NCBI RefSeq assembly: GCF_023716925.1
Contig: NZ_JAMQQG010000283.1
Coordinates: 1 to 54,594, forward strand
Length of the DNA: 54,594 nucleotides
Source: Frankia sp. R82
GTDB lineage: Bacteria; Actinomycetota; Actinomycetes; Frankiales; Frankiaceae
Reading direction: 5' to 3'
The translations under genes and the position numbers were made by a program. Below, in pieces: positions 1-54,594 of this stretch (its first letter is position 1; the number at the start of each line of letters is the position of its first letter). The notes beneath the pieces are model-generated. The model did not search any database. It was not told where the DNA came from and saw only the letters and a program-made list of their open reading frames with translations.

Positions 1-2
1 CC

Positions 3-905
3 CCGCGGCGGCTGCGGCGCTCGCGGCCCGCCGGCGAAGTCGTCCGCGCCTACCTCGTCGAACAGGTGCGCGCCCTGCTCGCCGCCGATCCTCGGGTTCG
101 GCTGGACGAACCCGAGGCCGTCCACCGGATGCGCGTCGCCTGCCGCCGGGCCCGCAGCGCCCTGCGGATCTTCGCGCCGCTGTTCCCCGCCGCGACGGTC
201 GCCCAGCTCGACGCGGAGCTGCGCGATCTCGCCGGCGCGCTGTCGGCCGCCCGCGACGCGGAGGTGCAGCTCGCCTACTTTGACGGCCGGGTCGCCGAAC
301 TGCCCGTCGAGCTGGTCGCCGTCCCGGTGCACGAGGTGGTGCGTGCCCACCTCGATGCGGGCCTGGCCGCCGGCCGCGAGCAGGCCCTGCAGATGCTGCG
401 CAGTGAGCGTTACTTCGCGTTGGTCGACGCCCTGATCGCACTGGCTCAGGCGCCGTTCACCGGCCCGGCCCGCAAGCCGGCCAGCGCCGTGCTGCCCACA
501 CTCGTCCGCCGCGCCGACCAGGCGCTTGCCCGCAAGGTGACCGCGGCCTCCCGGCTCCCCGTCGGGCCCGAGCGCGACGAGCTGCTGCACACCGCCCGCA
601 AGCAGGCCAAGCGGCTGCGCTATGCGGCCGAGATCGTGAGTCCGCTCTATGGCGCGAAGGCGACGAAACTCGCCGACGTCGCCACCCAGGCGCAGGAACT
701 GCTCGGCACCCACCAGGACGCCACCGTAGCCCGCGATCTGCTGCGGGCCTGGGGCATCGCCGCCCAGACCCAGAACAGCCCCGCGGCCTTCACGCTCGGT
801 GTGCTCTACGGGCTCGAGGAGTGCCGGGGGCGGTTGGCGGAGCGTGACTTCTTCGATGCCTGGCCGCGGATCTCCGCGCCCCGTCACCGCCGCTGGCTGC
901 AGTAG
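3..905 (+). CDS. CHAD domain protein, 5' end outside the window
   Basis: The frame is open from base 3 with no start in a convincing position, so this is the C-terminal 300 codons of a longer protein. The visible part is a CHAD domain: conserved basic segment VHRMRVACRRARS near visible residue 40 and a second half with HTARKQAKRLRYAAE near residue 195. CHAD domains are all-helical, rich in conserved histidines and arginines, and bind polyphosphate; in actinobacteria they often follow a CYTH triphosphatase domain in the same protein, which could lie upstream of the window. The gene ends with TAG and is followed by about 450 bases without a gene. The domain call is secure; the role in polyphosphate metabolism is family knowledge. 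Confidence 0.85.
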   Translation, partial: PRRLRRSRPAGEVVRAYLVEQVRALLAADPRVRLDEPEAVHRMRVACRRARSALRIFAPLFPAATVAQLDAELRDLAGALSAARDAEVQLAYFDGRVAELPVELVAVPVHEVVRAHLDAGLAAGREQALQMLRSERYFALVDALIALAQAPFTGPARKPASAVLPTLVRRADQALARKVTAASRLPVGPERDELLHTARKQAKRLRYAAEIVSPLYGAKATKLADVATQAQELLGTHQDATVARDLLRAWGIAAQTQNSPAAFTLGVLYGLEECRGRLAERDFFDAWPRISAPRHRRWLQ

Positions 906-1356
906 GCCGCTACTGGCTGTCGTAGGCCTGTAGTAGGTCGTCGGGCCAGTGGACCCCCACGTGGGTGTGGTCCCCGCTGTGGTCGGACGGAAAGTTTCCA
1001 AGAGATCACCCCAACGGGTGTCACGTCCGGGCCGTCGGCGGCCCGGCGCCGGCCGAGAACCGGTGTCCCCCGGAAATGCCCTGGCAGCCCGCAGGATTGC
1101 CCGATGACGTCGCCCGACCCGGCCGGGGGTCGGGCGGCGACGTTGTTCTGTTACCGGGGCATGAAGTGGACTTCCTTGCTCAGAGGACTCCCGCGAAGCC
1201 CTCCATCCGTGTAGCGTCGTCCTTGGCCGGAGTTCGCCAGTTCGCGTCTCATCCGAGACGCAGCGGAACAACGCCAGGAACTCTTGTGGCTTCCTGGCGT
1301 TCGGTCCGGGGCCCGCGTGGTGCGGGTCCTGACTGCACCAGCAGGGAGAACGGCAC
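906..1356. other. Intergenic region with two hairpins
   Basis: About 450 bases without a convincing gene. It holds a perfect 10-bp stem (CGCCCGACCC, 1111-1120 with 1127-1136), suitable as a terminator for the gene on the left, and a second perfect hairpin at 1271-1300 that belongs to the cold-shock leader. A short frame starting at 965 runs through both hairpins into the cold-shock gene and has no family resemblance, so it is not called. Confidence 0.6.
1271..1300 (+). promoter_or_regulatory. Perfect hairpin in the cold-shock gene leader
   Basis: ACGCCAGGAA (1271-1280) pairs perfectly with TTCCTGGCGT (1291-1300) across a 10-base loop, 56 bases before the cold-shock start codon. Cold-shock mRNAs commonly have structured leaders that control translation with temperature, so this may be such an element; a terminator of upstream transcription is the alternative. 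Confidence 0.5.
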
Positions 1357-1560
1357 GTGGCTCAGGGCACGGTGAAGTGGTTCAACTCGGAGAAGGGCTT
1401 CGGCTTCATCTCCGTGGACGGCGGCGGCTCCGACGTCTTCGTTCACTACAGCGCGATCGACATGGACGGTTACAAGGCACTTGAGGAGGGCCAGCGGGTC
1501 GAGTTCCAGGTGACCCAGGGTCAGAAGGGTCCGCAGGCCGACGCCGTCCGCGTCGTCTGA
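1357..1560 (+). CDS. Cold-shock protein, CspA family
   Basis: 67-residue single cold-shock domain, the usual length. Both RNA-binding motifs are visible: KGFGFI (RNP1, residues 13-18) and VFVHY (RNP2, residues 27-31). Such proteins are cytoplasmic single-strand nucleic-acid binders acting as RNA chaperones and antiterminators. The start is GTG at 1357, supported by AGGGAGAA at 1343-1350 and by the conserved N-terminus [11 protein letters not shown] perfect hairpin precedes the ribosome binding site and a strong terminator follows the stop, so the gene is monocistronic. Confidence 0.95.
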
Positions 1561-1578
1561 GCCACGAGAGACTTCATG

Positions 1579-1617
1579 GTCAGCCCGCCCAACGGGTCCT
1601 CCGCTGGGCGGGCTGAC
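1579..1617 (+). terminator. Terminator of the cold-shock gene
   Basis: Perfect 13-bp stem (GTCAGCCCGCCCA, 1579-1591, with 1605-1617) and a 13-base loop, 18 bases after the stop. There is no T-run, as usual for GC-rich actinobacteria. Confidence 0.8.
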
Positions 1618-2039
1618 TGCATGTGCGGACTCTGTCGTTTCGCTGTTCGGTGGCCTTCTCGTGGGTCCGGCAGTGGCGGAACTCTCGGTTGACGGCGTGG
1701 GCGGCCTCGGCTTGCCCCGCCCGTCCACCGAGTCGCGGCAAAGTACCTGTCGGACAGTTCCCCACAAGGCGATATCCCGCCGCTCACGGTAGGAAAGCCG
1801 AACTTCGGGCATCGTCGGCGCCGGAACGGTCCTGGTACTTGTGGGTGTCGCCGGCTACTGCAGACTGTGATTTCGGTGACGGGCCGCAGCGGGTTCGATG
1901 CGCGGTATCTCCGGTAATCCATGTCGACGTCAGCCGCTTGGGTAAGAGTGCCTTCTTGCCTTTCCGATCACGGTCGCCTTCGCGTTGGCTTAAAGCTTCC
2001 TAAGAAATACCGGAAAGTGATTGGCATGTGTTGCCGAGA
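1618..2039. other. Intergenic region, no gene seen
   Basis: Between the cold-shock terminator and the asd terminator I see no coding potential, repeat or RNA that I can support. Several overlapping short frames exist on both strands but none resembles a protein family. Confidence 0.5.
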
Positions 2040-2077
2040 GGCCTGGCCGGCGGTCGGATCCGGCCGCCGGCCAGGCC
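2040..2077 (-). terminator. Terminator of the lysC-asd operon
   Basis: A perfect 14-bp stem (GGCCTGGCCGGCGG, 2040-2053, with 2064-2077) and a 10-base loop lie 18 bases beyond the asd stop on the minus strand. Confidence 0.8.
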
Positions 2078-2094
2078 TGGCCAGCCCGGGTGGC

Positions 2095-3201
2095 TCAGTC
2101 AGCTGGTACGGCGACCGGATCAACCCGGTCGGCCGCGCCGACGAGCAGCTCGGCGATCTGCAGCGTGTTCAGCGCCGCGCCCTTACGCAGATTGTCTCCG
2201 CAGAGGAACAGCGCGATCTCGTGCGGATCGTCCGGCGACTGGCGGATGCGCCCCACCCAGGTGGGATCGGTGCCGACCACGTCCGACGGCGTCGGATACT
2301 CGCCGGCCGACGGGTTGTCGACGACCTCGACGCCGGGTGCGGTCAGCAGCACCTCGCGGGCCTCGTCCGCCGTCACCGGCCGGGCGAAGCGGGCGTGTAC
2401 CGCAACCGCATGCGTGGTGATCACCGGCACTCGCACGCAGGTCGCTGAGACCCGTAGCCCCGGCAGGCCAAGAATCTTGCGGGACTCGTTGCGAACCTTC
2501 AGCTCCTCCGACGACCAGCCGCCGTCCTTGAGGGAACCAGCCCACGGCACGACGTTGAGCGCCAGCGGCGCGGGGAACGGACCCAGGCCGTCCGCCCCGA
2601 GGGCCTTGCGCACGTCCCCGGCGCTCTGCCCGAGCTCGCGGGTGCCACCTACGGCGGCAAGCTGGTCGTAGAGGGCGTCGATGCCGGCCTGCCCAGCGCC
2701 GCTGGCGGCCTGATAGGACGCGGCGAACATCGACTCGAGGCCGAACGCCCGGTGCAGCGCGCCCAGCGCCACGATCATCGACAGGGTGGTGCAGTTCGGG
2801 TTGGCGATGATGCCCCGCGGTCGCTCGGCGAGCCGGTTGGCGTTGACTTCGGGCACGATCAGCGGCACGTCGTCGTCCATCCGGAAGGCGCCCGAGTTGT
2901 CGACGGCGACCGCTCCACGCGCCGCCGCGATCGGCGCCCATTCGGCGGACACCTCGTCGGGCACGTCGAACACGGCGACGTCCACCCCGTCGAAGACTTC
3001 CGGCGCCAGCACCTGCACGACCACGTCCTCGCCGCGCACGCGCACCGTCCGCCCGGCGGAACGGGCCGAGGCGACCGGCCGGATCTCCCCCCAGATGTCC
3101 GGACGCTCGGCGAGCAGCGACAGCATCACCGTGCCGACCGCACCCGTCGCACCCACCACCGCTAGCGTCGGCAGCCGCGTGCTCGTCCCGTCGCCCGTCA
3201 T
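2095..3201 (-). CDS. asd: Aspartate-semialdehyde dehydrogenase
   Basis: Cytoplasmic NADPH-dependent enzyme that reduces aspartyl-phosphate to aspartate semialdehyde, the branch point to lysine, diaminopimelate, threonine and methionine. 368 residues, normal for the family. The N-terminal nucleotide-binding motif GATGAVG, the active-site cysteine in IANPNCTT, and a YQAASGAG segment are visible. The ATG at 3201 is chosen because GGAGGG lies 8 bases upstream and the family N-terminus begins here; a longer in-frame version to 3345 would run into lysC. It follows lysC on the same strand with 112 bases between them, as in other actinobacteria. Confidence 0.96.
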   Translation of the reverse strand: MTGDGTSTRLPTLAVVGATGAVGTVMLSLLAERPDIWGEIRPVASARSAGRTVRVRGEDVVVQVLAPEVFDGVDVAVFDVPDEVSAEWAPIAAARGAVAVDNSGAFRMDDDVPLIVPEVNANRLAERPRGIIANPNCTTLSMIVALGALHRAFGLESMFAASYQAASGAGQAGIDALYDQLAAVGGTRELGQSAGDVRKALGADGLGPFPAPLALNVVPWAGSLKDGGWSSEELKVRNESRKILGLPGLRVSATCVRVPVITTHAVAVHARFARPVTADEAREVLLTAPGVEVVDNPSAGEYPTPSDVVGTDPTWVGRIRQSPDDPHEIALFLCGDNLRKGAALNTLQIAELLVGAADRVDPVAVPAD

Positions 3202-3274
3202 GATCGAATCCCTCCGGTCCGTCGAATGTGTGTAGCGGGGCGGCCGGTCGGCCACAGCCGGCCGGCGACCGGGG

Positions 3275-3320
3275 CGGTCATCGGGCTGTCGCCGGTCATC
3301 GGGCTGTCGCCGGTCATCGG
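3275..3320. repeat. 18-bp tandem repeat between lysC and asd
   Basis: Two and a half copies of CGGTCATCGGGCTGTCGC. The last copy overlaps the final codons of lysC, so the array probably grew from the end of that gene. Confidence 0.85.
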
Positions 3321-4582
3321 CCGGAGCCGGCGTAGACCACGGCACCGCCGTCGGGATCGCCCAGCTCGAACGCGCTGTGCACGGCCCGGACGGCGGCGGG
3401 CAGGTCGGTGTCGCGGACCACCACCGAGATCCGGATCTCCGACGTCGAGATGATCTCGACGTTGATGCCGGCGTCGGCGAGCGAGCCGAAGAACCGGGCC
3501 GACACGCCCGGATGCGACTTCATTCCGGCACCGATCAACGACAGCTTGCCGATGTGGTCGTCGTAGAGGGTCCGGTCGAAGCCGATCTCACTCTGCACCT
3601 TCGCGAGCGCCGTCAACGCCGTCCGCCCGTCCGCCTTGGGCAGGGTGAAGGAGATGTCGGTGCGCCCGGACCCGGCCACCGACCCGACCTGGACAATCAT
3701 GTCAAGGTTGACGTCGGCGTTGGCAACGGCCCGGAACACCGCGGCCGCCACCCCGGGCTTGTCCGGACAGCCGACGACCGTCACCTTCGCCTCGGCGAGG
3801 TCGTGCGCGACGCCGCGGATGATGGCCTGTTCCACGAGCTGTGCCTCCGCAATCTCGGTGACCCACGTGCCCGGCTTCGACGAGAAGGACGAGCGGACGT
3901 GCACGGGGACGTTGTAACGGCGGGCGTACTCGACGCACCGCAACATCAGGATCTTGGCCCCGCAGGCCGCCATCTCCAGCATCTCCTCATAGGAGATCCG
4001 GTCGATGCGACGGGCATCCGGGACGATGCGCGGGTCGGCGCTGAACACGCCGTCCACGTCGGTGTAGATCTCGCAGGCATCCGCGGACAGGGCGGCCGCG
4101 AGCGCCACCGCGGTGGTGTCGGACCCGCCACGGCCGAGCGTGGTGATGTCCTTGGTGTCCTGACTGACGCCCTGGAAGCCGGCGACGATCGCGATCGCGC
4201 CCTCGTCCAGTGCGGCGCGGATCCGCCCGGGCGTGACGTCGATGATCCGGGCCTTGCCATGGGACGAGTCGGTGATCACACCCGCCTGTGAACCGGTGAA
4301 GGACCGGGCCTCCGCGCCGAGCGTGGTGATCGCCATCGCCAGCAGCGCCATCGAGATCCGCTCACCGGCGGTGAGCAGCATGTCAAGCTCGCGCGCCGGC
4401 GGCAGCGGTGACACCTGCTCGGCCAGATCCAGCAGCTCATCGGTGGTGTCACCCATCGCGCTGACCACGACCACCACGTCGTTGCCGGCCCGGCGGGACT
4501 CCACCACCCGCTCTGCCACTCGTTTGATGCGGTCCGCGTCGGCAACGGAGGACCCACCGAACTTCGCGACCAGGAGCGCCAT
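3314..4582 (-). CDS. lysC: Aspartokinase
   Basis: Phosphorylates aspartate, the first step of the aspartate amino-acid family. 422 residues: the kinase domain begins at once with KFGGSS (residues 7-12), contains the [10 protein letters not shown] nucleotide-binding segment, and is followed by two C-terminal ACT regulatory domains from about residue 265, where lysine and threonine feedback normally acts. The ATG at 4582 fits the family N-terminus [10 protein letters not shown]; the frame is open up to 4882 but that extension has no family similarity and enters the divergent promoter region. It forms an operon with asd. Confidence 0.96.
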
Positions 4583-4887
4583 GGCAGTCAGGTTACCGAG
4601 CACAGCGGCTCGATCGGGCCGCGCGCGTGCGAAACCACGCCACCTGTGGACAGGCGGCCCTCGCCTGTGGACAGGCGGGTCATCACCCGCGGTCCGTGTC
4701 GTCCCGGCGACGGCAGGCTGGGCGGATGCGGCAGGTTGTGCCAGGGTGACGGAGACGGCCGCAACAGCCACAACGACCGTGCACAACGACCGTGCCGGCA
4801 CGCCTACCGGGCCACGCACGGATGCCTCACGCGACCCCGCCAACTGGCCACGACGCCGTGCGCCAGCCCCAGGAAGGACCAACCGTC
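4583..4887. promoter_or_regulatory. Divergent promoter region lysC/terD with paired palindromes
   Basis: 305 bases between divergent genes. CCTGTGGACAGGCGG occurs twice (4643-4657 and 4664-4678), 21 bases apart, which is two helical turns. Each copy contains the palindrome CCTGT-GG-ACAGG. This is the layout of a paired operator. The regulator is unknown. Confidence 0.5.
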
Positions 4888-5472
4888 ATGGCAGTCAGCC
4901 TCGCCAAGGGTGGCAACGTCAGCCTCACGAAGCAGGCGGCGCAGGCCGGAAACGCCCAGCTCACCTCGCTCAACGTGGGCCTGGGCTGGGACGCGCGCAC
5001 CACTACGGGGACGGACTTCGACCTGGACGCCTCGGCGATCGGCCTCAAGCCCGACGGCAAAGCGCTCAGCGACGCCTACTTCGTCTTCTACAACAACCTG
5101 GCGACGCCGGACGGAGCGATCACGCTGACCGGCGACAACACGACCGGTGAGGGTGAGGGCGACGACGAGTCGCTGATCATCAATCTGCCGGCGGTTCCGG
5201 CCGACATCGACCGGATCGTCGTACCGGTGTCGATCTACGACGCGGCGAGCCGGTCGCAGAACTTCGGCCAGGTGCGCAACGCCTACATCCGCGTCGTCGA
5301 CCAGACCGGCAACGAGCTGGTCCGCTACGACCTCTCCGAGGACTACTCCACCGAGACCGTCGTGATCTTCGGTGAGGTGTATCGCAGCGGCGCCGAGTGG
5401 AAGTTCCGTGCGGTCGGTCAGGGCCACAACGACCTCGGTGGCCTCGCCCGCGACCACGGCGTCAGCGTCTGA
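4888..5472 (+). CDS. TerD-family stress protein
   Basis: 194-residue TerD domain protein, a calcium-binding fold linked in many bacteria to tellurite, oxidative and other stresses; biochemical activity is not settled. Family hallmarks are MAVSLAKGGNVSL at the N-terminus, GLGWDAR at about residue 32, the acidic FDLDASA segment at about 45, and RNAYIRVVD near 133. The ATG at 4888 is preceded by AGGAAGGA at 4871-4878; an in-frame ATG at 4792 lacks family similarity. It stands alone, divergent from lysC. Its last codons are the first copy of a decaying tandem repeat. Confidence 0.92.
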   Translation: MAVSLAKGGNVSLTKQAAQAGNAQLTSLNVGLGWDARTTTGTDFDLDASAIGLKPDGKALSDAYFVFYNNLATPDGAITLTGDNTTGEGEGDDESLIINLPAVPADIDRIVVPVSIYDAASRSQNFGQVRNAYIRVVDQTGNELVRYDLSEDYSTETVVIFGEVYRSGAEWKFRAVGQGHNDLGGLARDHGVSV

Positions 5473-5550
5473 CCACGGCGTCAGTGTCTGACCACGGCGT
5501 TAGCGTCTGCTCGCGGCGTCAGGGTCTGCTCGTGACATCAGTGTCTGAGC
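5453..5550. repeat. Decaying tandem repeat at the end of terD
   Basis: About five degenerate copies of a unit close to GACCACGGCGTCAGCGTCT begin inside the last codons of the TerD gene (DHGVSV) and continue downstream, each copy less like the first. Confidence 0.75.
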
Positions 5551-5575
5551 CGGCGCAAGCCTCCGGCCACAGCCA

Positions 5576-5606
5576 GGCCGGCCGGACCATGCGGTCCGTG
5601 CCGGCC
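5576..5606. terminator. Bipartite hairpin, probable terminator
   Basis: GGCCGGC (5576-5582) pairs with GCCGGCC (5600-5606) and the inner GGACC pairs with GGTCC. It lies between convergent genes and may serve the TerD gene. The next minus-strand gene ends at 5766. Confidence 0.55.
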
Positions 5607-5765
5607 GGCTTGGGCCCGGAACCGCCACGCCTCGGGCAGCTCCCGTTCGCCTCCGTGAGGACCTGTCCGTCTCTGTCGGGACCTGTCATGCTTCGGGCCT
5701 TCGGGTAACGGTCTGTTCCCTGCCGGACGGCTGGGCCCGGCCGTGTTCCGGACTGATCAGGTGCG

Positions 5766-6218
5766 TCAGCCGGCGCGGGCGGCCAGGCGACGCAGAAGCA
5801 GGGTGCCAGCGGCGGTGAGCAGCACAGCCGTGACCACCTCCCGAGGCAGCCGGTTACGCGCCTCGTTCTGAATGCGCTCATGGAAACGGTCGAAGCGGCC
5901 CGGCCATGGGCTGGTGCCGACGAAATACCGCCCGACCTTGTCGGTGTCTGGCAGGCAGGCCCCGGTCATGCCGGCAAGCACCGCGAGTCGACGCCCGGAC
6001 GGGGCCGCCGCGGTCAACAACGCCATGGCCGCAAGCCCCGCCACGCCATCGCGTCGGGCGATCGGCAGCCATTCGGACTCGGTGTTCGGACCGGTGCCCC
6101 AATGTGGCATCGCGTCCATGGCCAGATGCGAGGCGAACCCCGCCACCAGCGCCGCCGCTGGGCTGCGAATCGCCATCCCCACGAACGCGCCCGCGGGGAC
6201 ATGCGAACTGATGATCAT
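5766..6218 (-). CDS. Small membrane metal-dependent hydrolase-like protein
   Basis: 150-residue hydrophobic protein resembling the YdjM/DUF457 family of predicted membrane-bound metal-dependent hydrolases. The family-like HLAMDAMPHW segment (residues 32-41) supplies His and Asp residues, and LPDTDKVGRYF follows at about 88. Helical stretches occur near residues 10-35, 58-85 and 125-145. The ATG at 6218 has AGAGAGG upstream. The substrate is unknown. No operon partner. Confidence 0.65.
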   Translation of the reverse strand: MIISSHVPAGAFVGMAIRSPAAALVAGFASHLAMDAMPHWGTGPNTESEWLPIARRDGVAGLAAMALLTAAAPSGRRLAVLAGMTGACLPDTDKVGRYFVGTSPWPGRFDRFHERIQNEARNRLPREVVTAVLLTAAGTLLLRRLAARAG

Positions 6219-7041
6219 GTGGGACCTCTCTGGACGGTGCGGGCAGGCCGGCTCGGCGGCCTCCACCTGACTCTTCCACCTGGTGCGCGCGGCACCTCCA
6301 CCGCGGCACCTCGACCGCGGCCGCTCGCCGCTTCCGCCACGTCCGGGCGGTCCTTCTGGCCCCTACCCTGCCACCCCATCCCCGGCCGCCCACCCGTACT
6401 GTCACTGTAAGCATCCAGATGACCTCGTAAAGCATCTTGGCATGCCGCTCGATCTCGCCTGTCGCCCGCCGCCCCGTGGCGACCGCGCCGCCTCCGTTGC
6501 CTCCGACGGTCGCCGAAAAGGGCTTGATCGCATCTTGCCGAGGCTCGGTGAAGATATGAGGTCCTGGATTCTTCACTGGCCCTCGGCAGGATCGGCCGCG
6601 GCGTGGGATTCATCGGCGGTGTGGTTCCCGGTGGCGTGGTACCCAAGGTGATCTTTCGTCTGGGGTGACTCTTCGGGCGGTTGGCGGTTGGGCCCCAGGG
6701 AAGCCTGCCGGGTCGAGTGCCAGTGAGATGCGCCACTCCACAGGGTCGATGCATGTGCATTTGCAACCGAGGATGCCCGTTCTGTAGGTCGCCCATCTGC
6801 GCATTTTGCTGCAGGTGCGGACGCGCACCCGGATGGGCGGTATGACGCCCGGCCATCGGCTCACGCCGACGCCCGCGCAGCTTCCTGGGCGAGCGCGCAT
6901 CATGGTACATCTGGCCGCGGGGCGTAGCATTTAGACACGGAGTGCAGCATCCTGGTGCTGGTTGCTGCACAATTCCCTGCGTCAGGCTGATGTGGAGTGC
7001 TGAACGTAGTTTGGGTTGCGAAAGGTAGTAGGCCGGCAGGA
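6219..7041. other. Intergenic region, no gene seen
   Basis: More than 800 bases in which I find no supported gene. A long minus-strand frame (6215-7072) crosses it, but it continues antisense into genes on both sides and has no family resemblance. Confidence 0.45.
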
Positions 7042-7785
7042 ATGACGAAGAGTTCTCGAGCTGGCCGCGCACCCGTAGACGATCATGCCGCTGCCGCCGC
7101 CACGACCACGACTGGGACTGGGGTCGAAGCTGGGTCTGGAGTCGAGGCGGGTGCTACCGGGTTTGGGCGGAGTTGGCCCGCAGGATGCTGGTATCTGCGT
7201 CCGCATCGGGTGCTTTCCGCGACGGATTTCCGGCCGGACCTGCCGCCGGGAGCGGTCATCTCAGTGGCGTGGCACCTGGACGGAGCCGGTCGGATCGTCG
7301 CCGGGTCGCTGCCGCGGGGCAGTCCGCATGGTGGGGCATGGGGCAAACGCGTCCTGCGCGGCGAGGGCATCTGGCCGGCGGAGATGTATCGGCGGGACCG
7401 AGAGATCACCGAGGAGCTCGATGTGGTGGAGCCCGGCTCTGCCACCGATCCGGCCCGGATCGTCGTCCATGGACCATTGCACGACATTCCTGGCCTGGTC
7501 GATCAGCCCTGCCTACCGACGGGAGGCTGGACGCGCTCGGTCGCCCGGCTGCGCCGAGATGCCTGCCGGATCCGGATCCGGGCCGGGGGGCGGACCTGGT
7601 GGATCCGGGCGTCCCGGATGTTCGGGGTGCGGGTGGTTCGCGAGAACGGCGTGGACGTCTACTGCACCCGCGGCGGCCGGCAGTCAGTGTTCAGCGCCGA
7701 GGCGGATCAGCTTGACGTCAGCGTGGTGCTGCTGACGCTCGGATCGATTCCCAGCTCCGCCTACGCCCCGATCCTCGGCTTCTGA
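7042..7785 (+). CDS. Unknown protein, probably lineage specific
   Basis: 247 residues that I do not recognise. A low-complexity Ala/Thr/Gly segment near the start is followed by a tryptophan- and arginine-rich body, including WYLRPHRVL, SVAWHLDG and GGRTWWIRASRMFG. There is no signal peptide or membrane segment. The start is uncertain: ATG at 7042 is used, and a GTG at 6997 is in frame with a poorly placed purine stretch. It is followed by short GACGCCT tandem copies that form an imperfect hairpin. Convergent to recR. Confidence 0.55.
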   Translation: MTKSSRAGRAPVDDHAAAAATTTTGTGVEAGSGVEAGATGFGRSWPAGCWYLRPHRVLSATDFRPDLPPGAVISVAWHLDGAGRIVAGSLPRGSPHGGAWGKRVLRGEGIWPAEMYRRDREITEELDVVEPGSATDPARIVVHGPLHDIPGLVDQPCLPTGGWTRSVARLRRDACRIRIRAGGRTWWIRASRMFGVRVVRENGVDVYCTRGGRQSVFSAEADQLDVSVVLLTLGSIPSSAYAPILGF

Positions 7786-7836
7786 CGCCTGACGCCTGAC
7801 GCCTGACGCTCCAGGCGTGACGCCTGAGGCGTGACG
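7784..7836. repeat. GACGCCT tandem repeat forming an imperfect hairpin
   Basis: Four consecutive GACGCCT-like units are followed by inverted copies (GGCGTGACGCCTGAGGCGT). It probably acts as a bidirectional terminator between convergent genes. Confidence 0.55.
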
Positions 7837-7864
7837 GACTGCCGGCCGTCGAACGGGTGGGCGC

Positions 7865-8464
7865 TCAGGCGCCGACGACGCGGCGTCCTTCGAAGGCGCG
7901 ACCGAGCGTGACCTCATCAGCCCATTCCAGATCGCCACCCATGGGCAGGCCGCTGGCGAGCCGGGTGACCCGCAGACCCATCGGGCCGATCTGGCGGGCG
8001 AGGTAGGACGCGGTCACCTCGCCCTCGGTGTTCGGGTCGGTGGCGAGGATCAGCTCGGTCACCGACCCGTCTGCGAGGCGGGCGATGAGCTCGCGGATGT
8101 GCAGGTCATCCGGGCCGACACCGCCGATCGGGTTGATCGCCCCGCCGAGCACGTGATAGCGACCGCGGAACTCGCGGGTGCGCTCGATCGCGACGACGTC
8201 CTTGGGCTCTTCAACCACGCAGATCAGGCTCTGGTCGCGGCGGGGATCGGCACAGATCTTGCACAGTTCGGCCTGGGCCACGTTGAAACAGCTCCGGCAG
8301 AACCGGATCTTGTCCTTGACCTCGGTGAGCACCGCCGCCAGCCGGCGGACGTCCACCGGATCGGCGGACAGCAGGTGGAAGGCGATCCGCTGGGCGCTTT
8401 TCGGCCCGATGCCGGGCAGCCGGCCAAGCTCGTCGATGAGGTCCTGGACGACGCCCTCGTACAT
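7865..8464 (-). CDS. recR: Recombination mediator RecR
   Basis: 199 residues, the family length. RecR works with RecF and RecO to load RecA at gaps. The N-terminal helix-hairpin-helix [11 protein letters not shown] (about residues 16-26), the four-cysteine zinc finger CRSC...CKIC (about 56-71), and the Toprim segment [10 protein letters not shown] (about 80) are all visible. The ATG at 8464 matches the family start [10 protein letters not shown]. It is 34 bases downstream of the YbaB gene and shares its operon with dnaX, the standard actinobacterial arrangement. Confidence 0.97.
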
Positions 8465-8498
8465 CGGTGCTCCTGTCCGTCCGCGCCGGTGTGCCGAC

Positions 8499-8960
8499 CT
8501 AGCGTGGGATCTGGCCGCCGGCGGCGGAGCCGCCGCCACCGCCGAAGAGCTCACCCAGGGCGCCAAGGCCACCCAGACCGCTGGATGCGCCGCCGATGCC
8601 TGCGGGGCTGCTGGTCGCGCCTGGTCCACCCAGGCCACCGGTGAGCGAGCCCATCCGCTCGGCGGCGAGCCGATGGGCGTTGGTCGTGGCGTCCCGTACC
8701 GCGGCGAGAACCAGATCGGCGAGGGTCTCGGTGTCCTCCGGGTCGACCGCCTCGCGGCTGATCGTCAGGTCGACCAGTTCGCCGCCACCGTTGACGGTGG
8801 CCTTCACCAGACCGCCACCGGAGGTGCCGTCCACCCGGGCGCCCGCAAGTTCCTCCTGCGCCGAGATCAACGCGGCCTGCATCTGCTGCGCCTGCTGGAA
8901 GATCTGCCCCAGCGAGGCGCCTGCGCCCGCGTCGCCGACGGGAATCTGCGGGTTCGACAT
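8499..8960 (-). CDS. YbaB/EbfC nucleoid-associated protein
   Basis: 153 residues. The conserved core runs from [18 protein letters not shown] through [17 protein letters not shown]; members are dimeric DNA-binding proteins that act at the nucleoid. The family is usually about 110 residues; here a glycine-rich tail of some 45 residues follows ([11 protein letters not shown]...). It lies between dnaX and recR in one minus-strand operon. Confidence 0.93.
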
Positions 8961-9013
8961 ATCACCGAGCCTACTGTGCTCGGACGTCTGCTCCCGCCGA
9001 CGGCCGACACCGG

Positions 9014-11848
9014 TCAGGACGTCGAGATCTGCTCGATGACCGTCGCCCCGAGCCCCGAGCGCAGCAGGGACATCGCGGCCTCCTCGCCGCCGCGCGCACC
9101 GCCCGGCTGGTGCGGGGCATCGTCGTCGTCGAGGGACGGCTCGTCCGCTGCCGATGGCGCGTGACCGGCCTCGAACGAGCTGGTGTTACCCCGTGCGGCG
9201 GTGTCCGGGCGTGCGTCGGTGCGGACGAGGGTGCCGGTGCGGCCGTGCAGGACACCCGGGTTGGCGGGATCGATGGCACCCGCGTGCGCCGGATCGGTGC
9301 GATCGCGTGCCGAACCGGCATCACCACCCGTGGCAGCCGCGCCGTCCGCGGGTCGACCACCACCCTCGTCCCGGCCGGCACCCGCCGGAATGGGCGGGCG
9401 CCCGCCGCCGGGCACGAGGGAACCCCCCTCGTCCCGGCCGGACCACGCGGTAGTTGTTCCCGGAGTGCTCGACAACGGTGGGTGACCAGCGTTGGGGCCT
9501 GATCCGGCGGGCTGGCCGGGTACCGCGGGCTGGCCCGATCCGCCGACGTGGCCTGGCCCGCCGACGTGGCCTGGCCCGCTGACATGGTCGGACGCGACCG
9601 CGCTGGGACGGGTGCCGACGACGGCTACGGATGCGGCCGATCCGGCGCCACCGAAGCCGGCCCCACCGAAGCCCGTCCCGCCGGGGCCCGCACTGGCGAA
9701 GCCCGGGGCCGGGGTCCCGTCACCACCGGGAGGTGCCGGGGACGTTGCGCCCCAGCCCGTCCCACCGGCCGAACCGCCACCGCGGTACTCACCGCTGCCG
9801 CCATACCCACTGCCGCCATACCCGCTGTCACTGTCACCCGGCCCACCACCGTTGCCGCCGCTGCCGTAGCCGGGCCCGCTGTTGCCGTAGCCACCGCCGT
9901 TCGCGGGTACGGGCGGTGGCCCGCCGGGACGAGCGCCGCCGCGCCCCGCAGCCGAGCCGCCGGTCGGCGCGACACTCACCCGCCAGGTTCCGCCGACCTC
10001 CTCGGCAAGGGCGGCGCAGAACACCTCGGCGTTGTTGCCCTGACCGAACATCCGACCCATCGGCTGGCTGGCGAACGCGAGCACGACCTCGTCCCCGCGT
10101 ATGTCGGCGACGCTGGCATGGTCCTTGAGGATCGCGTGGGTCTTGCGACTGCGCTGCGCGGCGCGGCCGAGTACGGCGTCCCACACCATCCGCAGCCCGG
10201 CGGCATCGATCCGTCCGCCTGCGCCGCCGCCGCCGCGGCCCCCGCCACCACCGCCACCGCTGCCAGCGGTCGGCGCGGACGCGGCCGCAGATCCGTATGC
10301 CCCGGCCGGGGCGGCGTTCGCCGGAGCCCAGCCGGCAGGACCCTGAACTGCCGGACCAGGCCGGACCGGGCCCGCCGGGGCCGACATCCCTGGCCCGGCG
10401 GGCATACCGGGTCCGTGGCCACCAGCCGAACCGTGTTGGTCAGCCGGACGATGTTGGGTACTCGGACCGTGCTGGCCGTCGGGACCGTGCTGGCTGTCGG
10501 GACCGTGCTGGCTGCCGGGTCCGTGCTGGCTGACCGGTGCGCGCTGACCGCCGGGAGCGCCGGGGTGTCCGTCGGGGGCCGGGCGTCGCGGACCGGGGGG
10601 AGCCGCGACCGCCGGCTGGTGCGGGGCAGCGACGAAGGCGGCTGGGGCCGGGCCCGCGCCGACCGCGTCGTGGGACGGCAGGGGGCCGTCCATGGCGGAG
10701 CGCCGTTCGAGGCGTTCCAGCCTGGTCAGCAGGGCGGCGGGATCGGTGGCGGCGGTGGGGAGCAGGGCGCGGGCGAGGATGAGCTCGAGCATGAGCCGCG
10801 GGCTGGTCGTGCCGCGCATCTCGACCAGGCCGGCGTGCAGCACGTCCGCCGTGCGGGACAGCTCCGCCGGGCCGACGGAGGTGGCCTGGGTGCGCATCCG
10901 GTCGACCTGGTCGGGGGAGAAGGACTCGAGCAGGCCGCGGTCGGCGGCGTCCGGGACGGCGGCCATCACGATCAGGTCGCGGAACCGGTCGAGCAGGTCG
11001 AGGGCGAACCGCCGCGGGTCGTGCCCGGCGGAGACGACCTTGTCGACCACGGTGAACAGGCCCGCGCCGTCGCGGCGGGCGAGTGCGTCGACCGTCTCGT
11101 CGAGCAGGACGCCGTCGGTCATGCCGAGCAGCGTCACCGCCCGGTCGTAGTGCAGGCCGTCGTCGTCGGCGCCGGCGAGCAGCTGGTCGAGCACGGACAG
11201 CGAGTCGCGCACCGACCCGGCGCCGGCCCGCACGACCAGCGGCAGCACCGTCGGGTCGACCGCCACCCCCTCCTGCTGGCAGATCGACGCCAGATGCTCG
11301 CGCAACACCCCCGGCGGGACGAGCCGGAAGGAGTAGTGGTGGGTGCGGGAGCGGATCGTCGGCAGGACCTTGTCCGGCTCGGTGGTGGCGAAGACGAACT
11401 TCAGGTACGGCGGCGGCTCCTCGACGACCTTCAGCAGCGCGTTGAACGCCGCGGCCGTGACCATGTGCGCCTCGTCGACCACGAACACCTTGAACCGCGC
11501 GGACGCCGGCGCGAAGAACGCCCGTTCGCGCAGGTCACGGGCATCATCGACGAGGCCGTGGGAGGCCGCGTCGATCTCGGTGACGTCCATCGACGACCCG
11601 GTGCGGATGCCGACGCACTCGTCGCACACCCCGCACGGCTCCGGTGTCGGCCCGTGGATGCAGTTCAGCGAGGCGGCGAGGATGCGCGCCGAGGACGTCT
11701 TGCCGCAGCCCCGCGGGCCGCTGAACAGGTAGGCGTGGTGCAGCCGGCCCGTCGACAGGGCTTTGCGCAGTGCGTCTGTCACGTGCCCCTGGCCGACGAC
11801 CTGGGCAAAGGTCGCGGGACGGTACCGGTTGTACAGCGCTGCGCTCAC
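9014..11848 (-). CDS. dnaX: DNA polymerase III gamma/tau subunit
   Basis: 944-residue clamp-loader subunit. The AAA+ module is intact: Walker A GPRGCGKTS (about residues 44-52), zinc-binding cysteines in CIHGPTPEPCGVCDEC, Walker B VFVVDEAHM, and the sensor segment FATTEPDKV. From about residue 400 the protein becomes a long low-complexity linker of Pro, Gly, Ser and His, including repeated QHGP units (about 439-483) and GGG runs, with a conserved tau-like domain around 525-620. It is longer than most dnaX proteins because of these linkers. The SRP RNA gene lies just upstream on the same strand. Confidence 0.97.
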   Translation of the reverse strand: MSAALYNRYRPATFAQVVGQGHVTDALRKALSTGRLHHAYLFSGPRGCGKTSSARILAASLNCIHGPTPEPCGVCDECVGIRTGSSMDVTEIDAASHGLVDDARDLRERAFFAPASARFKVFVVDEAHMVTAAAFNALLKVVEEPPPYLKFVFATTEPDKVLPTIRSRTHHYSFRLVPPGVLREHLASICQQEGVAVDPTVLPLVVRAGAGSVRDSLSVLDQLLAGADDDGLHYDRAVTLLGMTDGVLLDETVDALARRDGAGLFTVVDKVVSAGHDPRRFALDLLDRFRDLIVMAAVPDAADRGLLESFSPDQVDRMRTQATSVGPAELSRTADVLHAGLVEMRGTTSPRLMLELILARALLPTAATDPAALLTRLERLERRSAMDGPLPSHDAVGAGPAPAAFVAAPHQPAVAAPPGPRRPAPDGHPGAPGGQRAPVSQHGPGSQHGPDSQHGPDGQHGPSTQHRPADQHGSAGGHGPGMPAGPGMSAPAGPVRPGPAVQGPAGWAPANAAPAGAYGSAAASAPTAGSGGGGGGGRGGGGAGGRIDAAGLRMVWDAVLGRAAQRSRKTHAILKDHASVADIRGDEVVLAFASQPMGRMFGQGNNAEVFCAALAEEVGGTWRVSVAPTGGSAAGRGGARPGGPPPVPANGGGYGNSGPGYGSGGNGGGPGDSDSGYGGSGYGGSGEYRGGGSAGGTGWGATSPAPPGGDGTPAPGFASAGPGGTGFGGAGFGGAGSAASVAVVGTRPSAVASDHVSGPGHVGGPGHVGGSGQPAVPGQPAGSGPNAGHPPLSSTPGTTTAWSGRDEGGSLVPGGGRPPIPAGAGRDEGGGRPADGAAATGGDAGSARDRTDPAHAGAIDPANPGVLHGRTGTLVRTDARPDTAARGNTSSFEAGHAPSAADEPSLDDDDAPHQPGGARGGEEAAMSLLRSGLGATVIEQISTS

Positions 11849-11888
11849 TGGCCTGCTCCACGTGCTCGACGAGAAGATCGACGAAACG

Positions 11889-11981
11889 AGGGGACCCCCC
11901 GCACACCCGTCAGAGCCCGCTTACCCTTGCTGCCTTCCGGCCCTGGGGGAGTTCACGAGGATAACGCCGCACGAGGGGTCT
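11889..11981 (-). ncRNA. ffs: Signal recognition particle RNA, small bacterial type
   Basis: On the minus strand the core GGGCCGGAAGGCAGCAAGGG contains the apical GGAA tetraloop and the asymmetric loop bound by Ffh. The ends GACCCC (near 11980) and GGGGTCC (near 11891) pair to close the hairpin. Length is about 90 bases, the short form without Alu domain. Location immediately upstream of dnaX matches other actinobacteria. Exact ends are approximate. Confidence 0.93.
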
Positions 11982-12190
11982 GCTGGGCAGTCTAACCTGC
12001 CCGGAGCGATCATGGATGCCGAGGTCCCCCCGCCGCCCCACCGGTCCTGGACGACCCTCGACCGTGCCGGCCTCCCGTGACCGTGCCGGCCCCTTGCGGC
12101 TGCGCCGTCCCCGCGTCCTGTCCCGTGCCGGCTGTGGGGACGGGGACCCCGCCGCCCACGGTCGGCTGACGATCAGATAGTCTCGTCAAC

Positions 12191-12275
12191 GGAGGATTCG
12201 CCTAGTGGCCTAGGGCGCACGCTTGGAAAGCGTGTTGGGGGCAACCCCTCGAGAGTTCGAATCTCTCATCCTCCG
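12191..12275 (+). tRNA. tRNA-Ser(GGA)
   Basis: 85-base tRNA. The acceptor arm GGAGGAT pairs with ATCCTCC (12268-12274), the anticodon loop is TTGGAAA between CACGC and GCGTG, giving anticodon GGA, and a long class II variable arm precedes the T arm GAGAG-TTCGAAT-CTCTC. CCA is not encoded. Its 3' end is the integration site of the downstream element. Confidence 0.96.
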
Positions 12276-13856
12276 CCGTGCGCCTGCTGGGCGCTTCCCT
12301 GTAATACCAGCGGAAACGCTGCCTTCACCGGTCGCGTCACTGCCGTCAACCGGGCTGGTGCCCACCTGGTGCCCACGCCGTACGGTGCGGGGCACCGCCG
12401 CTGCCACCGCCTCGGCCGCCTTCTGGCCGGACGAACGCAGCAGATGGACGTACAGATTCCCGGTGATCGACGTCGAGCTGTGCCGCATCCGCTTCGACAC
12501 GAGAGCAAGATCCATGCCTTCGGCAAGCTGGATCGACGCCGACGAGTGCCGCAGATCGTGAAGCCGTCGGCGGGACAGCAACGACCAGCCGAGCTCCGCA
12601 CCCACCCCGACATCGACCGGCAGGGGAGCGGCGAGCGCCAGCCGCGCCCGGGTGCCGCTCATCCCCACGGCGGACACGACCGTGACCTCTCCGACCGGCT
12701 CACGGTCGACGTACAGCGTCCAGCGGCCGACCGGGTCCCGGTAGCGGACCCCGACCACGATCTCGACGGCACCGGCCGCCGCGGGCATCCGCACCGTCGT
12801 GCACAACCCCGCGCGGCGGGCAATCTGCCACATGCGCCGGGTGACCCACTGCGGATCGAGGTACCGCCCATCTGGGCGCGTGAACATCAGCTCCTTGAGC
12901 TGGACCGGCTTGCCATGCTCGTTGGGAAGAATCCCGTTGCCCCAGTCGGCGCCGACCTCTTCCCGTTCAGCGTCCTGCGCGAGCTTGTGCGCGAGCAGTG
13001 AGCCGAGCGTGGCGCCGTCCAAGTCCACCTTTGCCTTGCTGCTGGATGTCTTCGGGGGCCACACCCCGGCTGTGTTGCCGACTTCGGTGATCTGCTGGGT
13101 GATCCTGAGGACCGCGTGTTCTTCGTCCAGAGCCGGCCAGGACGCGCCGCATGCTTCACCGCGCCGCAGCCCGTGAAGCGCGATCAACTCCCACATCGCG
13201 GCGAGCCGGTCGGCCGCCGCCTCGTCCAGGAACACCCCGACGTCCTCGGCCGCCCAGGGTTCCACCTCGGGCCGGTTGTAGGAGGGCAGTTCGACGCCGT
13301 CAGCCGGGTTGAAGGGGATCATCCGCTGTGTGACCGCATCGTCGAGCGCGCTCTTGAACATTGCGTGAGCGTTGGCGATCGTCGACAGACCAACGGGGCG
13401 GCGCTTGGTGGCGCTGTCGGCCTGGACCCGCTGGTACGCCAGGCTGATCTGATGGGCTCGCAGCGAGGCGAGGGGGATCTCACCGAGGTAAGGCAGTAGG
13501 TGAAGCCGAACGTACTGTTCGTAGCGTCGCGCCGACGTCGGCCGGAGCCGCTGCTTTCCCGGGAGCCACAGGTCGACGAGGTAGACCCGCACGGTCAGGC
13601 CGCCAATATCTTGCCCACCAGCGAACACACGTGACACGGCATCGGCGGCGGCCTTCTCGGCTGCCTTTTTCGTCTCGAAACCGGAGCTGCTGATCTCGCT
13701 CTTCCCGACAAGGGGCACGAGGGCTACAGGAACACGAAATCGGAAGCTCCAAGTCCCGTGAAGACGCTGTTCCAGCTGCGGGCACCGGCCGCGCGGGTAC
13801 TTCCGCTTGGTCTGCGGGTCCCGGCAGCCGCACCGGCGGTCAACATCAACCTTCAT
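12210..13856 (-). CDS. Site-specific tyrosine integrase
   Basis: 548-residue integrase, the likely enzyme for integration into tRNA-Ser. An N-terminal Cys/Arg-rich AP2-like arm-binding part (CGCRDP...KRKYPRGRC) is followed by a SAM-like core-binding domain (VYLVDLWLPGK to about 210) and the catalytic domain with LHGLRRGEA (first Arg), LHDLRHSSAS (His-x-x-Arg) and GNLYVHL (tyrosine). Residues of about 352-417 form an extra segment between the first and second catalytic boxes, making it longer than usual. The ATG at 13856 has AGGAGG upstream and overlaps the stop of the repressor gene by 11 bases. The last 23 codons cover the att core and part of the host tRNA gene. Confidence 0.93.
   Translation of the reverse strand: MKVDVDRRCGCRDPQTKRKYPRGRCPQLEQRLHGTWSFRFRVPVALVPLVGKSEISSSGFETKKAAEKAAADAVSRVFAGGQDIGGLTVRVYLVDLWLPGKQRLRPTSARRYEQYVRLHLLPYLGEIPLASLRAHQISLAYQRVQADSATKRRPVGLSTIANAHAMFKSALDDAVTQRMIPFNPADGVELPSYNRPEVEPWAAEDVGVFLDEAAADRLAAMWELIALHGLRRGEACGASWPALDEEHAVLRITQQITEVGNTAGVWPPKTSSSKAKVDLDGATLGSLLAHKLAQDAEREEVGADWGNGILPNEHGKPVQLKELMFTRPDGRYLDPQWVTRRMWQIARRAGLCTTVRMPAAAGAVEIVVGVRYRDPVGRWTLYVDREPVGEVTVVSAVGMSGTRARLALAAPLPVDVGVGAELGWSLLSRRRLHDLRHSSASIQLAEGMDLALVSKRMRHSSTSITGNLYVHLLRSSGQKAAEAVAAAVPRTVRRGHQVGTSPVDGSDATGEGSVSAGITGKRPAGARRRMRDSNSRGVAPNTLSKRAP
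12251..12277. repeat. attL core: 27-bp direct repeat in the tRNA-Ser 3' end
   Basis: The 27 bases beginning GAGAGTTCGAATCTCTCATC are repeated exactly at 44734-44760; the flanking bases differ on both sides. The repeat covers the T arm and the acceptor 3' strand, so integration leaves the tRNA intact. The integrase gene is adjacent. Confidence 0.95.
12357..12376. other. Probable integrase arm sites, left end
   Basis: GGTGCCCAC occurs at 12357-12365 and 12368-12376, 11 bases apart, 80 bases inside the left att core and within the 3' end of the integrase gene. The same pair with the same spacing and orientation occurs near the right att core at 44600-44619. No other role for such a shared pair is apparent. 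Confidence 0.7.
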
Positions 13857-15018
13857 CCGGGAGCGCCTCCTGGCCCTCGCGAAGTCTGTCGGCGAGCCGG
13901 CCGAGTAGTTCGTGAGTGATCTCGCCTCGTCGCACTTCCGGATCCGAATCCGGATGGTCCTGTTCCGCGAGGATTCGGTCTCGCTCTTCAGGGAGCCAGC
14001 GGCCCCACAACTCCATCGCGAGTTTCGCAAGGTAGCCCGCAGGCCATCCCAGAGCCCGGGACGCCTCCTCCATAGCTGCCCGCGCGGCAAGCTCTGTCCG
14101 GATCTCCTCAGCCCGGGTGGACATCCACTCTGCCTGCCTGGCCTGGCGCTTGCGTGCGCTCATCTCCGGATCGTCAGGAAGTGGCCGCAGCTCCTCTTCG
14201 CGCTTCTCGTTCAGAGTCCGGAGACCCCACAGCGCCATCGCGGCCACAAGCACTTCTGAGACGCTGACGCCCAGCTGCCGGGCCACCGCCTGCTCAGCGT
14301 CACCCGACCGGCGTAGCAGGTTCGCCAAGAGTGACGGGTAGATCTCCTCGCCTGCGACCGTCACCTTGGACTCGTTGTTGATGATCGATTCATCCGCGTT
14401 CCGGACGACACCTGCGAGCAGGGGTACTGCTCCTGACTGGAGAGCCGCGTCGATCGCAGCCAACAGCCGCCGAGTCACGTGGCCGCGCAGCGCCTGCAGC
14501 CCACGTCCGTCGACAGCATTGCCGCGTGCTTCCACGTCGCGTGCCGTCTCCGCATCGCGTTGCGCGGTCAACGAGTTGCCCCATAGCCACATCGACGCGT
14601 CGAGCACTCGTTCCACTGGCACACCGAGTTTGCGTGCCGCCTGACGCTCCGCCTCCAACGCCTGCCGTGCGGTGGACGGTCCGGGCGGCCGAACATCAGG
14701 GCCGAACGGGGCCGTCGTGTCCCATGCCTGGGTCGATCTGACCAGCTGATGCACGGTGGCGCCGGTCAGGACCAGCCCCGGGGCGATCTCGATCATGTCA
14801 TCTTCGGCCGCGACGATCTCGACGAGCGGGCAGCCGAGGATCGCGGGAAGTAGTAGCAGTTCAGGCCCAGTCAGGGCTCTCTGCTCGGTCTCCAGCGCGG
14901 CGACCGTGCTGGGCTTCCAGCTCAGGCCCCACCTGGTCGCGCGTCCAGCGATCTCGGCCTGGGTCAGGCCGCTGTCCGTCCGCAGCCTGCGGAGACGCTC
15001 CGCGATGTTGCTGGTCAT
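13846..15018 (-). CDS. XRE-family regulator with long C-terminal part
   Basis: 390 residues. The N-terminus is a helix-turn-helix of the XRE type (IAERLRRLRTDSGLTQAEIAGRAT, about residues 5-28, then KPSTVAALETEQRALT). The rest is helical and contains two related segments, ARKLGVPVERVLDASMWLWG and ARQLGVSVSEVLVAAMALWG, plus a third weaker one (SRALGWPAGYLAKLAMELWG), so it is a threefold internal repeat of about 20 residues. It may be the element's repressor: it sits between the integrase and the divergent early operon. The start at 15018 has no strong ribosome binding site; the frame is open to 15144. Confidence 0.75.
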   Translation of the reverse strand: MTSNIAERLRRLRTDSGLTQAEIAGRATRWGLSWKPSTVAALETEQRALTGPELLLLPAILGCPLVEIVAAEDDMIEIAPGLVLTGATVHQLVRSTQAWDTTAPFGPDVRPPGPSTARQALEAERQAARKLGVPVERVLDASMWLWGNSLTAQRDAETARDVEARGNAVDGRGLQALRGHVTRRLLAAIDAALQSGAVPLLAGVVRNADESIINNESKVTVAGEEIYPSLLANLLRRSGDAEQAVARQLGVSVSEVLVAAMALWGLRTLNEKREEELRPLPDDPEMSARKRQARQAEWMSTRAEEIRTELAARAAMEEASRALGWPAGYLAKLAMELWGRWLPEERDRILAEQDHPDSDPEVRRGEITHELLGRLADRLREGQEALPDEG

Positions 15019-15162
15019 CGATACCGCCACGTCCCGGAACGTAGCGGTTCGCGCAAGGAAATAGGCATGGCGCGACGTTACGACATCAAGCATGTCTATG
15101 GCTAGGTTTGACATCGCGCCCCGCGTCGTATGTGATGTTGTCAACCCACTGAGGAGGGTGGT
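15019..15162. promoter_or_regulatory. Early switch region with GACAT operators and promoter
   Basis: This divergent region contains the perfect inverted repeat GACAT-CAAGC-ATGTC (15082-15096). TTGACA (15108-15113), a good -35 box for the rightward operon, is itself followed by TC to give another GACAT. A -10-like TATGTGAT follows near 15129-15136. A third half-site, ATGTTGTC, lies at about 15135-15142. The arrangement suggests that one of the two XRE proteins blocks the promoter. Confidence 0.6.
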
Positions 15163-15393
15163 TTGACTACGTCACTTGATCAGGAGCATCCCCTACGTCG
15201 CTGGCGTAGGGAGCACAACGCGAGCCTCGACGACGTGTCCGGGCTGACAGGGCTGTCGGCCGGCACGCTGTCACGGGTTGAACGGGGGCGCTGCAGCCTT
15301 CGCGCCACGACGAAGCTGACGGTGTCCCGGCGGCTCGGCCTACCGGTGCGAGACCTCTTCCCGCTCGACTCTGTCGACGAGGTGCCCGCATGA
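15163..15393 (+). CDS. Small XRE helix-turn-helix protein
   Basis: 76 residues, essentially one helix-turn-helix: LRRWRREHNASLDDVSGLTG, then LSAGTLSRVERGR. Probably a Cro-like regulator because it is the first gene of the rightward operon and faces the larger XRE gene. Start is TTG at 15163, chosen because GAGGAGGG (15151-15158) is ideally placed and no ATG or GTG fits. Its stop overlaps the next start as ATGA. Confidence 0.85.
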   Translation: MTTSLDQEHPLRRWRREHNASLDDVSGLTGLSAGTLSRVERGRCSLRATTKLTVSRRLGLPVRDLFPLDSVDEVPA

Positions 15394-15626
15394 GCGCGTC
15401 TGGCGGGCACCCTGCGCGAGGTCAGTGGACCATCGCGGATCTTGACCGGCTGCCGCTACTGGCAGATCTGCCGACCGCCGCATCCATTCTCGGGATGGGG
15501 ACAACGAAGGCGCGGACGCTTGCGCGAGCCGGGCAGTTCCCCGTCCGGCTCATCCGCCACGGGGACCGGTGGGCAGTGCCCGTCGCTGCGCTCCGGCGGC
15601 TTCTGCTCGCCGAGGTCGACGCATGA
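15390..15626 (+). CDS. Excisionase-like DNA-binding protein
   Basis: 78 residues with the MerR/excisionase type winged helix: LPTAASILGMGTTKARTLAR, then GQFPVRLIRHGDRWAVPVAALRRLL. This matches the HTH_17 pattern of excisionases that bend attachment DNA. It overlaps the preceding gene by ATGA. In this element it is the best candidate for directionality factor, although three other proteins of the same fold occur (21629, 40497, 42293). Confidence 0.75.
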   Translation: MSASGGHPARGQWTIADLDRLPLLADLPTAASILGMGTTKARTLARAGQFPVRLIRHGDRWAVPVAALRRLLLAEVDA

Positions 15627-15763
15627 AGTCATTCAGCGCGCGCGCCGTGAATCCGAGGATGCGACCGGCCGGGGTGCCCGCCCCGGCCGCCGCCAACAAC
15701 CCGACCCCCACCACAGAGGTCAACACCGATGATGATACCCGCGACGACCAGTCTGCCGCCTGA
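15623..15763 (+). CDS. Small unknown protein
   Basis: 46 residues starting at an ATGA overlap with the previous gene. Basic N-terminus (MKSFSARAVNPRMR), then Ala/Pro- and Asn/Thr-rich, acidic tail. No family recognised. Support is the overlap pattern used throughout this operon. It overlaps the following gene by 35 bases in another frame. Confidence 0.4.
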   Translation: MKSFSARAVNPRMRPAGVPAPAAANNPTPTTEVNTDDDTRDDQSAA

Positions 15764-15968
15764 ACCGGCCGGTGACGACAGGATCGCCGAAGTCGTCGAC
15801 CTGAACGCCTGGCGTTCCCTCCCGTGGGCCCGCCGGCACGCCAGAGCCACCCTGCCCGCCACGTGGCAGCCGTGGGAGTACGAATGCGTCGCCCGCCGTA
15901 TCGCCGGTGTGGAGTCCTGCTACCCATGGTGTGCCCACCGGCCATGGCGGGACCGGCGGTCAGCCTGA
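15729..15968 (+). CDS. Small unknown protein, Trp/Cys-rich
   Basis: 79 residues. The middle has EVVDLNAWRSLPWARRHARATLPATWQPWEYECVARRIAG; two cysteines and four tryptophans recur towards the end. No membrane segment. AGAGG precedes the ATG at 15729. It lies between the excisionase-like and initiator-like genes in the same operon. Function unknown. Confidence 0.55.
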   Translation: MMIPATTSLPPEPAGDDRIAEVVDLNAWRSLPWARRHARATLPATWQPWEYECVARRIAGVESCYPWCAHRPWRDRRSA

Positions 15969-16019
15969 CGTGCACCGTCTCTCTCAGCTTCAGCCGCAAT
16001 ACGAGCCCGGTCGCGACCC

Positions 16020-16934
16020 GTGGGCATAAAAATCATGGTCGAGGTCCTCGACCACTACCGCGACTTTGAGCTCACCGTCGGCCAATGCCACGATCTGCTG
16101 GTCCTCGCCGAGAACGCCAACGACAACTCTCGGGAGACCTTCGGCCCGGTCCACGAGGACTGGATCCGTGACCGCGCAGGCGGGAAGACAGCGAAGGCGT
16201 GGCGGAACGCGATCGGCGCGCTGATGGCCAAGAAGGTGCTGGAGTACGCCGTCCGCGACGACGGGCGCGAGATGCGCGGCCATCCGGGCCAGTGGGCCGT
16301 GTACAAGATCCGGCACCTCTGCCCTGAGGCCAAGCGTCCGCACGACGGCAGGAAGGGCCGTTGCACCCATCCGGAAAGGGCCACCCACGAGATGACCCAA
16401 TCCACGAACGAGGATCACGCCGAAAGGGTCACCCGGCAGAGGACCCAATCGAAAGACGATCAGTCCGCAAAGGGTCACCCGCCAGAGGACCCAATCGCGA
16501 GAATGGGTCATCCAACAGGTGCTAATGGGTCACCTACTGGAGGCGAAAGGGTCATCCAACAGGTGACCCCCACCCCTCTCTCCCCTCAAACCCCTCTCTC
16601 TTTCGTCGACGTCTCGGCTCAGCTCGTCCGCGAGACCGGTCTCGTGTCGGCAGGAGACGAGAGAGAGACCGTCGAAAAGATCAAAAACACCTACCCCGAT
16701 CGCAGCCCGGGATGGTGGCGCAAGATCGCGGCCAACGGCGACCTGGCACAGATCGTCGCCGACCAGCAGACCGCCCAGACCGGCCAGCCGGCTTCGGCAC
16801 CCCGCTGGTGCGGCTGCTGTGGAGGCGGCAACCCCGCCGCCAGAACCAACATCCGCTTCCGGACCGACAGCGGCATGCCCGGTGGCATCCCCTGCCCGGA
16901 CTGCCATCCCCTCACCACAGGGAGAACCGCGTGA
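16020..16934 (+). CDS. Probable replication initiator (phage O-like)
   Basis: 304 residues. The first 110 residues look like a winged helix (IRDRAGGKTAKAWRNAIGALMAKKVLEYAVRDDGREMRG). A Gln/Thr/Pro-rich variable linker (about 120-200) is encoded by repeated GGGTCA boxes, and the C-terminal third has YPDRSPGWWRKIAANGDL and CxxC pairs (CGCCGG and CPDC) that may bind zinc. Location directly before the DnaB-type helicase, overlapping by GTGA, and an iteron-like repeat field inside the gene parallel phage lambda O. Start: GTG at 16020 (ATG at 16035 is possible). Replication role is inferred from layout. Confidence 0.6.
   Translation: MGIKIMVEVLDHYRDFELTVGQCHDLLVLAENANDNSRETFGPVHEDWIRDRAGGKTAKAWRNAIGALMAKKVLEYAVRDDGREMRGHPGQWAVYKIRHLCPEAKRPHDGRKGRCTHPERATHEMTQSTNEDHAERVTRQRTQSKDDQSAKGHPPEDPIARMGHPTGANGSPTGGERVIQQVTPTPLSPQTPLSFVDVSAQLVRETGLVSAGDERETVEKIKNTYPDRSPGWWRKIAANGDLAQIVADQQTAQTGQPASAPRWCGCCGGGNPAARTNIRFRTDSGMPGGIPCPDCHPLTTGRTA
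16393..16569. repeat. Iteron-like GGGTCA repeats inside the initiator gene
   Basis: GGGTCA occurs at 16426, 16472, 16505, 16527 and 16549, and inverted TGACCC at 16393 and 16564. Distances of 33, 22 and 22 bases between several copies put them on one face of the helix. The three right-hand copies belong to a 22-bp unit (GGGTCATCCAACAGGTGC...). Candidate replication origin. Confidence 0.7.
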
Positions 16935-18265
16935 GCAACAACGATCTTGACCATGTTCCGCCGCGCGACCTCAACGCCGAACAGGCCACCCTCGGCGCGA
17001 TGACGATGTCGAAAGACGCCGTCGGCGACGTCGCCGAGATCGTGCGCAGCGGCCACGATTTTTACCGGCCCGCCCACCAAACGATCTACGACACGATCGT
17101 CAATCTGTACAACCGTGGTGAGCCGGTCGACGTGATCGCTGTTGCCGCCGAGCTTTCCCGCCGCGGGGAGCTGGACCGGGTCGGCGGCCCCGGCTACCTG
17201 CACACCCTGGTCGAAGCAGTCCCGACCGTGGCCAACAGCGGCTACTACGCCCGGATCGTCGCCGAGAAGGCGCTCTTTCGCCGTCTCCTGGAAGCCGGCA
17301 GCAGCATCGCGCAGATCGGCCGTACCGCAGCCGGAACCGCGGCCGGCGCCGCCGAAGACGCAGACCGGCAGCTTCACGCAGCCCTGAGCGCCGCTGACAA
17401 CGGGGACGTGCCAACCTCGATCGGTGCGACCGCGAACAGCTTCCTCGAAGAGCTGGAGTCCCGAGGGAGGGACAAGGCGGGCCTGCGGGGAATCCCCACC
17501 GGCTTCGCCGACCTCGACGAGCTGACCGGCGGGTTCAAACGCGGGCAGATGATCGTGATTGCCGCCCGGCCCGGCGTCGGGAAGTCGATGTTGGCGTTGG
17601 ACATCGCCCGCGCCGCGGCGATCAAGCACAACCATCCGGTCCTGTTCGTCTCGCTGGAAATGAGCCGGGGGGAACTCGACCAAAGGGTGTGGGCTGCCGA
17701 AGCCCGCGTTTCGCATCACAACCTCGAAACCGGCAATCTCACCGATGACGACTGGCTGCGGGTGGCCCGTCGCATGGGCGAGACCACCGACGCGCCGCTG
17801 TTCATCGACACAGCCCCCAACGCGGGGGTGGCCGCAATCCGGACCCGTGCCCGACGGCAGCAGCGTCGCGACGGCCTGTCGCTACTCATCGTGGACTACC
17901 TGCAGCTTCTAGTGACTGCGAAGAAGGGCGAGAACCGGCAGCAAGAAGTAAGCGCCCTATCACGCGAGCTGAAGCTGCTGGCCATCGAGCTCGACGTGCC
18001 CGTGATCGCTCTCTCGCAGCTCAACCGGGCCTCCGAGCAGCGCGCCGACAAGCGCCCGCAGCTTTCCGACCTGCGGGACTCCGGGTCGATCGAGCAAGAC
18101 GCCGACATGGTGATCATGATCTATCGGGAGGATGCCCACGACCCGAACTCGGCCCGCGCCGGCGAGGCCGACCTGATCGTCGAGAAGAACCGCGGCGGCC
18201 CGAAGGGCACGATCACTGTTGCCTTTCAAGGTCATTACGCCCGGTTCGTCGACATGGCGAACTGA
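16931..18265 (+). CDS. Replicative DNA helicase, DnaB type
   Basis: 444 residues, typical length. The N-terminal primase-interaction domain (LNAEQATLGAMTMSKDAVGDV) is followed by the RecA-like motor with Walker A AARPGVGKSMLALD (about residue 213), LFVSLEMSR, Walker B LLIVDYLQLL (about 321) and the arginine finger region EKNRGGPKGT near the C-terminus. It unwinds DNA at the fork, here presumably for replication of the excised element. Start GTG at 16931 overlaps the initiator stop as GTGA; GGAGAA lies just upstream. It is distinct from a housekeeping dnaB by context. Confidence 0.93.
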   Translation: MSNNDLDHVPPRDLNAEQATLGAMTMSKDAVGDVAEIVRSGHDFYRPAHQTIYDTIVNLYNRGEPVDVIAVAAELSRRGELDRVGGPGYLHTLVEAVPTVANSGYYARIVAEKALFRRLLEAGSSIAQIGRTAAGTAAGAAEDADRQLHAALSAADNGDVPTSIGATANSFLEELESRGRDKAGLRGIPTGFADLDELTGGFKRGQMIVIAARPGVGKSMLALDIARAAAIKHNHPVLFVSLEMSRGELDQRVWAAEARVSHHNLETGNLTDDDWLRVARRMGETTDAPLFIDTAPNAGVAAIRTRARRQQRRDGLSLLIVDYLQLLVTAKKGENRQQEVSALSRELKLLAIELDVPVIALSQLNRASEQRADKRPQLSDLRDSGSIEQDADMVIMIYREDAHDPNSARAGEADLIVEKNRGGPKGTITVAFQGHYARFVDMAN

Positions 18266-18303
18266 TCGGGCCGCGCCATGACCGACTCCCCACGTGATAG
18301 CGG

Positions 18304-18918
18304 GTGACGATCACCGATGCGGATCGGGCTGTCCTCGCAGAGCAGACCACCGCCAACGTCACCGGCCGGATCCGCGCCGCCCAGCAACGCGCAGACGCCC
18401 GCCGCGTCCACTTCACCGCCCGCCGGGCCGCACGAACCTACGGCAACACCCAGCGCCACCGGACCAAACTCGCCCGGCTCACCCCCACCGACGGACAGAG
18501 CGGCCGGGCACCACCAGGCCCCGGCGAGCAGACCGACATCAACCAGATCACCAAGGAGCACGCGATGGGAATGACCCTCAAACAGGCCGGCGACCATGTC
18601 CGCCGCGAACTCGGCAAGGCACAGGAGGCCGGCACCCTCCCAGCCGACATCCGACTGTCCGTCCGGGCTAGCAACTCCAAGAAGAACGGCCCCGTAATCA
18701 ACGTCACGATCGACGGCTACGAGACCCACGCCGACCGGCTCGTCGGGGACCGGGACCAGTGGCATTCGTCCACCCACGCCGCTGATCTGCTCGCCGCCGT
18801 CGAAACGGTCCGCGCCGGATCGTTCACCAGCCCAACGCCCGGCCAGACCCGGTACGGCGCCCTGTGCCTGTCAGCCACGCCCACCACCAGCCGGGTGGTC
18901 ACCTCGGCTGGCGCCTGA
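18304..18918 (+). CDS. Unknown protein, possible internal second start
   Basis: 204 residues from a weakly supported GTG at 18304. The first 85 residues are Ala/Arg/Thr-rich. A second in-frame start at 18565 (MGMTLKQAGDHVRREL) has an excellent AAGGAG and the part from there to the end is better ordered (IRLSVRASNSKKNGPVINVTIDGYETHADRLVGD). Either one long protein or a 117-residue one is made. The family is not recognised, and no membrane or signal segment is present. It is followed by a terminator-like hairpin. Confidence 0.55.
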   Translation: MTITDADRAVLAEQTTANVTGRIRAAQQRADARRVHFTARRAARTYGNTQRHRTKLARLTPTDGQSGRAPPGPGEQTDINQITKEHAMGMTLKQAGDHVRRELGKAQEAGTLPADIRLSVRASNSKKNGPVINVTIDGYETHADRLVGDRDQWHSSTHAADLLAAVETVRAGSFTSPTPGQTRYGALCLSATPTTSRVVTSAGA

Positions 18919-18935
18919 CCCCGGAACGAACGTGC

Positions 18936-18961
18936 GGCGCCGAGGTGACCGCCTCGGCGCC
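18936..18961 (+). terminator. Hairpin, possible terminator inside the early operon
   Basis: Perfect 10-bp stem GGCGCCGAGG (18936-18945) with 18952-18961 and a 6-base loop. It lies 18 bases after a stop and 38 bases before the next start, so it may attenuate the operon. Confidence 0.6.
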
Positions 18962-18998
18962 CCCTGACCGGCCATCAAACACCAGGAGCAAGCATCCC

Positions 18999-19400
18999 AT
19001 GATCGAACACCACGAACTCGCCACCGAGTACTTCACCCGCTACGGCCACCCCGGCCTGGCCGCACTGGAATCGCCACGGCCGTGGACCGAAGCGAAGCGC
19101 GTCCAGCTCCGCCGAGGACAGCCACTGCCCGCTCTCACCAAAAAGATCACCCGGCCATCCCGGTGGGGTAACCCGTTCACCGTCGCCGAACACGGCCAGG
19201 CCGGCGCCGTCGAACGCCACCGCGACTGGCTGAACGGTGAAGGCCCCTGGCTCATCGGCCGCTACGACCGCGCCCGGGTCCTCATCGACCTGCCCGACCT
19301 CGGCGGCTACGACCTGGCCTGTGCCTGCGAGCTAGGCCAGCCATGCCACGGAAACACCTTGCTCGCCCTACTCGCCGACCGTCCCGGAACCACCAGCTGA
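18999..19400 (+). CDS. DUF4326 domain protein
   Basis: 133 residues. The family signature is clear: TKKITRPSRWGNPF (about residues 45-58) and the C-terminal DLACACELGQPCHGNTLLAL. DUF4326 proteins are common in phages and mobile elements; the Cys and His residues suggest a metal or catalytic site, but no reaction is established. The ATG at 18999 has AGGAG upstream. The upstream in-frame extension would overlap the preceding gene. Confidence 0.85.
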   Translation: MIEHHELATEYFTRYGHPGLAALESPRPWTEAKRVQLRRGQPLPALTKKITRPSRWGNPFTVAEHGQAGAVERHRDWLNGEGPWLIGRYDRARVLIDLPDLGGYDLACACELGQPCHGNTLLALLADRPGTTS

Positions 19401-19450
19401 TGCGCCGCCGCAGCGAACCCACCAACCCGCCCCTCCAAGAGGAATCACCG

Positions 19451-20044
19451 ATGGCCACCACTCCGACCGAAGACCCGCTCGCCACCCTCCCCGACGACCT
19501 CGCCACCCGAGTGCAAAACGACCATGCCGCCTACCGTCAGCGGACCGCGCGCCTTCGGGAAGCCCTGCTCGTACCCGGCGGCTACCAGATCGTCGGCGTC
19601 AAGGAATCCCTTTACGGCGGGTTGAACTACGCCCCGGACGGTGTGCCCCGCCTCGCCGCCGTCGACGAATGGTGGGAGCTCGCCGCCGATCATGCCGCGT
19701 CCCTGGTCACACTCGCCGCCGATCATCCCGACCACGGCGACGTCCTGCGCGCACAAGCCGGCACGGTCATCGCAGAGGTCGTCCGGGCCAGGAACTGCGC
19801 GCTTCTCGCCCTGGCCCTGGCGGTCGTCGGCCCGGCCGGCACGCGACTCCGCGTCGACCACGACGGGGCGGTGATGGTGGCCGGCACGCGGATTCCGCTG
19901 CCCCCGGTGGCTGCGGCAGGCCCGCCGCCGCCGTCGGCGATCGCTTCGCTGACGATCTCGCCTGGCGCCGATCCGCTGGAGGCCGCGTCGTTGCTGCGGC
20001 GGATCGCCGCGGGTCTTGAGGCAGGTGATCAAGCGGCGATCTGA
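19451..20044 (+). CDS. Unknown helical protein
   Basis: 197 residues. The N-terminal half is charged and helical (DLATRVQNDHAAYRQRTARLREALL), the middle has EWWELAADHAASLVTLAADHPDHGDVL, and a proline-rich hinge (IPLPPVAAAGPPPPSA) precedes a short helical end. No recognised domain. ATG at 19451 with AGAGGAA upstream; the frame in front of it overlaps the DUF4326 gene and is not needed. Confidence 0.6.
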   Translation: MATTPTEDPLATLPDDLATRVQNDHAAYRQRTARLREALLVPGGYQIVGVKESLYGGLNYAPDGVPRLAAVDEWWELAADHAASLVTLAADHPDHGDVLRAQAGTVIAEVVRARNCALLALALAVVGPAGTRLRVDHDGAVMVAGTRIPLPPVAAAGPPPPSAIASLTISPGADPLEAASLLRRIAAGLEAGDQAAI

Positions 20045-20092
20045 AGACCAGCCAGCCACGTTCACCAGCACGTTCACGAAGGAGAAGCACAC

Positions 20093-20446
20093 ATGCCCGC
20101 GACACCTCCCACTCCGCCACGGCGCACCACCACGGCCACGGCCAGGAAGCCGCAGGTGAACAGCGCCTACGCGCAGGCTGCCCGCCGGCAGCGCGCCGCC
20201 CGTCTTCGGGCTCGGCTCGCCGTGGCCGTCGCGCAGGGCCGGCAGTTCACCGCTGATGCTGCCCGTGCGAAGACCACGGCCAACCCGAAGGCCACGGCCA
20301 GCTCGAAGGCCGCCGTCAAGGCGAAGCCACCGGCCGTGGGGAAGACGCCCGCCGCCACCAGGGGCCAGGGGTCCGCGGTCCGGAGGGTGGCGACGAAGCC
20401 GCCGGTTCCCCCAGCGAAGACGCTGCCGCAACGCACCAAACGTTGA
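20093..20446 (+). CDS. Basic Lys/Ala/Pro-rich protein, histone H1-like composition
   Basis: 117 residues, strongly basic. A short helical N-terminal part (NSAYAQAARRQRAARLRARLAVAVA) is followed by a tail of Lys, Ala, Pro and Thr (TTANPKATASSKAAVKAKPP) like that of histone H1-like proteins of actinobacteria. It would be expected to bind nucleic acid without specificity. GAAGGAGAA precedes ATG at 20093. A strong hairpin follows. Confidence 0.6.
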   Translation: MPATPPTPPRRTTTATARKPQVNSAYAQAARRQRAARLRARLAVAVAQGRQFTADAARAKTTANPKATASSKAAVKAKPPAVGKTPAATRGQGSAVRRVATKPPVPPAKTLPQRTKR

Positions 20447-20463
20447 CACGGAGAGTGATGGAA

Positions 20464-20489
20464 TGCCGGAGGATTCGGGTCCTCCGGCA
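20464..20489 (+). terminator. Terminator after the basic-protein gene
   Basis: Perfect 10-bp stem TGCCGGAGGA (20464-20473) with TCCTCCGGCA (20480-20489), 6-base loop, followed by ACCTTT. It separates the replication genes from the next gene set. Confidence 0.75.
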
Positions 20490-20535
20490 CCTTTCCGTGA
20501 ATACCGTCACTAAAAGTAGCGAAAGGCAGGCAGGG

Positions 20536-21198
20536 ATGATCATGAATGATGCGAACAGCACCAACGAACACGACGGCCCGACCGCGCCGATCCCGGGCCG
20601 GTGCAACGCGCAGAAGCGGCAGGGACCCGCCGGCGGCCTCTGCCGCGAGTGGGCCGGGAAAGGAACCGGCCATGTGGGTACCGGCCGGTGCCGCAGGCAT
20701 GGCGGGAACGCCCCATCCGGCCGGGCTGCGGCAGCCCGGGAACACGTCGAAGATCAGTTCCGCAGGTTCGGTCAGATCCTGCCCGTCCGCCCGCTGGAAG
20801 TCCTCCGGGATGAGATAGGCCGGAGCGCGGGGATCATCGCGATCATCGAGGCCGAGATCGACCGAACCGTCACCGAGGACGGCGGCCCGGTCCTGGTCGA
20901 CACCGCCGGCCTGCACCCGGCGCCCGCCCCCTTGGTAAGCCTTCACCTTGCCCAGCGCCAACACCTGGTCCGCGCAGCCGAAGCCGCAGTACGGGCAGGC
21001 GTGGAAACCGCGATGACAGATCTTCACGAGGCGTACCAGGATCGGGCGCTCGACGTGGCCGAGATGGTTGCCGCGGACCTGGCCGCAGAACTTGGGTTGG
21101 ATCCGAACAGCCCGCAGGTGATCGGCGCGGTCGGTCGGGCCCTGGCCCGCCTCGACGGTGGGAACGCGGACCGTCCGGCGATCGGTGGTGTGGCATGA
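20536..21198 (+). CDS. Terminase-small-subunit-like zinc protein (HGG motif)
   Basis: 220 residues. The N-terminus has the pattern found in putative small terminase proteins of actinobacteriophages: CNAQKRQGPAGGLC, then AGKGTGHVGTGRCRRHGGNAPSG (about residues 24-62), with three Cys and one His suited to a zinc knuckle. The rest is helical (PLEVLRDEIGRSAGIIAIIEAEI; AYQDRALDVAEMVAADLAAELGL). In phages the small subunit selects the genome for packaging. No large terminase is present here, so if the call is right the element would need a helper's motor. Start is ATG at 20536 (20542 possible). Confidence 0.6.
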   Translation: MIMNDANSTNEHDGPTAPIPGRCNAQKRQGPAGGLCREWAGKGTGHVGTGRCRRHGGNAPSGRAAAAREHVEDQFRRFGQILPVRPLEVLRDEIGRSAGIIAIIEAEIDRTVTEDGGPVLVDTAGLHPAPAPLVSLHLAQRQHLVRAAEAAVRAGVETAMTDLHEAYQDRALDVAEMVAADLAAELGLDPNSPQVIGAVGRALARLDGGNADRPAIGGVA

Positions 21199-21632
21199 GC
21201 CGGGCGGTTCCCGGCGGGCTGGCAGTGGCCCGCCGAAGGGCGCTGGTCGCCGAAGCCCGGTTCGTCGCGCACGCCCAGGCCGGTGCCAGCCCCACCATTC
21301 TGGGCGCTGCCCGGGAGGCGACGAACGGCGCGTTCGCCGAGCTGGCCACGCTTGAGGCCGCCGTCGACGCCGTGTCGGCCGGGCCGGACCGTGGCGAGTT
21401 GCATGCCCGCGCACTGTTCGCGGTGGAACGCTGCCGGGCGCTGCGGGCACAGGAAGGATCCCGGCGGGTTCCGGTGGTCGCCGCCCGATGTGATGAGACG
21501 TTCGAGGAGATGCTCGCGGCGTTCGCCGCGCTCCTGGCCTACGACGGCATCCCGCCCGGTCCGGTGCTGGCAGCGGCGTCCGCACGGGCGTGGTGGGAGG
21601 TCCTCCGGGAGCATCGGGGGGAACGGTCATGA
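21195..21632 (+). CDS. Unknown helical protein after the terminase-like gene
   Basis: 145 residues, Ala- and Arg-rich, predicted helical throughout (LAVARRRALVAEARFVAHAQAG; EAVDAVSAGPDRGELHARALFAVERCRALRAQEGS). It is coupled to the preceding gene by an ATGA overlap and to the next by another, so the three are probably translated together. No recognised domain. Confidence 0.6.
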   Translation: MSRAVPGGLAVARRRALVAEARFVAHAQAGASPTILGAAREATNGAFAELATLEAAVDAVSAGPDRGELHARALFAVERCRALRAQEGSRRVPVVAARCDETFEEMLAAFAALLAYDGIPPGPVLAAASARAWWEVLREHRGERS

Positions 21633-21868
21633 GCGGCGACCAGGTGGTGCCGGATGACCTGGTCCCGCGTGCCGAGGTGCCTGCCCGCTGGCCGGTGATC
21701 AGCTTGAGGTTGGCCCGCCGGCTGACGGATGACCGTCGGATCCCGACGTGGGTCATCGGCGCCCGCGTGTTCGTGTCGGCGGCTGATGTTGAAGCGTGGC
21801 TCGTGTCGTGTCGCCGTCCGGCGCTGGTCGCCTGCGGGCCGTCCGCCGGGCGGGTTGATGATCCGTGA
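21629..21868 (+). CDS. Small helix-turn-helix protein, excisionase-like
   Basis: 79 residues with an HTH_17-like pattern: VPARWPVISLRLARRLTDDRRIPTWVIGARVFVSAADVEAWL. It resembles the DNA-binding part of excisionases and of small phage regulators. It overlaps the previous gene by ATGA and is the last gene before the region controlling the Cre-like recombinase, so it may bind there. That role is inference. Confidence 0.55.
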   Translation: MSGDQVVPDDLVPRAEVPARWPVISLRLARRLTDDRRIPTWVIGARVFVSAADVEAWLVSCRRPALVACGPSAGRVDDP

Positions 21869-22040
21869 TGTTGTGGTGGTGCCGCCGAGGCCGCCGGTCC
21901 GATCTGGGCCTGGCGGCCTCAGCCGTTTCCGGGCCACTGGAGGCGCTTGCCGTGATGCGCGCCGTGGTTGCCCGAGAGGGTTGCAGGGGGCAACGTGGTC
22001 GGCTGCGGGTTCCCCCGGTAGCCCGCGGTCTAGCCCTCAG

Positions 22041-22066
22041 GTACCGATTTCACTTATAATCGGTAC
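22041..22066. promoter_or_regulatory. lox-like inverted repeat overlapping a perfect -10 box
   Basis: GTACCGATT (22041-22049) and AATCGGTAC (22058-22066) are perfect 9-bp inverted arms around an 8-bp spacer TCACTTAT, the layout of loxP and FRT. The site also contains TATAAT (22055-22060). A further CCGATTT copy is at 22075-22081. It lies 34 bases before a Cre-like gene. It may be the recombinase target, an operator, or both. Confidence 0.6.
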
Positions 22067-22100
22067 TCAGAAATCCGATTTGGATCAAGGGAGTTCGGTC

Positions 22101-23117
22101 GTGACTCTGGTTGCCGTCGAGCAAGGTCAATCGGTTGTCCCAGTCGACTCCCACCGAAGGATGAGCGACGAGACCCGGGCAGAGGTGATCGCCTCGGTAC
22201 CCGAGAACACCGCCCGGTCATACCGCACTCAGTCCGCGAACTTCCGCGCATGGTGCGAACGGGAAGGTTGGCCCTTCCTCCCCACAACCGGCGACGCCCT
22301 GGCCGAGTACGCCCGCCATCTGATCAAAGAGGGGAAGGCCCCCGGATCCATCGACGTTGCCCTGTCCGTCATCCGGACCATGCACCGGGAGGATGACGCA
22401 GAGCTGCCCGACACCCGATACGCCCGGCGGCTGATCCGCGCCTACCGCCGTGACCGGGTTGACGCCGGTGTCCGCGACCGCCAGGCCCCGGCCGCCATCG
22501 CACGGACCATCCGCGCCATGATCGACACCTGCGACCCGGATACTCCGCAGGGCCTGCGTGACCGGGTGCTGCTACTGCTGGGCTTCGGCCTGATGGCGAG
22601 GCGGAGCGAACTGTCCCGGCTCGACATCAGCGACATCACTGTCGCCAGCGACGACAAGGGTCCGGCCAGCAAAGACAGGGGGCTGGTGGTCCGCATCGGC
22701 CGCAGCAAGACCGACCAGGCCGCCGCGGGCCGGGAAACGGTGATCCCGGCTGGCCGGACAGACGACGGCTGCCCCGTGGTCGCCGTGAGGACTTGGCTCG
22801 CCCACCTCGCTGAACAGGGCATCACCGACGGCCCGTTGCTGCGGCAGATCGACCGGCATGGGAAGGTCGGCGGCCGGCTCGGCGGGCAGTCGATTGACCG
22901 GATCGTGAAGCGGCTGGGTGACGCTGCGGGCTTGGGGGAGACGCTGTCCGCGCACAGCTTGCGGTCGGGTGCGGCGACGTCGGCAGCTGATGCGGGTGCC
23001 ACCCGCGCCGCGATCGCCGAACAAGGCCGGTGGAATCCCACCTCGAACGCGTTGGACCGGTACACCCGGCAGACCGATCTGTGGAAGAACAACGCGCTGA
23101 AGAACGTGGCGATCTAG
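22101..23117 (+). CDS. Cre-like tyrosine recombinase
   Basis: 338 residues, close to the 343 of phage P1 Cre and lacking an arm-binding domain. N-terminal helical core-binding domain with NTARSYRTQSANFRAWCEREG, then AEYARHLIKEGKAPGSIDVALSVIRTMHR; catalytic domain with GLMARRSELSRLD (Arg), IGRSKTDQAAAG (Lys), SAHSLRSGAATSA (His-x-x-Arg), GRWNPTSNALDRYTR (Trp/His-equivalent and Tyr nucleophile). The GTG at 22101 has AAGGGAG at 22087-22093. Likely role is resolving multimers of the excised, replicating element or inverting a segment. It ends tail to tail with the next gene, overlapping by 4 bases. Confidence 0.85.
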   Translation: MTLVAVEQGQSVVPVDSHRRMSDETRAEVIASVPENTARSYRTQSANFRAWCEREGWPFLPTTGDALAEYARHLIKEGKAPGSIDVALSVIRTMHREDDAELPDTRYARRLIRAYRRDRVDAGVRDRQAPAAIARTIRAMIDTCDPDTPQGLRDRVLLLLGFGLMARRSELSRLDISDITVASDDKGPASKDRGLVVRIGRSKTDQAAAGRETVIPAGRTDDGCPVVAVRTWLAHLAEQGITDGPLLRQIDRHGKVGGRLGGQSIDRIVKRLGDAAGLGETLSAHSLRSGAATSAADAGATRAAIAEQGRWNPTSNALDRYTRQTDLWKNNALKNVAI

Positions 23118-23677
23118 CAGTTCCAGGAACAGCCGTGCCCGCGGCAAGGGTCTGGTGCAGCTCGGATCCCCGCCGGATCGGTAGCTGCCTTGTACACGGC
23201 GCGGAGCCGTTCGTAGGTGGCCGAGGACAGGCCCAGCTCCTTCGCAACGATCGCCGAGACCTTGCCAGGACGAGAGCTACGGTCGACTTCCGCATCAGGT
23301 GATGCTGAGGTTGACCGTAGATCAGTCCGTGCGCCCTGACGCTCGCGGGCTTTCGGGGTTTCCAGTGCTTCGAGTGCCCTGCCGAGGGACATGAGTTCGG
23401 ACAGCTCCATCTCCTTGCGGAGACGGCGCAGAGCCTGCTCTTGACTCGTGCCACCAGGACGACCAACGTTGATATTATCAACGTTGGTTACTGCCTCGTC
23501 CGACCTGCGGTCTCCGCCATGCCGCCCCTGCGTCGCCTTGTCCAGCAGGTCCAGCAGGTCCAGCAGGTCATTGTCATCTGCGATCACGTCACGGATGAAC
23601 TTGACACTCACACCAAGACCATCCAACGGCTTCGCCTCGGCCTGTCGACGCACCCGGAAAGTCCGTGGACGGTACAA
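23114..23677 (-). CDS. Modular protein: RHGGDRRS domain plus ParB-type C-terminal part
   Basis: 187 residues. The first half has VSVKFIRDVIADDNDLLDLL and RATQGRHGGDRRS-like KATQGRHGGDRRSDE, then SQEQALRRLRK, a module common in phage and plasmid proteins. The second half, KEMELSELMSLGRALEALE, PKARERQ, VSAIVAKELGLSSATYERLRAVYKAA, is nearly the same as in the ParB-like gene at 33687. A 27-bp perfect palindrome lies within the coding sequence at the NVDNINV codons. The start (TTG at 23677) is uncertain. Possible role in partition or plasmid-state regulation. Confidence 0.6.
   Translation of the reverse strand: MYRPRTFRVRRQAEAKPLDGLGVSVKFIRDVIADDNDLLDLLDLLDKATQGRHGGDRRSDEAVTNVDNINVGRPGGTSQEQALRRLRKEMELSELMSLGRALEALETPKARERQGARTDLRSTSASPDAEVDRSSRPGKVSAIVAKELGLSSATYERLRAVYKAATDPAGIRAAPDPCRGHGCSWNC
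23462..23488. other. 27-bp perfect palindrome inside the modular gene
   Basis: ACCAACGTTGATA (23462-23474), a single T, then its exact inverse complement (23476-23488). It is AT-rich compared with the surroundings and lies inside a gene whose product resembles partition proteins. Candidate parS-like centromere or operator. Confidence 0.65.
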
Positions 23678-23781
23678 TCAGCTTGGCTCCGACTGCGTAG
23701 CTGTCGTCAGGCCGCCCCGGTGGTGAACCCGCCAGCGTGCACGCCAATCCCCTTTGGCGCGCCCGAAAGCCGGTCCCCCCG

Positions 23782-24261
23782 ATGCCTGTCATCACCCCCG
23801 CCCAGCTCGCTGCGACGTTGCGGAACATCGCCGAGACGATCTCCCAACCTGTCTGGCACGACAATCACCCTGGGCCCCTCACTGCCCCGGACGCAGTCAA
23901 ACTTCATCGGATCGCCGACCGCATAGAACGCAGCATCCGCGACGACGACTCCCGCCTCGATGCGTTCACCCCCTACGCGGTTGCCAAGCCGGATGGCACC
24001 TACTTCTTCGCGACCCCGCCAGAGGTTGACCAGTACCTTGCCGACGCCCGGGACCATTGGTCGCCCGGCCGGTTCCTCGGGGGCCTCGTAGATGCCTATG
24101 AGGCGGCGCCACCGCTCTCTGAGGGCACGGTCGCTGACATCGTCCGCATGCTCGCGTTGGAAGCCGACCAGACAGCCGCAGGCCGTGTTCCGGTGCATGC
24201 GGTGAACGACGACGGTCAGCTGGTCGTCCGGTTCGTAGACCCGCCGTCCCAGGCGGTTTGA
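23782..24261 (+). CDS. Unknown protein before the tape-measure gene
   Basis: 159 residues, mostly helical and acidic (LAATLRNIAETISQPVWHDN; AVKLHRIADRIERSIRDDDS; EGTVADIVRMLALEADQTAAG). No family recognised. ATG at 23782 is used; GTG at 23737 is in frame. It ends 3 bases before the tape-measure start, so the two are cotranscribed and probably coupled. In phages this position is usually held by a tail assembly chaperone, but it has no visible chaperone features or frameshift site. Confidence 0.6.
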   Translation: MPVITPAQLAATLRNIAETISQPVWHDNHPGPLTAPDAVKLHRIADRIERSIRDDDSRLDAFTPYAVAKPDGTYFFATPPEVDQYLADARDHWSPGRFLGGLVDAYEAAPPLSEGTVADIVRMLALEADQTAAGRVPVHAVNDDGQLVVRFVDPPSQAV

Positions 24262-24264
24262 ACG

Positions 24265-27200
24265 ATGGCAGTGGTCGGAACCGCCGAGATTGTGATCGTC
24301 CCAGTTCTGAAAAAGTTCGGGGACATCGGGACCCAGATCGGCAAGCAACTCGATGGTGTGGGCCTGGCCGCAGCCGGCACCGCCGGGCAGTTCGCGATTG
24401 CGGAGAAGAGCGCGGCGAGTGCCGCCAGCGAGTTGGGCGCGGCCGGCCTTGCAGCGGCGGGTACCGGCGGGAAACTAGCTTCGGCCGGTGAGGACGCGGG
24501 GAAACTGGAAGGCGGCTTGGGTCGGACCCGGCTTGCGGCGACCGCAGCACGGGATGGGTTGAAGGATGCCGAGTCGTCGGTGGCTTCGTTCGGAAGTCGC
24601 CTTGGCACGGTGGGGGCGACGGCTTCCGGCGCGTTCGGTGGGATGCTCGGTAGCGTCAAAAGCTTCGCGTTGGAAGCAACGAAGCTGGGCGCGCTGTTCG
24701 GGGTTGCCGGGGTCGCCGGGGCGATCTACGAAGGCACGAAGAAGGCCAACGAGTTTGAGGCCGAGATGGCGAAGCTCGGGACTCAAGCTGGCGCTACCAG
24801 TGCCGAGATCGCCGAAATGTCACCGGCTGTTCTCAACCTTGCGCAAAGCGTCGGGATCGGGCCGACCGGGCTGGCGGAGGGTCTGTATCACTTGGAGTCT
24901 GCGGGTTTCCGTGGGTCCGAGGCGTTGGACCTTCTGACTGCGGCGGCGAAGGAAGCGAAGATCGGCCATGCCGATCTGGAGAAGACGGTGCAGGCGTCGA
25001 TCGCCGTCGAAGCCAGCCATATCAAAGGTGTGAACGGCGCAGCGGACGCCATGGGCCTCCTCAACAAGATCGTCGGTGTGGGTGATACCCGCATGGAAGA
25101 CCTTGCCTCGTCAATGTCGTCGGGGATTGTGCCGACGGCGGCAACGTTCGGCCTGTCCATGCAGGACGTCGGCGCGAGCATGGCGACGCTGACCGACAAC
25201 GCGATCCCCGCGCAGGAAGCGGCGACCCGGCTGCGGATGACGTTCTCGCTGCTGGGAGCCCCATCGCTGACCGCGCAGAAAGCGTTGGCTTCGATCGGGG
25301 TCGGATCAACTCAGCTCGGTAACGATATGCGTAAACCGAACGGGCTCCTGGTCGCTTTGCAGGATTTGAAGGGGCATCTTGAGGCGTCGGGGATGTCCGC
25401 TACCGATCAGGCTGCGGTGATCAGCCGGGCGTTCGGCGGCGGCAAATCATCCTCGGCGATCATGACTTTGTTGTCGCAGATGGACCGGTTGCAGGGCAAG
25501 TACACGCAGCTGGAAACAGGTGGGATGTCCAGTGCTGCGCAGTTCGACAAGGCGTGGTCAGACACGCAGCAGACGACGTCTCAGAAGCTCGCGACGCTCC
25601 GCGGATCGTTCGATGCCCTTCTCGTCAAGGTCGGTGAGTCCACTCGGGGTGCCCAAGGATCACTTGCTAGCTTCGGCTCGAAGGCGGTCGGTGCCGTGTC
25701 GAGGGGCATCGATGCTGTTGGCGCGGCGAACAAGGCTCGGTCCTCGGGCGGGCCGGTTCCGGTGCAGTCACCGGACATGCAGAAGCTTACGAAGGTCCTC
25801 GGTGACGTCTACAAGGCTGCCGATTCTGCGAAGAAAATTTTCGTGGAGATCGAACCGGCGCTGAAGAACATTGGGAAGGCCGCTGCCGGGGTCGTAGCTG
25901 TCGGTATCCATGTGATCGCCGATGTGCTCAAGGAAATTTCGGATCATGGCAGTCTGGCCCGAGATCTGGTCTACGGGATCGCCGGGGCCTTCACCGCCTA
26001 CAAGATTGCGATGCTGGCGGCTGCGGCGGCGGAGAAGGTGATGGCCGCCGCGACCTGGCTCCTCGACACGGCGTTGGATGCCAACCCCGTGATGCTCGTG
26101 GTGATAGCGATCGCTGCGCTGGTCGCCGGTGCGATCCTGGCCTATCGCCACGTCGGGTGGTTCCGCGATGCGGTCAATGCTGTCGGCCGGGCGTTGAAAG
26201 ACGCCGCGATGTGGGTTGCGCACATGTCAGAGACGATCTGGCATGGGCTGGTCGACGCTTTCCACGCGGTGGTCAACGCGGGCGAGTCCGTGTGGCATGC
26301 CGTGGACAAGGCGTTCCGTGCGGTGGTGGATGCGGGTAAGTCGGTGGGCCGCGGGCTGTCCTCGGCTTTCCACGGAGTCGAGGACGCAACGAAGTCGGTG
26401 GGCCGGTTCTTCTCCCGCATGTATGACGATGTGAAGCATTGGCTTGGCGTGGCCTTGGATTTCGTGAAGAAATGGGCTCCGCTGATTGCGATCGTCATGT
26501 CCGGTGGGCTGCTGCTGATCCCGGTGCTGGTCGCGAAATATTGGCGGCAGATCTACGATTTCACCGTCCGGATTTTCACGGACGTGAAAAACTTCATCGT
26601 TCGGATCTTCGATGATGTGAAAAACGGCGTCATGGCCGCAGTAAATGCCGTGGTCGACTTTTTCGAACGGCATTGGCGGCTGATCCTCGTGATCGCCACC
26701 GGGGTCACCGGCCTCCTCATCGTTCTGATTGTCAACAACTGGAGTCGCATCACCGGTCTTTTCAAGGCCGGCTGGGAGGCTGTGTCCGGGTTCATGTCCA
26801 GAATGTGGCATGACGTCGCCGGGGCGTTCTCGTCCATGTGGCATGAGGTGTCCGATATCGCCTCCCGGATCTGGCGGGATGTCGCCGGGGCGTTCACTTC
26901 GCTTGGCCGCAGTATCGCCGACATTGCGACTAAAGCATGGCATGAGGTGGCAAACGCTTTCAGCTCGGCGGGCCGTGAGGTGGCGGGCATTGCAACTCGG
27001 CTTTGGCATGACGTAGCGGATGCCTTTACTTCGCTATGGCGAGATGCGTCGAACCTTGGTTCGCGTATCTGGCACGATGTGGCTGGGGCTATCACGTCGC
27101 TGTGGCATGAGGCCGTTAACTTGGCGGGCCGTATCTGGCATGATGTGGCGTCTCCGATCGAATCTTTGTGGCATGAGGCGTCGACCGCTGTATCTAGCTT

Positions 27201-28671
27201 GTGGCACGAGGTAGTCTCCGCGCTCTCGAACTTGTGGCGGGATGCGACGGGCTTGGCAGGCCGCATCTGGCATGAGACGTCAGCGCCGTTCGTGAGCCTG
27301 TGGCATGAGATGTCGACGACCGCGTCGAATCTGTGGAAAGACGTTACCGGCTGGTTCGAGCGGATCAAAAACGATATTACGAATTCCGTGAAAACCGCCA
27401 CCGGGTGGATCAAGGGTGCGTGGGACGGGCTGAAAGACATTTTCAAAGCCCCCATCAACTTCCTGATCAGCCCCGTCTTCAACAAAGGCATCCTCCCCGT
27501 GTGGAACGCCTTCGCTCCGATCGTCCACGAAAGCAAAATGGAACCAGTCAGTCAGTTCGCCGAAGGCGGCCCTATCACCGGCGGCCGGGCTGGCCGCGAC
27601 TCTGTACCTGCCCTGCTCATGCCCGGTGAACACGTGTGGACCGCCGCCGAAGTCGCCGCGGCCGGCGGGCAGAAAGCAATGTTCGCGTTGCGCCGGCTGT
27701 TCGGCGGGGGCACCCAAGCCCCGGGGGCCGCGATGGCCGGAGGCGGTATTCCCGGCGGTGGGGTCCTCGGCGCAATCGCGGATGCGGTCACTGACCCGCT
27801 CGGCACCCTAAAAGCCCTCGGTGAGGGCACTATCGACGTGATCGGTACCGCTGTGCACTGGGTACGTGGCGCGCTGGCCGATGCCGCGCAGACCGCGTTC
27901 ACCCCGATCCGCGCCATCGTCGCCTCGACGCTGGGTACCGGTGAGGACTGGAAGGGCGCGGCTGGCCGGCTCGCCGAGTCCCCCATGGACGCGATCGTCA
28001 ACCTGCTGCGCGGCCAGGACAAAACGGACCAGGCCGCTGCGGCGCAGGCTGCCGCGTCCGCTGGGGGTGCCGCCCGGTGGGCGCCGGTGATGACCGCGGC
28101 GCTTGCGCAGGCAGGGCAGAGCGCGTCGTGGCTGTCCCTCGGCCTGCAACGGATGAACCAGGAGTCCGGTGGTGATCCCAATGCGGTCAACCGGTGGGAC
28201 TCGAACTGGACGGCAGGGCATCCCTCCGTCGGCCTGATGCAGCTGATCAATTCGACGTTCGCTGCCTATGCCGGCCCGTACCGCAACACCGGGCCGTTCT
28301 CGTACGGGGTGTCGACGGATCCGATGGCGAACGTGTATGCGTCGATCAAGTACACCGATGCCCGCTACGGCAGCCTGTCCGCCTGGGGCCGGCCCGGTGG
28401 CTACGACACCGGCGGCGGGAAAGCCTGGCCGACGGGGACTCTCGGCTACAACCTGTCCGGTGAAACCGAGTACGTGTGGAAGGGCTCGCAGCTGGCGGGG
28501 ATGAGCACCGCGACGACCCGCGGTGGGACGACGAACACGTTCCACGTCGCAGTCGACGCCCGCGGTTCCACGGACCCGGCTGCCACTGAACGGGCGGTGC
28601 GCCGCGGTGTCGCCGACGCCCTTGCCACCCTCGACCAGATGTTGCAGCAGGGTGTAGGGGGCGGATCCTGA
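24265..28671 (+). CDS. Phage tail tape-measure protein with lytic transglycosylase domain
   Basis: 1468 residues. The TIGR01760/PhageMin_Tail core is at about residues 150-420 (AGATSAEIAEMSPAVLNLAQ; GLYHLESAGFRGSEALDLL). Hydrophobic segments occur around 575-640, 735-760 and 810-830. From about 840 to 1045 there is a tryptophan repeat with units such as RIWHDVAGAF and SLWHEAS, typical of tape-measure repeats whose number sets tail length. Then FAEGGPITGGRAGRDSVPALLMPGEHVW, and an SLT-type muramidase at about 1270-1385 (NQESGGDPNAVNRWDSN; VGLMQL). Complete and without frameshift, but no other tail gene is present. Base composition is less GC-rich than its neighbours. Confidence 0.93.
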   Translation: MAVVGTAEIVIVPVLKKFGDIGTQIGKQLDGVGLAAAGTAGQFAIAEKSAASAASELGAAGLAAAGTGGKLASAGEDAGKLEGGLGRTRLAATAARDGLKDAESSVASFGSRLGTVGATASGAFGGMLGSVKSFALEATKLGALFGVAGVAGAIYEGTKKANEFEAEMAKLGTQAGATSAEIAEMSPAVLNLAQSVGIGPTGLAEGLYHLESAGFRGSEALDLLTAAAKEAKIGHADLEKTVQASIAVEASHIKGVNGAADAMGLLNKIVGVGDTRMEDLASSMSSGIVPTAATFGLSMQDVGASMATLTDNAIPAQEAATRLRMTFSLLGAPSLTAQKALASIGVGSTQLGNDMRKPNGLLVALQDLKGHLEASGMSATDQAAVISRAFGGGKSSSAIMTLLSQMDRLQGKYTQLETGGMSSAAQFDKAWSDTQQTTSQKLATLRGSFDALLVKVGESTRGAQGSLASFGSKAVGAVSRGIDAVGAANKARSSGGPVPVQSPDMQKLTKVLGDVYKAADSAKKIFVEIEPALKNIGKAAAGVVAVGIHVIADVLKEISDHGSLARDLVYGIAGAFTAYKIAMLAAAAAEKVMAAATWLLDTALDANPVMLVVIAIAALVAGAILAYRHVGWFRDAVNAVGRALKDAAMWVAHMSETIWHGLVDAFHAVVNAGESVWHAVDKAFRAVVDAGKSVGRGLSSAFHGVEDATKSVGRFFSRMYDDVKHWLGVALDFVKKWAPLIAIVMSGGLLLIPVLVAKYWRQIYDFTVRIFTDVKNFIVRIFDDVKNGVMAAVNAVVDFFERHWRLILVIATGVTGLLIVLIVNNWSRITGLFKAGWEAVSGFMSRMWHDVAGAFSSMWHEVSDIASRIWRDVAGAFTSLGRSIADIATKAWHEVANAFSSAGREVAGIATRLWHDVADAFTSLWRDASNLGSRIWHDVAGAITSLWHEAVNLAGRIWHDVASPIESLWHEASTAVSSLWHEVVSALSNLWRDATGLAGRIWHETSAPFVSLWHEMSTTASNLWKDVTGWFERIKNDITNSVKTATGWIKGAWDGLKDIFKAPINFLISPVFNKGILPVWNAFAPIVHESKMEPVSQFAEGGPITGGRAGRDSVPALLMPGEHVWTAAEVAAAGGQKAMFALRRLFGGGTQAPGAAMAGGGIPGGGVLGAIADAVTDPLGTLKALGEGTIDVIGTAVHWVRGALADAAQTAFTPIRAIVASTLGTGEDWKGAAGRLAESPMDAIVNLLRGQDKTDQAAAAQAAASAGGAARWAPVMTAALAQAGQSASWLSLGLQRMNQESGGDPNAVNRWDSNWTAGHPSVGLMQLINSTFAAYAGPYRNTGPFSYGVSTDPMANVYASIKYTDARYGSLSAWGRPGGYDTGGGKAWPTGTLGYNLSGETEYVWKGSQLAGMSTATTRGGTTNTFHVAVDARGSTDPAATERAVRRGVADALATLDQMLQQGVGGGS

Positions 28672-28710
28672 CCTTCGCGCCTATCGGGGTTCGTCGGGGG
28701 CGTTGACCAC

Positions 28711-28953
28711 ATGGCAGTTCGGGCACTCGCTTCGAGGCGGTGGTGGCCGGAACGTCAGTACCGTCCCAGCCCGCCTTCGTGGACGCCGATGCACCTTGCA
28801 GCGCAGAACGATCGCTGGGCCGATCTGTTCGTGGGCCCGCTCGTCCATGCCATTGAGGATGGCCGCCTGCGCCCCGGTCAGGAAGTGGCCTTCACGTGCC
28901 CCTTCGCCCGGTCAGGCCGGGGAGATCAGCTTGACCGTGAAATGCGCCAGTGA
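28711..28953 (+). CDS. Possible small protein after the tape-measure gene
   Basis: 80 residues (MHLAAQNDRWADLFVGPLVH, IEDGRLRPGQEVAFTCPF). Orderly composition in the second half, but the ribosome binding site is weak, and the 3' end overlaps the converging lipoprotein gene by 42 bases. No family recognised. Confidence 0.3.
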   Translation: MAVRALASRRWWPERQYRPSPPSWTPMHLAAQNDRWADLFVGPLVHAIEDGRLRPGQEVAFTCPFARSGRGDQLDREMRQ

Positions 28954-29718
28954 TCCCCCGCCGTTGGCCTGGTAGTCGGCTTCGACCTGGAACGTGCCCA
29001 TCGGGTCCTGGGCACTGAACTGGGCGAGGAACATGCCGCTCACCGACGGCGGCAGCGTGTTCGGGCCGGTGCCGCCCACCGTGTCGTGCTGTGAACCGCC
29101 TGAGACCATCTCAGCCGCGTTGTAGGCCATCGTGACGGTGCCCGAGGTCTCGTTCGTCACCTTGTAGGCAACGACGACAGTGGCGTTGCCTGTGTCCGAG
29201 TAGGCGCCCATCGGCTGGACTGTGACGCCACTGGCGGTCTGCGCCGGGCCGCCGACGGCAACGACCGTGCGGACTGGCTGGCCGTCGATGTCGAAGGTGG
29301 AGATGAGCCCGTGGCCGTCGAGGTGGAAGTTCGAGAACTCGGCGCACGGATGCGGATCTTCGGGGACGTTGTCGCACTCGGTCAGCGTCCCTGGCTTCCC
29401 TTGGCTCGTGAACCGGCCGGCCGGCAGCGTGTGACCGGCCGACGTCTCCGCGTCTGTGAAGGCCACGAGGTAGTTGATGTACGCCCGTGCCGCCGAACCC
29501 GGCGAGGTGAGCGGCACCGTGTCCTGCTGCCCTTTGAGGGTGGTGGTCGTCAGGCCGGAAACGAACCGGACGGCTATGTCGTCCTGGGACGGGCTGGGCG
29601 AGTGGGATGCTGAGAGCGGTGCTGTCGGCTCTGCCGTCGAGCGCGAGTCCTCGCCGCTGCCGCATGAGGCGGCGAGGAACAGAGCGATGCAGGCCCCCGC
29701 GATCCTGACCATCTGCAT
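28912..29718 (-). CDS. Secreted lipoprotein, unknown function
   Basis: 268 residues. Lipoprotein signal peptide MQMVRIAGACIALFLAASC with lipobox LAASC; the mature part starts with a Ser/Pro-rich tether (ASHSPSPSQDD) and contains AARAYINYLVAFTDAET, and a beta-rich C-terminal half ending HFTVKLISPA, with two cysteines (CDNVPEDPHPC) that could form a disulfide. It would be anchored outside the membrane. Not recognised as a known family. The start at 29718 is set by the signal peptide. One of four exported proteins encoded by this element. Confidence 0.8.
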   Translation of the reverse strand: MQMVRIAGACIALFLAASCGSGEDSRSTAEPTAPLSASHSPSPSQDDIAVRFVSGLTTTTLKGQQDTVPLTSPGSAARAYINYLVAFTDAETSAGHTLPAGRFTSQGKPGTLTECDNVPEDPHPCAEFSNFHLDGHGLISTFDIDGQPVRTVVAVGGPAQTASGVTVQPMGAYSDTGNATVVVAYKVTNETSGTVTMAYNAAEMVSGGSQHDTVGGTGPNTLPPSVSGMFLAQFSAQDPMGTFQVEADYQANGGGSLAHFTVKLISPA

Positions 29719-29793
29719 GCGGCCGGACACTACTCGCCGGCTCGCTGTCTGCCGATGGGCGGGAAAACCCTGCCAGGGCACATGATCCCTGGT

Positions 29794-30360
29794 TCAGGCC
29801 GGCTCGCCGTCGGCCGATGCCTGCCACTGTGCTTGGTCGATTGTGTAGATCGAGTACGCGCCTCCCTGGATCGTCTCGGTGCGGTCGTAGGTGAGGCCGA
29901 GCCGGGTGGCGACTTTGATCGAGGCGGCGTGGTCGGCGGTCATGATGGAGATCAGGTCATCGCGTTTGAGTACATCGAAGGCGAACTCGACGGCGGCCCG
30001 TCCTGCTTCGGTGGCGAGGCCCTGGCCCCAGCGTTCGCGGCGGATGGTCCAGGCGACTTCGCAGCCGGGCCAGCCGAGGGCCTCGTAGAGCCCGGCGCGG
30101 CCGAGGAGCTGTCCGGTGGTCCGGTCTTCGACGGCCCACATGCCGTAGCCGCGTAACGCCCAGTGTCCGATCTGGAAGGCGGTCTGGGACCAGGCGGCGG
30201 CCTCGGTCTTGGGCTGGGGGGTGTGGTCGTCCATGCCGGGTGCGGACACGATGGCGAAGTAGTCGGGGACGTCGCTGGCCCGCCAGCCGCGTAACACCAG
30301 CCGTGGGGTGAGCAGGGTCGGGACGCCGTGGGGGTCGGGCTGGCCGTGGTCGAGGGTCAT
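29794..30360 (-). CDS. GNAT-family acetyltransferase
   Basis: 188 residues of the RimJ/RimL type. TLLTPRLVLRGWRASDVPDYFAI at the start, then RRERWGQGLATEAGRAAVEFAF (acetyl-CoA pyrophosphate loop), and HAASIKVATRLGLTYDRTE. The substrate cannot be read from sequence. The ATG overlaps the stop of the upstream regulator gene as ATGA, so the two form an operon. Confidence 0.92.
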   Translation of the reverse strand: MTLDHGQPDPHGVPTLLTPRLVLRGWRASDVPDYFAIVSAPGMDDHTPQPKTEAAAWSQTAFQIGHWALRGYGMWAVEDRTTGQLLGRAGLYEALGWPGCEVAWTIRRERWGQGLATEAGRAAVEFAFDVLKRDDLISIMTADHAASIKVATRLGLTYDRTETIQGGAYSIYTIDQAQWQASADGEPA

Positions 30361-31685
30361 GCGCTGCTGCTTCCTGCCGGGAGGGCGCGCCGGTGGGCCT
30401 GGAGTTGTTCGCCGAGGTCGAGGACGGCGCGTTGGTTTTCCCAGCGTGCGCCGAGTTCCTGCCAGATCTGCCCGGATCGTTGGATGACGGTGCGGGTGGG
30501 CCGGCCGTCGAGGACGGCCAGGGCGCGGGAGGCGGCGTCGGCGGCCTGTTCGGGGTCCGGATGGGTGCGGCGGAGGAAGGCTTGGGCGAGGGCGTTGTAG
30601 GTGCCGCCGATGTCTTCGTAGCCGCCGCCGGTCGCCTGGAGGATGGCCAGGGAGCGGTGGGCGTGGGGTTCGGCGTGTTCGCCGTCGCCGAGGCGGCCGG
30701 AGACGACAGCGAGGAAGCAGTGGATGAGTTCCTCGCCGAACGTTTCGGTGCCGACCATCGGCTCGCCGAGCCACACGGCGTCCTGCATGTCGCGTAGTGC
30801 CTGGCGGGCCTGGTCGTGCTGGCCGGCGGCGGCGCGGGCGCGGGCTTCGTAGGCGGCGAGGCGGGCGCGGAGGTAGGGGTGGGCGCCAGCGCGGGCCTGT
30901 CCGGCGATGTCGGCGGCGGCGGCGTGGCGGCCGGTGTAGTAAGCGATCGAGGTCTTCAGGGTGGCGACTGAGCCGGAGAGCAGGGGGTCGTCGACGTCGC
31001 GGGAGTACAGCTCGGCCAGGGAGGCGAAGCGGCGGGCGGCGGTGTCGTCGCCGAGGTTGAACGCGAGCCGGCCGCCGTAGAAGGCGAACAGGCCGGCCAT
31101 GGTGGTGACCCGGGTGCGGACCCGGGCGGACAGTCGGCTGTCGAGGAGGCGTTCGGCGTCGCGCCAGCCGCCGACGATCAGTGGTGTCAACGCGGCGTGG
31201 GGGGTGCTGGTGTAGCTGGCGCCGATCTGGTCGAGGCGTTCGTCGAGTTCGTCAAGGGTGAGCGGGTCCGGGTCAGCCGAGGCGACCCGGCGGGACACCT
31301 CACCGGCCAGTCCCGCGGCGAGGGTGAGCGCACCGAGCTCGACGAACTCCCGCCGGTCCGCTCCGACGGCTTCTGCCTCGGGTGGGCTGGGGGTGTTGGG
31401 GCCGGCGGCGCGGGCGGACAGGCCGCGGAGGCGTGCGGCTTGGTCAGCGGCGCGGATCCGGTCACCGAGGTCGGTGAGTTCGCTGCCGCAGCCGAACAGC
31501 GCGTCGTAGGCAGCCAGGACGTGGCGGGCGGGAAGCCGGCCGCTGTTGCGCACGGCGGAGACGTTCTTGCGGTCGTAGTGGGTGCGGGCCTCGATCTGCT
31601 TGCCCGACAGGCCGTGGGCCCGTTGCAGCTCGCGGAACCGGGCGGCGAGGCGCTGGCGGAGGTCGTCCACAGGGTCAGCGTGCAC
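30357..31685 (-). CDS. XRE regulator with TPR-like C-terminal domain
   Basis: 442 residues. N-terminal helix-turn-helix (RFRELQRAHGLSGKQIEARTHYDRKNVSAVRNS, about residues 15-48) followed by a long helical part of the tetratricopeptide kind (RRFASLAELYSRDVDDP; AYYTGRHAAAADIAGQARAG; AYEARARAAAGQHDQARQAL). This architecture is frequent in actinobacteria, often as regulators paired with small neighbouring genes. The GTG at 31685 is chosen for the GAGGGGA 6 bases upstream. Coupled to the acetyltransferase gene. Confidence 0.85.
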   Translation of the reverse strand: MHADPVDDLRQRLAARFRELQRAHGLSGKQIEARTHYDRKNVSAVRNSGRLPARHVLAAYDALFGCGSELTDLGDRIRAADQAARLRGLSARAAGPNTPSPPEAEAVGADRREFVELGALTLAAGLAGEVSRRVASADPDPLTLDELDERLDQIGASYTSTPHAALTPLIVGGWRDAERLLDSRLSARVRTRVTTMAGLFAFYGGRLAFNLGDDTAARRFASLAELYSRDVDDPLLSGSVATLKTSIAYYTGRHAAAADIAGQARAGAHPYLRARLAAYEARARAAAGQHDQARQALRDMQDAVWLGEPMVGTETFGEELIHCFLAVVSGRLGDGEHAEPHAHRSLAILQATGGGYEDIGGTYNALAQAFLRRTHPDPEQAADAASRALAVLDGRPTRTVIQRSGQIWQELGARWENQRAVLDLGEQLQAHRRALPAGSSSA

Positions 31686-31973
31686 AGCGGTTCCCCTCGG
31701 CCAGCGGAACACGACGGGTGGGACATCATGCCCCACCCCTGGGCACGACGATCGCACCCTTACCGGGACCTGTCACGCGCTGTGTCATGAGTCGTGCACG
31801 GCGGGAAACACGCCAGCCACGCCCCCAGTGCCGGCGCCCGCCGCATTCGGGCCCCGACGGCCCGAGGCGGGAAGGGGCCCGCACCCCCACGGCCCCTTCC
31901 GCCAACTCCCATCCGCCGGCCCCGCCGCACACCGACCCGGCCGGTACTCACCCATCCGCAGGAGGCATCCCGC
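31686..31973. promoter_or_regulatory. Divergent control region
   Basis: Nearly 290 bases between divergent genes. It contains an inverted repeat GGGTGGG (31716-31722) and CCCACCC (31732-31738) close to the regulator start. No gene is seen. Confidence 0.4.
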
Positions 31974-32570
31974 ATGAACCACGAGAACGCAGGCGCGACC
32001 GCTACGGTCAACCTGCCCAGCCCGCACGCTGCCGGTGAGCGGGCCGCGGTCATCCTCGACTCGATCGAGGCGAACCCGCTGTTCGACCGGCTGCGCACGA
32101 GCACCCTGGCCTACCCCGAGTGCTGGGCCACGTTCACCGGCTACCCGCAGGTCGCAGAGTGGGACCTGGACGCCGACGGGCCGAACCTGTTCGTCGAGGC
32201 GCTACGGACCATGGCGATGAAAGCCGCCGTCTACGAGCTGACCGGCGACGAACAGGCCGCCGAGCTGGACGTGGCCGCACCGGTCGACGAGATGGTGCAC
32301 GCTCTGACCGCCCAGTTCACGGTCCTGTCCCGGATCCAGGCCGATCTGTCGGTGACGTTCATCCACTCCACCGACAACGAACGGTTCGGCTACGACGCCG
32401 AGGGCTACACCGACCAGGTGTACCGGGCGGCCGGCTGGGGTGAGCCGCCGCGCCGCTACTGGCTGGCGAAGGCGGAGACGGCGCGTCGTCTGGGCATCCT
32501 GTTCGAGCACTACGAGTCGATCGGGGTGCAGGCCGGCGGCCGGTCGCATTTCTTCACCTTCGGCCGCTGA
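31974..32570 (+). CDS. Unknown protein divergent from the XRE/TPR regulator
   Basis: 198 residues. Features are AVILDSIEANPLFDRLR near the start, YPECWATFTGYPQVAEWDLDADG, a helical middle, and RYWLAKAETARRLGILFEHYESIG near the end. No signal or membrane segment. An ideal AGGAGG precedes the ATG at 31974. Divergence from the XRE/TPR regulator suggests it is the target of that regulator. Family not recognised. Confidence 0.7.
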   Translation: MNHENAGATATVNLPSPHAAGERAAVILDSIEANPLFDRLRTSTLAYPECWATFTGYPQVAEWDLDADGPNLFVEALRTMAMKAAVYELTGDEQAAELDVAAPVDEMVHALTAQFTVLSRIQADLSVTFIHSTDNERFGYDAEGYTDQVYRAAGWGEPPRRYWLAKAETARRLGILFEHYESIGVQAGGRSHFFTFGR

Positions 32571-32572
32571 CG

Positions 32573-32995
32573 TCACAGCCCAGCGAGCGCGGCCCGCAGC
32601 GCGGCGACAACGATGTCCGCCGGGAAGCTGCGGGCCGCCTCCCGTTCCGCATCAGCAAGCACTGTCTCCGCCTCGTCGGCACCAGCATGGCGGACCCGTG
32701 CCGTCATCCACCGAGCAAGGCTCGCCGGGTCCTGCGGCATCGGACCAGGATCCGGCCCGAGCTCGACCAGATCGGGCCAGCGTTCACCTGCCGAGGCATA
32801 CCGGCCCGGACGAAAACCGATCTTGCCAGGGTGAATGCACACCGGCACTCCGCTCACCAGGTCCCGCCGGTAGCCGGTGGAGGCGTCGTACCGGCCGCCC
32901 GCTGTCGGCCCGTCGACGATGTCGAACCGGCCCGGGTCGTGGACCTGCGCCGGGCAGACCGCACACAGATCATCCTCATCCCAGGGACGTCCCAT
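32573..32995 (-). CDS. Small Cys-containing unknown protein
   Basis: 140 residues. The N-terminal half has LCAVCPAQVHDPGRFDIVDGP, GGRYDASTGYRRDL and PVCIHPG, in which three cysteines and two histidines could bind zinc. The second half is helical (SLARWMTARVRHAGADEAETVLADAEREAARSF). The ATG at 32995 is read from the palindrome CATG that also supplies the start assumed for the divergent gene; the frame stays open to 33190. Ends 3 bases from the facing gene. Confidence 0.55.
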   Translation of the reverse strand: MGRPWDEDDLCAVCPAQVHDPGRFDIVDGPTAGGRYDASTGYRRDLVSGVPVCIHPGKIGFRPGRYASAGERWPDLVELGPDPGPMPQDPASLARWMTARVRHAGADEAETVLADAEREAARSFPADIVVAALRAALAGL

Positions 32996-33632
32996 GCCCT
33001 CGCCGAACCCCACCAGCCCATCATCGCCACCACCCGACCCGACCCGACGGTCGGTACTCACCCGGCCCCGCTCGGTGCTAGTCACGGCCGCGCTCGACCT
33101 CGCCCGTGACTGGTGCGCCGGCCATGTGATCGACAACGCCCCCGCGCTCGGCCACGCCGTCCGGGTCGCGCTCACCCTCGGCCAGCACATGCCGGTACCG
33201 GACGCACTGCTCGCCGCGGTCCTGCTGCACGACGTGCCCGACTACCGCCATCCCGACGAGGTGGCCGCCGCCGTTGGCGATCGGTGTGGCATTTCCACGC
33301 TGGTCATGATGTGGCTCATCCACGGCGAACACGCCGCGATGGACCTCTACCCCCGCGACCCGACCGCAGCCATACGCCGGCTGCATCGGCTATCCGACCC
33401 GGTGGCCGCAGCTCTGGCCGCCGACAAGGTCGTCAGCCTGCGTTACGTCCTGGGACGCGCCCGCCAGACGAGTAGCCCGGCCGCGTTCTGGCAGACCCGC
33501 GGGGCTCTGCTTGCCCTGATGCCTTACCTGCGGGCGTTCCACGTGGCCACCGCACGCCGCATCCCGGCGAGTCTCGCCCGCGACCTGGATAAGTTGATCA
33601 GCGAGGTCGCAAAGGCCACCGCTGCCGTCTGA
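32994..33632 (+). CDS. HD-domain hydrolase-like protein
   Basis: 212 residues from the ATG at 32994. GHAVRVALTLGQHM and LLAAVLLHDVPDYRHPDEV form the start of an HD domain like that of RelA/SpoT hydrolases (His at GH, then HD); ADKVVSLRYVLG holds a later Asp. These enzymes hydrolyse phosphate esters of nucleotides with a metal ion. It could act on guanosine alarmones, but catalytic completeness is not certain. A later GTG start around 33058-33085 would give a more compact protein and avoid the overlap with the divergent start. Confidence 0.65.
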   Translation: MPSPNPTSPSSPPPDPTRRSVLTRPRSVLVTAALDLARDWCAGHVIDNAPALGHAVRVALTLGQHMPVPDALLAAVLLHDVPDYRHPDEVAAAVGDRCGISTLVMMWLIHGEHAAMDLYPRDPTAAIRRLHRLSDPVAAALAADKVVSLRYVLGRARQTSSPAAFWQTRGALLALMPYLRAFHVATARRIPASLARDLDKLISEVAKATAAV

Positions 33633-33686
33633 CAGGCCGGATCGTGAACGTCTGGGTGTACTGCGTGGGAAGCCGCAGGTCACCGT

Positions 33687-34208
33687 CTAGTCAGACTGCG
33701 CCGGTGCGGCTGCCGGGCCGATTAGAATCCGGTAGCCGCGGGCCGGGTCCTCCGCGGCCCGGTAGACACTCCGAAGACGCTCGTAGGTCGTCGGTGTCAG
33801 ACCCAGCTCACGGGCGACCACCGCCGCCGTCTCTCGCGAACGCCGATCCCCTCGGGCTGGCATCTCCCGAGCGTCCGGTCTCCCCGCTCCTGAGGGGAGA
33901 CCGCTTTGATCTTGCCTGTTGGTGACGGCGGCGCCTCGACGCCTGCCCTCCTGTTGCCTCTCTCGGGCCTTCGGCGCTTCCAACTCTTCCAACGCCTTCC
34001 CGAGGGACATGAGTTCGGACAGCTCCATCTCCTTCCTGTAGACGTTCTCTGCCTGTTCGGCGCGGAGTCCAGCGAGGGCGTCGGCAAGGTGGGAGGCGAC
34101 GAGGGTGGGGATCAGCGCGTCGCCGTGGGCCATGCGGTGGGCGCGTAGTCGGCGTTCCCCGCAGATCAGGGTGCCGTCGGAGCGGATGATGATGGGTTCC
34201 GCATCTCC
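33687..34208 (-). pseudogene. ParB-like protein missing its N-terminus
   Basis: An ATG at 34133 gives 148 residues, but reading further upstream the frame encodes the ParB core EPIIIRSDGTLICGERRLRAH (to about 34208) without a start codon before it reaches a terminator hairpin at 34217-34252. The rest is ...KEMELSELMSLGKALEELEAPKARERQ and VVARELGLTPTTYERLRSVYRAAEDP, nearly the same as in the gene at 23114. It lacks the first part of the ParB nuclease-like domain. It may be a decayed gene, or be expressed from 34133 as a shortened protein. Confidence 0.6.
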
Positions 34209-34216
34209 CTGCCGAT

Positions 34217-34252
34217 GCAGAAGGCCCCCGCGAGTTCGTGGGGGCCTTCTGC
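34217..34252 (-). terminator. Terminator of the membrane-anchored protein gene
   Basis: Perfect 13-bp stem GCAGAAGGCCCCC (34217-34229) with 34240-34252 and a 10-base loop, 22 bases after the stop of the gene on its right. Confidence 0.85.
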
Positions 34253-34273
34253 CTGCCGGTTAGATCTGATTTC

Positions 34274-35026
34274 TCAGCACTCCGGGCCGTCGCTCGCCTT
34301 CGGATACGAGACGAGCGAAAGGAGCGCCGTGTCCACTTCGGCCGGGTCGTAGACCGACTGGCCGCCGTTGTGCTCGTCGCTATCGAACTCGACGAAGACA
34401 CCACCGGTCGTATCGCCGACCGGTGCCGGACCGAGTAGGCGCGCGAGGGTCGGGCTGACGAACTCCGACTGCCGGCAGGTGCCCAAGGTTCGGGTCCACG
34501 CCGTCCGGGCGTCCCCCGGCAGTTCAGCGAGGACACGGGCGTTCGCCGTGTCAATCGAGATCGGCACGAATCGCATGCTGTAGCTGATCACTCGGTTTCC
34601 GGCGTAGTTCACGGTGTAGTAGGCGTCGACGTTCTCCCCGGCAGTCTTCGACAGGGATGGGATCGGGTTGAAGCAACAGCCGGGAACGGTCGTGCCATGG
34701 GTGTCCATTACATGGCTGGCATTCCAGTCGGCTTTCGTGGCGCCGATCCCGGGAAGGTGTTCTGCTGTGGTCGCCGCAGTGGCCGCGGAGGATGCTGCCG
34801 TAGCCGATGGTGTGACTGTGACGGCCGGCGATGCGGTGCCTGTCCGGCCTGCCGCGGTCGGGGTGTTCTTCGACGACGATGACGACGACAGCGCGCCGAT
34901 CACAAGTAGCAGGACGAAGAGGATGACCACCGCGGAGATGGCTGTCTTCCACGGATGGCGTCGCACCCATCGGCGCCGTGGCGGCTGCGGCGGTGTCTGC
35001 TCTGGCGTTAGATCCTGGTCGTCCAT
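34274..35026 (-). CDS. Membrane-anchored exported protein
   Basis: 250 residues. Cytoplasmic N-terminus rich in Pro, Gln and Arg (PPQPPRRRWVRRHPWK), one transmembrane helix (TAISAVVILFVLLLVIGAL, about residues 28-46), a Ser/Thr/Ala linker, and an extracellular domain of about 155 residues with GCCFNP and LGTCRQSEF cysteines. Possible role in cell-surface exclusion or interaction with other cells or phages, but no family is recognised. Confidence 0.75.
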   Translation of the reverse strand: MDDQDLTPEQTPPQPPRRRWVRRHPWKTAISAVVILFVLLLVIGALSSSSSSKNTPTAAGRTGTASPAVTVTPSATAASSAATAATTAEHLPGIGATKADWNASHVMDTHGTTVPGCCFNPIPSLSKTAGENVDAYYTVNYAGNRVISYSMRFVPISIDTANARVLAELPGDARTAWTRTLGTCRQSEFVSPTLARLLGPAPVGDTTGGVFVEFDSDEHNGGQSVYDPAEVDTALLSLVSYPKASDGPEC

Positions 35027-35149
35027 GATTGCCCCCCTGGGATGCTGGTAGAGGAGGCAGCCTAGGGGCGACGTAGGCCGATGTATCCGTCAGGGTGCTG
35101 GGACCATCGGCGCTCGATTACTCGCAGTAAACGTAGCCGGGTGCGTCAT

Positions 35150-35929
35150 CTAAGCGCCGCCGATCGGGATTCGGTAGCCGCGGGCCGCGTCCTCGGCGGG
35201 GCGGACGATGTCCGCCGTTTCTACCGGCCGCTCGCCGGCCAGGTGGGCGCGTTCGACGACCTGCACCCACGAACCGGATGACAGGCCGAGGGCCTGCCGT
35301 TCGGCATCCAACGCCGGGCGGGCCCGCACGATCTCCGTCACCGCGTCGATGTGCACGCCGATCGTGTCGAATCGGGCGACGACCCCCACCGGGCCGTCAC
35401 TGCCTTCAGGTTCCTCGATGGCTGTGCCGCCGACCAGGGCGAACGGCTCCCAGCTCACGGAACTTTGCGTTGGTTGACCGTTCGCGAGGAAGACGTACTC
35501 CGTCCTCATCACATGATCACCGGCTTCGATGCCGAGCCGCGCCGCAATGTCGGGTTCGGCGCGTTCCCTGCGGGTGATGTACCGCCAGTCGGCGGTGGCC
35601 TTGACCTTGGCAGCGTCACGGGCGAACGGCGACGTCGGCCCGCTTGAGTCCCGCTGGTAGCGGTCGGTCGCCCACTGGACGGAAACCGCCGGTCGGCGGC
35701 GTGCGAAGGTGCCCCGTCCGGGTTGGCGGACGATCCATCCTTCCGCGCGCAGCACGTCGAGTGCCTGACGGACGGTCGGCCTGGTGGTGCGCCACTCCGC
35801 GGCGAGGGTGCTGTCTGATCCCACCCGTTCGCCTGCGGCTATCCGTCCGTCGACGATCTTGGTGCGGATGTCATCGGCGATCCGCAGGTAGAGGGCTCGT
35901 TCGTCGCCGCTGCCCGCACTGTCCGTCAT
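35150..35929 (-). CDS. GntR/UTRA-family regulator
   Basis: 259 residues. N-terminal winged helix (ALYLRIADDIRTKIVDGRIAAGERVGSDSTLAAEW, then TTRPTVRQALDVLRAEGWI, about 12-68) and C-terminal UTRA ligand domain. Relatives control transfer genes in actinomycete integrative elements (KorSA type). It faces the small-gene operon across a control region with several palindromes, which are its likely operators. The last 15 codons resemble at DNA level the 3' end of the ParB-like relic. Confidence 0.9.
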   Translation of the reverse strand: MTDSAGSGDERALYLRIADDIRTKIVDGRIAAGERVGSDSTLAAEWRTTRPTVRQALDVLRAEGWIVRQPGRGTFARRRPAVSVQWATDRYQRDSSGPTSPFARDAAKVKATADWRYITRRERAEPDIAARLGIEAGDHVMRTEYVFLANGQPTQSSVSWEPFALVGGTAIEEPEGSDGPVGVVARFDTIGVHIDAVTEIVRARPALDAERQALGLSSGSWVQVVERAHLAGERPVETADIVRPAEDAARGYRIPIGGA

Positions 35930-36060
35930 GGACAGTGACGCTACCGGAACTTGTCTAGAGCGGTCGAATAGCTTCGACCGTCACGCATCCCGCAACCGCT
36001 CTAGACAGCTCTAGACAGGCTGTGTAACGTCCCCCGCATCACACCGACACGGGAGGGCAC
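35930..36060. promoter_or_regulatory. GntR operator array
   Basis: TGTCTAGAGCGGT (35952-35964) is inverted as ACCGCTCTAGACA (35995-36007). GCTCTAGACAG recurs at 35998 and 36008. Between the outer arms lies a perfect palindrome CGGTCGAA-TAGC-TTCGACCG (35961-35980). The region controls the divergent GntR gene and small-gene operon. Confidence 0.75.
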
Positions 36061-36309
36061 ATGGAAGACCTGCATGACGAGACCATCGACGCCGCACTCA
36101 AGATCGAAAATCCGATACTTCGGGCCCGGCGTCTCACCGATCTTGCCGAGAGTGACTATTTCGAGCGCACCGAGGAGCTGATCACGGCCGCGGTCGAGGC
36201 TGCCCGCCAGATCGCGACCCCGGACGCTCGGGCGGCGGCGCTGGAGAAGCTGCACAAGCTCATCGCCCGTGAGCACTTCCGTGCCAAGCGAGAGCGAGAC
36301 GCCGCGTAG
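36061..36309 (+). CDS. Small helical protein under GntR control
   Basis: 82 residues, entirely helical and charged (ALKIENPILRARRLTDLAESDYFERTEELITAAVEAARQIATPDARAAALEKLHKLIAREHFRAKRER). GGGAGGG precedes the ATG. First gene downstream of the operator array. Unknown family. Confidence 0.7.
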   Translation: MEDLHDETIDAALKIENPILRARRLTDLAESDYFERTEELITAAVEAARQIATPDARAAALEKLHKLIAREHFRAKRERDAA

Positions 36310-36452
36310 GTCGGCAACATCACGGCGATCGACGCGGCCCGCCGAACCACTGGCCACGCAGAGCCCACACCCGGAGATAGATCGGTCCCCGCCGGTGCGT
36401 CAACACCGACGGAGACCTAGGTCATACCCCTGCGCTATCAGGAGGCATAACC

Positions 36453-36866
36453 ATGTCCACCATTTTCACCGACCACCCCGACCTGGCCAACCTCGGCCGT
36501 GGCGGCGCCGTAGCCGGCCACATGCTCGACGCCAACGCGCAGATGGCCGCCTGGGCGCAGAACGCCGACTGGTACGACAAGTTCCGCGTCTACGGTTTCC
36601 GCTCTAACGAGTACTGGATCTACAAGGGCCGTCTCGTAGGCGGCGCCTATGCGTCCGACTCCTTCGGCGACGTACTGGACGGTGACCGCGACGCCATCCG
36701 CCGGGTCTACGCGACGATCCGCGAGCATCGCGACAACGCCGACAAGGCACACCCCGGCAGCCTCACGCAGAACTTCCACCGGGGCTATGCGGAGGGCTGC
36801 GAGGAAATATTCGACCGCATGTTCGGCGCCCTCGACGCCGCCATCGCCGAACGCAAGGCGGACTGA
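36453..36866 (+). CDS. Unknown protein, aromatic-rich
   Basis: 137 residues. The middle (QNADWYDKFRVYGFRSNEYWIYKGRLVGGAYASDSFGD) is rich in Tyr, Trp and Phe. The rest is helical, ending in NFHRGYAEGCEEIFDRMFGALDAAIAE. AGGAGG at 36440-36445 fixes the ATG. A strong terminator follows. No family recognised. Confidence 0.7.
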   Translation: MSTIFTDHPDLANLGRGGAVAGHMLDANAQMAAWAQNADWYDKFRVYGFRSNEYWIYKGRLVGGAYASDSFGDVLDGDRDAIRRVYATIREHRDNADKAHPGSLTQNFHRGYAEGCEEIFDRMFGALDAAIAERKAD

Positions 36867-36908
36867 CCTCGACCGGCGCGTGCCCACCCCGCGCCGGTCC
36901 ACCCGGAA

Positions 36909-36943
36909 GGCCGCCCCGCCGGTTCGCCAGCGGCGGGGCGGCC
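36909..36943 (+). terminator. Terminator
   Basis: Perfect 13-bp stem GGCCGCCCCGCCG (36909-36921) with 36931-36943 and a 9-base loop, 42 bases after a stop. Confidence 0.8.
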
Positions 36944-36992
36944 TCCACCCCCAGCCTCCGCACCACACGTTCAACAATTCGAAGGACACGTC

Positions 36993-37415
36993 ATGGCCAG
37001 TCATGACCCTCTGGGCGCCCGCACGCAGCACCCCATCGGACCCGTCGAAATCACCTGGCGGGATCTACCGGAGCCGAACGAGGACCACGCCGACGCTCTC
37101 CTCCCTGCCGACCACGTGGCCGGCATGCTGTACGTCGAGGACCAACGGTTGTTCTCCGTGGTGGTCCCCCACGACGAGGTGCTTACCGGGCCCACCCACT
37201 CCGCGACGTCAGTTGGTCGACTCCGCAAGGTCCTCGATGGCCTCCCTGACGACCTGATCCTGATCGCCGCATACCTTCCCTGGGACCACGAACACGACGA
37301 GTCCACCCGGTTCGTGTTCGTCGACTGCGTCGGCTGTAGCGACGGGCTGATCGGCAGCAGCACGCCGACAGACGACACCGACAGTGGCCCCGTCAACAGG
37401 GTGACGGCAGCATGA
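36993..37415 (+). CDS. Unknown protein, first of a coupled small-gene chain
   Basis: 140 residues. PVEITWRDLPEPNEDHADALLPADHVAGMLYVEDQRLFSVVVPHDEV and LDGLPDDLILIAAYLPWDHEHDESTRFVFVDCVGC suggest an alpha/beta fold. No motif is diagnostic. Its stop overlaps the next start as ATGA, beginning a run of six genes linked by 4-base overlaps. Confidence 0.65.
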   Translation: MASHDPLGARTQHPIGPVEITWRDLPEPNEDHADALLPADHVAGMLYVEDQRLFSVVVPHDEVLTGPTHSATSVGRLRKVLDGLPDDLILIAAYLPWDHEHDESTRFVFVDCVGCSDGLIGSSTPTDDTDSGPVNRVTAA

Positions 37416-37690
37416 CCGGCGGCCCGATCATCCCCGCAGACCTTCTCGAACCGACCTCGGCGGACATGGCCGAACTTCGGACATGCTTCCGCGACTGCCT
37501 CACGCTCACCGAAGCCCGCTGTGAACTGATCGTCTGGGCGAGCCATATCGACGACATCGCCGAAGCCCTCACGGCCGGCGACACCTCGACTGCTGCCCGG
37601 TACATCCGGCTGATCCGCGCCGCCCGCCGTGTGAGGGCCGAGTGGTCGGCAGCGGACCGGACGGTCGACCTTCCCGGCAGCGTCCTGTGA
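37412..37690 (+). CDS. Small helical protein of the coupled chain
   Basis: 92 residues: DMAELRTCFRDCLTLTEARCELIVWASHIDDIAEALTAGDTSTAARYIRLIRAARRVRAEW. Similar in design to the next protein (a helix, then 'D-G-D-T-x-x-A', then a basic helix), so the two may be duplicates. Start and stop overlap neighbours by 4 bases. Confidence 0.6.
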   Translation: MTGGPIIPADLLEPTSADMAELRTCFRDCLTLTEARCELIVWASHIDDIAEALTAGDTSTAARYIRLIRAARRVRAEWSAADRTVDLPGSVL

Positions 37691-37974
37691 GCATCGGCCC
37701 GGCAACGGCCGGCACGGCGATCGGCTCAACGGACCTCGAACCATCCCCGTCGACGCTAGCTCTGTGGACCGCAGCGTTCTCGAAGGTCACCAACCTTCGA
37801 GACCACCGATCCCTCATGAACGCGGGCACCGTCCACGCCGAGGCCGTCGTCGATGCCCTCGACCGCGGCGACACCGGCCTGGCCGTGGAGATGGTGCGGG
37901 TGCTCGTGGCCCACATCCGCGCCGGCCGCACCCGCTGGCACGAACTGGACGGGCAACCGCAGGGCGCCCGATGA
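37687..37974 (+). CDS. Small helical protein, related in layout to its neighbour
   Basis: 95 residues: ALWTAAFSKVTNLRDHRSLMNAGTVHAEAVVDALDRGDTGLAVEMVRVLVAHIRAGRTRWHEL. The DRGDTGLAVEMVR part parallels TAGDTSTAARYIR of the preceding gene. GTG at 37687 overlaps the previous stop as GTGA. Confidence 0.6.
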   Translation: MSIGPATAGTAIGSTDLEPSPSTLALWTAAFSKVTNLRDHRSLMNAGTVHAEAVVDALDRGDTGLAVEMVRVLVAHIRAGRTRWHELDGQPQGAR

Positions 37975-38264
37975 GCGGCCCCTACACGTCGGAAGCGCAG
38001 GCAGCCGGCGAGCCGATGCCCCGCGCCATCCGCGATCTACATGACGCAGGCCGGATCCGCTCCGGCGACCCGAATCGGATCCGGGCCACCACCGTCATGA
38101 ACCACACAGCCGACGCGCTCACAGCAACCGGGGTGGAACTCGGTGCATTCGACCGGCGCATCGTCACGTGGATGTGCTCGACGTGGGAGCCGACCGCAGT
38201 CCAAGTCGTTCTCGGGCTCGTCTCCCGCGCCCACGCAGCAGGACGGCAGAGCAGCGTCCGGTGA
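37971..38264 (+). CDS. Small unknown protein of the coupled chain
   Basis: 97 residues. EAQAAGEPMPRAIRDLHDAGRIRSGDPNRI, then GVELGAFDRRIVTWMCSTWEPTAVQVVLGLVSRAHAAG. No recognised domain. Overlaps both neighbours by 4 bases. Confidence 0.6.
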   Translation: MSGPYTSEAQAAGEPMPRAIRDLHDAGRIRSGDPNRIRATTVMNHTADALTATGVELGAFDRRIVTWMCSTWEPTAVQVVLGLVSRAHAAGRQSSVR

Positions 38265-38371
38265 GCACCCGAACACAAAAGCAGGCGAGCCTGACCGGCC
38301 ACGCTGTGGTGCCGCCGGCCGCGGTCACCAATTCGACCCCGACCACACGATTGACGAGGACATCACCATGA
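38261..38371 (+). CDS. Very small protein of the coupled chain
   Basis: 36 residues starting at GTG within a GTGA overlap and ending within an ATGA overlap. The sequence, AVVPPAAVTNSTPTT in the middle, recalls GVPAPAAANNPTPTT of the 46-residue protein at 15623. The double overlap suggests it is translated even though it is so short. Confidence 0.4.
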   Translation: MSTRTQKQASLTGHAVVPPAAVTNSTPTTRLTRTSP

Positions 38372-38760
38372 ACCACCCCGAGGAAGACGAGAACACCGAC
38401 GCGGCGGTCTTCGAGGACATCGCGGCCGTGCTCCGAGGCGACACGTCGTTCTTCGGACCGTTGTCCCCGGACAGCAGCCGGATCCTCGGCCTGCTGGCCT
38501 ACGGCATCCACGAGGTCTTCGTGTCGCTGGCGACCGACGACGCCCGCACCCTGGGGGAGACCAGCGCCGTCCGGCCGTACCTGTCCCGGGTCGAGTGCGA
38601 CCAGGTCGCCGAGCTGGTCGCCGGGATCGCGGACGCTTTCAGCCTGCCGAACGGGCCCACCACGACGAGGGCCCGCGGGTTCCTGGCCACCGCCGGCGGC
38701 CTTGCGGGAACTCTGGAGACCGCCGGTGGACACACGCTGGCCGTCGACTCCGCCGCCTGA
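38368..38760 (+). CDS. Unknown protein, last of the coupled chain
   Basis: 130 residues, acidic N-terminus (MNHPEEDENTDAAVFEDIAAVLRGDTSFFG), then helical: SSRILGLLAYGIHEVFVSLATDDARTL and VECDQVAELVAGIADAFSL. No recognised domain. Ends at the border of the non-coding repeat field. Confidence 0.65.
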   Translation: MNHPEEDENTDAAVFEDIAAVLRGDTSFFGPLSPDSSRILGLLAYGIHEVFVSLATDDARTLGETSAVRPYLSRVECDQVAELVAGIADAFSLPNGPTTTRARGFLATAGGLAGTLETAGGHTLAVDSAA

Positions 38761-38767
38761 GCTTCCC

Positions 38768-39835
38768 TGCCGCAACCGCAGCCCTGCACACCTGCTCCGC
38801 AGCCCGCCGCACCGCAACCGGTGCGGGATCGGATCTGCGGGTTGGTGTGCGGGGCTGCGGCGTTTGCGGTGACCGTTGCGGCGGCCGGCTTGCGGTTGCG
38901 GAGCGCCGCAACGTTGCGGCGGCAGCGCCGGGAGTCTTGCGGTGACCGCAAGGTTGCGGCGGGCCTTTGCGGCCGGACGCATTGCGGTGACCGCAATCCG
39001 CAACTCGCAACCACACGGTGATCTTTGCGGCGGCCCGCAACGTTGCGGGCCGCACACCGCAAACGGGGCGGCCTGCATGTTGCGGTGCGGAGCTTGCGGT
39101 GTGCGGTGGCCGTGCGGTCCGCACCGCATGCGGTGCGGTGCGGTGTCCCCGTGCGGTGCGGCGATCTGGCCGTGCGGTGCGGGCCGCATGCGGTGCGACA
39201 TCCGCACCGCACGGTGCGGCGGTGCGGTCCGCGCCGCGGCTGACCTGCGGCGTGCGGTGGTTCCTCGCCGTGCGGTGCGGTCCCGCAACCATGCGGTGCG
39301 GTGCCGGTGCGGTGCGGTGGTCACCGCACGGTGCGCCGCATGCGGTGCCGGGCTGGCCTGCGGGTGTGCGGCGGCCGGTGCGGTGGTCTCGGATCCGGCG
39401 GGCTGGTGCGGCCGTGCGGTGCGGTGGTGCGGACTTGGTGCGGTGCGGCGGGCTGGCTCCCGTACGGTGCGGTGGCCATGTGGTGTGGCCGTACGGCGGC
39501 CGGCGTACGGTGCTTGGCCGTACGGTGCGGGGAGCCACCTGCCGCAGGTCCGTACGGTGCGGTGCGGCATGCGGTGACCGCACCGTACGGCGCCGAAGCC
39601 GCCCGAGCCGTACGGTGCGGTCCGATACGGCGAGCACCGTACGGGCATCACGGTTGAGCTGCGGTCATACGGAGTTCGGTACGGCCCGGACCGCACAGGT
39701 CGGAGCGTCCAGCCCTGCCGTACGGCGAGATGCGGTCTCCCGCAGCCGTACGGCCACATCCCAGACGTTGCCGTACGGGCGGCACTCCGTACCGGCTCGG
39801 CGGGTTCGTGCGGAGTCGCTTCGGTACGGGGCTGC
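38768..39835. repeat. Graded hexamer repeat field, non-coding
   Basis: About 1.07 kb packed with one motif that changes in steps. Left third (to about 39090): TTGCGG, about 13 direct and 8 inverted copies, including palindromes such as CCGCAACGTTGCGG. Middle (39080-39470): GTGCGG, about 26 copies on the plus strand and few on the other. Right (39460-39835): GTACGG, about 13 copies, most within the palindrome CCGTACGG. Each step changes one base. Open frames on both strands here are Arg/His/Pro-rich by-products of the repeat. Confidence 0.85.
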
Positions 39836-39974
39836 CACCGTCCGACCGGTGCAGTCGTGCGCCGGGGTGGACGAGGCAGGGCCTGCGGTACGTCGATGCC
39901 AGCGTGGCACCGATATCCCACAAGCGGCGCATCGTGCGCCGCCCCGGTGCCGGGAGGCCGCGGTACTCAACCGT

Positions 39975-40379
39975 CTACCGACCGGGCGCGGAGTACGGGC
40001 AATACGGAGCAGCCGGCGTGCCCACGGCGATGTAGCAGTCCGGTGGATCGGAGACCAGCGCCGCACGGGTGCGGTCGCCGTAGCGGGCCCGGTCCTGCGC
40101 GGCACTGCTCAGCGACCAGATGTCAACGCCGTGCTGCCCCTGGCAGAAGCCTGAGCGCCACGAAGCCTGAGCCCACAGGGGTTCATGGTTGACGGTGGGC
40201 GCGTCGGTGGGCGGTGCTTCGGTATGACCGTCGCAGATGACGGCGTAGGCCCGCTGATACGGGGTGAGGCCGGGGCTGGTGGCAGCCGCCGGGGCCGGGC
40301 CGGCGGCAGGTGCACGTGTGCCGCAGGCCGCGACGGTGAGGCTGACGATGGCGATACCCAAAATGATGTTGCGGCGCAT
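39975..40379 (-). CDS. Small lipoprotein
   Basis: 134 residues. Signal peptide MRRNIILGIAIVSLTVAAC with lipobox VAAC, an Ala/Pro tether, then a compact domain with four cysteines (VICDGH, GFCQGQ, PDCYI, PYCPYS), likely two disulfides outside the cell. No family recognised. The ATG at 40379 is set by the signal peptide. Confidence 0.75.
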   Translation of the reverse strand: MRRNIILGIAIVSLTVAACGTRAPAAGPAPAAATSPGLTPYQRAYAVICDGHTEAPPTDAPTVNHEPLWAQASWRSGFCQGQHGVDIWSLSSAAQDRARYGDRTRAALVSDPPDCYIAVGTPAAPYCPYSAPGR

Positions 40380-40496
40380 GATGACGTTCCCCCCTGGCGT
40401 CGGACACAGGTTAGCGATGGGGGTGTCCCACATGACCGGTGCCCGTCTGAGCTGCGAGCGCCGGCCAGTCAGGAGAAATGGTCTAACTGACTATTT

Positions 40497-41018
40497 CTAT
40501 GCTGCGGGGCTGACCTTCGGCGACGGCGCCGACCGCTTCCGCGGCACATCCTCACCGAACACCGCGAAGTACAGCGCGGCGATCAGCTTCGTGTCCGGGT
40601 CCAACCGGCCCTCCGTGAAACGCACCTCGAACGGGCCGTACGTGCCGGGCCCGGCCTCTTCGAGTACTGGCCGGGCCTTCGCCTTCAACTTGCGGGCCAG
40701 GGCCTCCAGGCGGGCGGCCTCGGCCCATGCGGCGGCGGCTTCCTCGACCGGTCCGGCGGTGCGGGGGAGTGAGTGCAGGTCCCCGGTGGGACGGCGGTGC
40801 CAGCCGGGGACGGTCCGGGTGCGGCTGATGTTGGCTGCCCGTCGTTCGGCGTATGCCTCGACGCTGGCGGCGCTGACACCGCCGTCAAGGCGGGTGAGCT
40901 TGCCGGCGCGCAGGTAGCGGCGGGTGGTGGCCTCGGTGATGGTGAGGGCCGCGGCGGCGCTGCTGATGCTGATGGGGGAGTCGGTGGCGGCTGGTGTGAG
41001 GAGTTCGGTGATCGTCAT
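40497..41018 (-). CDS. Helix-turn-helix protein with charged C-terminal part
   Basis: 173 residues. N-terminal HTH_17-like region (ISISSAAAALTITEATTRRYLRAGKLTRLDGGVSAASVEAYAERR, about 16-60), then a helical segment (EEAAAAWAEAARLEALARKLKAKARPVLEE), and GTYGPFEVRFTEGRLDPDTKLIAALYFAVFGED. It faces the gene at 41139 across two copies of one operator and is the best candidate for binding them. The ATG at 41018 fits the operator position. Confidence 0.7.
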   Translation of the reverse strand: MTITELLTPAATDSPISISSAAAALTITEATTRRYLRAGKLTRLDGGVSAASVEAYAERRAANISRTRTVPGWHRRPTGDLHSLPRTAGPVEEAAAAWAEAARLEALARKLKAKARPVLEEAGPGTYGPFEVRFTEGRLDPDTKLIAALYFAVFGEDVPRKRSAPSPKVSPAA

Positions 41019-41057
41019 GGCTGCCCCCGGCTGGTGTGGTGGTTGAACACCACTCAA

Positions 41058-41129
41058 CCTAGTAGCGCATAGCTACTAGGTGAAGAGCTGGCCGATCAAC
41101 GCACAAACAACCTAGTAGCGGGAAGCTAC
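41058..41129. promoter_or_regulatory. Paired operators CCTAGTAGC-n5-GCTACTAGG
   Basis: The first site (41058-41080) is a perfect inverted repeat: CCTAGTAGC, 5 bases, GCTACTAGG. The second (41111-41129) has the same left arm, 5 bases and the inner half GCTAC. They are 53 bases apart in the space between two divergent DNA-binding genes. Confidence 0.8.
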
Positions 41130-41138
41130 GATGTACCT

Positions 41139-41393
41139 GTGGCCGACAACCCTGACGACCTCCTCAGCTATACCGAGATCGTCACCCTCACCGAACAGCG
41201 CGGAACGCCGATCAAACGGAACAGCCTGCGCGCGCTCCGCGCCACCGGCCGCATGCCCGACCCCGACGACCTCACCTTCCCCGACCGCCCCCGCTGGCGA
41301 CGGGACACGATCGTCACCTGGCTCGACACCCGGCCCGGCAAAGGTGCTCGCACCGACCTGCGGAGGAACCTGCCAGTGCCGCCGTCACGCTGA
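41139..41393 (+). CDS. Small DNA-binding-like protein
   Basis: 84 residues: LLSYTEIVTLTEQRGTPIKRNSLRALRATGRMPDPDDLTFPDRPRWRRDTIVTWLDTRPG. The layout resembles small helix-turn-helix proteins of the excisionase/AlpA type. The GTG at 41139 follows directly after the second operator, so expression should be blocked by operator binding. Its end overlaps the end of the converging lipoprotein gene. Confidence 0.65.
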   Translation: MADNPDDLLSYTEIVTLTEQRGTPIKRNSLRALRATGRMPDPDDLTFPDRPRWRRDTIVTWLDTRPGKGARTDLRRNLPVPPSR

Positions 41394-41930
41394 CGGAGAC
41401 TCATCGACAGCCGTCGGGGACGACGAGGTGTCGGCTGAGGGGCTGGCGCTGGAATCTGACGGCAAGCTGGTTGCCTCCGCCGGCCGGCCTCGCGAGGGTG
41501 TGGGGGACGGGACTGGGGCCGGTGGCGGCGTCATCAGCGGCTTCGCCGTTGATGTGAGCCCTGTCCATACGCCGTTGACGCATCGCACCCCGCCATAGGG
41601 CCCGGCGAACGTCAACGAGGGATCATGGGTGCAGTGCACACCCACGGGCCACGGCGAGGGCGGTGGGGTGTATGGCCCGTTCGCCCCTGCCGTGTCCGGA
41701 TCGAGTTCGGTCGGTGACGGCGAGGCCACCGGTGCCGGTGATGGTGATGGTGCCTGCGCTGGCGACGTCGCAGACGCGGCGACTCTCGGCGAGGCCGACA
41801 TGGTCGGCGATGGTGTCGTTGCCGTCTGGATGACCGGCGCAGGCTGGCAGCCGGCGCCGACCAGCGTGAACAGTCCGACCGCCGGCAGCAATCTGAGTAT
41901 GCGATGCACAATTCCCCCCGTAGCGTTCAT
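41385..41930 (-). CDS. Lipoprotein with Pro/Ser-rich mature part
   Basis: 181 residues. Signal peptide with lipobox VGAGC (about residues 22-26), a long Pro/Ser/Ala tether, a small middle with GVHCTHDPSLTFAGPYGGVRCVNGVWTG (two cysteines), and another low-complexity tail. Surface exposed; function unknown. The ATG at 41930 is used; a GTG shortly after is possible. Confidence 0.7.
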   Translation of the reverse strand: MNATGGIVHRILRLLPAVGLFTLVGAGCQPAPVIQTATTPSPTMSASPRVAASATSPAQAPSPSPAPVASPSPTELDPDTAGANGPYTPPPSPWPVGVHCTHDPSLTFAGPYGGVRCVNGVWTGLTSTAKPLMTPPPAPVPSPTPSRGRPAEATSLPSDSSASPSADTSSSPTAVDESPSA

Positions 41931-42026
41931 CGGCGGGCAGCATAGCGACCTGCCAGTGAGCGGAGAGCAACGGGAAGGCCACGCTCGCCGAGTGATGATC
42001 CAATTTGGAATGGGCATGCACAGCGC

Positions 42027-42296
42027 ATGAGGAAGCTGAGCCCCGCACTTCGATCGCTGAAGGCCCGCGCCGCCGCGAACGAGTCATGGGCGCGGACGAG
42101 AGACAGGTCGGGGCGGACGGCTCCGGCGCGGGCGGCGGCAATCGCCCGGTTCGAGCGGCAGGTTGACCCGGACGGGCTGCTGTCACCGCAGGAGCGGGCA
42201 AAGCGCGCTGAATACGCCCACAAAGCCCACATGCAGCGGCTCGCAGCGCGCAGCGTCGCAGTACGCCAGGCCCGACGACGAGGCGAGAGCACGTGA
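42027..42296 (+). CDS. Small basic helical protein
   Basis: 89 residues: SPALRSLKARAAANESWARTRDRSGRTAPARAAAIARFERQVDPDGLLSPQERAKRAEYAHKAHMQRLAARSV. The type is common as an unknown protein in actinobacterial mobile elements. Overlaps the next start as GTGA. Confidence 0.7.
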   Translation: MRKLSPALRSLKARAAANESWARTRDRSGRTAPARAAAIARFERQVDPDGLLSPQERAKRAEYAHKAHMQRLAARSVAVRQARRRGEST

Positions 42297-42709
42297 GGGC
42301 GGCTCCATCTGCCATGGCGTCCTCGGACGTCCCGGACATCAGCCAGAGCCGTCGGCGGCCACGTGCTCGACCGGCTCAACCCGAACCGGCACCGCCGCCG
42401 ATCCCATTCTTCTCCGACGGCCTGTGGACGACGGCGGACGTCGCGAAGATCTGCAAGGTCACCGAAAGCACCGTGCGGCACTGGCGGTTCGTCCGCGGCA
42501 GGGTCGAACGCCTCGACCCGGACCGGCTGCACAGGGCATACGACTCGGACGAGGAACTCGGCCCGCCGTTCGCGAAAGTTGGCCGGCATGTCCGCTACCG
42601 TCCTGCTGACGTCCGCGCATGGCTCGCCGGCAAGTGGAGCAGACATCATCGAGATGAGCAGCTCGGGTCTGGAAAGCTAGTCTCCGAGGCCCCGGGCTAC
42701 AGGATCTAG
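42293..42709 (+). CDS. Helix-turn-helix DNA-binding protein, excisionase fold
   Basis: 138 residues. After a Pro/Arg-rich N-terminus comes LWTTADVAKICKVTESTVRHWRFVRG, then FAKVGRHVRYRPADVRAWLAG (about 45-115): the winged HTH_17 pattern of excisionases. With the gene at 15390 it is a candidate directionality factor, and it lies 2 kb from the right attachment site. Confidence 0.75.
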   Translation: MRAAPSAMASSDVPDISQSRRRPRARPAQPEPAPPPIPFFSDGLWTTADVAKICKVTESTVRHWRFVRGRVERLDPDRLHRAYDSDEELGPPFAKVGRHVRYRPADVRAWLAGKWSRHHRDEQLGSGKLVSEAPGYRI

Positions 42710-42809
42710 CCGGATCAAGATCGGACCTCTTCGGACATCTGGCATCTCATGCCGCAGGGTTGCACGGATCGTCAGGCGTGCAGCCCTCGACCGGCGGAGC
42801 GTACGAGGC

Positions 42810-43064
42810 ATGGCGATCAAATTCGACGGGACGATCGACGAACTCGACACCACGGGAATTTTCAGCCGAAGCCGTCAGGTCTTCGCGGCAGTGAACCCCA
42901 ACGGCCTCCAGGGCACCGATGCGGCCCTCTACGCCCTTGCTGGCGGTGTGCTGACCATCGCCTCGCACCTGATCCGGATCGACGACTTTGATGAGATCGT
43001 TACGGTCTTGAAGAGTCTCTACAAGATCGAGGTGCAGAAGTATCAGGACGGGCAGCGCGGCTGA
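42810..43064 (+). CDS. Small unknown protein
   Basis: 84 residues: MAIKFDGTIDELDTTGIF, then SRQVFAAVNPNGLQGTDAALYALAGGVLTIASHLIRIDDFDEIVTVLKSLYKIEVQ. One amphipathic to hydrophobic helix in the middle. No recognised family. Confidence 0.55.
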   Translation: MAIKFDGTIDELDTTGIFSRSRQVFAAVNPNGLQGTDAALYALAGGVLTIASHLIRIDDFDEIVTVLKSLYKIEVQKYQDGQRG

Positions 43065-43162
43065 CCCAGTACCGCCAAAGCTGTGGCGGGTTCGGCTGAG
43101 CTGGTGCGGTCACCAGCCGTGAGCCCGCCACTCCGCCAGATAAGTCCGCTCTGCGGGGCGAT

Positions 43163-43660
43163 CTAGACGATGAGGAGCTTCACGGACTGCTGTGAGTCCG
43201 ACCGGTCAGGCCGCAGGTGCCACGACACCACGATGTGGGTGGTTGCCGTCTCAAATCCCTGGGACAGATAGAGCAGATGGTCTAGGCCCGGAGGGATCTC
43301 GTCGAAGTCCGTCTGTCGGCCTGCGCTGTCCAGGTCGCCGATGTCGACATGGACTCCATACGCCGTGTCTGTGCCTGCCTGGTGAAGCACGTAGTTGTCC
43401 CCACTGTCTGGCCGAAGCTCGAAGACGACTCGTTGCCGCTCGGCGTCGGCCAGTTCATCGGTGCGGCGCTCCCTCTCGATGCGGGTCGCCTCCTCGGCGG
43501 CGTCGGCGGCGCGCCGAGCCTCGTCGGCAGCACGCCGCGCCTCATCAACTGCCCGGTCGGCCGTCGCGGCGGCCCGCACAGCGATCCGTCGTTGACTATC
43601 CGAGTAGAACAACGCGGCGACCGCCGTGACGATGGAGATGACCAGTGCAGCGATGGACAT
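43163..43660 (-). CDS. Membrane-anchored coiled-coil protein
   Basis: 165 residues. One N-terminal membrane helix (SIAALVISIVTAVAALFY, residues 2-19), a cytoplasmic coiled coil of Ala/Arg/Glu heptads (EARRAADEARRAADAAEEA), and a beta-rich C-terminal domain (VVFELRPDSGDNYVLHQAG to SWHLRPD). No recognised family. The ATG at 43660 fits the membrane helix as N-terminus. Confidence 0.7.
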   Translation of the reverse strand: MSIAALVISIVTAVAALFYSDSQRRIAVRAAATADRAVDEARRAADEARRAADAAEEATRIERERRTDELADAERQRVVFELRPDSGDNYVLHQAGTDTAYGVHVDIGDLDSAGRQTDFDEIPPGLDHLLYLSQGFETATTHIVVSWHLRPDRSDSQQSVKLLIV

Positions 43661-44028
43661 CAGACAGCCGTCTGCCGCGGTGAGCTGGTCGAGGTGATGC
43701 AGGTTTGACGCATGACGAATCCCCCTGTGTCGTAGCGGGGGACACCTTAGACGGATCGCCCGCGACGCCCTGCGGCCGGGGATCGTTATCGCCGAGCTAC
43801 CAGCCGCGGGCCCGCCACTCTGCGAGATGGGAGCGCTCTGCGCCGATCGTCGAGGCGAACCCGTGACCTGGATACGGCCACGTCTCATCCGGCAATGGCC
43901 CGAGACCTTGGCTTCCAGTACGTCCATCAAGGTCGTGGGCTGGCCCGGAGTCGTTGTCCCGCCAAGTCCCCCTGGGGAAGCCGAGGTCACGCACTCGGGC
44001 AGGCTGTCCGGCTGGATACGGTGCAACG

Positions 44029-44595
44029 GTGGACAACTGGCCTGCGAACGTCCCGCTTGGTATCTCGCTGAGGGGCCCGGACCTCGACGCCGACGCCCAG
44101 ATGCTCGTCGCCCTCGGGGCGGTGGTTCGAGCGGCATCGATGTGGGAGTTCAGTCTGCGGATGCTGTTCTGTGCCTTGGAGGAGAGCAAGTTCGCCGCCG
44201 TGACTGCGGCTGGCCAGGAGGCGGGCTGGCTGGCGGAGATGTGCAGGGCCCTGCTTGACCGGCACACCGAGATCAACGAACAGCATCGGGCTGCTCTCAC
44301 CAAGCTTCTGTCCGACGCAGGGCAAGCCATGCGAGATCGAAACCGCTTCATCCATGACGCATGGGTAACCGGGCAGGACGGTGTCCCCAACCTGATGCGC
44401 AGCTGGCGCAGGAAGCATGAGCTGACCTTCACCCCAAAGACCACCAACGATCTTGTAGGCACTGCCCGCACGCTGAACTCTTCCTCCGGAGCCCTGATCA
44501 ACTGGATTTGTGAAGCTCTCGGGCCCGAAGTAGCCGGACTCGAAGCGCAACTTCGGTGGGAGGAAGGCCGAAGCGCGACGTCCGCCGATATCTAG
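44029..44595 (+). CDS. Helical protein with HEPN-like motif
   Basis: 188 residues, all helical. The segment SDAGQAMRDRNRFIHDAW carries R-N-x-x-x-H (RNRFIH), the pattern of HEPN ribonucleases of toxin-antitoxin and antiphage systems, following MWEFSLRMLFCALEES. The GTG at 44029 is chosen because the upstream sequence lacks conservation features. It is the last gene before attR, a typical position for defence cargo. The HEPN call is tentative. Confidence 0.5.
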   Translation: MDNWPANVPLGISLRGPDLDADAQMLVALGAVVRAASMWEFSLRMLFCALEESKFAAVTAAGQEAGWLAEMCRALLDRHTEINEQHRAALTKLLSDAGQAMRDRNRFIHDAWVTGQDGVPNLMRSWRRKHELTFTPKTTNDLVGTARTLNSSSGALINWICEALGPEVAGLEAQLRWEEGRSATSADI

Positions 44596-44599
44596 CGGT

Positions 44600-44619
44600 G
44601 GTGCCCACCGGGTGCCCAC
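44600..44619. other. Probable integrase arm sites, right end
   Basis: GGTGCCCAC at 44600-44608 and 44611-44619, 11 bases apart and 115 bases left of the right att core, matches the pair at 12357-12376 in sequence, spacing and orientation. Confidence 0.7.
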
Positions 44620-44733
44620 GCCGCGCGGAGAAACTTCCGATTCGGACCGGCTGTCCCCGATCATCCGAGAGGCGAAACCCGCTGCAGCGCAGGCACTTCT
44701 GGCCATGGTCGACTGTTTCCGACTGTCAGTCTG

Positions 44734-44760
44734 GAGAGTTCGAATCTCTCATCCTCCGCC
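44734..44760. repeat. attR core: 27-bp repeat of the tRNA-Ser end
   Basis: Exact copy of 12251-12277. The bases immediately outside differ, so this is the right boundary of the integrated element. Confidence 0.95.
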
Positions 44761-44906
44761 AGAGATCTTGATGCGTGATGTTTTTGATCATCCTTCTGGA
44801 TTTTCGCCGGCGGGTCAGTCGGCGGCATGCCGCTCCATGGTCTTGGTGTATGGGGTCGGTCGGACAGGCCGTCCAGGGGTGGCGTCGGGCCCAGAAGATC
44901 TCCATA

Positions 44907-44955
44907 TGGAGGGTTGTTCGGGTTTTCCGGCGGCGATTCCTCGAATAACCCTCCA
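44907..44955 (-). terminator. Long hairpin after the TetR gene
   Basis: TGGAGGGTTGTTCG (44907-44920) pairs with 44942-44955 with one mismatch around a 21-base loop, 33 bases beyond the stop of the TetR gene on the minus strand. Confidence 0.6.
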
Positions 44956-44987
44956 CATCAGGGAACGGGGGAGGGCTTCGTCCTCGG

Positions 44988-45722
44988 TCACGCAGGTGGG
45001 CCGACCACCGTCACTCGGGCGGTGACGGCAGGGGGCGCAGGAGCTGTCAGCACCGCGCGTAGCAGGCCTTCGAGGACGCGGTGGAAAAGATCCGCGGACG
45101 GTGGTGTGGGGGTCGCCGCGGCGAGCAGCGCCGCGAGGCGCGGGTGCCGGCCGGCGTCGAGCGCGGTGAAGGTCTCGGGACCGACGGGCCGCGATGGCGT
45201 GGCGGACAGTGCGGCGATGCCGTTCGTGAGGGCGAGGGCTTCCATCTTCCGACTCGATGGCGCCGGCACATCGGCGAGCACAGCGAGACCCCAGTCGAAG
45301 TGATCCAGGACGTGCGGGCCCATGACCCGTAGTGACGCCACCGCTTCGGCAAGCCAGGGGTGCGCGCGGAACAGCGCGCGCTGTTGCTCGGCGACGACGA
45401 CGAGGTCGCGCACCCAGTCGCCGCTGGGCGGCGGATGTTCCAGGCCGGCGGAGACGAGATCGACCATGTGGTCGACCAGCTCGTCGCGGGAGACGACGTA
45501 GCGGTACAGGCCCGGGGCGCTCACCCCGACCGTGGTCGCGAGCGAGCGCATCGTCACGGCGGCCAGGCCCTGGGCGTCCGCGAGAGCGACGGCGGTGGCC
45601 GCGATGCCCTGCAGTGTCAACGATGGTGCGGGCCCGGGCCTTGCACCCGGCCCGACGCCGGGCCTTCCGCCGGCTCTCCCGCCGGGCTCCGACCGACGCC
45701 GCGCGTTCCCGGAGGTGGCCAC
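44988..45722 (-). CDS. TetR-family regulator
   Basis: 244 residues. After a low-complexity Gly/Pro/Arg N-terminus, IAATAVALADAQGLAAVTMRSLATTVGVSAPGLYRYVVSRDELVDHM (about 40-86) is the TetR helix-turn-helix. The C-terminal ligand domain is of the TetR_C type seen in drug and hydrolase regulators. Start GTG at 45722. It is divergent from an alpha/beta hydrolase with an inverted repeat between them, so it probably represses both. Confidence 0.92.
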   Translation of the reverse strand: MATSGNARRRSEPGGRAGGRPGVGPGARPGPAPSLTLQGIAATAVALADAQGLAAVTMRSLATTVGVSAPGLYRYVVSRDELVDHMVDLVSAGLEHPPPSGDWVRDLVVVAEQQRALFRAHPWLAEAVASLRVMGPHVLDHFDWGLAVLADVPAPSSRKMEALALTNGIAALSATPSRPVGPETFTALDAGRHPRLAALLAAATPTPPSADLFHRVLEGLLRAVLTAPAPPAVTARVTVVGPPA

Positions 45723-45732
45723 CGCCCCAGTC

Positions 45733-45757
45733 TAACTGTTAACGTTGTTCGCAGTTA
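45733..45757. promoter_or_regulatory. Operator between TetR and hydrolase genes
   Basis: TAACTG (45733-45738) and CAGTTA (45752-45757) are inverted across 13 bases, with the palindrome GTTAAC between them. It lies directly before the hydrolase ribosome binding site. Confidence 0.55.
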
Positions 45758-45778
45758 ATGGCCGAGGGAGGAACTCGC

Positions 45779-46711
45779 ATGGACGAGGGCATCCGGTACG
45801 CGCACAACGGCTCCGTTCGGCTGGCCTACGAGGTGTTCGGCGACGTCGCCACCGCAGAGCCGCTGCTGCTGGTGATGGGTCTGGACTTCCAGATGGTCTG
45901 GTGGCCGGAGGAGTTCGTCGCGCGGCTCGTCGACGCCGGCTTCGCCGTCGTCCGTTTCGACAACCGCGACACCGGCCTGTCGACCCACTTCGACCCGGTG
46001 GAACGTCCGAGCCCGTGGAAGGCCCTGTTCGGTCGGGTCCCGCCCGCGTACACAGCCCGTGACATGCTCGACGACGCTCTCGCCGTGCTGGACGACGTGG
46101 GATGGACGAGCGCACACATCATGGGCGGGTCGATGGGTGCCGGCATCGCCCAGGCGCTGGCGATGGAGAACCCCGAGCGGGTGCGTTCCCTCATCAGCTG
46201 CCTGGGTCTTCCCGTGGACGTCCACCCGGTGCACGCCCTGCGCTATATCCGGCCCGGAGTGTTCCGTACGCTGGCCCGGCTCAGGCCCGGCCCCTCGGAC
46301 GAGGAGCAGATCGACGCCCTGGTGGCCATCTATCGCGCCATCGCCTCGCCCGGATATCCGTTCCCCGAACAGTGGGCCCGGCAGGCGGCCCGCACCAGCC
46401 ACGAACGGCATCCCCGGGATGCCTCCACCACCCAGCGTCAGCTTGCCGCGGGGCGTGCCCACCGCTACCCGCGTCTGAAGACGATCACCGCCCCGACGCT
46501 GGTCATCTCCGGTCGGGACGACCCGCTCATCCGCTGGCAGGGCGGCCGGGCCACCGCCGCCCGCATCCCCGGTGCCCGGTTCGTGTGCTACCCGGGTATG
46601 GGACACGCCCTCCCGCGGGAGCTGTTCGGACCGGTCGTCCACGAGGTGCAACGCCTCGCGTCGGACTCCGGTCACATCAAGGCGGACGAACAGCGGACGT
46701 CCGCGGACTGA
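45779..46711 (+). CDS. Alpha/beta-fold hydrolase
   Basis: 310 residues. LLLVMGLDFQMVWWPEEFVARLVDAGFAVVRFDNRDTGLS is the typical N-terminal strand and oxyanion region; nucleophile elbow GGSMGAG (Ser about residue 117); Asp in SGRDDPLI; and His in GMGHALPRE. Similar to esterases and epoxide hydrolase-like proteins; the substrate is unknown. The ATG at 45779 has GAGGGAGGA just upstream and is preferred to the ATG at 45758, which lies inside the operator. Confidence 0.9.
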   Translation: MDEGIRYAHNGSVRLAYEVFGDVATAEPLLLVMGLDFQMVWWPEEFVARLVDAGFAVVRFDNRDTGLSTHFDPVERPSPWKALFGRVPPAYTARDMLDDALAVLDDVGWTSAHIMGGSMGAGIAQALAMENPERVRSLISCLGLPVDVHPVHALRYIRPGVFRTLARLRPGPSDEEQIDALVAIYRAIASPGYPFPEQWARQAARTSHERHPRDASTTQRQLAAGRAHRYPRLKTITAPTLVISGRDDPLIRWQGGRATAARIPGARFVCYPGMGHALPRELFGPVVHEVQRLASDSGHIKADEQRTSAD

Positions 46712-46894
46712 CCGTCGACCGAGATGTTCCTGGCCGACTGAAAGGCGCCGCTCGGTGCCGTTTCCGGATTTTGGTGGGAGACGTCCGAGGCGTCGCCGGG
46801 TGCACCGGGAAGTTTTTTGAAAGTCGTTACGGAGGGTGACGGCTTCCCGCTCCAAAGGAATGCGAAACGCGAAGTGTGGCGCTACCTTCTCGCT

Positions 46895-47479
46895 ATGACC
46901 CAGAGCAGAGTGCAACCGCGGCACGGTCTGATCTCGGAACCGGCGTCCCGCGCCAGCATATATCTCGCCGAATGGCAGTCGGCCGGCCTCGAGTCCGGGA
47001 AGTTCTTCCCGCAGACACAGAGCGGGCTGGCCGATCCGTACGCGTCGGACGACGTCCACAACGACGCGCCGCCCGTCGACGGGAAGATTGCGAGCGCCGG
47101 CCTGGAGTACGCCGCCGAACTGGACCGACCGGGATCGGAATGGCAGAAGCATCCCGTTTCCGCCGGCCAGAAGCTTCCCATCACCTGGAGCTTCCACGCG
47201 CCGCACAAGACGCGGCGGTGGAACTACTTCATCACCCGAGAGGGCTGGGACCCGAGCGCCCCGCTGAGCCGAGCCCAGTTCGAGTCGCAGCCGTTCCATC
47301 AGGTCCAGCTCAACGGACAGCCCTACTGGTCGGCCGACGACCTTCTGCCGGAGAACCCGACTCGGCACGAGCTCACCCTGCCGCGGCGGCAGGGATATCA
47401 CGTCCTGCTCAGCGTCTGGGAGGTCGCGGACACCCCCAAGGGCTTCTACCAGGTCATTGATCTCGAATTCACCGGGTAA
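46895..47479 (+). CDS. AA10 lytic polysaccharide monooxygenase, no visible signal peptide
   Basis: 194 residues. The copper histidine brace can be assigned: His10 in HGLISEPASRA and His104 in APHKTRRWNYF; RHELTLPRRQGYHVLLSVWEVADTPKGFYQVIDLEF is the conserved C-terminal part. AA10 enzymes cleave chitin or cellulose oxidatively and need the first His as the mature N-terminus after export. Here only nine residues (MTQSRVQPR) precede it and the upstream frame also gives no signal peptide. Start chosen at ATG 46895, without a clear ribosome binding site. Followed by a flavin oxidase gene. Confidence 0.88.
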   Translation: MTQSRVQPRHGLISEPASRASIYLAEWQSAGLESGKFFPQTQSGLADPYASDDVHNDAPPVDGKIASAGLEYAAELDRPGSEWQKHPVSAGQKLPITWSFHAPHKTRRWNYFITREGWDPSAPLSRAQFESQPFHQVQLNGQPYWSADDLLPENPTRHELTLPRRQGYHVLLSVWEVADTPKGFYQVIDLEFTG

Positions 47480-47685
47480 CGAATCAACCGGATGACACCG
47501 ATGTCTCGTCCGCCGATCGGCTCCGGCCGGCCGGCGGACGAGACATGCCCCGAACGGCCCAGGAGCCTCACCCGACAACCACCGGCCACATGCGACAACC
47601 ACCGGCCAGTGGTGGACCACCAGCCGGAGATGACCAGACGGAGATGGGTGGAAATCATGCGCGACCCAGGCCGAGGACGGCTGTC

Positions 47686-49293
47686 ATGACCGCACGAAAT
47701 GCCGCCGACGCACTGCGCGAGGCGATGATCGGCCGGGGCGGCCCGGAGGCGACGGGCTGGACGGGCTCGTTCGAGCTGCCCCCGGCGCCCCGCGCGGGCG
47801 CCACCGTCGCCGTTCTCGGTGCCGGGGTCGGCGGGCTCGCCGCGGCCTACGAACTCGGCCGGCTGGGCTACCGCGTCACCGTGCTGGAGGCATCGGACCG
47901 CGCGGGTGGCCGCAACCGCACCGCCCGAAGCGGCGATGTGCTCCACGAGCTCGGCCCGGCCGGGGTGCCGGTCGCCACCCATCGGTGTTCCTTCGACGAC
48001 GGCCTCTACCTGAACCTGGGCCCCGGTCGCATTCCCCACCACCATCGCCGGACGCTCGACTACTGTCGGGCCTTCGGCGTCGGGCTCGAGCCGTACATCA
48101 TGGAGACGACGGCGAACGTCGTCCACCTGGCGGACGGCCAGGTCGTCCGGTGGCGTAACCGGCAGGTCGCCAACGACACCCGTGGGCACCTCGCGGCCAT
48201 GCTCGCCCGGACCCTCGTCCAACGGGACGCCGCGACCGGGGAGCTGCTGGACCTGCTGCGGGTGTTCGGCTCGCTGGCCGACGACCACAGCTACGACGGC
48301 TCTACCCGCTCCGGCTACGCCGAGGATCCCGACGTGCACGACTTTCCCCGCCCGGCGCCGCCGATCCCCCTGGCGGACCTGGTGGAGTCGGGCTTCTGGC
48401 GACACCGGTTCTACCAGCCGGTGGACTACCTGTGGCAGGCCACGATGTTCCAGCCGGTCGGCGGCATGGACCGCATCGTGACCGCCTTCGAGCGGGAGAT
48501 CCGGGAACGGTTCGGCGACATCGTCGAACTGGGTGCCGAGGTCACCGCGATTCGGCTGCTCGACGGTGGCGGCGTCGCCGTCGAATACCGGCGCGACGGT
48601 GGCCCGCGGACGCTGACCGCCGACTACTGCGTCAGCAGTATTCCGCTGCCGGTACTACGGCGGATCTCGACGAACTTCTCCGCCGAGTTCGACGAGGCGA
48701 TCAACGCGGTCGAGTTCGCGGACACCTGCAAGGTCGGCTGGCAGGCGGACGAACGTTTCTGGGAGAGCGACACCGAGCAGATCTACGGTGGGATCAGCTG
48801 GACGAACCATCCGATCACCCAGGTCTGGTATCCGAGCAACGACTACTTCTCGCCGACCGGCACCGTCACCGGCGCCTACAACTTCGGTGACGTGGCCGCG
48901 AAGTTCGGCGACCTGGCACCGCCCGAACGGCTGGCACAGGCGCGGGCGGGAGCGGCGGAGCTGCACCCGCAGTTCGCCGACGAGAGCCTTGTTCCCACCG
49001 CGAAGGGCATCACGATCGCCTGGCAGAAGGTGCCGCACCAGCTTGGTGGCTGGGCTGACTGGGACCCCGCGAACCCCGACCACATGCGGGCCTACAAACA
49101 GCTCCTGCAGCCCGAGGGCGACGGGCGCTTCTACGTCCTCGGCGACCAGAGCTCCCCGCTGCCCGGCTGGCAGGAAGGCGCCATGATGTCAGCCCACTAC
49201 GTGATCGCGCAGATCCAGGGCATCCTTCCGCTCACCGTGCCCGAGACCGTTCGCGTGCCCGATGCGGTCGCCCTCACCCAGGGCTCCCGCTGA
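47686..49293 (+). CDS. Flavin-dependent amine oxidase-like protein
   Basis: 535 residues. The FAD-binding motif VAVLGAGVGGLAAAYELGRLGYRVTVLEAS (about 42-70) and DRAGGRNRTA follow the monoamine/L-amino-acid oxidase pattern; the C-terminal FAD segment is FYVLGDQSSPLPGWQEGAMMSAH. Members oxidise an amine or amino acid and release hydrogen peroxide. No signal peptide is visible. The ATG at 47686 is used; the upstream extension shows no family features. It follows the AA10 gene on the same strand with a 206-base gap. Confidence 0.88.
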   Translation: MTARNAADALREAMIGRGGPEATGWTGSFELPPAPRAGATVAVLGAGVGGLAAAYELGRLGYRVTVLEASDRAGGRNRTARSGDVLHELGPAGVPVATHRCSFDDGLYLNLGPGRIPHHHRRTLDYCRAFGVGLEPYIMETTANVVHLADGQVVRWRNRQVANDTRGHLAAMLARTLVQRDAATGELLDLLRVFGSLADDHSYDGSTRSGYAEDPDVHDFPRPAPPIPLADLVESGFWRHRFYQPVDYLWQATMFQPVGGMDRIVTAFEREIRERFGDIVELGAEVTAIRLLDGGGVAVEYRRDGGPRTLTADYCVSSIPLPVLRRISTNFSAEFDEAINAVEFADTCKVGWQADERFWESDTEQIYGGISWTNHPITQVWYPSNDYFSPTGTVTGAYNFGDVAAKFGDLAPPERLAQARAGAAELHPQFADESLVPTAKGITIAWQKVPHQLGGWADWDPANPDHMRAYKQLLQPEGDGRFYVLGDQSSPLPGWQEGAMMSAHYVIAQIQGILPLTVPETVRVPDAVALTQGSR

Positions 49294-49318
49294 CGTCCCA
49301 TCTGCCCGCCCGTCCGCC

Positions 49319-49348
49319 CGTCCGCCCGTCCGGCCGCGCGGGCGGACG
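49319..49348 (+). terminator. Terminator with CGCCCGTC tandem repeat
   Basis: CGTCCGCCCG (49319-49328) pairs perfectly with CGGGCGGACG (49339-49348). The left arm belongs to about three tandem copies of the 8-base unit CGCCCGTC starting at 49308. Confidence 0.65.
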
Positions 49349-49406
49349 TCGCGGCGCAGCACGACGTGCGGCAGGGGCCCGGTTCGCCGTCGGGCAGGAT
49401 GGCGGC

Positions 49407-49760
49407 ATGGAACGTGTGCTGGGCATCGGTGGGTACTTTCTGCGGGCGGGGGATCCGGCCGCGCTGGGTGCGTGGTACCGCGACGTTCTGGGGCTGGACG
49501 CCGACGAGCACGGCCTGTGGCAGCAGGGGGACGGGCCGACGGTGTTCGCGACGTTCGCGTCCGACACCGACTACTTCGGGTCCCGCACCCAGCAGGTCAT
49601 GCTCAACTTCCGGGTCCGCGATCTGGACGCGATGCTCGCGCAGCTGCGCGCCGGGGGTGCGGACGTGGCCGAACAGACCCAGGACATGGAAGGCGTCGGC
49701 CGGTTCGGCTGGGTGACCGATCCCGAAGGCAACCGGGTCGAGCTCTGGCAGCCCGCCTGA
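49407..49760 (+). CDS. Glyoxalase/VOC superfamily protein
   Basis: 117 residues, a single VOC domain: GIGGYFLRAGDPAALGAWYRDVLGL, DYFGSRTQQVMLNFRVRDLDAMLAQLRAGGADV, and FGWVTDPEGNRVELWQP with the usual C-terminal metal-ligand Glu. The reaction is unknown; the family includes dioxygenases, isomerases and resistance proteins. Confidence 0.92.
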   Translation: MERVLGIGGYFLRAGDPAALGAWYRDVLGLDADEHGLWQQGDGPTVFATFASDTDYFGSRTQQVMLNFRVRDLDAMLAQLRAGGADVAEQTQDMEGVGRFGWVTDPEGNRVELWQPA

Positions 49761-49775
49761 GCATGCTCGGCCGGA

Positions 49776-49930
49776 TTATCGGTGGGACACGTCCGGCGTG
49801 CGCCTGGCGGCCCAGGCGGCGCGGATGTGCGGGCCGTAGATGTTGCGGGGCTCGTCGCCGCGGTCCACGGGGCCTTCGGCGAAACTCGGGCTGAGTTTCT
49901 CGGCGACACGGATCGACGCGAGGTTGTCCG
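49776..49930 (-). pseudogene. Remnant of an acetyltransferase C-terminus
   Basis: On the minus strand about 50 codons read NLASIRVAEKLSPSFAEGP... and IYGPHIRAAWAA, like the last helix and strand of GNAT acetyltransferases (NxxSIRVAEKLG). There is no upstream part. It borders another relic, so this spot is a junction of deleted genes. Confidence 0.5.
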
Positions 49931-49944
49931 GGGGGCGAAACGGG

Positions 49945-50319
49945 TCAGGTGGTGGCGTGGGCGGCGGCGACGGCGACGCGGTAGTCGGCGGCGGACATCC
50001 GGAACGGGGTGCAGCCGGCGTGGCAGGCACGGGCGGCCATCGCGAGGCCTGCGGCGTCGAAGTCGCCGTGGTAACGCAGCACGGCGGCGGTCGGTGCCTC
50101 CACGTCAAGCTCTCCGGCCGCCAGTGGCTCCAGGAACGCGGCGGCCAGGTGCGGCGTTCCGCGCCCCCCGCCGCGCAAGCAGGTAACAAACCTTGGTGAC
50201 AGCCATCGCGGGAACGACCAGGGCTCGGCGGCCGTCACGAGGAAGCGGGCACACGACTCATGGAACATGTCCCGCTGGTTGATGGCGGCGACGAGTACGC
50301 CGGTGTCGACAACTATCAC
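49945..50319 (-). CDS. PIN-toxin N-terminus fused to a DUF2399-like end
   Basis: 124 residues. Residues 1-50 (MIVVDTGVLVAAINQRDMFHESCARFL) are the start of a PIN ribonuclease with its first Asp at position 5. From about residue 70 the sequence becomes VLRYHGDFDAAGLAMAARAC and PFRMSAADYRVAV, which resembles the C-terminal DUF2399 domain of TIGR02679 proteins, not a PIN domain. The remaining PIN acidic residues are missing, so toxin activity is doubtful. The start overlaps the antitoxin stop as ATGA. Confidence 0.6.
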   Translation of the reverse strand: MIVVDTGVLVAAINQRDMFHESCARFLVTAAEPWSFPRWLSPRFVTCLRGGGRGTPHLAAAFLEPLAAGELDVEAPTAAVLRYHGDFDAAGLAMAARACHAGCTPFRMSAADYRVAVAAAHATT

Positions 50320-50573
50320 CGGTCCGGCTCGCCCAGTTCCTCACGAAGAATCCGCGATGAGCGTTCAGCCAGATCGTGTTCACCATCCATGATCCCGATG
50401 AACGACAGGCGCTGCCCCGGCGTGGCTGCGCTGTCGTCGACGGGCTGCGCCGACTCCGAGGCCGGACGCGAGCCGAGCATGCCACCGAGGATCACATAGA
50501 GCGCCTCCACCTGGGCAGGCGCAAGCCGATCCACCATCCGGTGCACATCGCCCACATGCGGCGCGGTTGTCAT
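50316..50573 (-). CDS. Antitoxin-like partner of the PIN gene
   Basis: 85 residues: DVHRMVDRLAPAQVEALYVILGGMLG at the start and LSFIGIMDGEHDLAERSSRILREELG at the end, the latter typical of actinobacterial antitoxins whose C-terminus wraps the PIN toxin. Coupled to the toxin by a 4-base overlap. The ATG at 50573 is chosen by pattern; an upstream start is possible. Confidence 0.7.
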   Translation of the reverse strand: MTTAPHVGDVHRMVDRLAPAQVEALYVILGGMLGSRPASESAQPVDDSAATPGQRLSFIGIMDGEHDLAERSSRILREELGEPDR

Positions 50574-50680
50574 CGCGCCTGCGTAGCTCGGTCGGACGGG
50601 CAGGTAGCCCGTCGTCGAGACGGATGTGCCGTCCCCCATGTGTCTGCCGGCGTGGTGGTCGGCGTACTGCGCCCGACCCG

Positions 50681-52051
50681 TCAGCGGGCCGCCAGAGCGC
50701 TGAGTTCGCTGGTGGTGCGGGCGGTGGAATCGTCGGCACCGGCGATGGGTGTGGTGCCCGTGGTGATCGAGTGCAGGAGTTCGCCGGCGCGGACGGCGAC
50801 GTTGGACAGCAGGGTCGAGGAGATGCCGTGGGAGTGCTCGGTGGCGCCGAGCACGTACACGCCGGCGGTGGTGCCGGGCTCGGTGAGCAGCCGGTAGTCG
50901 CGTCCGATCCGGGGGCGGCCGGCGGCGTCGGACGGGCAGTGCTCGCCCAGGGTGCCGAGCAGCTGGCGCGGGTCGCGGGAGCGGTAGCCGGTGGCGAATA
51001 CCACGATGTCGGATTCCAGGGTCTGTTGGGCGCCGGTGGGCAGGAACTCGACGTCGAGGGCGACCCCGTCGGCCAGGGGGCGCAGGTCGAGCACGCGGGA
51101 GGCGCGCATCATCCGCAGCCTCTCCCGGCCGTGCACCTTCTCCCGGTACACCCGCCGGTACAGCTCGTCGATCAGGTCGAGGTCGACCACCGAGTAGTTG
51201 GTGCCGCGACTGTAGGCGGAGAGCATGTCCTTCACCGCGGGCGGTGCGGTGTAGAAGTCGTCGACGGCGGACGGATCGAAGATCTGGTTCGCGAACGCGC
51301 TGTTGTCCGCCGGGCTGAGACCGTAGCGGGCGAAGACGGCTGTCACCTCGGCGCCGGGATGGCGGGTGTGCAGGAACTCGGTGACCTCGGCCGCGCTCTG
51401 GCCGGCGCCGACGACGACGAACCGGTCGCGGATCAGCGGCGGCATGGTGGCCACCCGGTCCAGCAGGTCGTAGTTGTGCCAGACCCGCTCGCCGAGAGCG
51501 ATGCCGTCGGGCACGTTCGGTTCGAGCCCGACGGCCAGGACGACATTGCGGGCCCGGCGGACGACCGTCTCCCCGGTGTCGCCGCACACCGCGACCACAT
51601 CGACCAGGGCGATCTCACCATCGACCAGGACGGGGCGTAGGTCGACCACGCGCAGGTCATAGCTGACCAGATGGTCCAGCCGGCGGGCGGCCCACTCCAG
51701 ATAGTCGTGGAATTCCTGGCGCAGCGGGAACTGTGTCTTGTGGTTGATGAAGTCGACCAGCCGGTTCTGCTCGTGCAGGAACGACAGGAAGCTGAAGTCA
51801 CTGGCCGGATTGCGCAGGGTGACCAGGTCCTTGAGGAAGGACACCTGCATGGTCGCGCCCTCGAGCAGCATGCCGCGGTGCCAGCCGAAGCTGGCCTGGC
51901 GCTCCAGGAACGACACCCGCAACGCATCCTGGGGGGATCGCTGTGCGTTGTGTTCTTGGACGGCGATCGCCAAAGCCAGGTTCGAGGGGCCGAATCCGAC
52001 TCCGACGAGGTCCAGAATGCCGTTGTCCGCGGACGCCGGACGTCTTGCCAC
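50681..52051 (-). CDS. L-lysine/L-ornithine N-monooxygenase (siderophore synthesis)
   Basis: 456 residues. FAD-binding GVGFGPSNLALAIAVQEHN (about residues 17-35), FLERQASFGWHRGMLL, the NADPH-binding VVVGAGQSAAEVTEF (about 225-240), and the family-specific ATGYRSRDP and GISSTLLSNVAVRAG. The enzyme hydroxylates the side-chain amine of lysine or ornithine, the first step to hydroxamate siderophores. GTG at 52051 is chosen because GGAGGAT is ideally placed and length fits the family; an ATG at 52165 would abut the iron box with no ribosome binding site. Synthetase genes are not within the window. Confidence 0.92.
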   Translation of the reverse strand: MARRPASADNGILDLVGVGFGPSNLALAIAVQEHNAQRSPQDALRVSFLERQASFGWHRGMLLEGATMQVSFLKDLVTLRNPASDFSFLSFLHEQNRLVDFINHKTQFPLRQEFHDYLEWAARRLDHLVSYDLRVVDLRPVLVDGEIALVDVVAVCGDTGETVVRRARNVVLAVGLEPNVPDGIALGERVWHNYDLLDRVATMPPLIRDRFVVVGAGQSAAEVTEFLHTRHPGAEVTAVFARYGLSPADNSAFANQIFDPSAVDDFYTAPPAVKDMLSAYSRGTNYSVVDLDLIDELYRRVYREKVHGRERLRMMRASRVLDLRPLADGVALDVEFLPTGAQQTLESDIVVFATGYRSRDPRQLLGTLGEHCPSDAAGRPRIGRDYRLLTEPGTTAGVYVLGATEHSHGISSTLLSNVAVRAGELLHSITTGTTPIAGADDSTARTTSELSALAAR

Positions 52052-52168
52052 AGCCGATCCTCCGGTCACTGAGCGATGCGCGTCGTCTGCTGGCGAATGC
52101 TGGCGAGGATTGTTGGGTGGAAATCTGCCGGATGGCGGGTGACTGATGCGGCCACGTTCGCTCATGGT

Positions 52169-52188
52169 AAGTAAAGGTAGGTTTACTT
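52169..52188. promoter_or_regulatory. Iron box upstream of the N-monooxygenase
   Basis: AAGTAAA (52169-52175), six bases GGTAGG, then TTTACTT (52182-52188), a perfect inverted repeat close to the DtxR/IdeR pattern (TTAGGTTAGSCTAACCTAA). Iron-loaded IdeR should repress the divergent siderophore genes here. Confidence 0.7.
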
Positions 52189-52510
52189 CACCTTTTCTAT
52201 CTTCGGGTGGGGCTCGCGGCGTGTCAAGGGAACCGGGACGGGGCCGGGCTCTGGCCGAGGCTCCGGTCGCGCTGTCGGTCGGCCTGGTGGCTACGCCGGC
52301 CGAGGTCGGGGAGTGCGCCCGCCGAGGGCCTGCGGGCGGTGGACCCCGGGGCGGCCGGGGCTGGCCGGGGCGGCCGGGAGGGTCTGGCGACTGGGAACGC
52401 GGGGGCTGGCGGAGGCTGGGTGGCCTGGAGGTCGGGTGGCCTGGTCGCGACGATGTCGACGTCGACGACCCGCTGGACGCAACGGCCGAAGCGCGGATAC
52501 CGTCGCCAGA
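52189..52510. other. Intergenic region of the divergent iron locus
   Basis: Between two iron boxes. The bases 52300-52450 are GC-rich without a supported gene. The two promoters should lie at the edges, near the boxes. Confidence 0.4.
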
Positions 52511-52511
52511 T

Positions 52512-52532
52512 GTAAGTTAACCTATCCTTAGT
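52512..52532. promoter_or_regulatory. Iron box upstream of the FecCD permease genes
   Basis: GTAAGTTAACCTATCCTTAG resembles the DtxR/IdeR consensus (TTAGGTTAACCT halves). It lies 21 bases before the assumed permease start. Confidence 0.7.
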
Positions 52533-52552
52533 TCTTGGGTGGATTGTGGGGC

Positions 52553-53761
52553 ATGTCGGTGCGAACTGTCGCGTGCAACGGGCGGATCGGGGCAACCCTG
52601 GTCGGCGCCGTCCCCGTGCACGACGGCGCAGCGGCGGTGCCTCCCGGAGGCGGCCGGCCGGCCGGAGCGGGGGCGGTGGCCGTGGTCGTCGGCGGAGATC
52701 GCGGTGCGGCTGTGACCGAGGCCGCGGTCGCGGCGGTGACCGGAGGGCGTCCGCACGGGCGGCGCCCGCTGCGGCTGCGGGCGATCGGGCTGGTGGCGGC
52801 CGTCGCGGTGCTGGCGGTGGTGAGCCTGCTGAGTCTGTGGCTGGGGGCCAACCGGGTGCCGTTCACCGAGGTCTGGCGGGTGCTGTGGCACAACGACGGG
52901 TCAGGGGCCGCCGTGATCGTGCACGACCTGCGGATCCCCCGGACGCTGCTCGGGCTCGCGGTCGGCGCGGCCCTGGGGGTGGCCGGGGCGGTCACCCAGG
53001 CGCTGACCCGCAACGACCTGGCCGAGCCGGGCCTGCTCGGCATCAGCATGGGCTCGTCGGCCGCCGTCGCGTTGGGCATCTCGGTGCTCGGTGTGACGAG
53101 CACTCTCGGCTACGTCTGGTTCGCGTTCGTCGGGGCGGCGCTCACCTCGGTCGCGGTCTTCCTGATCGGAACGGCCGGGCGCGGGGCGGACACCCCGGCG
53201 AACCTGGTGGTGGCCGGGGCCGCGGCGGTGGCGCTGCTCGGCGCGGTCGTCAACGCGCTCCTGATCCTCGATCATTCTGCGTTCGACCGGTTCCGGTTCT
53301 GGGACGTCGGGTCGCTGGCGGCGCCCGGCGCGCCCGCGCTGTCGACGATCTGGCCGTTCGTCGTCGTCGGCCTGCTGCTGGCGTTCGGCCAGGCCCGATC
53401 CCTGAACGCACTCGCCCTCGGCGAGCAGGCGGCGCGCGGTCTCGGCGTCCACCTGAACCGGGCCCGGGTGCTCGGTGCGCTCGCGGTCGTGCTGCTGTGC
53501 GGGGCGGCCACCGCCGCGGCCGGGCCGATCACCTTCGTGGGCCTGGCCGTCCCACACGTCGCCCGGGCCATCGCGGGGACGGACCAGCGCTGGGTCCTGC
53601 CGTACTCCGCCGTGCTCGCCGCGATTCTGCTGCTCGGCGCGGACCTGCTCGGGCGGGTGATCATCGCTCCGGGTGAGCTGCGGGTCGGGGTGGTCACCGC
53701 CTTCCTCGGCGCGCCGGTGTTCATCGCGCTGTGCCGGCGTGCCCGGCTGGCCCACGCGTGA
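52553..53761 (+). CDS. Iron-siderophore ABC transporter permease, FecCD family
   Basis: 402 residues from the ATG at 52553. Several membrane helices (LVAAVAVLAVVSLLSLWLG; LLGLAVGAALGVAGAVTQAL; GYVWFAFVGAALTSVAVFLIG) and the FecCD signatures DLRIPRTLLGL, NDLAEPGLLGISMGSS and GPITFVGLAVPHVAR, the last being the ATPase-contact loop. The first 60 residues are low complexity; a GTG at 52712 may be the true start. It imports ferric siderophores with a partner permease, an ATPase and a binding protein. Confidence 0.92.
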   Translation: MSVRTVACNGRIGATLVGAVPVHDGAAAVPPGGGRPAGAGAVAVVVGGDRGAAVTEAAVAAVTGGRPHGRRPLRLRAIGLVAAVAVLAVVSLLSLWLGANRVPFTEVWRVLWHNDGSGAAVIVHDLRIPRTLLGLAVGAALGVAGAVTQALTRNDLAEPGLLGISMGSSAAVALGISVLGVTSTLGYVWFAFVGAALTSVAVFLIGTAGRGADTPANLVVAGAAAVALLGAVVNALLILDHSAFDRFRFWDVGSLAAPGAPALSTIWPFVVVGLLLAFGQARSLNALALGEQAARGLGVHLNRARVLGALAVVLLCGAATAAAGPITFVGLAVPHVARAIAGTDQRWVLPYSAVLAAILLLGADLLGRVIIAPGELRVGVVTAFLGAPVFIALCRRARLAHA

Positions 53762-54594
53762 GTGCCCAGGCCGCGGTCCGGGTCCGGCGGTTCGGCGGCG
53801 ACGCCGTGTCGGTGCGGATCTCTCCCCGGGCGGTGGCCGCCTGCGGGGCGTTCACACTGGCCGTGGTCGTCGTCGGGGTGGCCACGCTGACCACGGGTGA
53901 CTATCCGATCCCGGTCGCCGACGTCGTGCGCACCCTGGCCGGGCACGGCGGTGGTGGCAACGACTTCGTCATCAACTCGTTGCGGCTGCCGCGCCTGCTC
54001 ACCGGTCTGTTGGTCGGAGCGGGGCTGGCGCTGAGCGGATCGATCTTCCAGAGCGTGTCGGGCAACCTGCTCGGCAGCCCGGACATCCTCGGGTTCACCA
54101 CCGGCTCTGCCACCGGGGCGATCATCGTTCTGCTGGTGCTGCACGGCACGGCGGGGGAGGCGACGTTCGGCGCGGTGGTCGGCGGCGTGCTCACCGGCGC
54201 AGTGATCTACGCACTCGCCTACCGGCGCGGGGTGGCCGGGTCGCGTCTGGTGCTCATCGGGATCGCGGCGGGCGCGCTGCTGAGCTCGGTCAACTCATAC
54301 CTGATCACCCGGGCGGACCTGGCGGACGCGGTCAGCGCCCAGATCTGGCTGATCGGCAGCCTCAACAGCCGGGGCTGGGAACAGGTCCGGCCACTCGCGA
54401 TCGCCCTGGCCGCCCTGGTGCCGCTGGCTCTCTGGCTGGGGCGCCGGCTTGCCTACCTGGAACTCGGTGACGACACCGCGCAGGCGCTCGGGGTGGGTGT
54501 CGGGCCCAGCCGGGCGGCGCTGATCGTGGTCGGGGCGGCGCTGGCGGCCGTCGCGACCGCGGCCGCGGGGCCGATCGGGTTCGTGGCCCTCACC
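53758..54594 (+). CDS. Second FecCD permease, cut by the window end
   Basis: 279 codons are visible and no stop is reached. NSLRLPRLLTGLLVGAGLALSG, GNLLGSPDILGFTTGSATGAI and, at the edge, AAAGPIGFVAL are FecCD hallmarks. GTG at 53758 overlaps the stop of the first permease as GTGA, so the two form a heterodimeric channel made from one mRNA. An ATPase gene is expected next, outside the window. Confidence 0.92.
   Translation, partial: MSAQAAVRVRRFGGDAVSVRISPRAVAACGAFTLAVVVVGVATLTTGDYPIPVADVVRTLAGHGGGGNDFVINSLRLPRLLTGLLVGAGLALSGSIFQSVSGNLLGSPDILGFTTGSATGAIIVLLVLHGTAGEATFGAVVGGVLTGAVIYALAYRRGVAGSRLVLIGIAAGALLSSVNSYLITRADLADAVSAQIWLIGSLNSRGWEQVRPLAIALAALVPLALWLGRRLAYLELGDDTAQALGVGVGPSRAALIVVGAALAAVATAAAGPIGFVALT

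Follow-up and report, generated by a model that had tools for sequence, protein, structure and literature searches.

Graded zones of short motifs in an integrated Frankia element form a candidate multi-site protein-binding region

Arrays of binding sites are known from plasmids, and winged helix-turn-helix (HTH) proteins of the RacA, BldC and Xis type bind DNA as arrays. In the replication region of the Streptomyces plasmid pWTY27, RepA binds an inverted repeat of about 105 bp that lies within a 300-bp iteron region (PMC3583192). The accessible parts of that paper describe 8-bp and 7-bp repeats, five copies of each, at the repAB locus; graded zones are not reported in those parts. The clt or TRS regions of Streptomyces conjugative plasmids also contain short repeats, which are few (four of 7 bp in the clt of pWTY27) and are read by a Tra protein, according to the available portions of PMC4170104 and PMC3218068. 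The sps/SpdA2 system of pIJ101 is linked to plasmid stability: SpdA2, a small DNA-binding protein, binds short palindromes that lie within its gene or close to it; as far as the available text of PMC4170104 goes, these occur in one to three copies and are highly conserved between plasmids.

The field described here occupies positions 38768–39835 of the window, by which we mean the whole 54,594-bp contig of Frankia sp. R82 that was analysed. It is 1,068 bp long and non-coding, and it holds 87 copies of three related hexamers on the two strands together (22 of TTGCGG, 41 of GTGCGG and 24 of GTACGG). Like the replication region of pWTY27, it combines a long inverted repeat with short direct repeats in non-coding DNA of an actinobacterial element. 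Its repeats outnumber the few of clt, and unlike those of sps they are present by the dozen and are diverging.

Per kilobase, the field contains 20.6 TTGCGG, 38.4 GTGCGG and 22.5 GTACGG. The corresponding densities were 0.46–0.64, 1.57–1.72 and 0.37–0.50 in three background samples (what remains of the window, a 231-kb sample of its own genome, G000, and one of 400 kb from a different Frankia genome, G005), which makes the field 22–61 times denser. When TGCGG and TACGG were counted together, the field had 107 copies, or 31–43 per 400 bp; elsewhere, no stretch of 1,068 bp exceeded 15 copies in the remaining window, 19 in the sampled part of G000 or 25 in that of G005. Among 500 dinucleotide shuffles of the field, the maxima were 6 TTGCGG, 11 GTGCGG and 5 GTACGG. 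On these G000 and G005 samples (231 kb and 400 kb), a genome-wide REP-like repeat was ruled out.

The motifs run along the field in the order TTGCGG, GTGCGG, GTACGG, with a single-base step between zones. Their 10th to 90th percentile positions are 38865–39078, 39085–39562 and 39490–39772, respectively, and adjacent hexamers bear the same label in 62 of 86 pairs (mean of 30.4 and maximum of 45 in 10,000 permutations). By hexamer mapping, zone A (38864–39100) carries TTGCGG in both orientations, including the two copies of CCGCAACGTTGCGG found in the field. Zone B (39085–39455, plus strand) carries GTGCGG together with CCGCATGCGG palindromes; across the field, GTGCGG is split 33 to 8 in favour of the plus strand. 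In zone C (39455–39835), GTACGG occurs mainly as CCGTACGG, of which the field has 10 copies, often with TGCGG following. GTGCGG overlaps into this zone, where many sites are CCGTACGGTGCGG, and isolated extra copies of the zone-C type reach about position 40010.

Spacing between sites is irregular, with 5 bp and 8 bp enriched and no clear helical phasing at 10–11 bp. Tandem Repeats Finder returned four weak rows for the field, with a top score of 56. A tandem repeat or minisatellite was ruled out because there is no regular head-to-tail period, and a CRISPR-like array because the hexamers are irregularly spaced and are not long identical repeats. The first-pass annotation, made from the sequence alone, had described more than 50 related hexamers in 1.07 kb, in three graded zones with GTGCGG favouring the plus strand, and had called the stretch neither tandem nor coding. 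This description agrees with our counts and with the comparison of relatives given below.

The field is part of an element, about 32.5 kb long, that is integrated at a tRNA-Ser gene (12191–12277). The element is bounded by identical 27-bp direct repeats: attL (12251–12277, plus strand), which is the 3' end of the tRNA gene, and attR (44734–44760, plus strand). An integrase is encoded at attL, within 12210–14090, and a second tyrosine recombinase is also present in the element. It shares with actinobacterial integrative conjugative elements (AICEs) its site-specific insertion at the 3' end of a tRNA gene, its att direct repeats and its integrase. A further AICE criterion is an FtsK/SpoIIIE-type Tra protein (PMC3218068, in the portion available); among the element ORFs scanned, Pfam gave no match to FtsK/TraB, relaxase or ParA, and terminase, portal and capsid were likewise without a match. 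A 25-bp sequence near attL (12356–12380) recurs with 24 of 25 positions identical near attR (44599–44623), and these two copies are possible integrase arm sites. The zone-C site type CCGTACGGTGCGG occurs once just inward of attL, at 12378–12390, and contains the sole CCGTACGG of the window outside the field.

Among the products encoded by the element are a DnaB-type helicase, a tape-measure-like protein of 1468 aa and a regulator of the GntR/UTRA type. The tape-measure-like protein (24265–28671) has a transglycosylase domain, is the sole phage structural match among the scanned ORFs, and has homologs in contigs of G008, G009 and G011. The regulator gene (35150–35929, minus strand, by Pfam) has TCTAGAC/GTCTAGA-type repeats on its promoter side, at 35950–36020, between it and a divergent small ORF; these are free of field motifs and are likely the GntR operator. 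A cluster of small ORFs follows (36453–38264, plus strand), and several of these have homologs in both F. canadensis and F. tisae or in one of them. Immediately before the field lies a gene for a 130-aa protein (38368–38760, plus strand), whose structure prediction was unusable (pLDDT 49). To the right, ORFs read toward the field, so that it lies between converging genes. The nearest (39975–40433, minus strand) encodes one hydrophobic N-terminal segment by hydropathy and has no counterpart in the F. canadensis contig.

A search of related elements found the field at the homologous place in F. canadensis (G008:C154) and F. tisae (G009:C446), with an identical zone order in all three species. 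These are the three known field-bearing loci, of which the one in F. tisae is cut by a contig end. Each field has 80–165 copies of T[G/A]CGG; lengths differ between species, and in both relatives the field continues beyond zone C with TGCGT, CTGCGC and GTGCGC motifs. In a profile search, homologs of the 130-aa protein were present in 3 of 35 family genomes, exactly those with the field. The field has been kept although this adjoining protein is only 37–40% identical among the three species and DnaB 67–79%. No conserved protein spans the field in the two relatives, where the only matches were weak and came from antisense frames or from frames made of repeats. The window and F. canadensis both have a minus-strand frame that runs through the field uninterrupted; since several frames are long by composition, this openness carries no weight. 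The backbone of the element is common to F. canadensis, and parts of it occur in contigs of G004, G006, G009 and G011. Those related-element contigs have no such field, which appears, as far as seen, to be an accessory module. The F. tisae contig (L024, 1–3836) ends within the field, suggesting that assembly failed at the repeats; element genes also lie on further contigs of this genome.

None of the matches that we read beyond these loci was a further field of this kind. When 58 relatives were searched by blastn with the field, 28 genomes had matches, its own included; three non-field matches that we read (in G030, in G005 and on contig C361 of the same genome) were all simple tandem arrays. 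Intergenic tandem arrays of GTGCGG or its complement lie at about 6034–6178 of L027, 7030–7166 of L026 and 4713–4812 of L028, these loci being from other Frankia-family genomes and from another place in the R82 genome. A spaced CCGTACGG pattern matched 6 of 296 class genomes, namely the three with the field and G118, G175 and G228; the stretches read around the matches in G118 and G175 showed no dense field. A triple TTGCGG pattern was uninformative, with matches in 193 of 296 genomes; in G001 and G007 it fell in short stretches between genes, the former with about nine field-type hexamers in about 110 bp. Field DNA had no blastn match among phage and plasmid records, and neither the 130-aa protein nor the protein encoded at 28912–29781 had a relative in IMG/VR. 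The leader pattern matched 75 stretches in IMG/VR, with at most 13 TGCGG/TACGG per 400 bp. A literature search weighted to openly accessible papers found no account of such a field.

Within the three fields, the motifs are set around a common scaffold. Its exact core, GYYGRCCTRC, has nine plus-strand matches and no minus-strand match across the fields. By comparison, 300 shuffles gave a mean of 0.27 and a maximum of 3, and the chromosomal rate of 0.14 per kb would give about 0.7; the core was first noticed by eye, which makes this enrichment test post hoc. When up to two mismatches were allowed, there were 20 plus-strand and 24 minus-strand matches, with no strand bias. Pattern matching places two copies in zone B of the window (39239–39248 and 39352–39361, both plus strand), and with alignment a diverged copy with one mismatch in zone C (39653–39662, plus strand). 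The scaffold alignment comprises 12 places, nine with the exact core and three diverged ones that were picked by eye.

Around the core, one palindrome-like site precedes and two follow, and they carry the motif of their zone. The attached sites are TTGCGG in zone A, ATGCGG or GTGCGG in zone B, and ATACGG or GTACGG in zone C (window and F. tisae); in further zones they are TGCGC or TGCGT (D) and TTACGG and CTGCGG (E). There are exceptions: the zone-C scaffold of F. canadensis has CCGTAC before the core and ATATGG and GTGCGG after it, and 1 of the 12 places, F. tisae 2188, aligns poorly. At one orthologous place, TTGCGG in F. canadensis stands against ATGCGG or GTGCGG in F. tisae and the window. 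The alignment indicates duplicated modules with mostly coordinated motif change, which is unlike passive slippage. Because point changes at separated sites agree within a module, these few places suggest selection of the module motifs by a common reader. Slippage and conversion are unlikely sources, since slippage alters neighbouring copies and conversion would have copied the scaffold as well.

Our preferred reading, which we hold with slightly better than even confidence, is that proteins bind the field in cis at many sites to maintain or transfer the element, and that the specificity of its modules has drifted fast. The long inverted repeat and the many short sites in duplicated modules would together form a cis-acting DNA region, and a DNA-binding protein of the element (or of a helper) would occupy many sites at once. 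The bound complex may then serve partition, tethering or transfer of the excised element. The modules would have been born by duplication of a block of about 300–560 bp, and the sites of one module would shift together, tracking the specificity of the binding protein, which would produce the graded zones. Density and zoning beyond chance argue for this reading, as do the place and order kept in diverged elements and the ParB-like family gene found right after the F. canadensis field; private-motif fields elsewhere support the general idea by analogy. Arguing against it are the lack of bias in the relaxed scaffold, the exceptions in F. canadensis zone C and at F. tisae 2188, the absence of phasing and of ParA, FtsK/TraB and relaxase matches, the weakness of both candidate binders described below, and the number of field-bearing loci, which is three. 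The first-pass annotation had also proposed a multi-site binding region, with a recognition sequence that drifts or is read by several related proteins, and our results support this in part. To it we can add that the field recurs at an equivalent position with its zone order intact and that its motifs mostly change together; protein binding, the binder, a role in the element and co-evolution of sites and protein are what we infer.

One candidate binder comes from a ParB-like family. Two window proteins match phrog_12047, a ParB-like partition nuclease, over part of their length: the one encoded at 33687–34133 (minus strand; E 9.1e-6) and, weakly, the one at 23114–23677 (minus strand; E 0.0052). 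Both genes are kilobases from the field. A further gene of this family, on the plus strand in F. canadensis (38114–38455, or 18114–18455 of L030; 113 aa), starts directly after the field there; its product had no PHROG match. The family had no Pfam match over the cut-off, and a PDB sequence search returned nothing relevant. Compared with ParB/parS partition, a ParB-like protein that occupies many sites would be in keeping with the field, and the family gene abuts it in F. canadensis, but the ParB-like match here appears weak and partial and the scanned ORFs gave no ParA match. A ParB-like binder may be regarded as a weak lead. To our knowledge, no graded series of sites has been described for parS.

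The other candidate is the product of a gene that converges on the field (40497–41057, minus strand). It is predicted to have the winged-HTH fold of Xis, BldC and RacA: its AlphaFold model (mean pLDDT 79) was matched by Foldseek to Pukovnik Xis (probability 1.00), BldC (0.82–0.94) and RacA (0.77–0.92), with a best E-value of 0.052. In F. canadensis, a homolog lies to the right of the field with one gene between, but homologs in G006, G011 and another G009 contig have no adjoining field. Next to a weak homolog (L158) lies a GTCGACC-rich stretch that resembles a coding linker; it was rejected as a field.

The best-precedented special case of the binding-region reading is a replication origin of the excised element, at which an initiator would read the leader inverted repeat and iterons; we consider it rather improbable. 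The leader (38776–38860, from RNA folding in three species) opens the field and is an inverted repeat of about 85–100 bp, conserved and of similar size in all three field-bearing species, and pWTY27 offers the precedent (PMC3583192, in its accessible parts). The element also encodes a DnaB-type helicase preceded, in our own reading, by a helicase-loader-like protein. These two genes are at 16–18 kb, about 8.7 kb from the field by way of the att junction. A local GC-skew minimum lies at about 38.7 kb, but the skew tracks gene orientation; one DnaA-box-like match lies at 39866, but such boxes are not clustered at the field, and the 15 most AT-rich windows are all off it. The 80–165 sites are also many for iterons. 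Among the element ORFs scanned, Pfam found no RepAM or Prim-Pol, with the DnaB-type helicase present instead; RepSA is identified by a separate model of its own (PMC3218068, in the portion available). No match to a known initiator family was found beside the field, where an adjacent gene encodes the HTH protein.

About equally improbable in our judgement is selfish or neutral repeat DNA, in which functionless motifs would have spread through a gene-free gap by slippage and local conversion. The enriched 5-bp and 8-bp spacings would fit such an origin, as would the intergenic GTGCGG-type tandem arrays found elsewhere and the variation in field length by species, and the scaffold evidence comes from few places. 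Against this, the overall spacing is irregular and the TRF scores are weak, and zone order has been preserved across three diverged elements. Separated motifs that change together on a kept scaffold would be hard to obtain by slippage or by long conversion tracts.

A clt-like transfer or mobilisation site, with an FtsK-like TraB supplied by the host or a helper element as its reader and with zones for several helpers, is less probable again. Clt regions contain short repeats recognised by Tra proteins, in the available parts of PMC3218068 and PMC4170104. The type calls for repeats in or near the element's own tra gene; no FtsK-type tra gene was found among the scanned ORFs of this element. An element whose scanned ORFs hold no transfer motor could be mobilised in trans, and two comparable fields, on Nocardia plasmids, adjoin mobilisation genes. 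However, when 12 FtsK-domain regions were inspected, out of 46 matches in the three field genomes, none had more than 9 TGCGG/TACGG per 400 bp, and a 111-kb record with a CCGTACGG field gave no FtsK match.

We regard it as very unlikely that the field is an operator or leader region whose sites regulate a neighbouring gene. The F. canadensis gene at 38114–38455, with its ParB-like relatives, would be suitably placed immediately 3' of the field on the plus strand. In the window, however, the field sits between converging genes, a scan for sigma-70-like promoters (the one type it covers) found none in the region, and the number of sites is well beyond what an operator needs.

RNA folding was unusual at the leader alone, in all three species. 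Its fold z-scores were −7.2 in the window and −7.8 and −10.4 in the two relatives, and opposite strands fold equally well. The outer 17 pairs are kept in all three species (3 of them as G-U in one sequence), and several inner pairs are broken in one sequence. Covariation is slight, with one pair changed on both sides and an unfavourable covariation term. In the rest of the field, most 120-nt windows fold like shuffles and a few reach z −3 to −6, which points to action as DNA rather than RNA; a structured RNA was rejected accordingly. Rfam gave no family over the cut-off and one sub-threshold match, which lies outside the field. A structured RNA, a terminator region or an unannotated coding sequence is the least credible account, since the very stable leader just past a stop codon may end that transcript but lacks strand preference and any T-tract terminator in the region, and the open minus-strand frame is shifted by the 5-bp repeats and encodes no conserved protein. 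The preferred reading and its rivals overlap, and for this reason the odds we attach to them do not sum to one.

The binding-region reading gains a wider setting from fields in other actinobacterial elements. An IMG/VR search for two spaced CCGTACGG sites returned a single record, L206, in which about 700 bp rich in CCGTACGG cover the 3' portion of an ORF of 640 aa, reaching slightly past its stop. Since this locus was found by searching with the field motif, its sharing of CCGTACGG is not independent. Homologs of the L206 protein were found in eight plasmid-collection records. Four of the five examined have a field, and a Nonomuraea plasmid record has the homolog and no field. Three proteins of this type that we read are hydrophobic over their N-terminal half (two by a simple hydropathy threshold, the third by alignment with them) and carry a long variable linker, and in our own reading they appear to end in an HTH-like domain; none belongs to a Pfam family. 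A profile of the N-terminal region matched 24 of 393 class genomes.

Each of these loci has its own motif: GGTACC in a Thermobispora plasmid, CGATCGCGCG in Nocardia pNF2 and pPE-7, GCTCCGGAGCA in Nocardia HB204, and, among genomes, CGGTCCCC in G139 and G273, GGGGAC in G051, CGGTGCA in G118 and CCAGCGC in G232. Dense private-motif fields recur in actinobacterial elements, at 8940–9640 of L206, 8600–10000 of L282, 2200–3250 of L283, 4600–5750 of L284 and 1900–3050 of L285, and from about 2100 in L304 and L316. We tested 36 homologs against synonymous-codon shuffles on the correct strand, scoring whole k-mer recurrence with no motif chosen. Seven had z above 8, six had z of 4.6–5.8 and 23 had z of 3.4 or less; the low group includes many genes of one family (f17), which are about 417 aa long and probably chromosomal. 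In five of the seven, the top 6-mer exceeded its shuffle maximum too; in L304 it tied with the maximum and in L316 it fell one below. The six intermediate homologs (L305, L307, L314, L298, L306 and L309) had no clear excess of a top 6-mer; the first three, which we read, show motif clusters. A separate count took each gene's top 6-mer as its motif, a post hoc choice; in 8 of 9 motif-rich genes, its copies were spread over several reading frames and the two strands. In Thermobispora, all in-gene GGTACC copies are in one frame, so that an amino-acid repeat contributes there; 20 more lie in non-coding DNA within 800 bp after the stop.

Neighbouring genes include a ParA-family gene in pPE-7, an AAA ATPase and MobC in HB204, and a relaxase-domain gene in pNF2. 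The Thermobispora order (GntR on the minus strand, small plus-strand genes, a 668-aa gene, the field gene, a non-coding field and a minus-strand HTH gene) resembles that of the window, though its HTH protein is of another Pfam type. Like the Frankia field, the membrane-HTH gene fields (L206, L282–L285, L304 and L316) hold dozens of copies of a short private motif over about 1 kb, in elements that are mobile or presumed to be so. Unlike it, they are mostly intragenic and have one motif per element, with no graded zones seen. No test that we made detected homology between the two, and the N-terminal profile matched 0 of 13 Frankia genomes; since Frankia is without that protein, the link is one of analogy only. 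With this in mind, we tentatively propose, as an idea with appreciably less than even chances, that actinobacterial elements each mark their own DNA with about 1 kb of a private motif and read it with their own, often membrane-anchored, protein. Fast divergence would prevent cross-recognition, and the Frankia field would be such an address in the middle of a change.

We know of no array in which a common scaffold bears module motifs that change together by single bases, in a succession that three species share. Should the sites track the specificity of a protein, the field would be a record of a protein and its sites changing partners, and its zones would provide a ready series of test substrates. 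The parallel private-motif fields elsewhere among actinobacterial elements suggest that self-recognition in mobile DNA follows a more general principle, one that can be tested.
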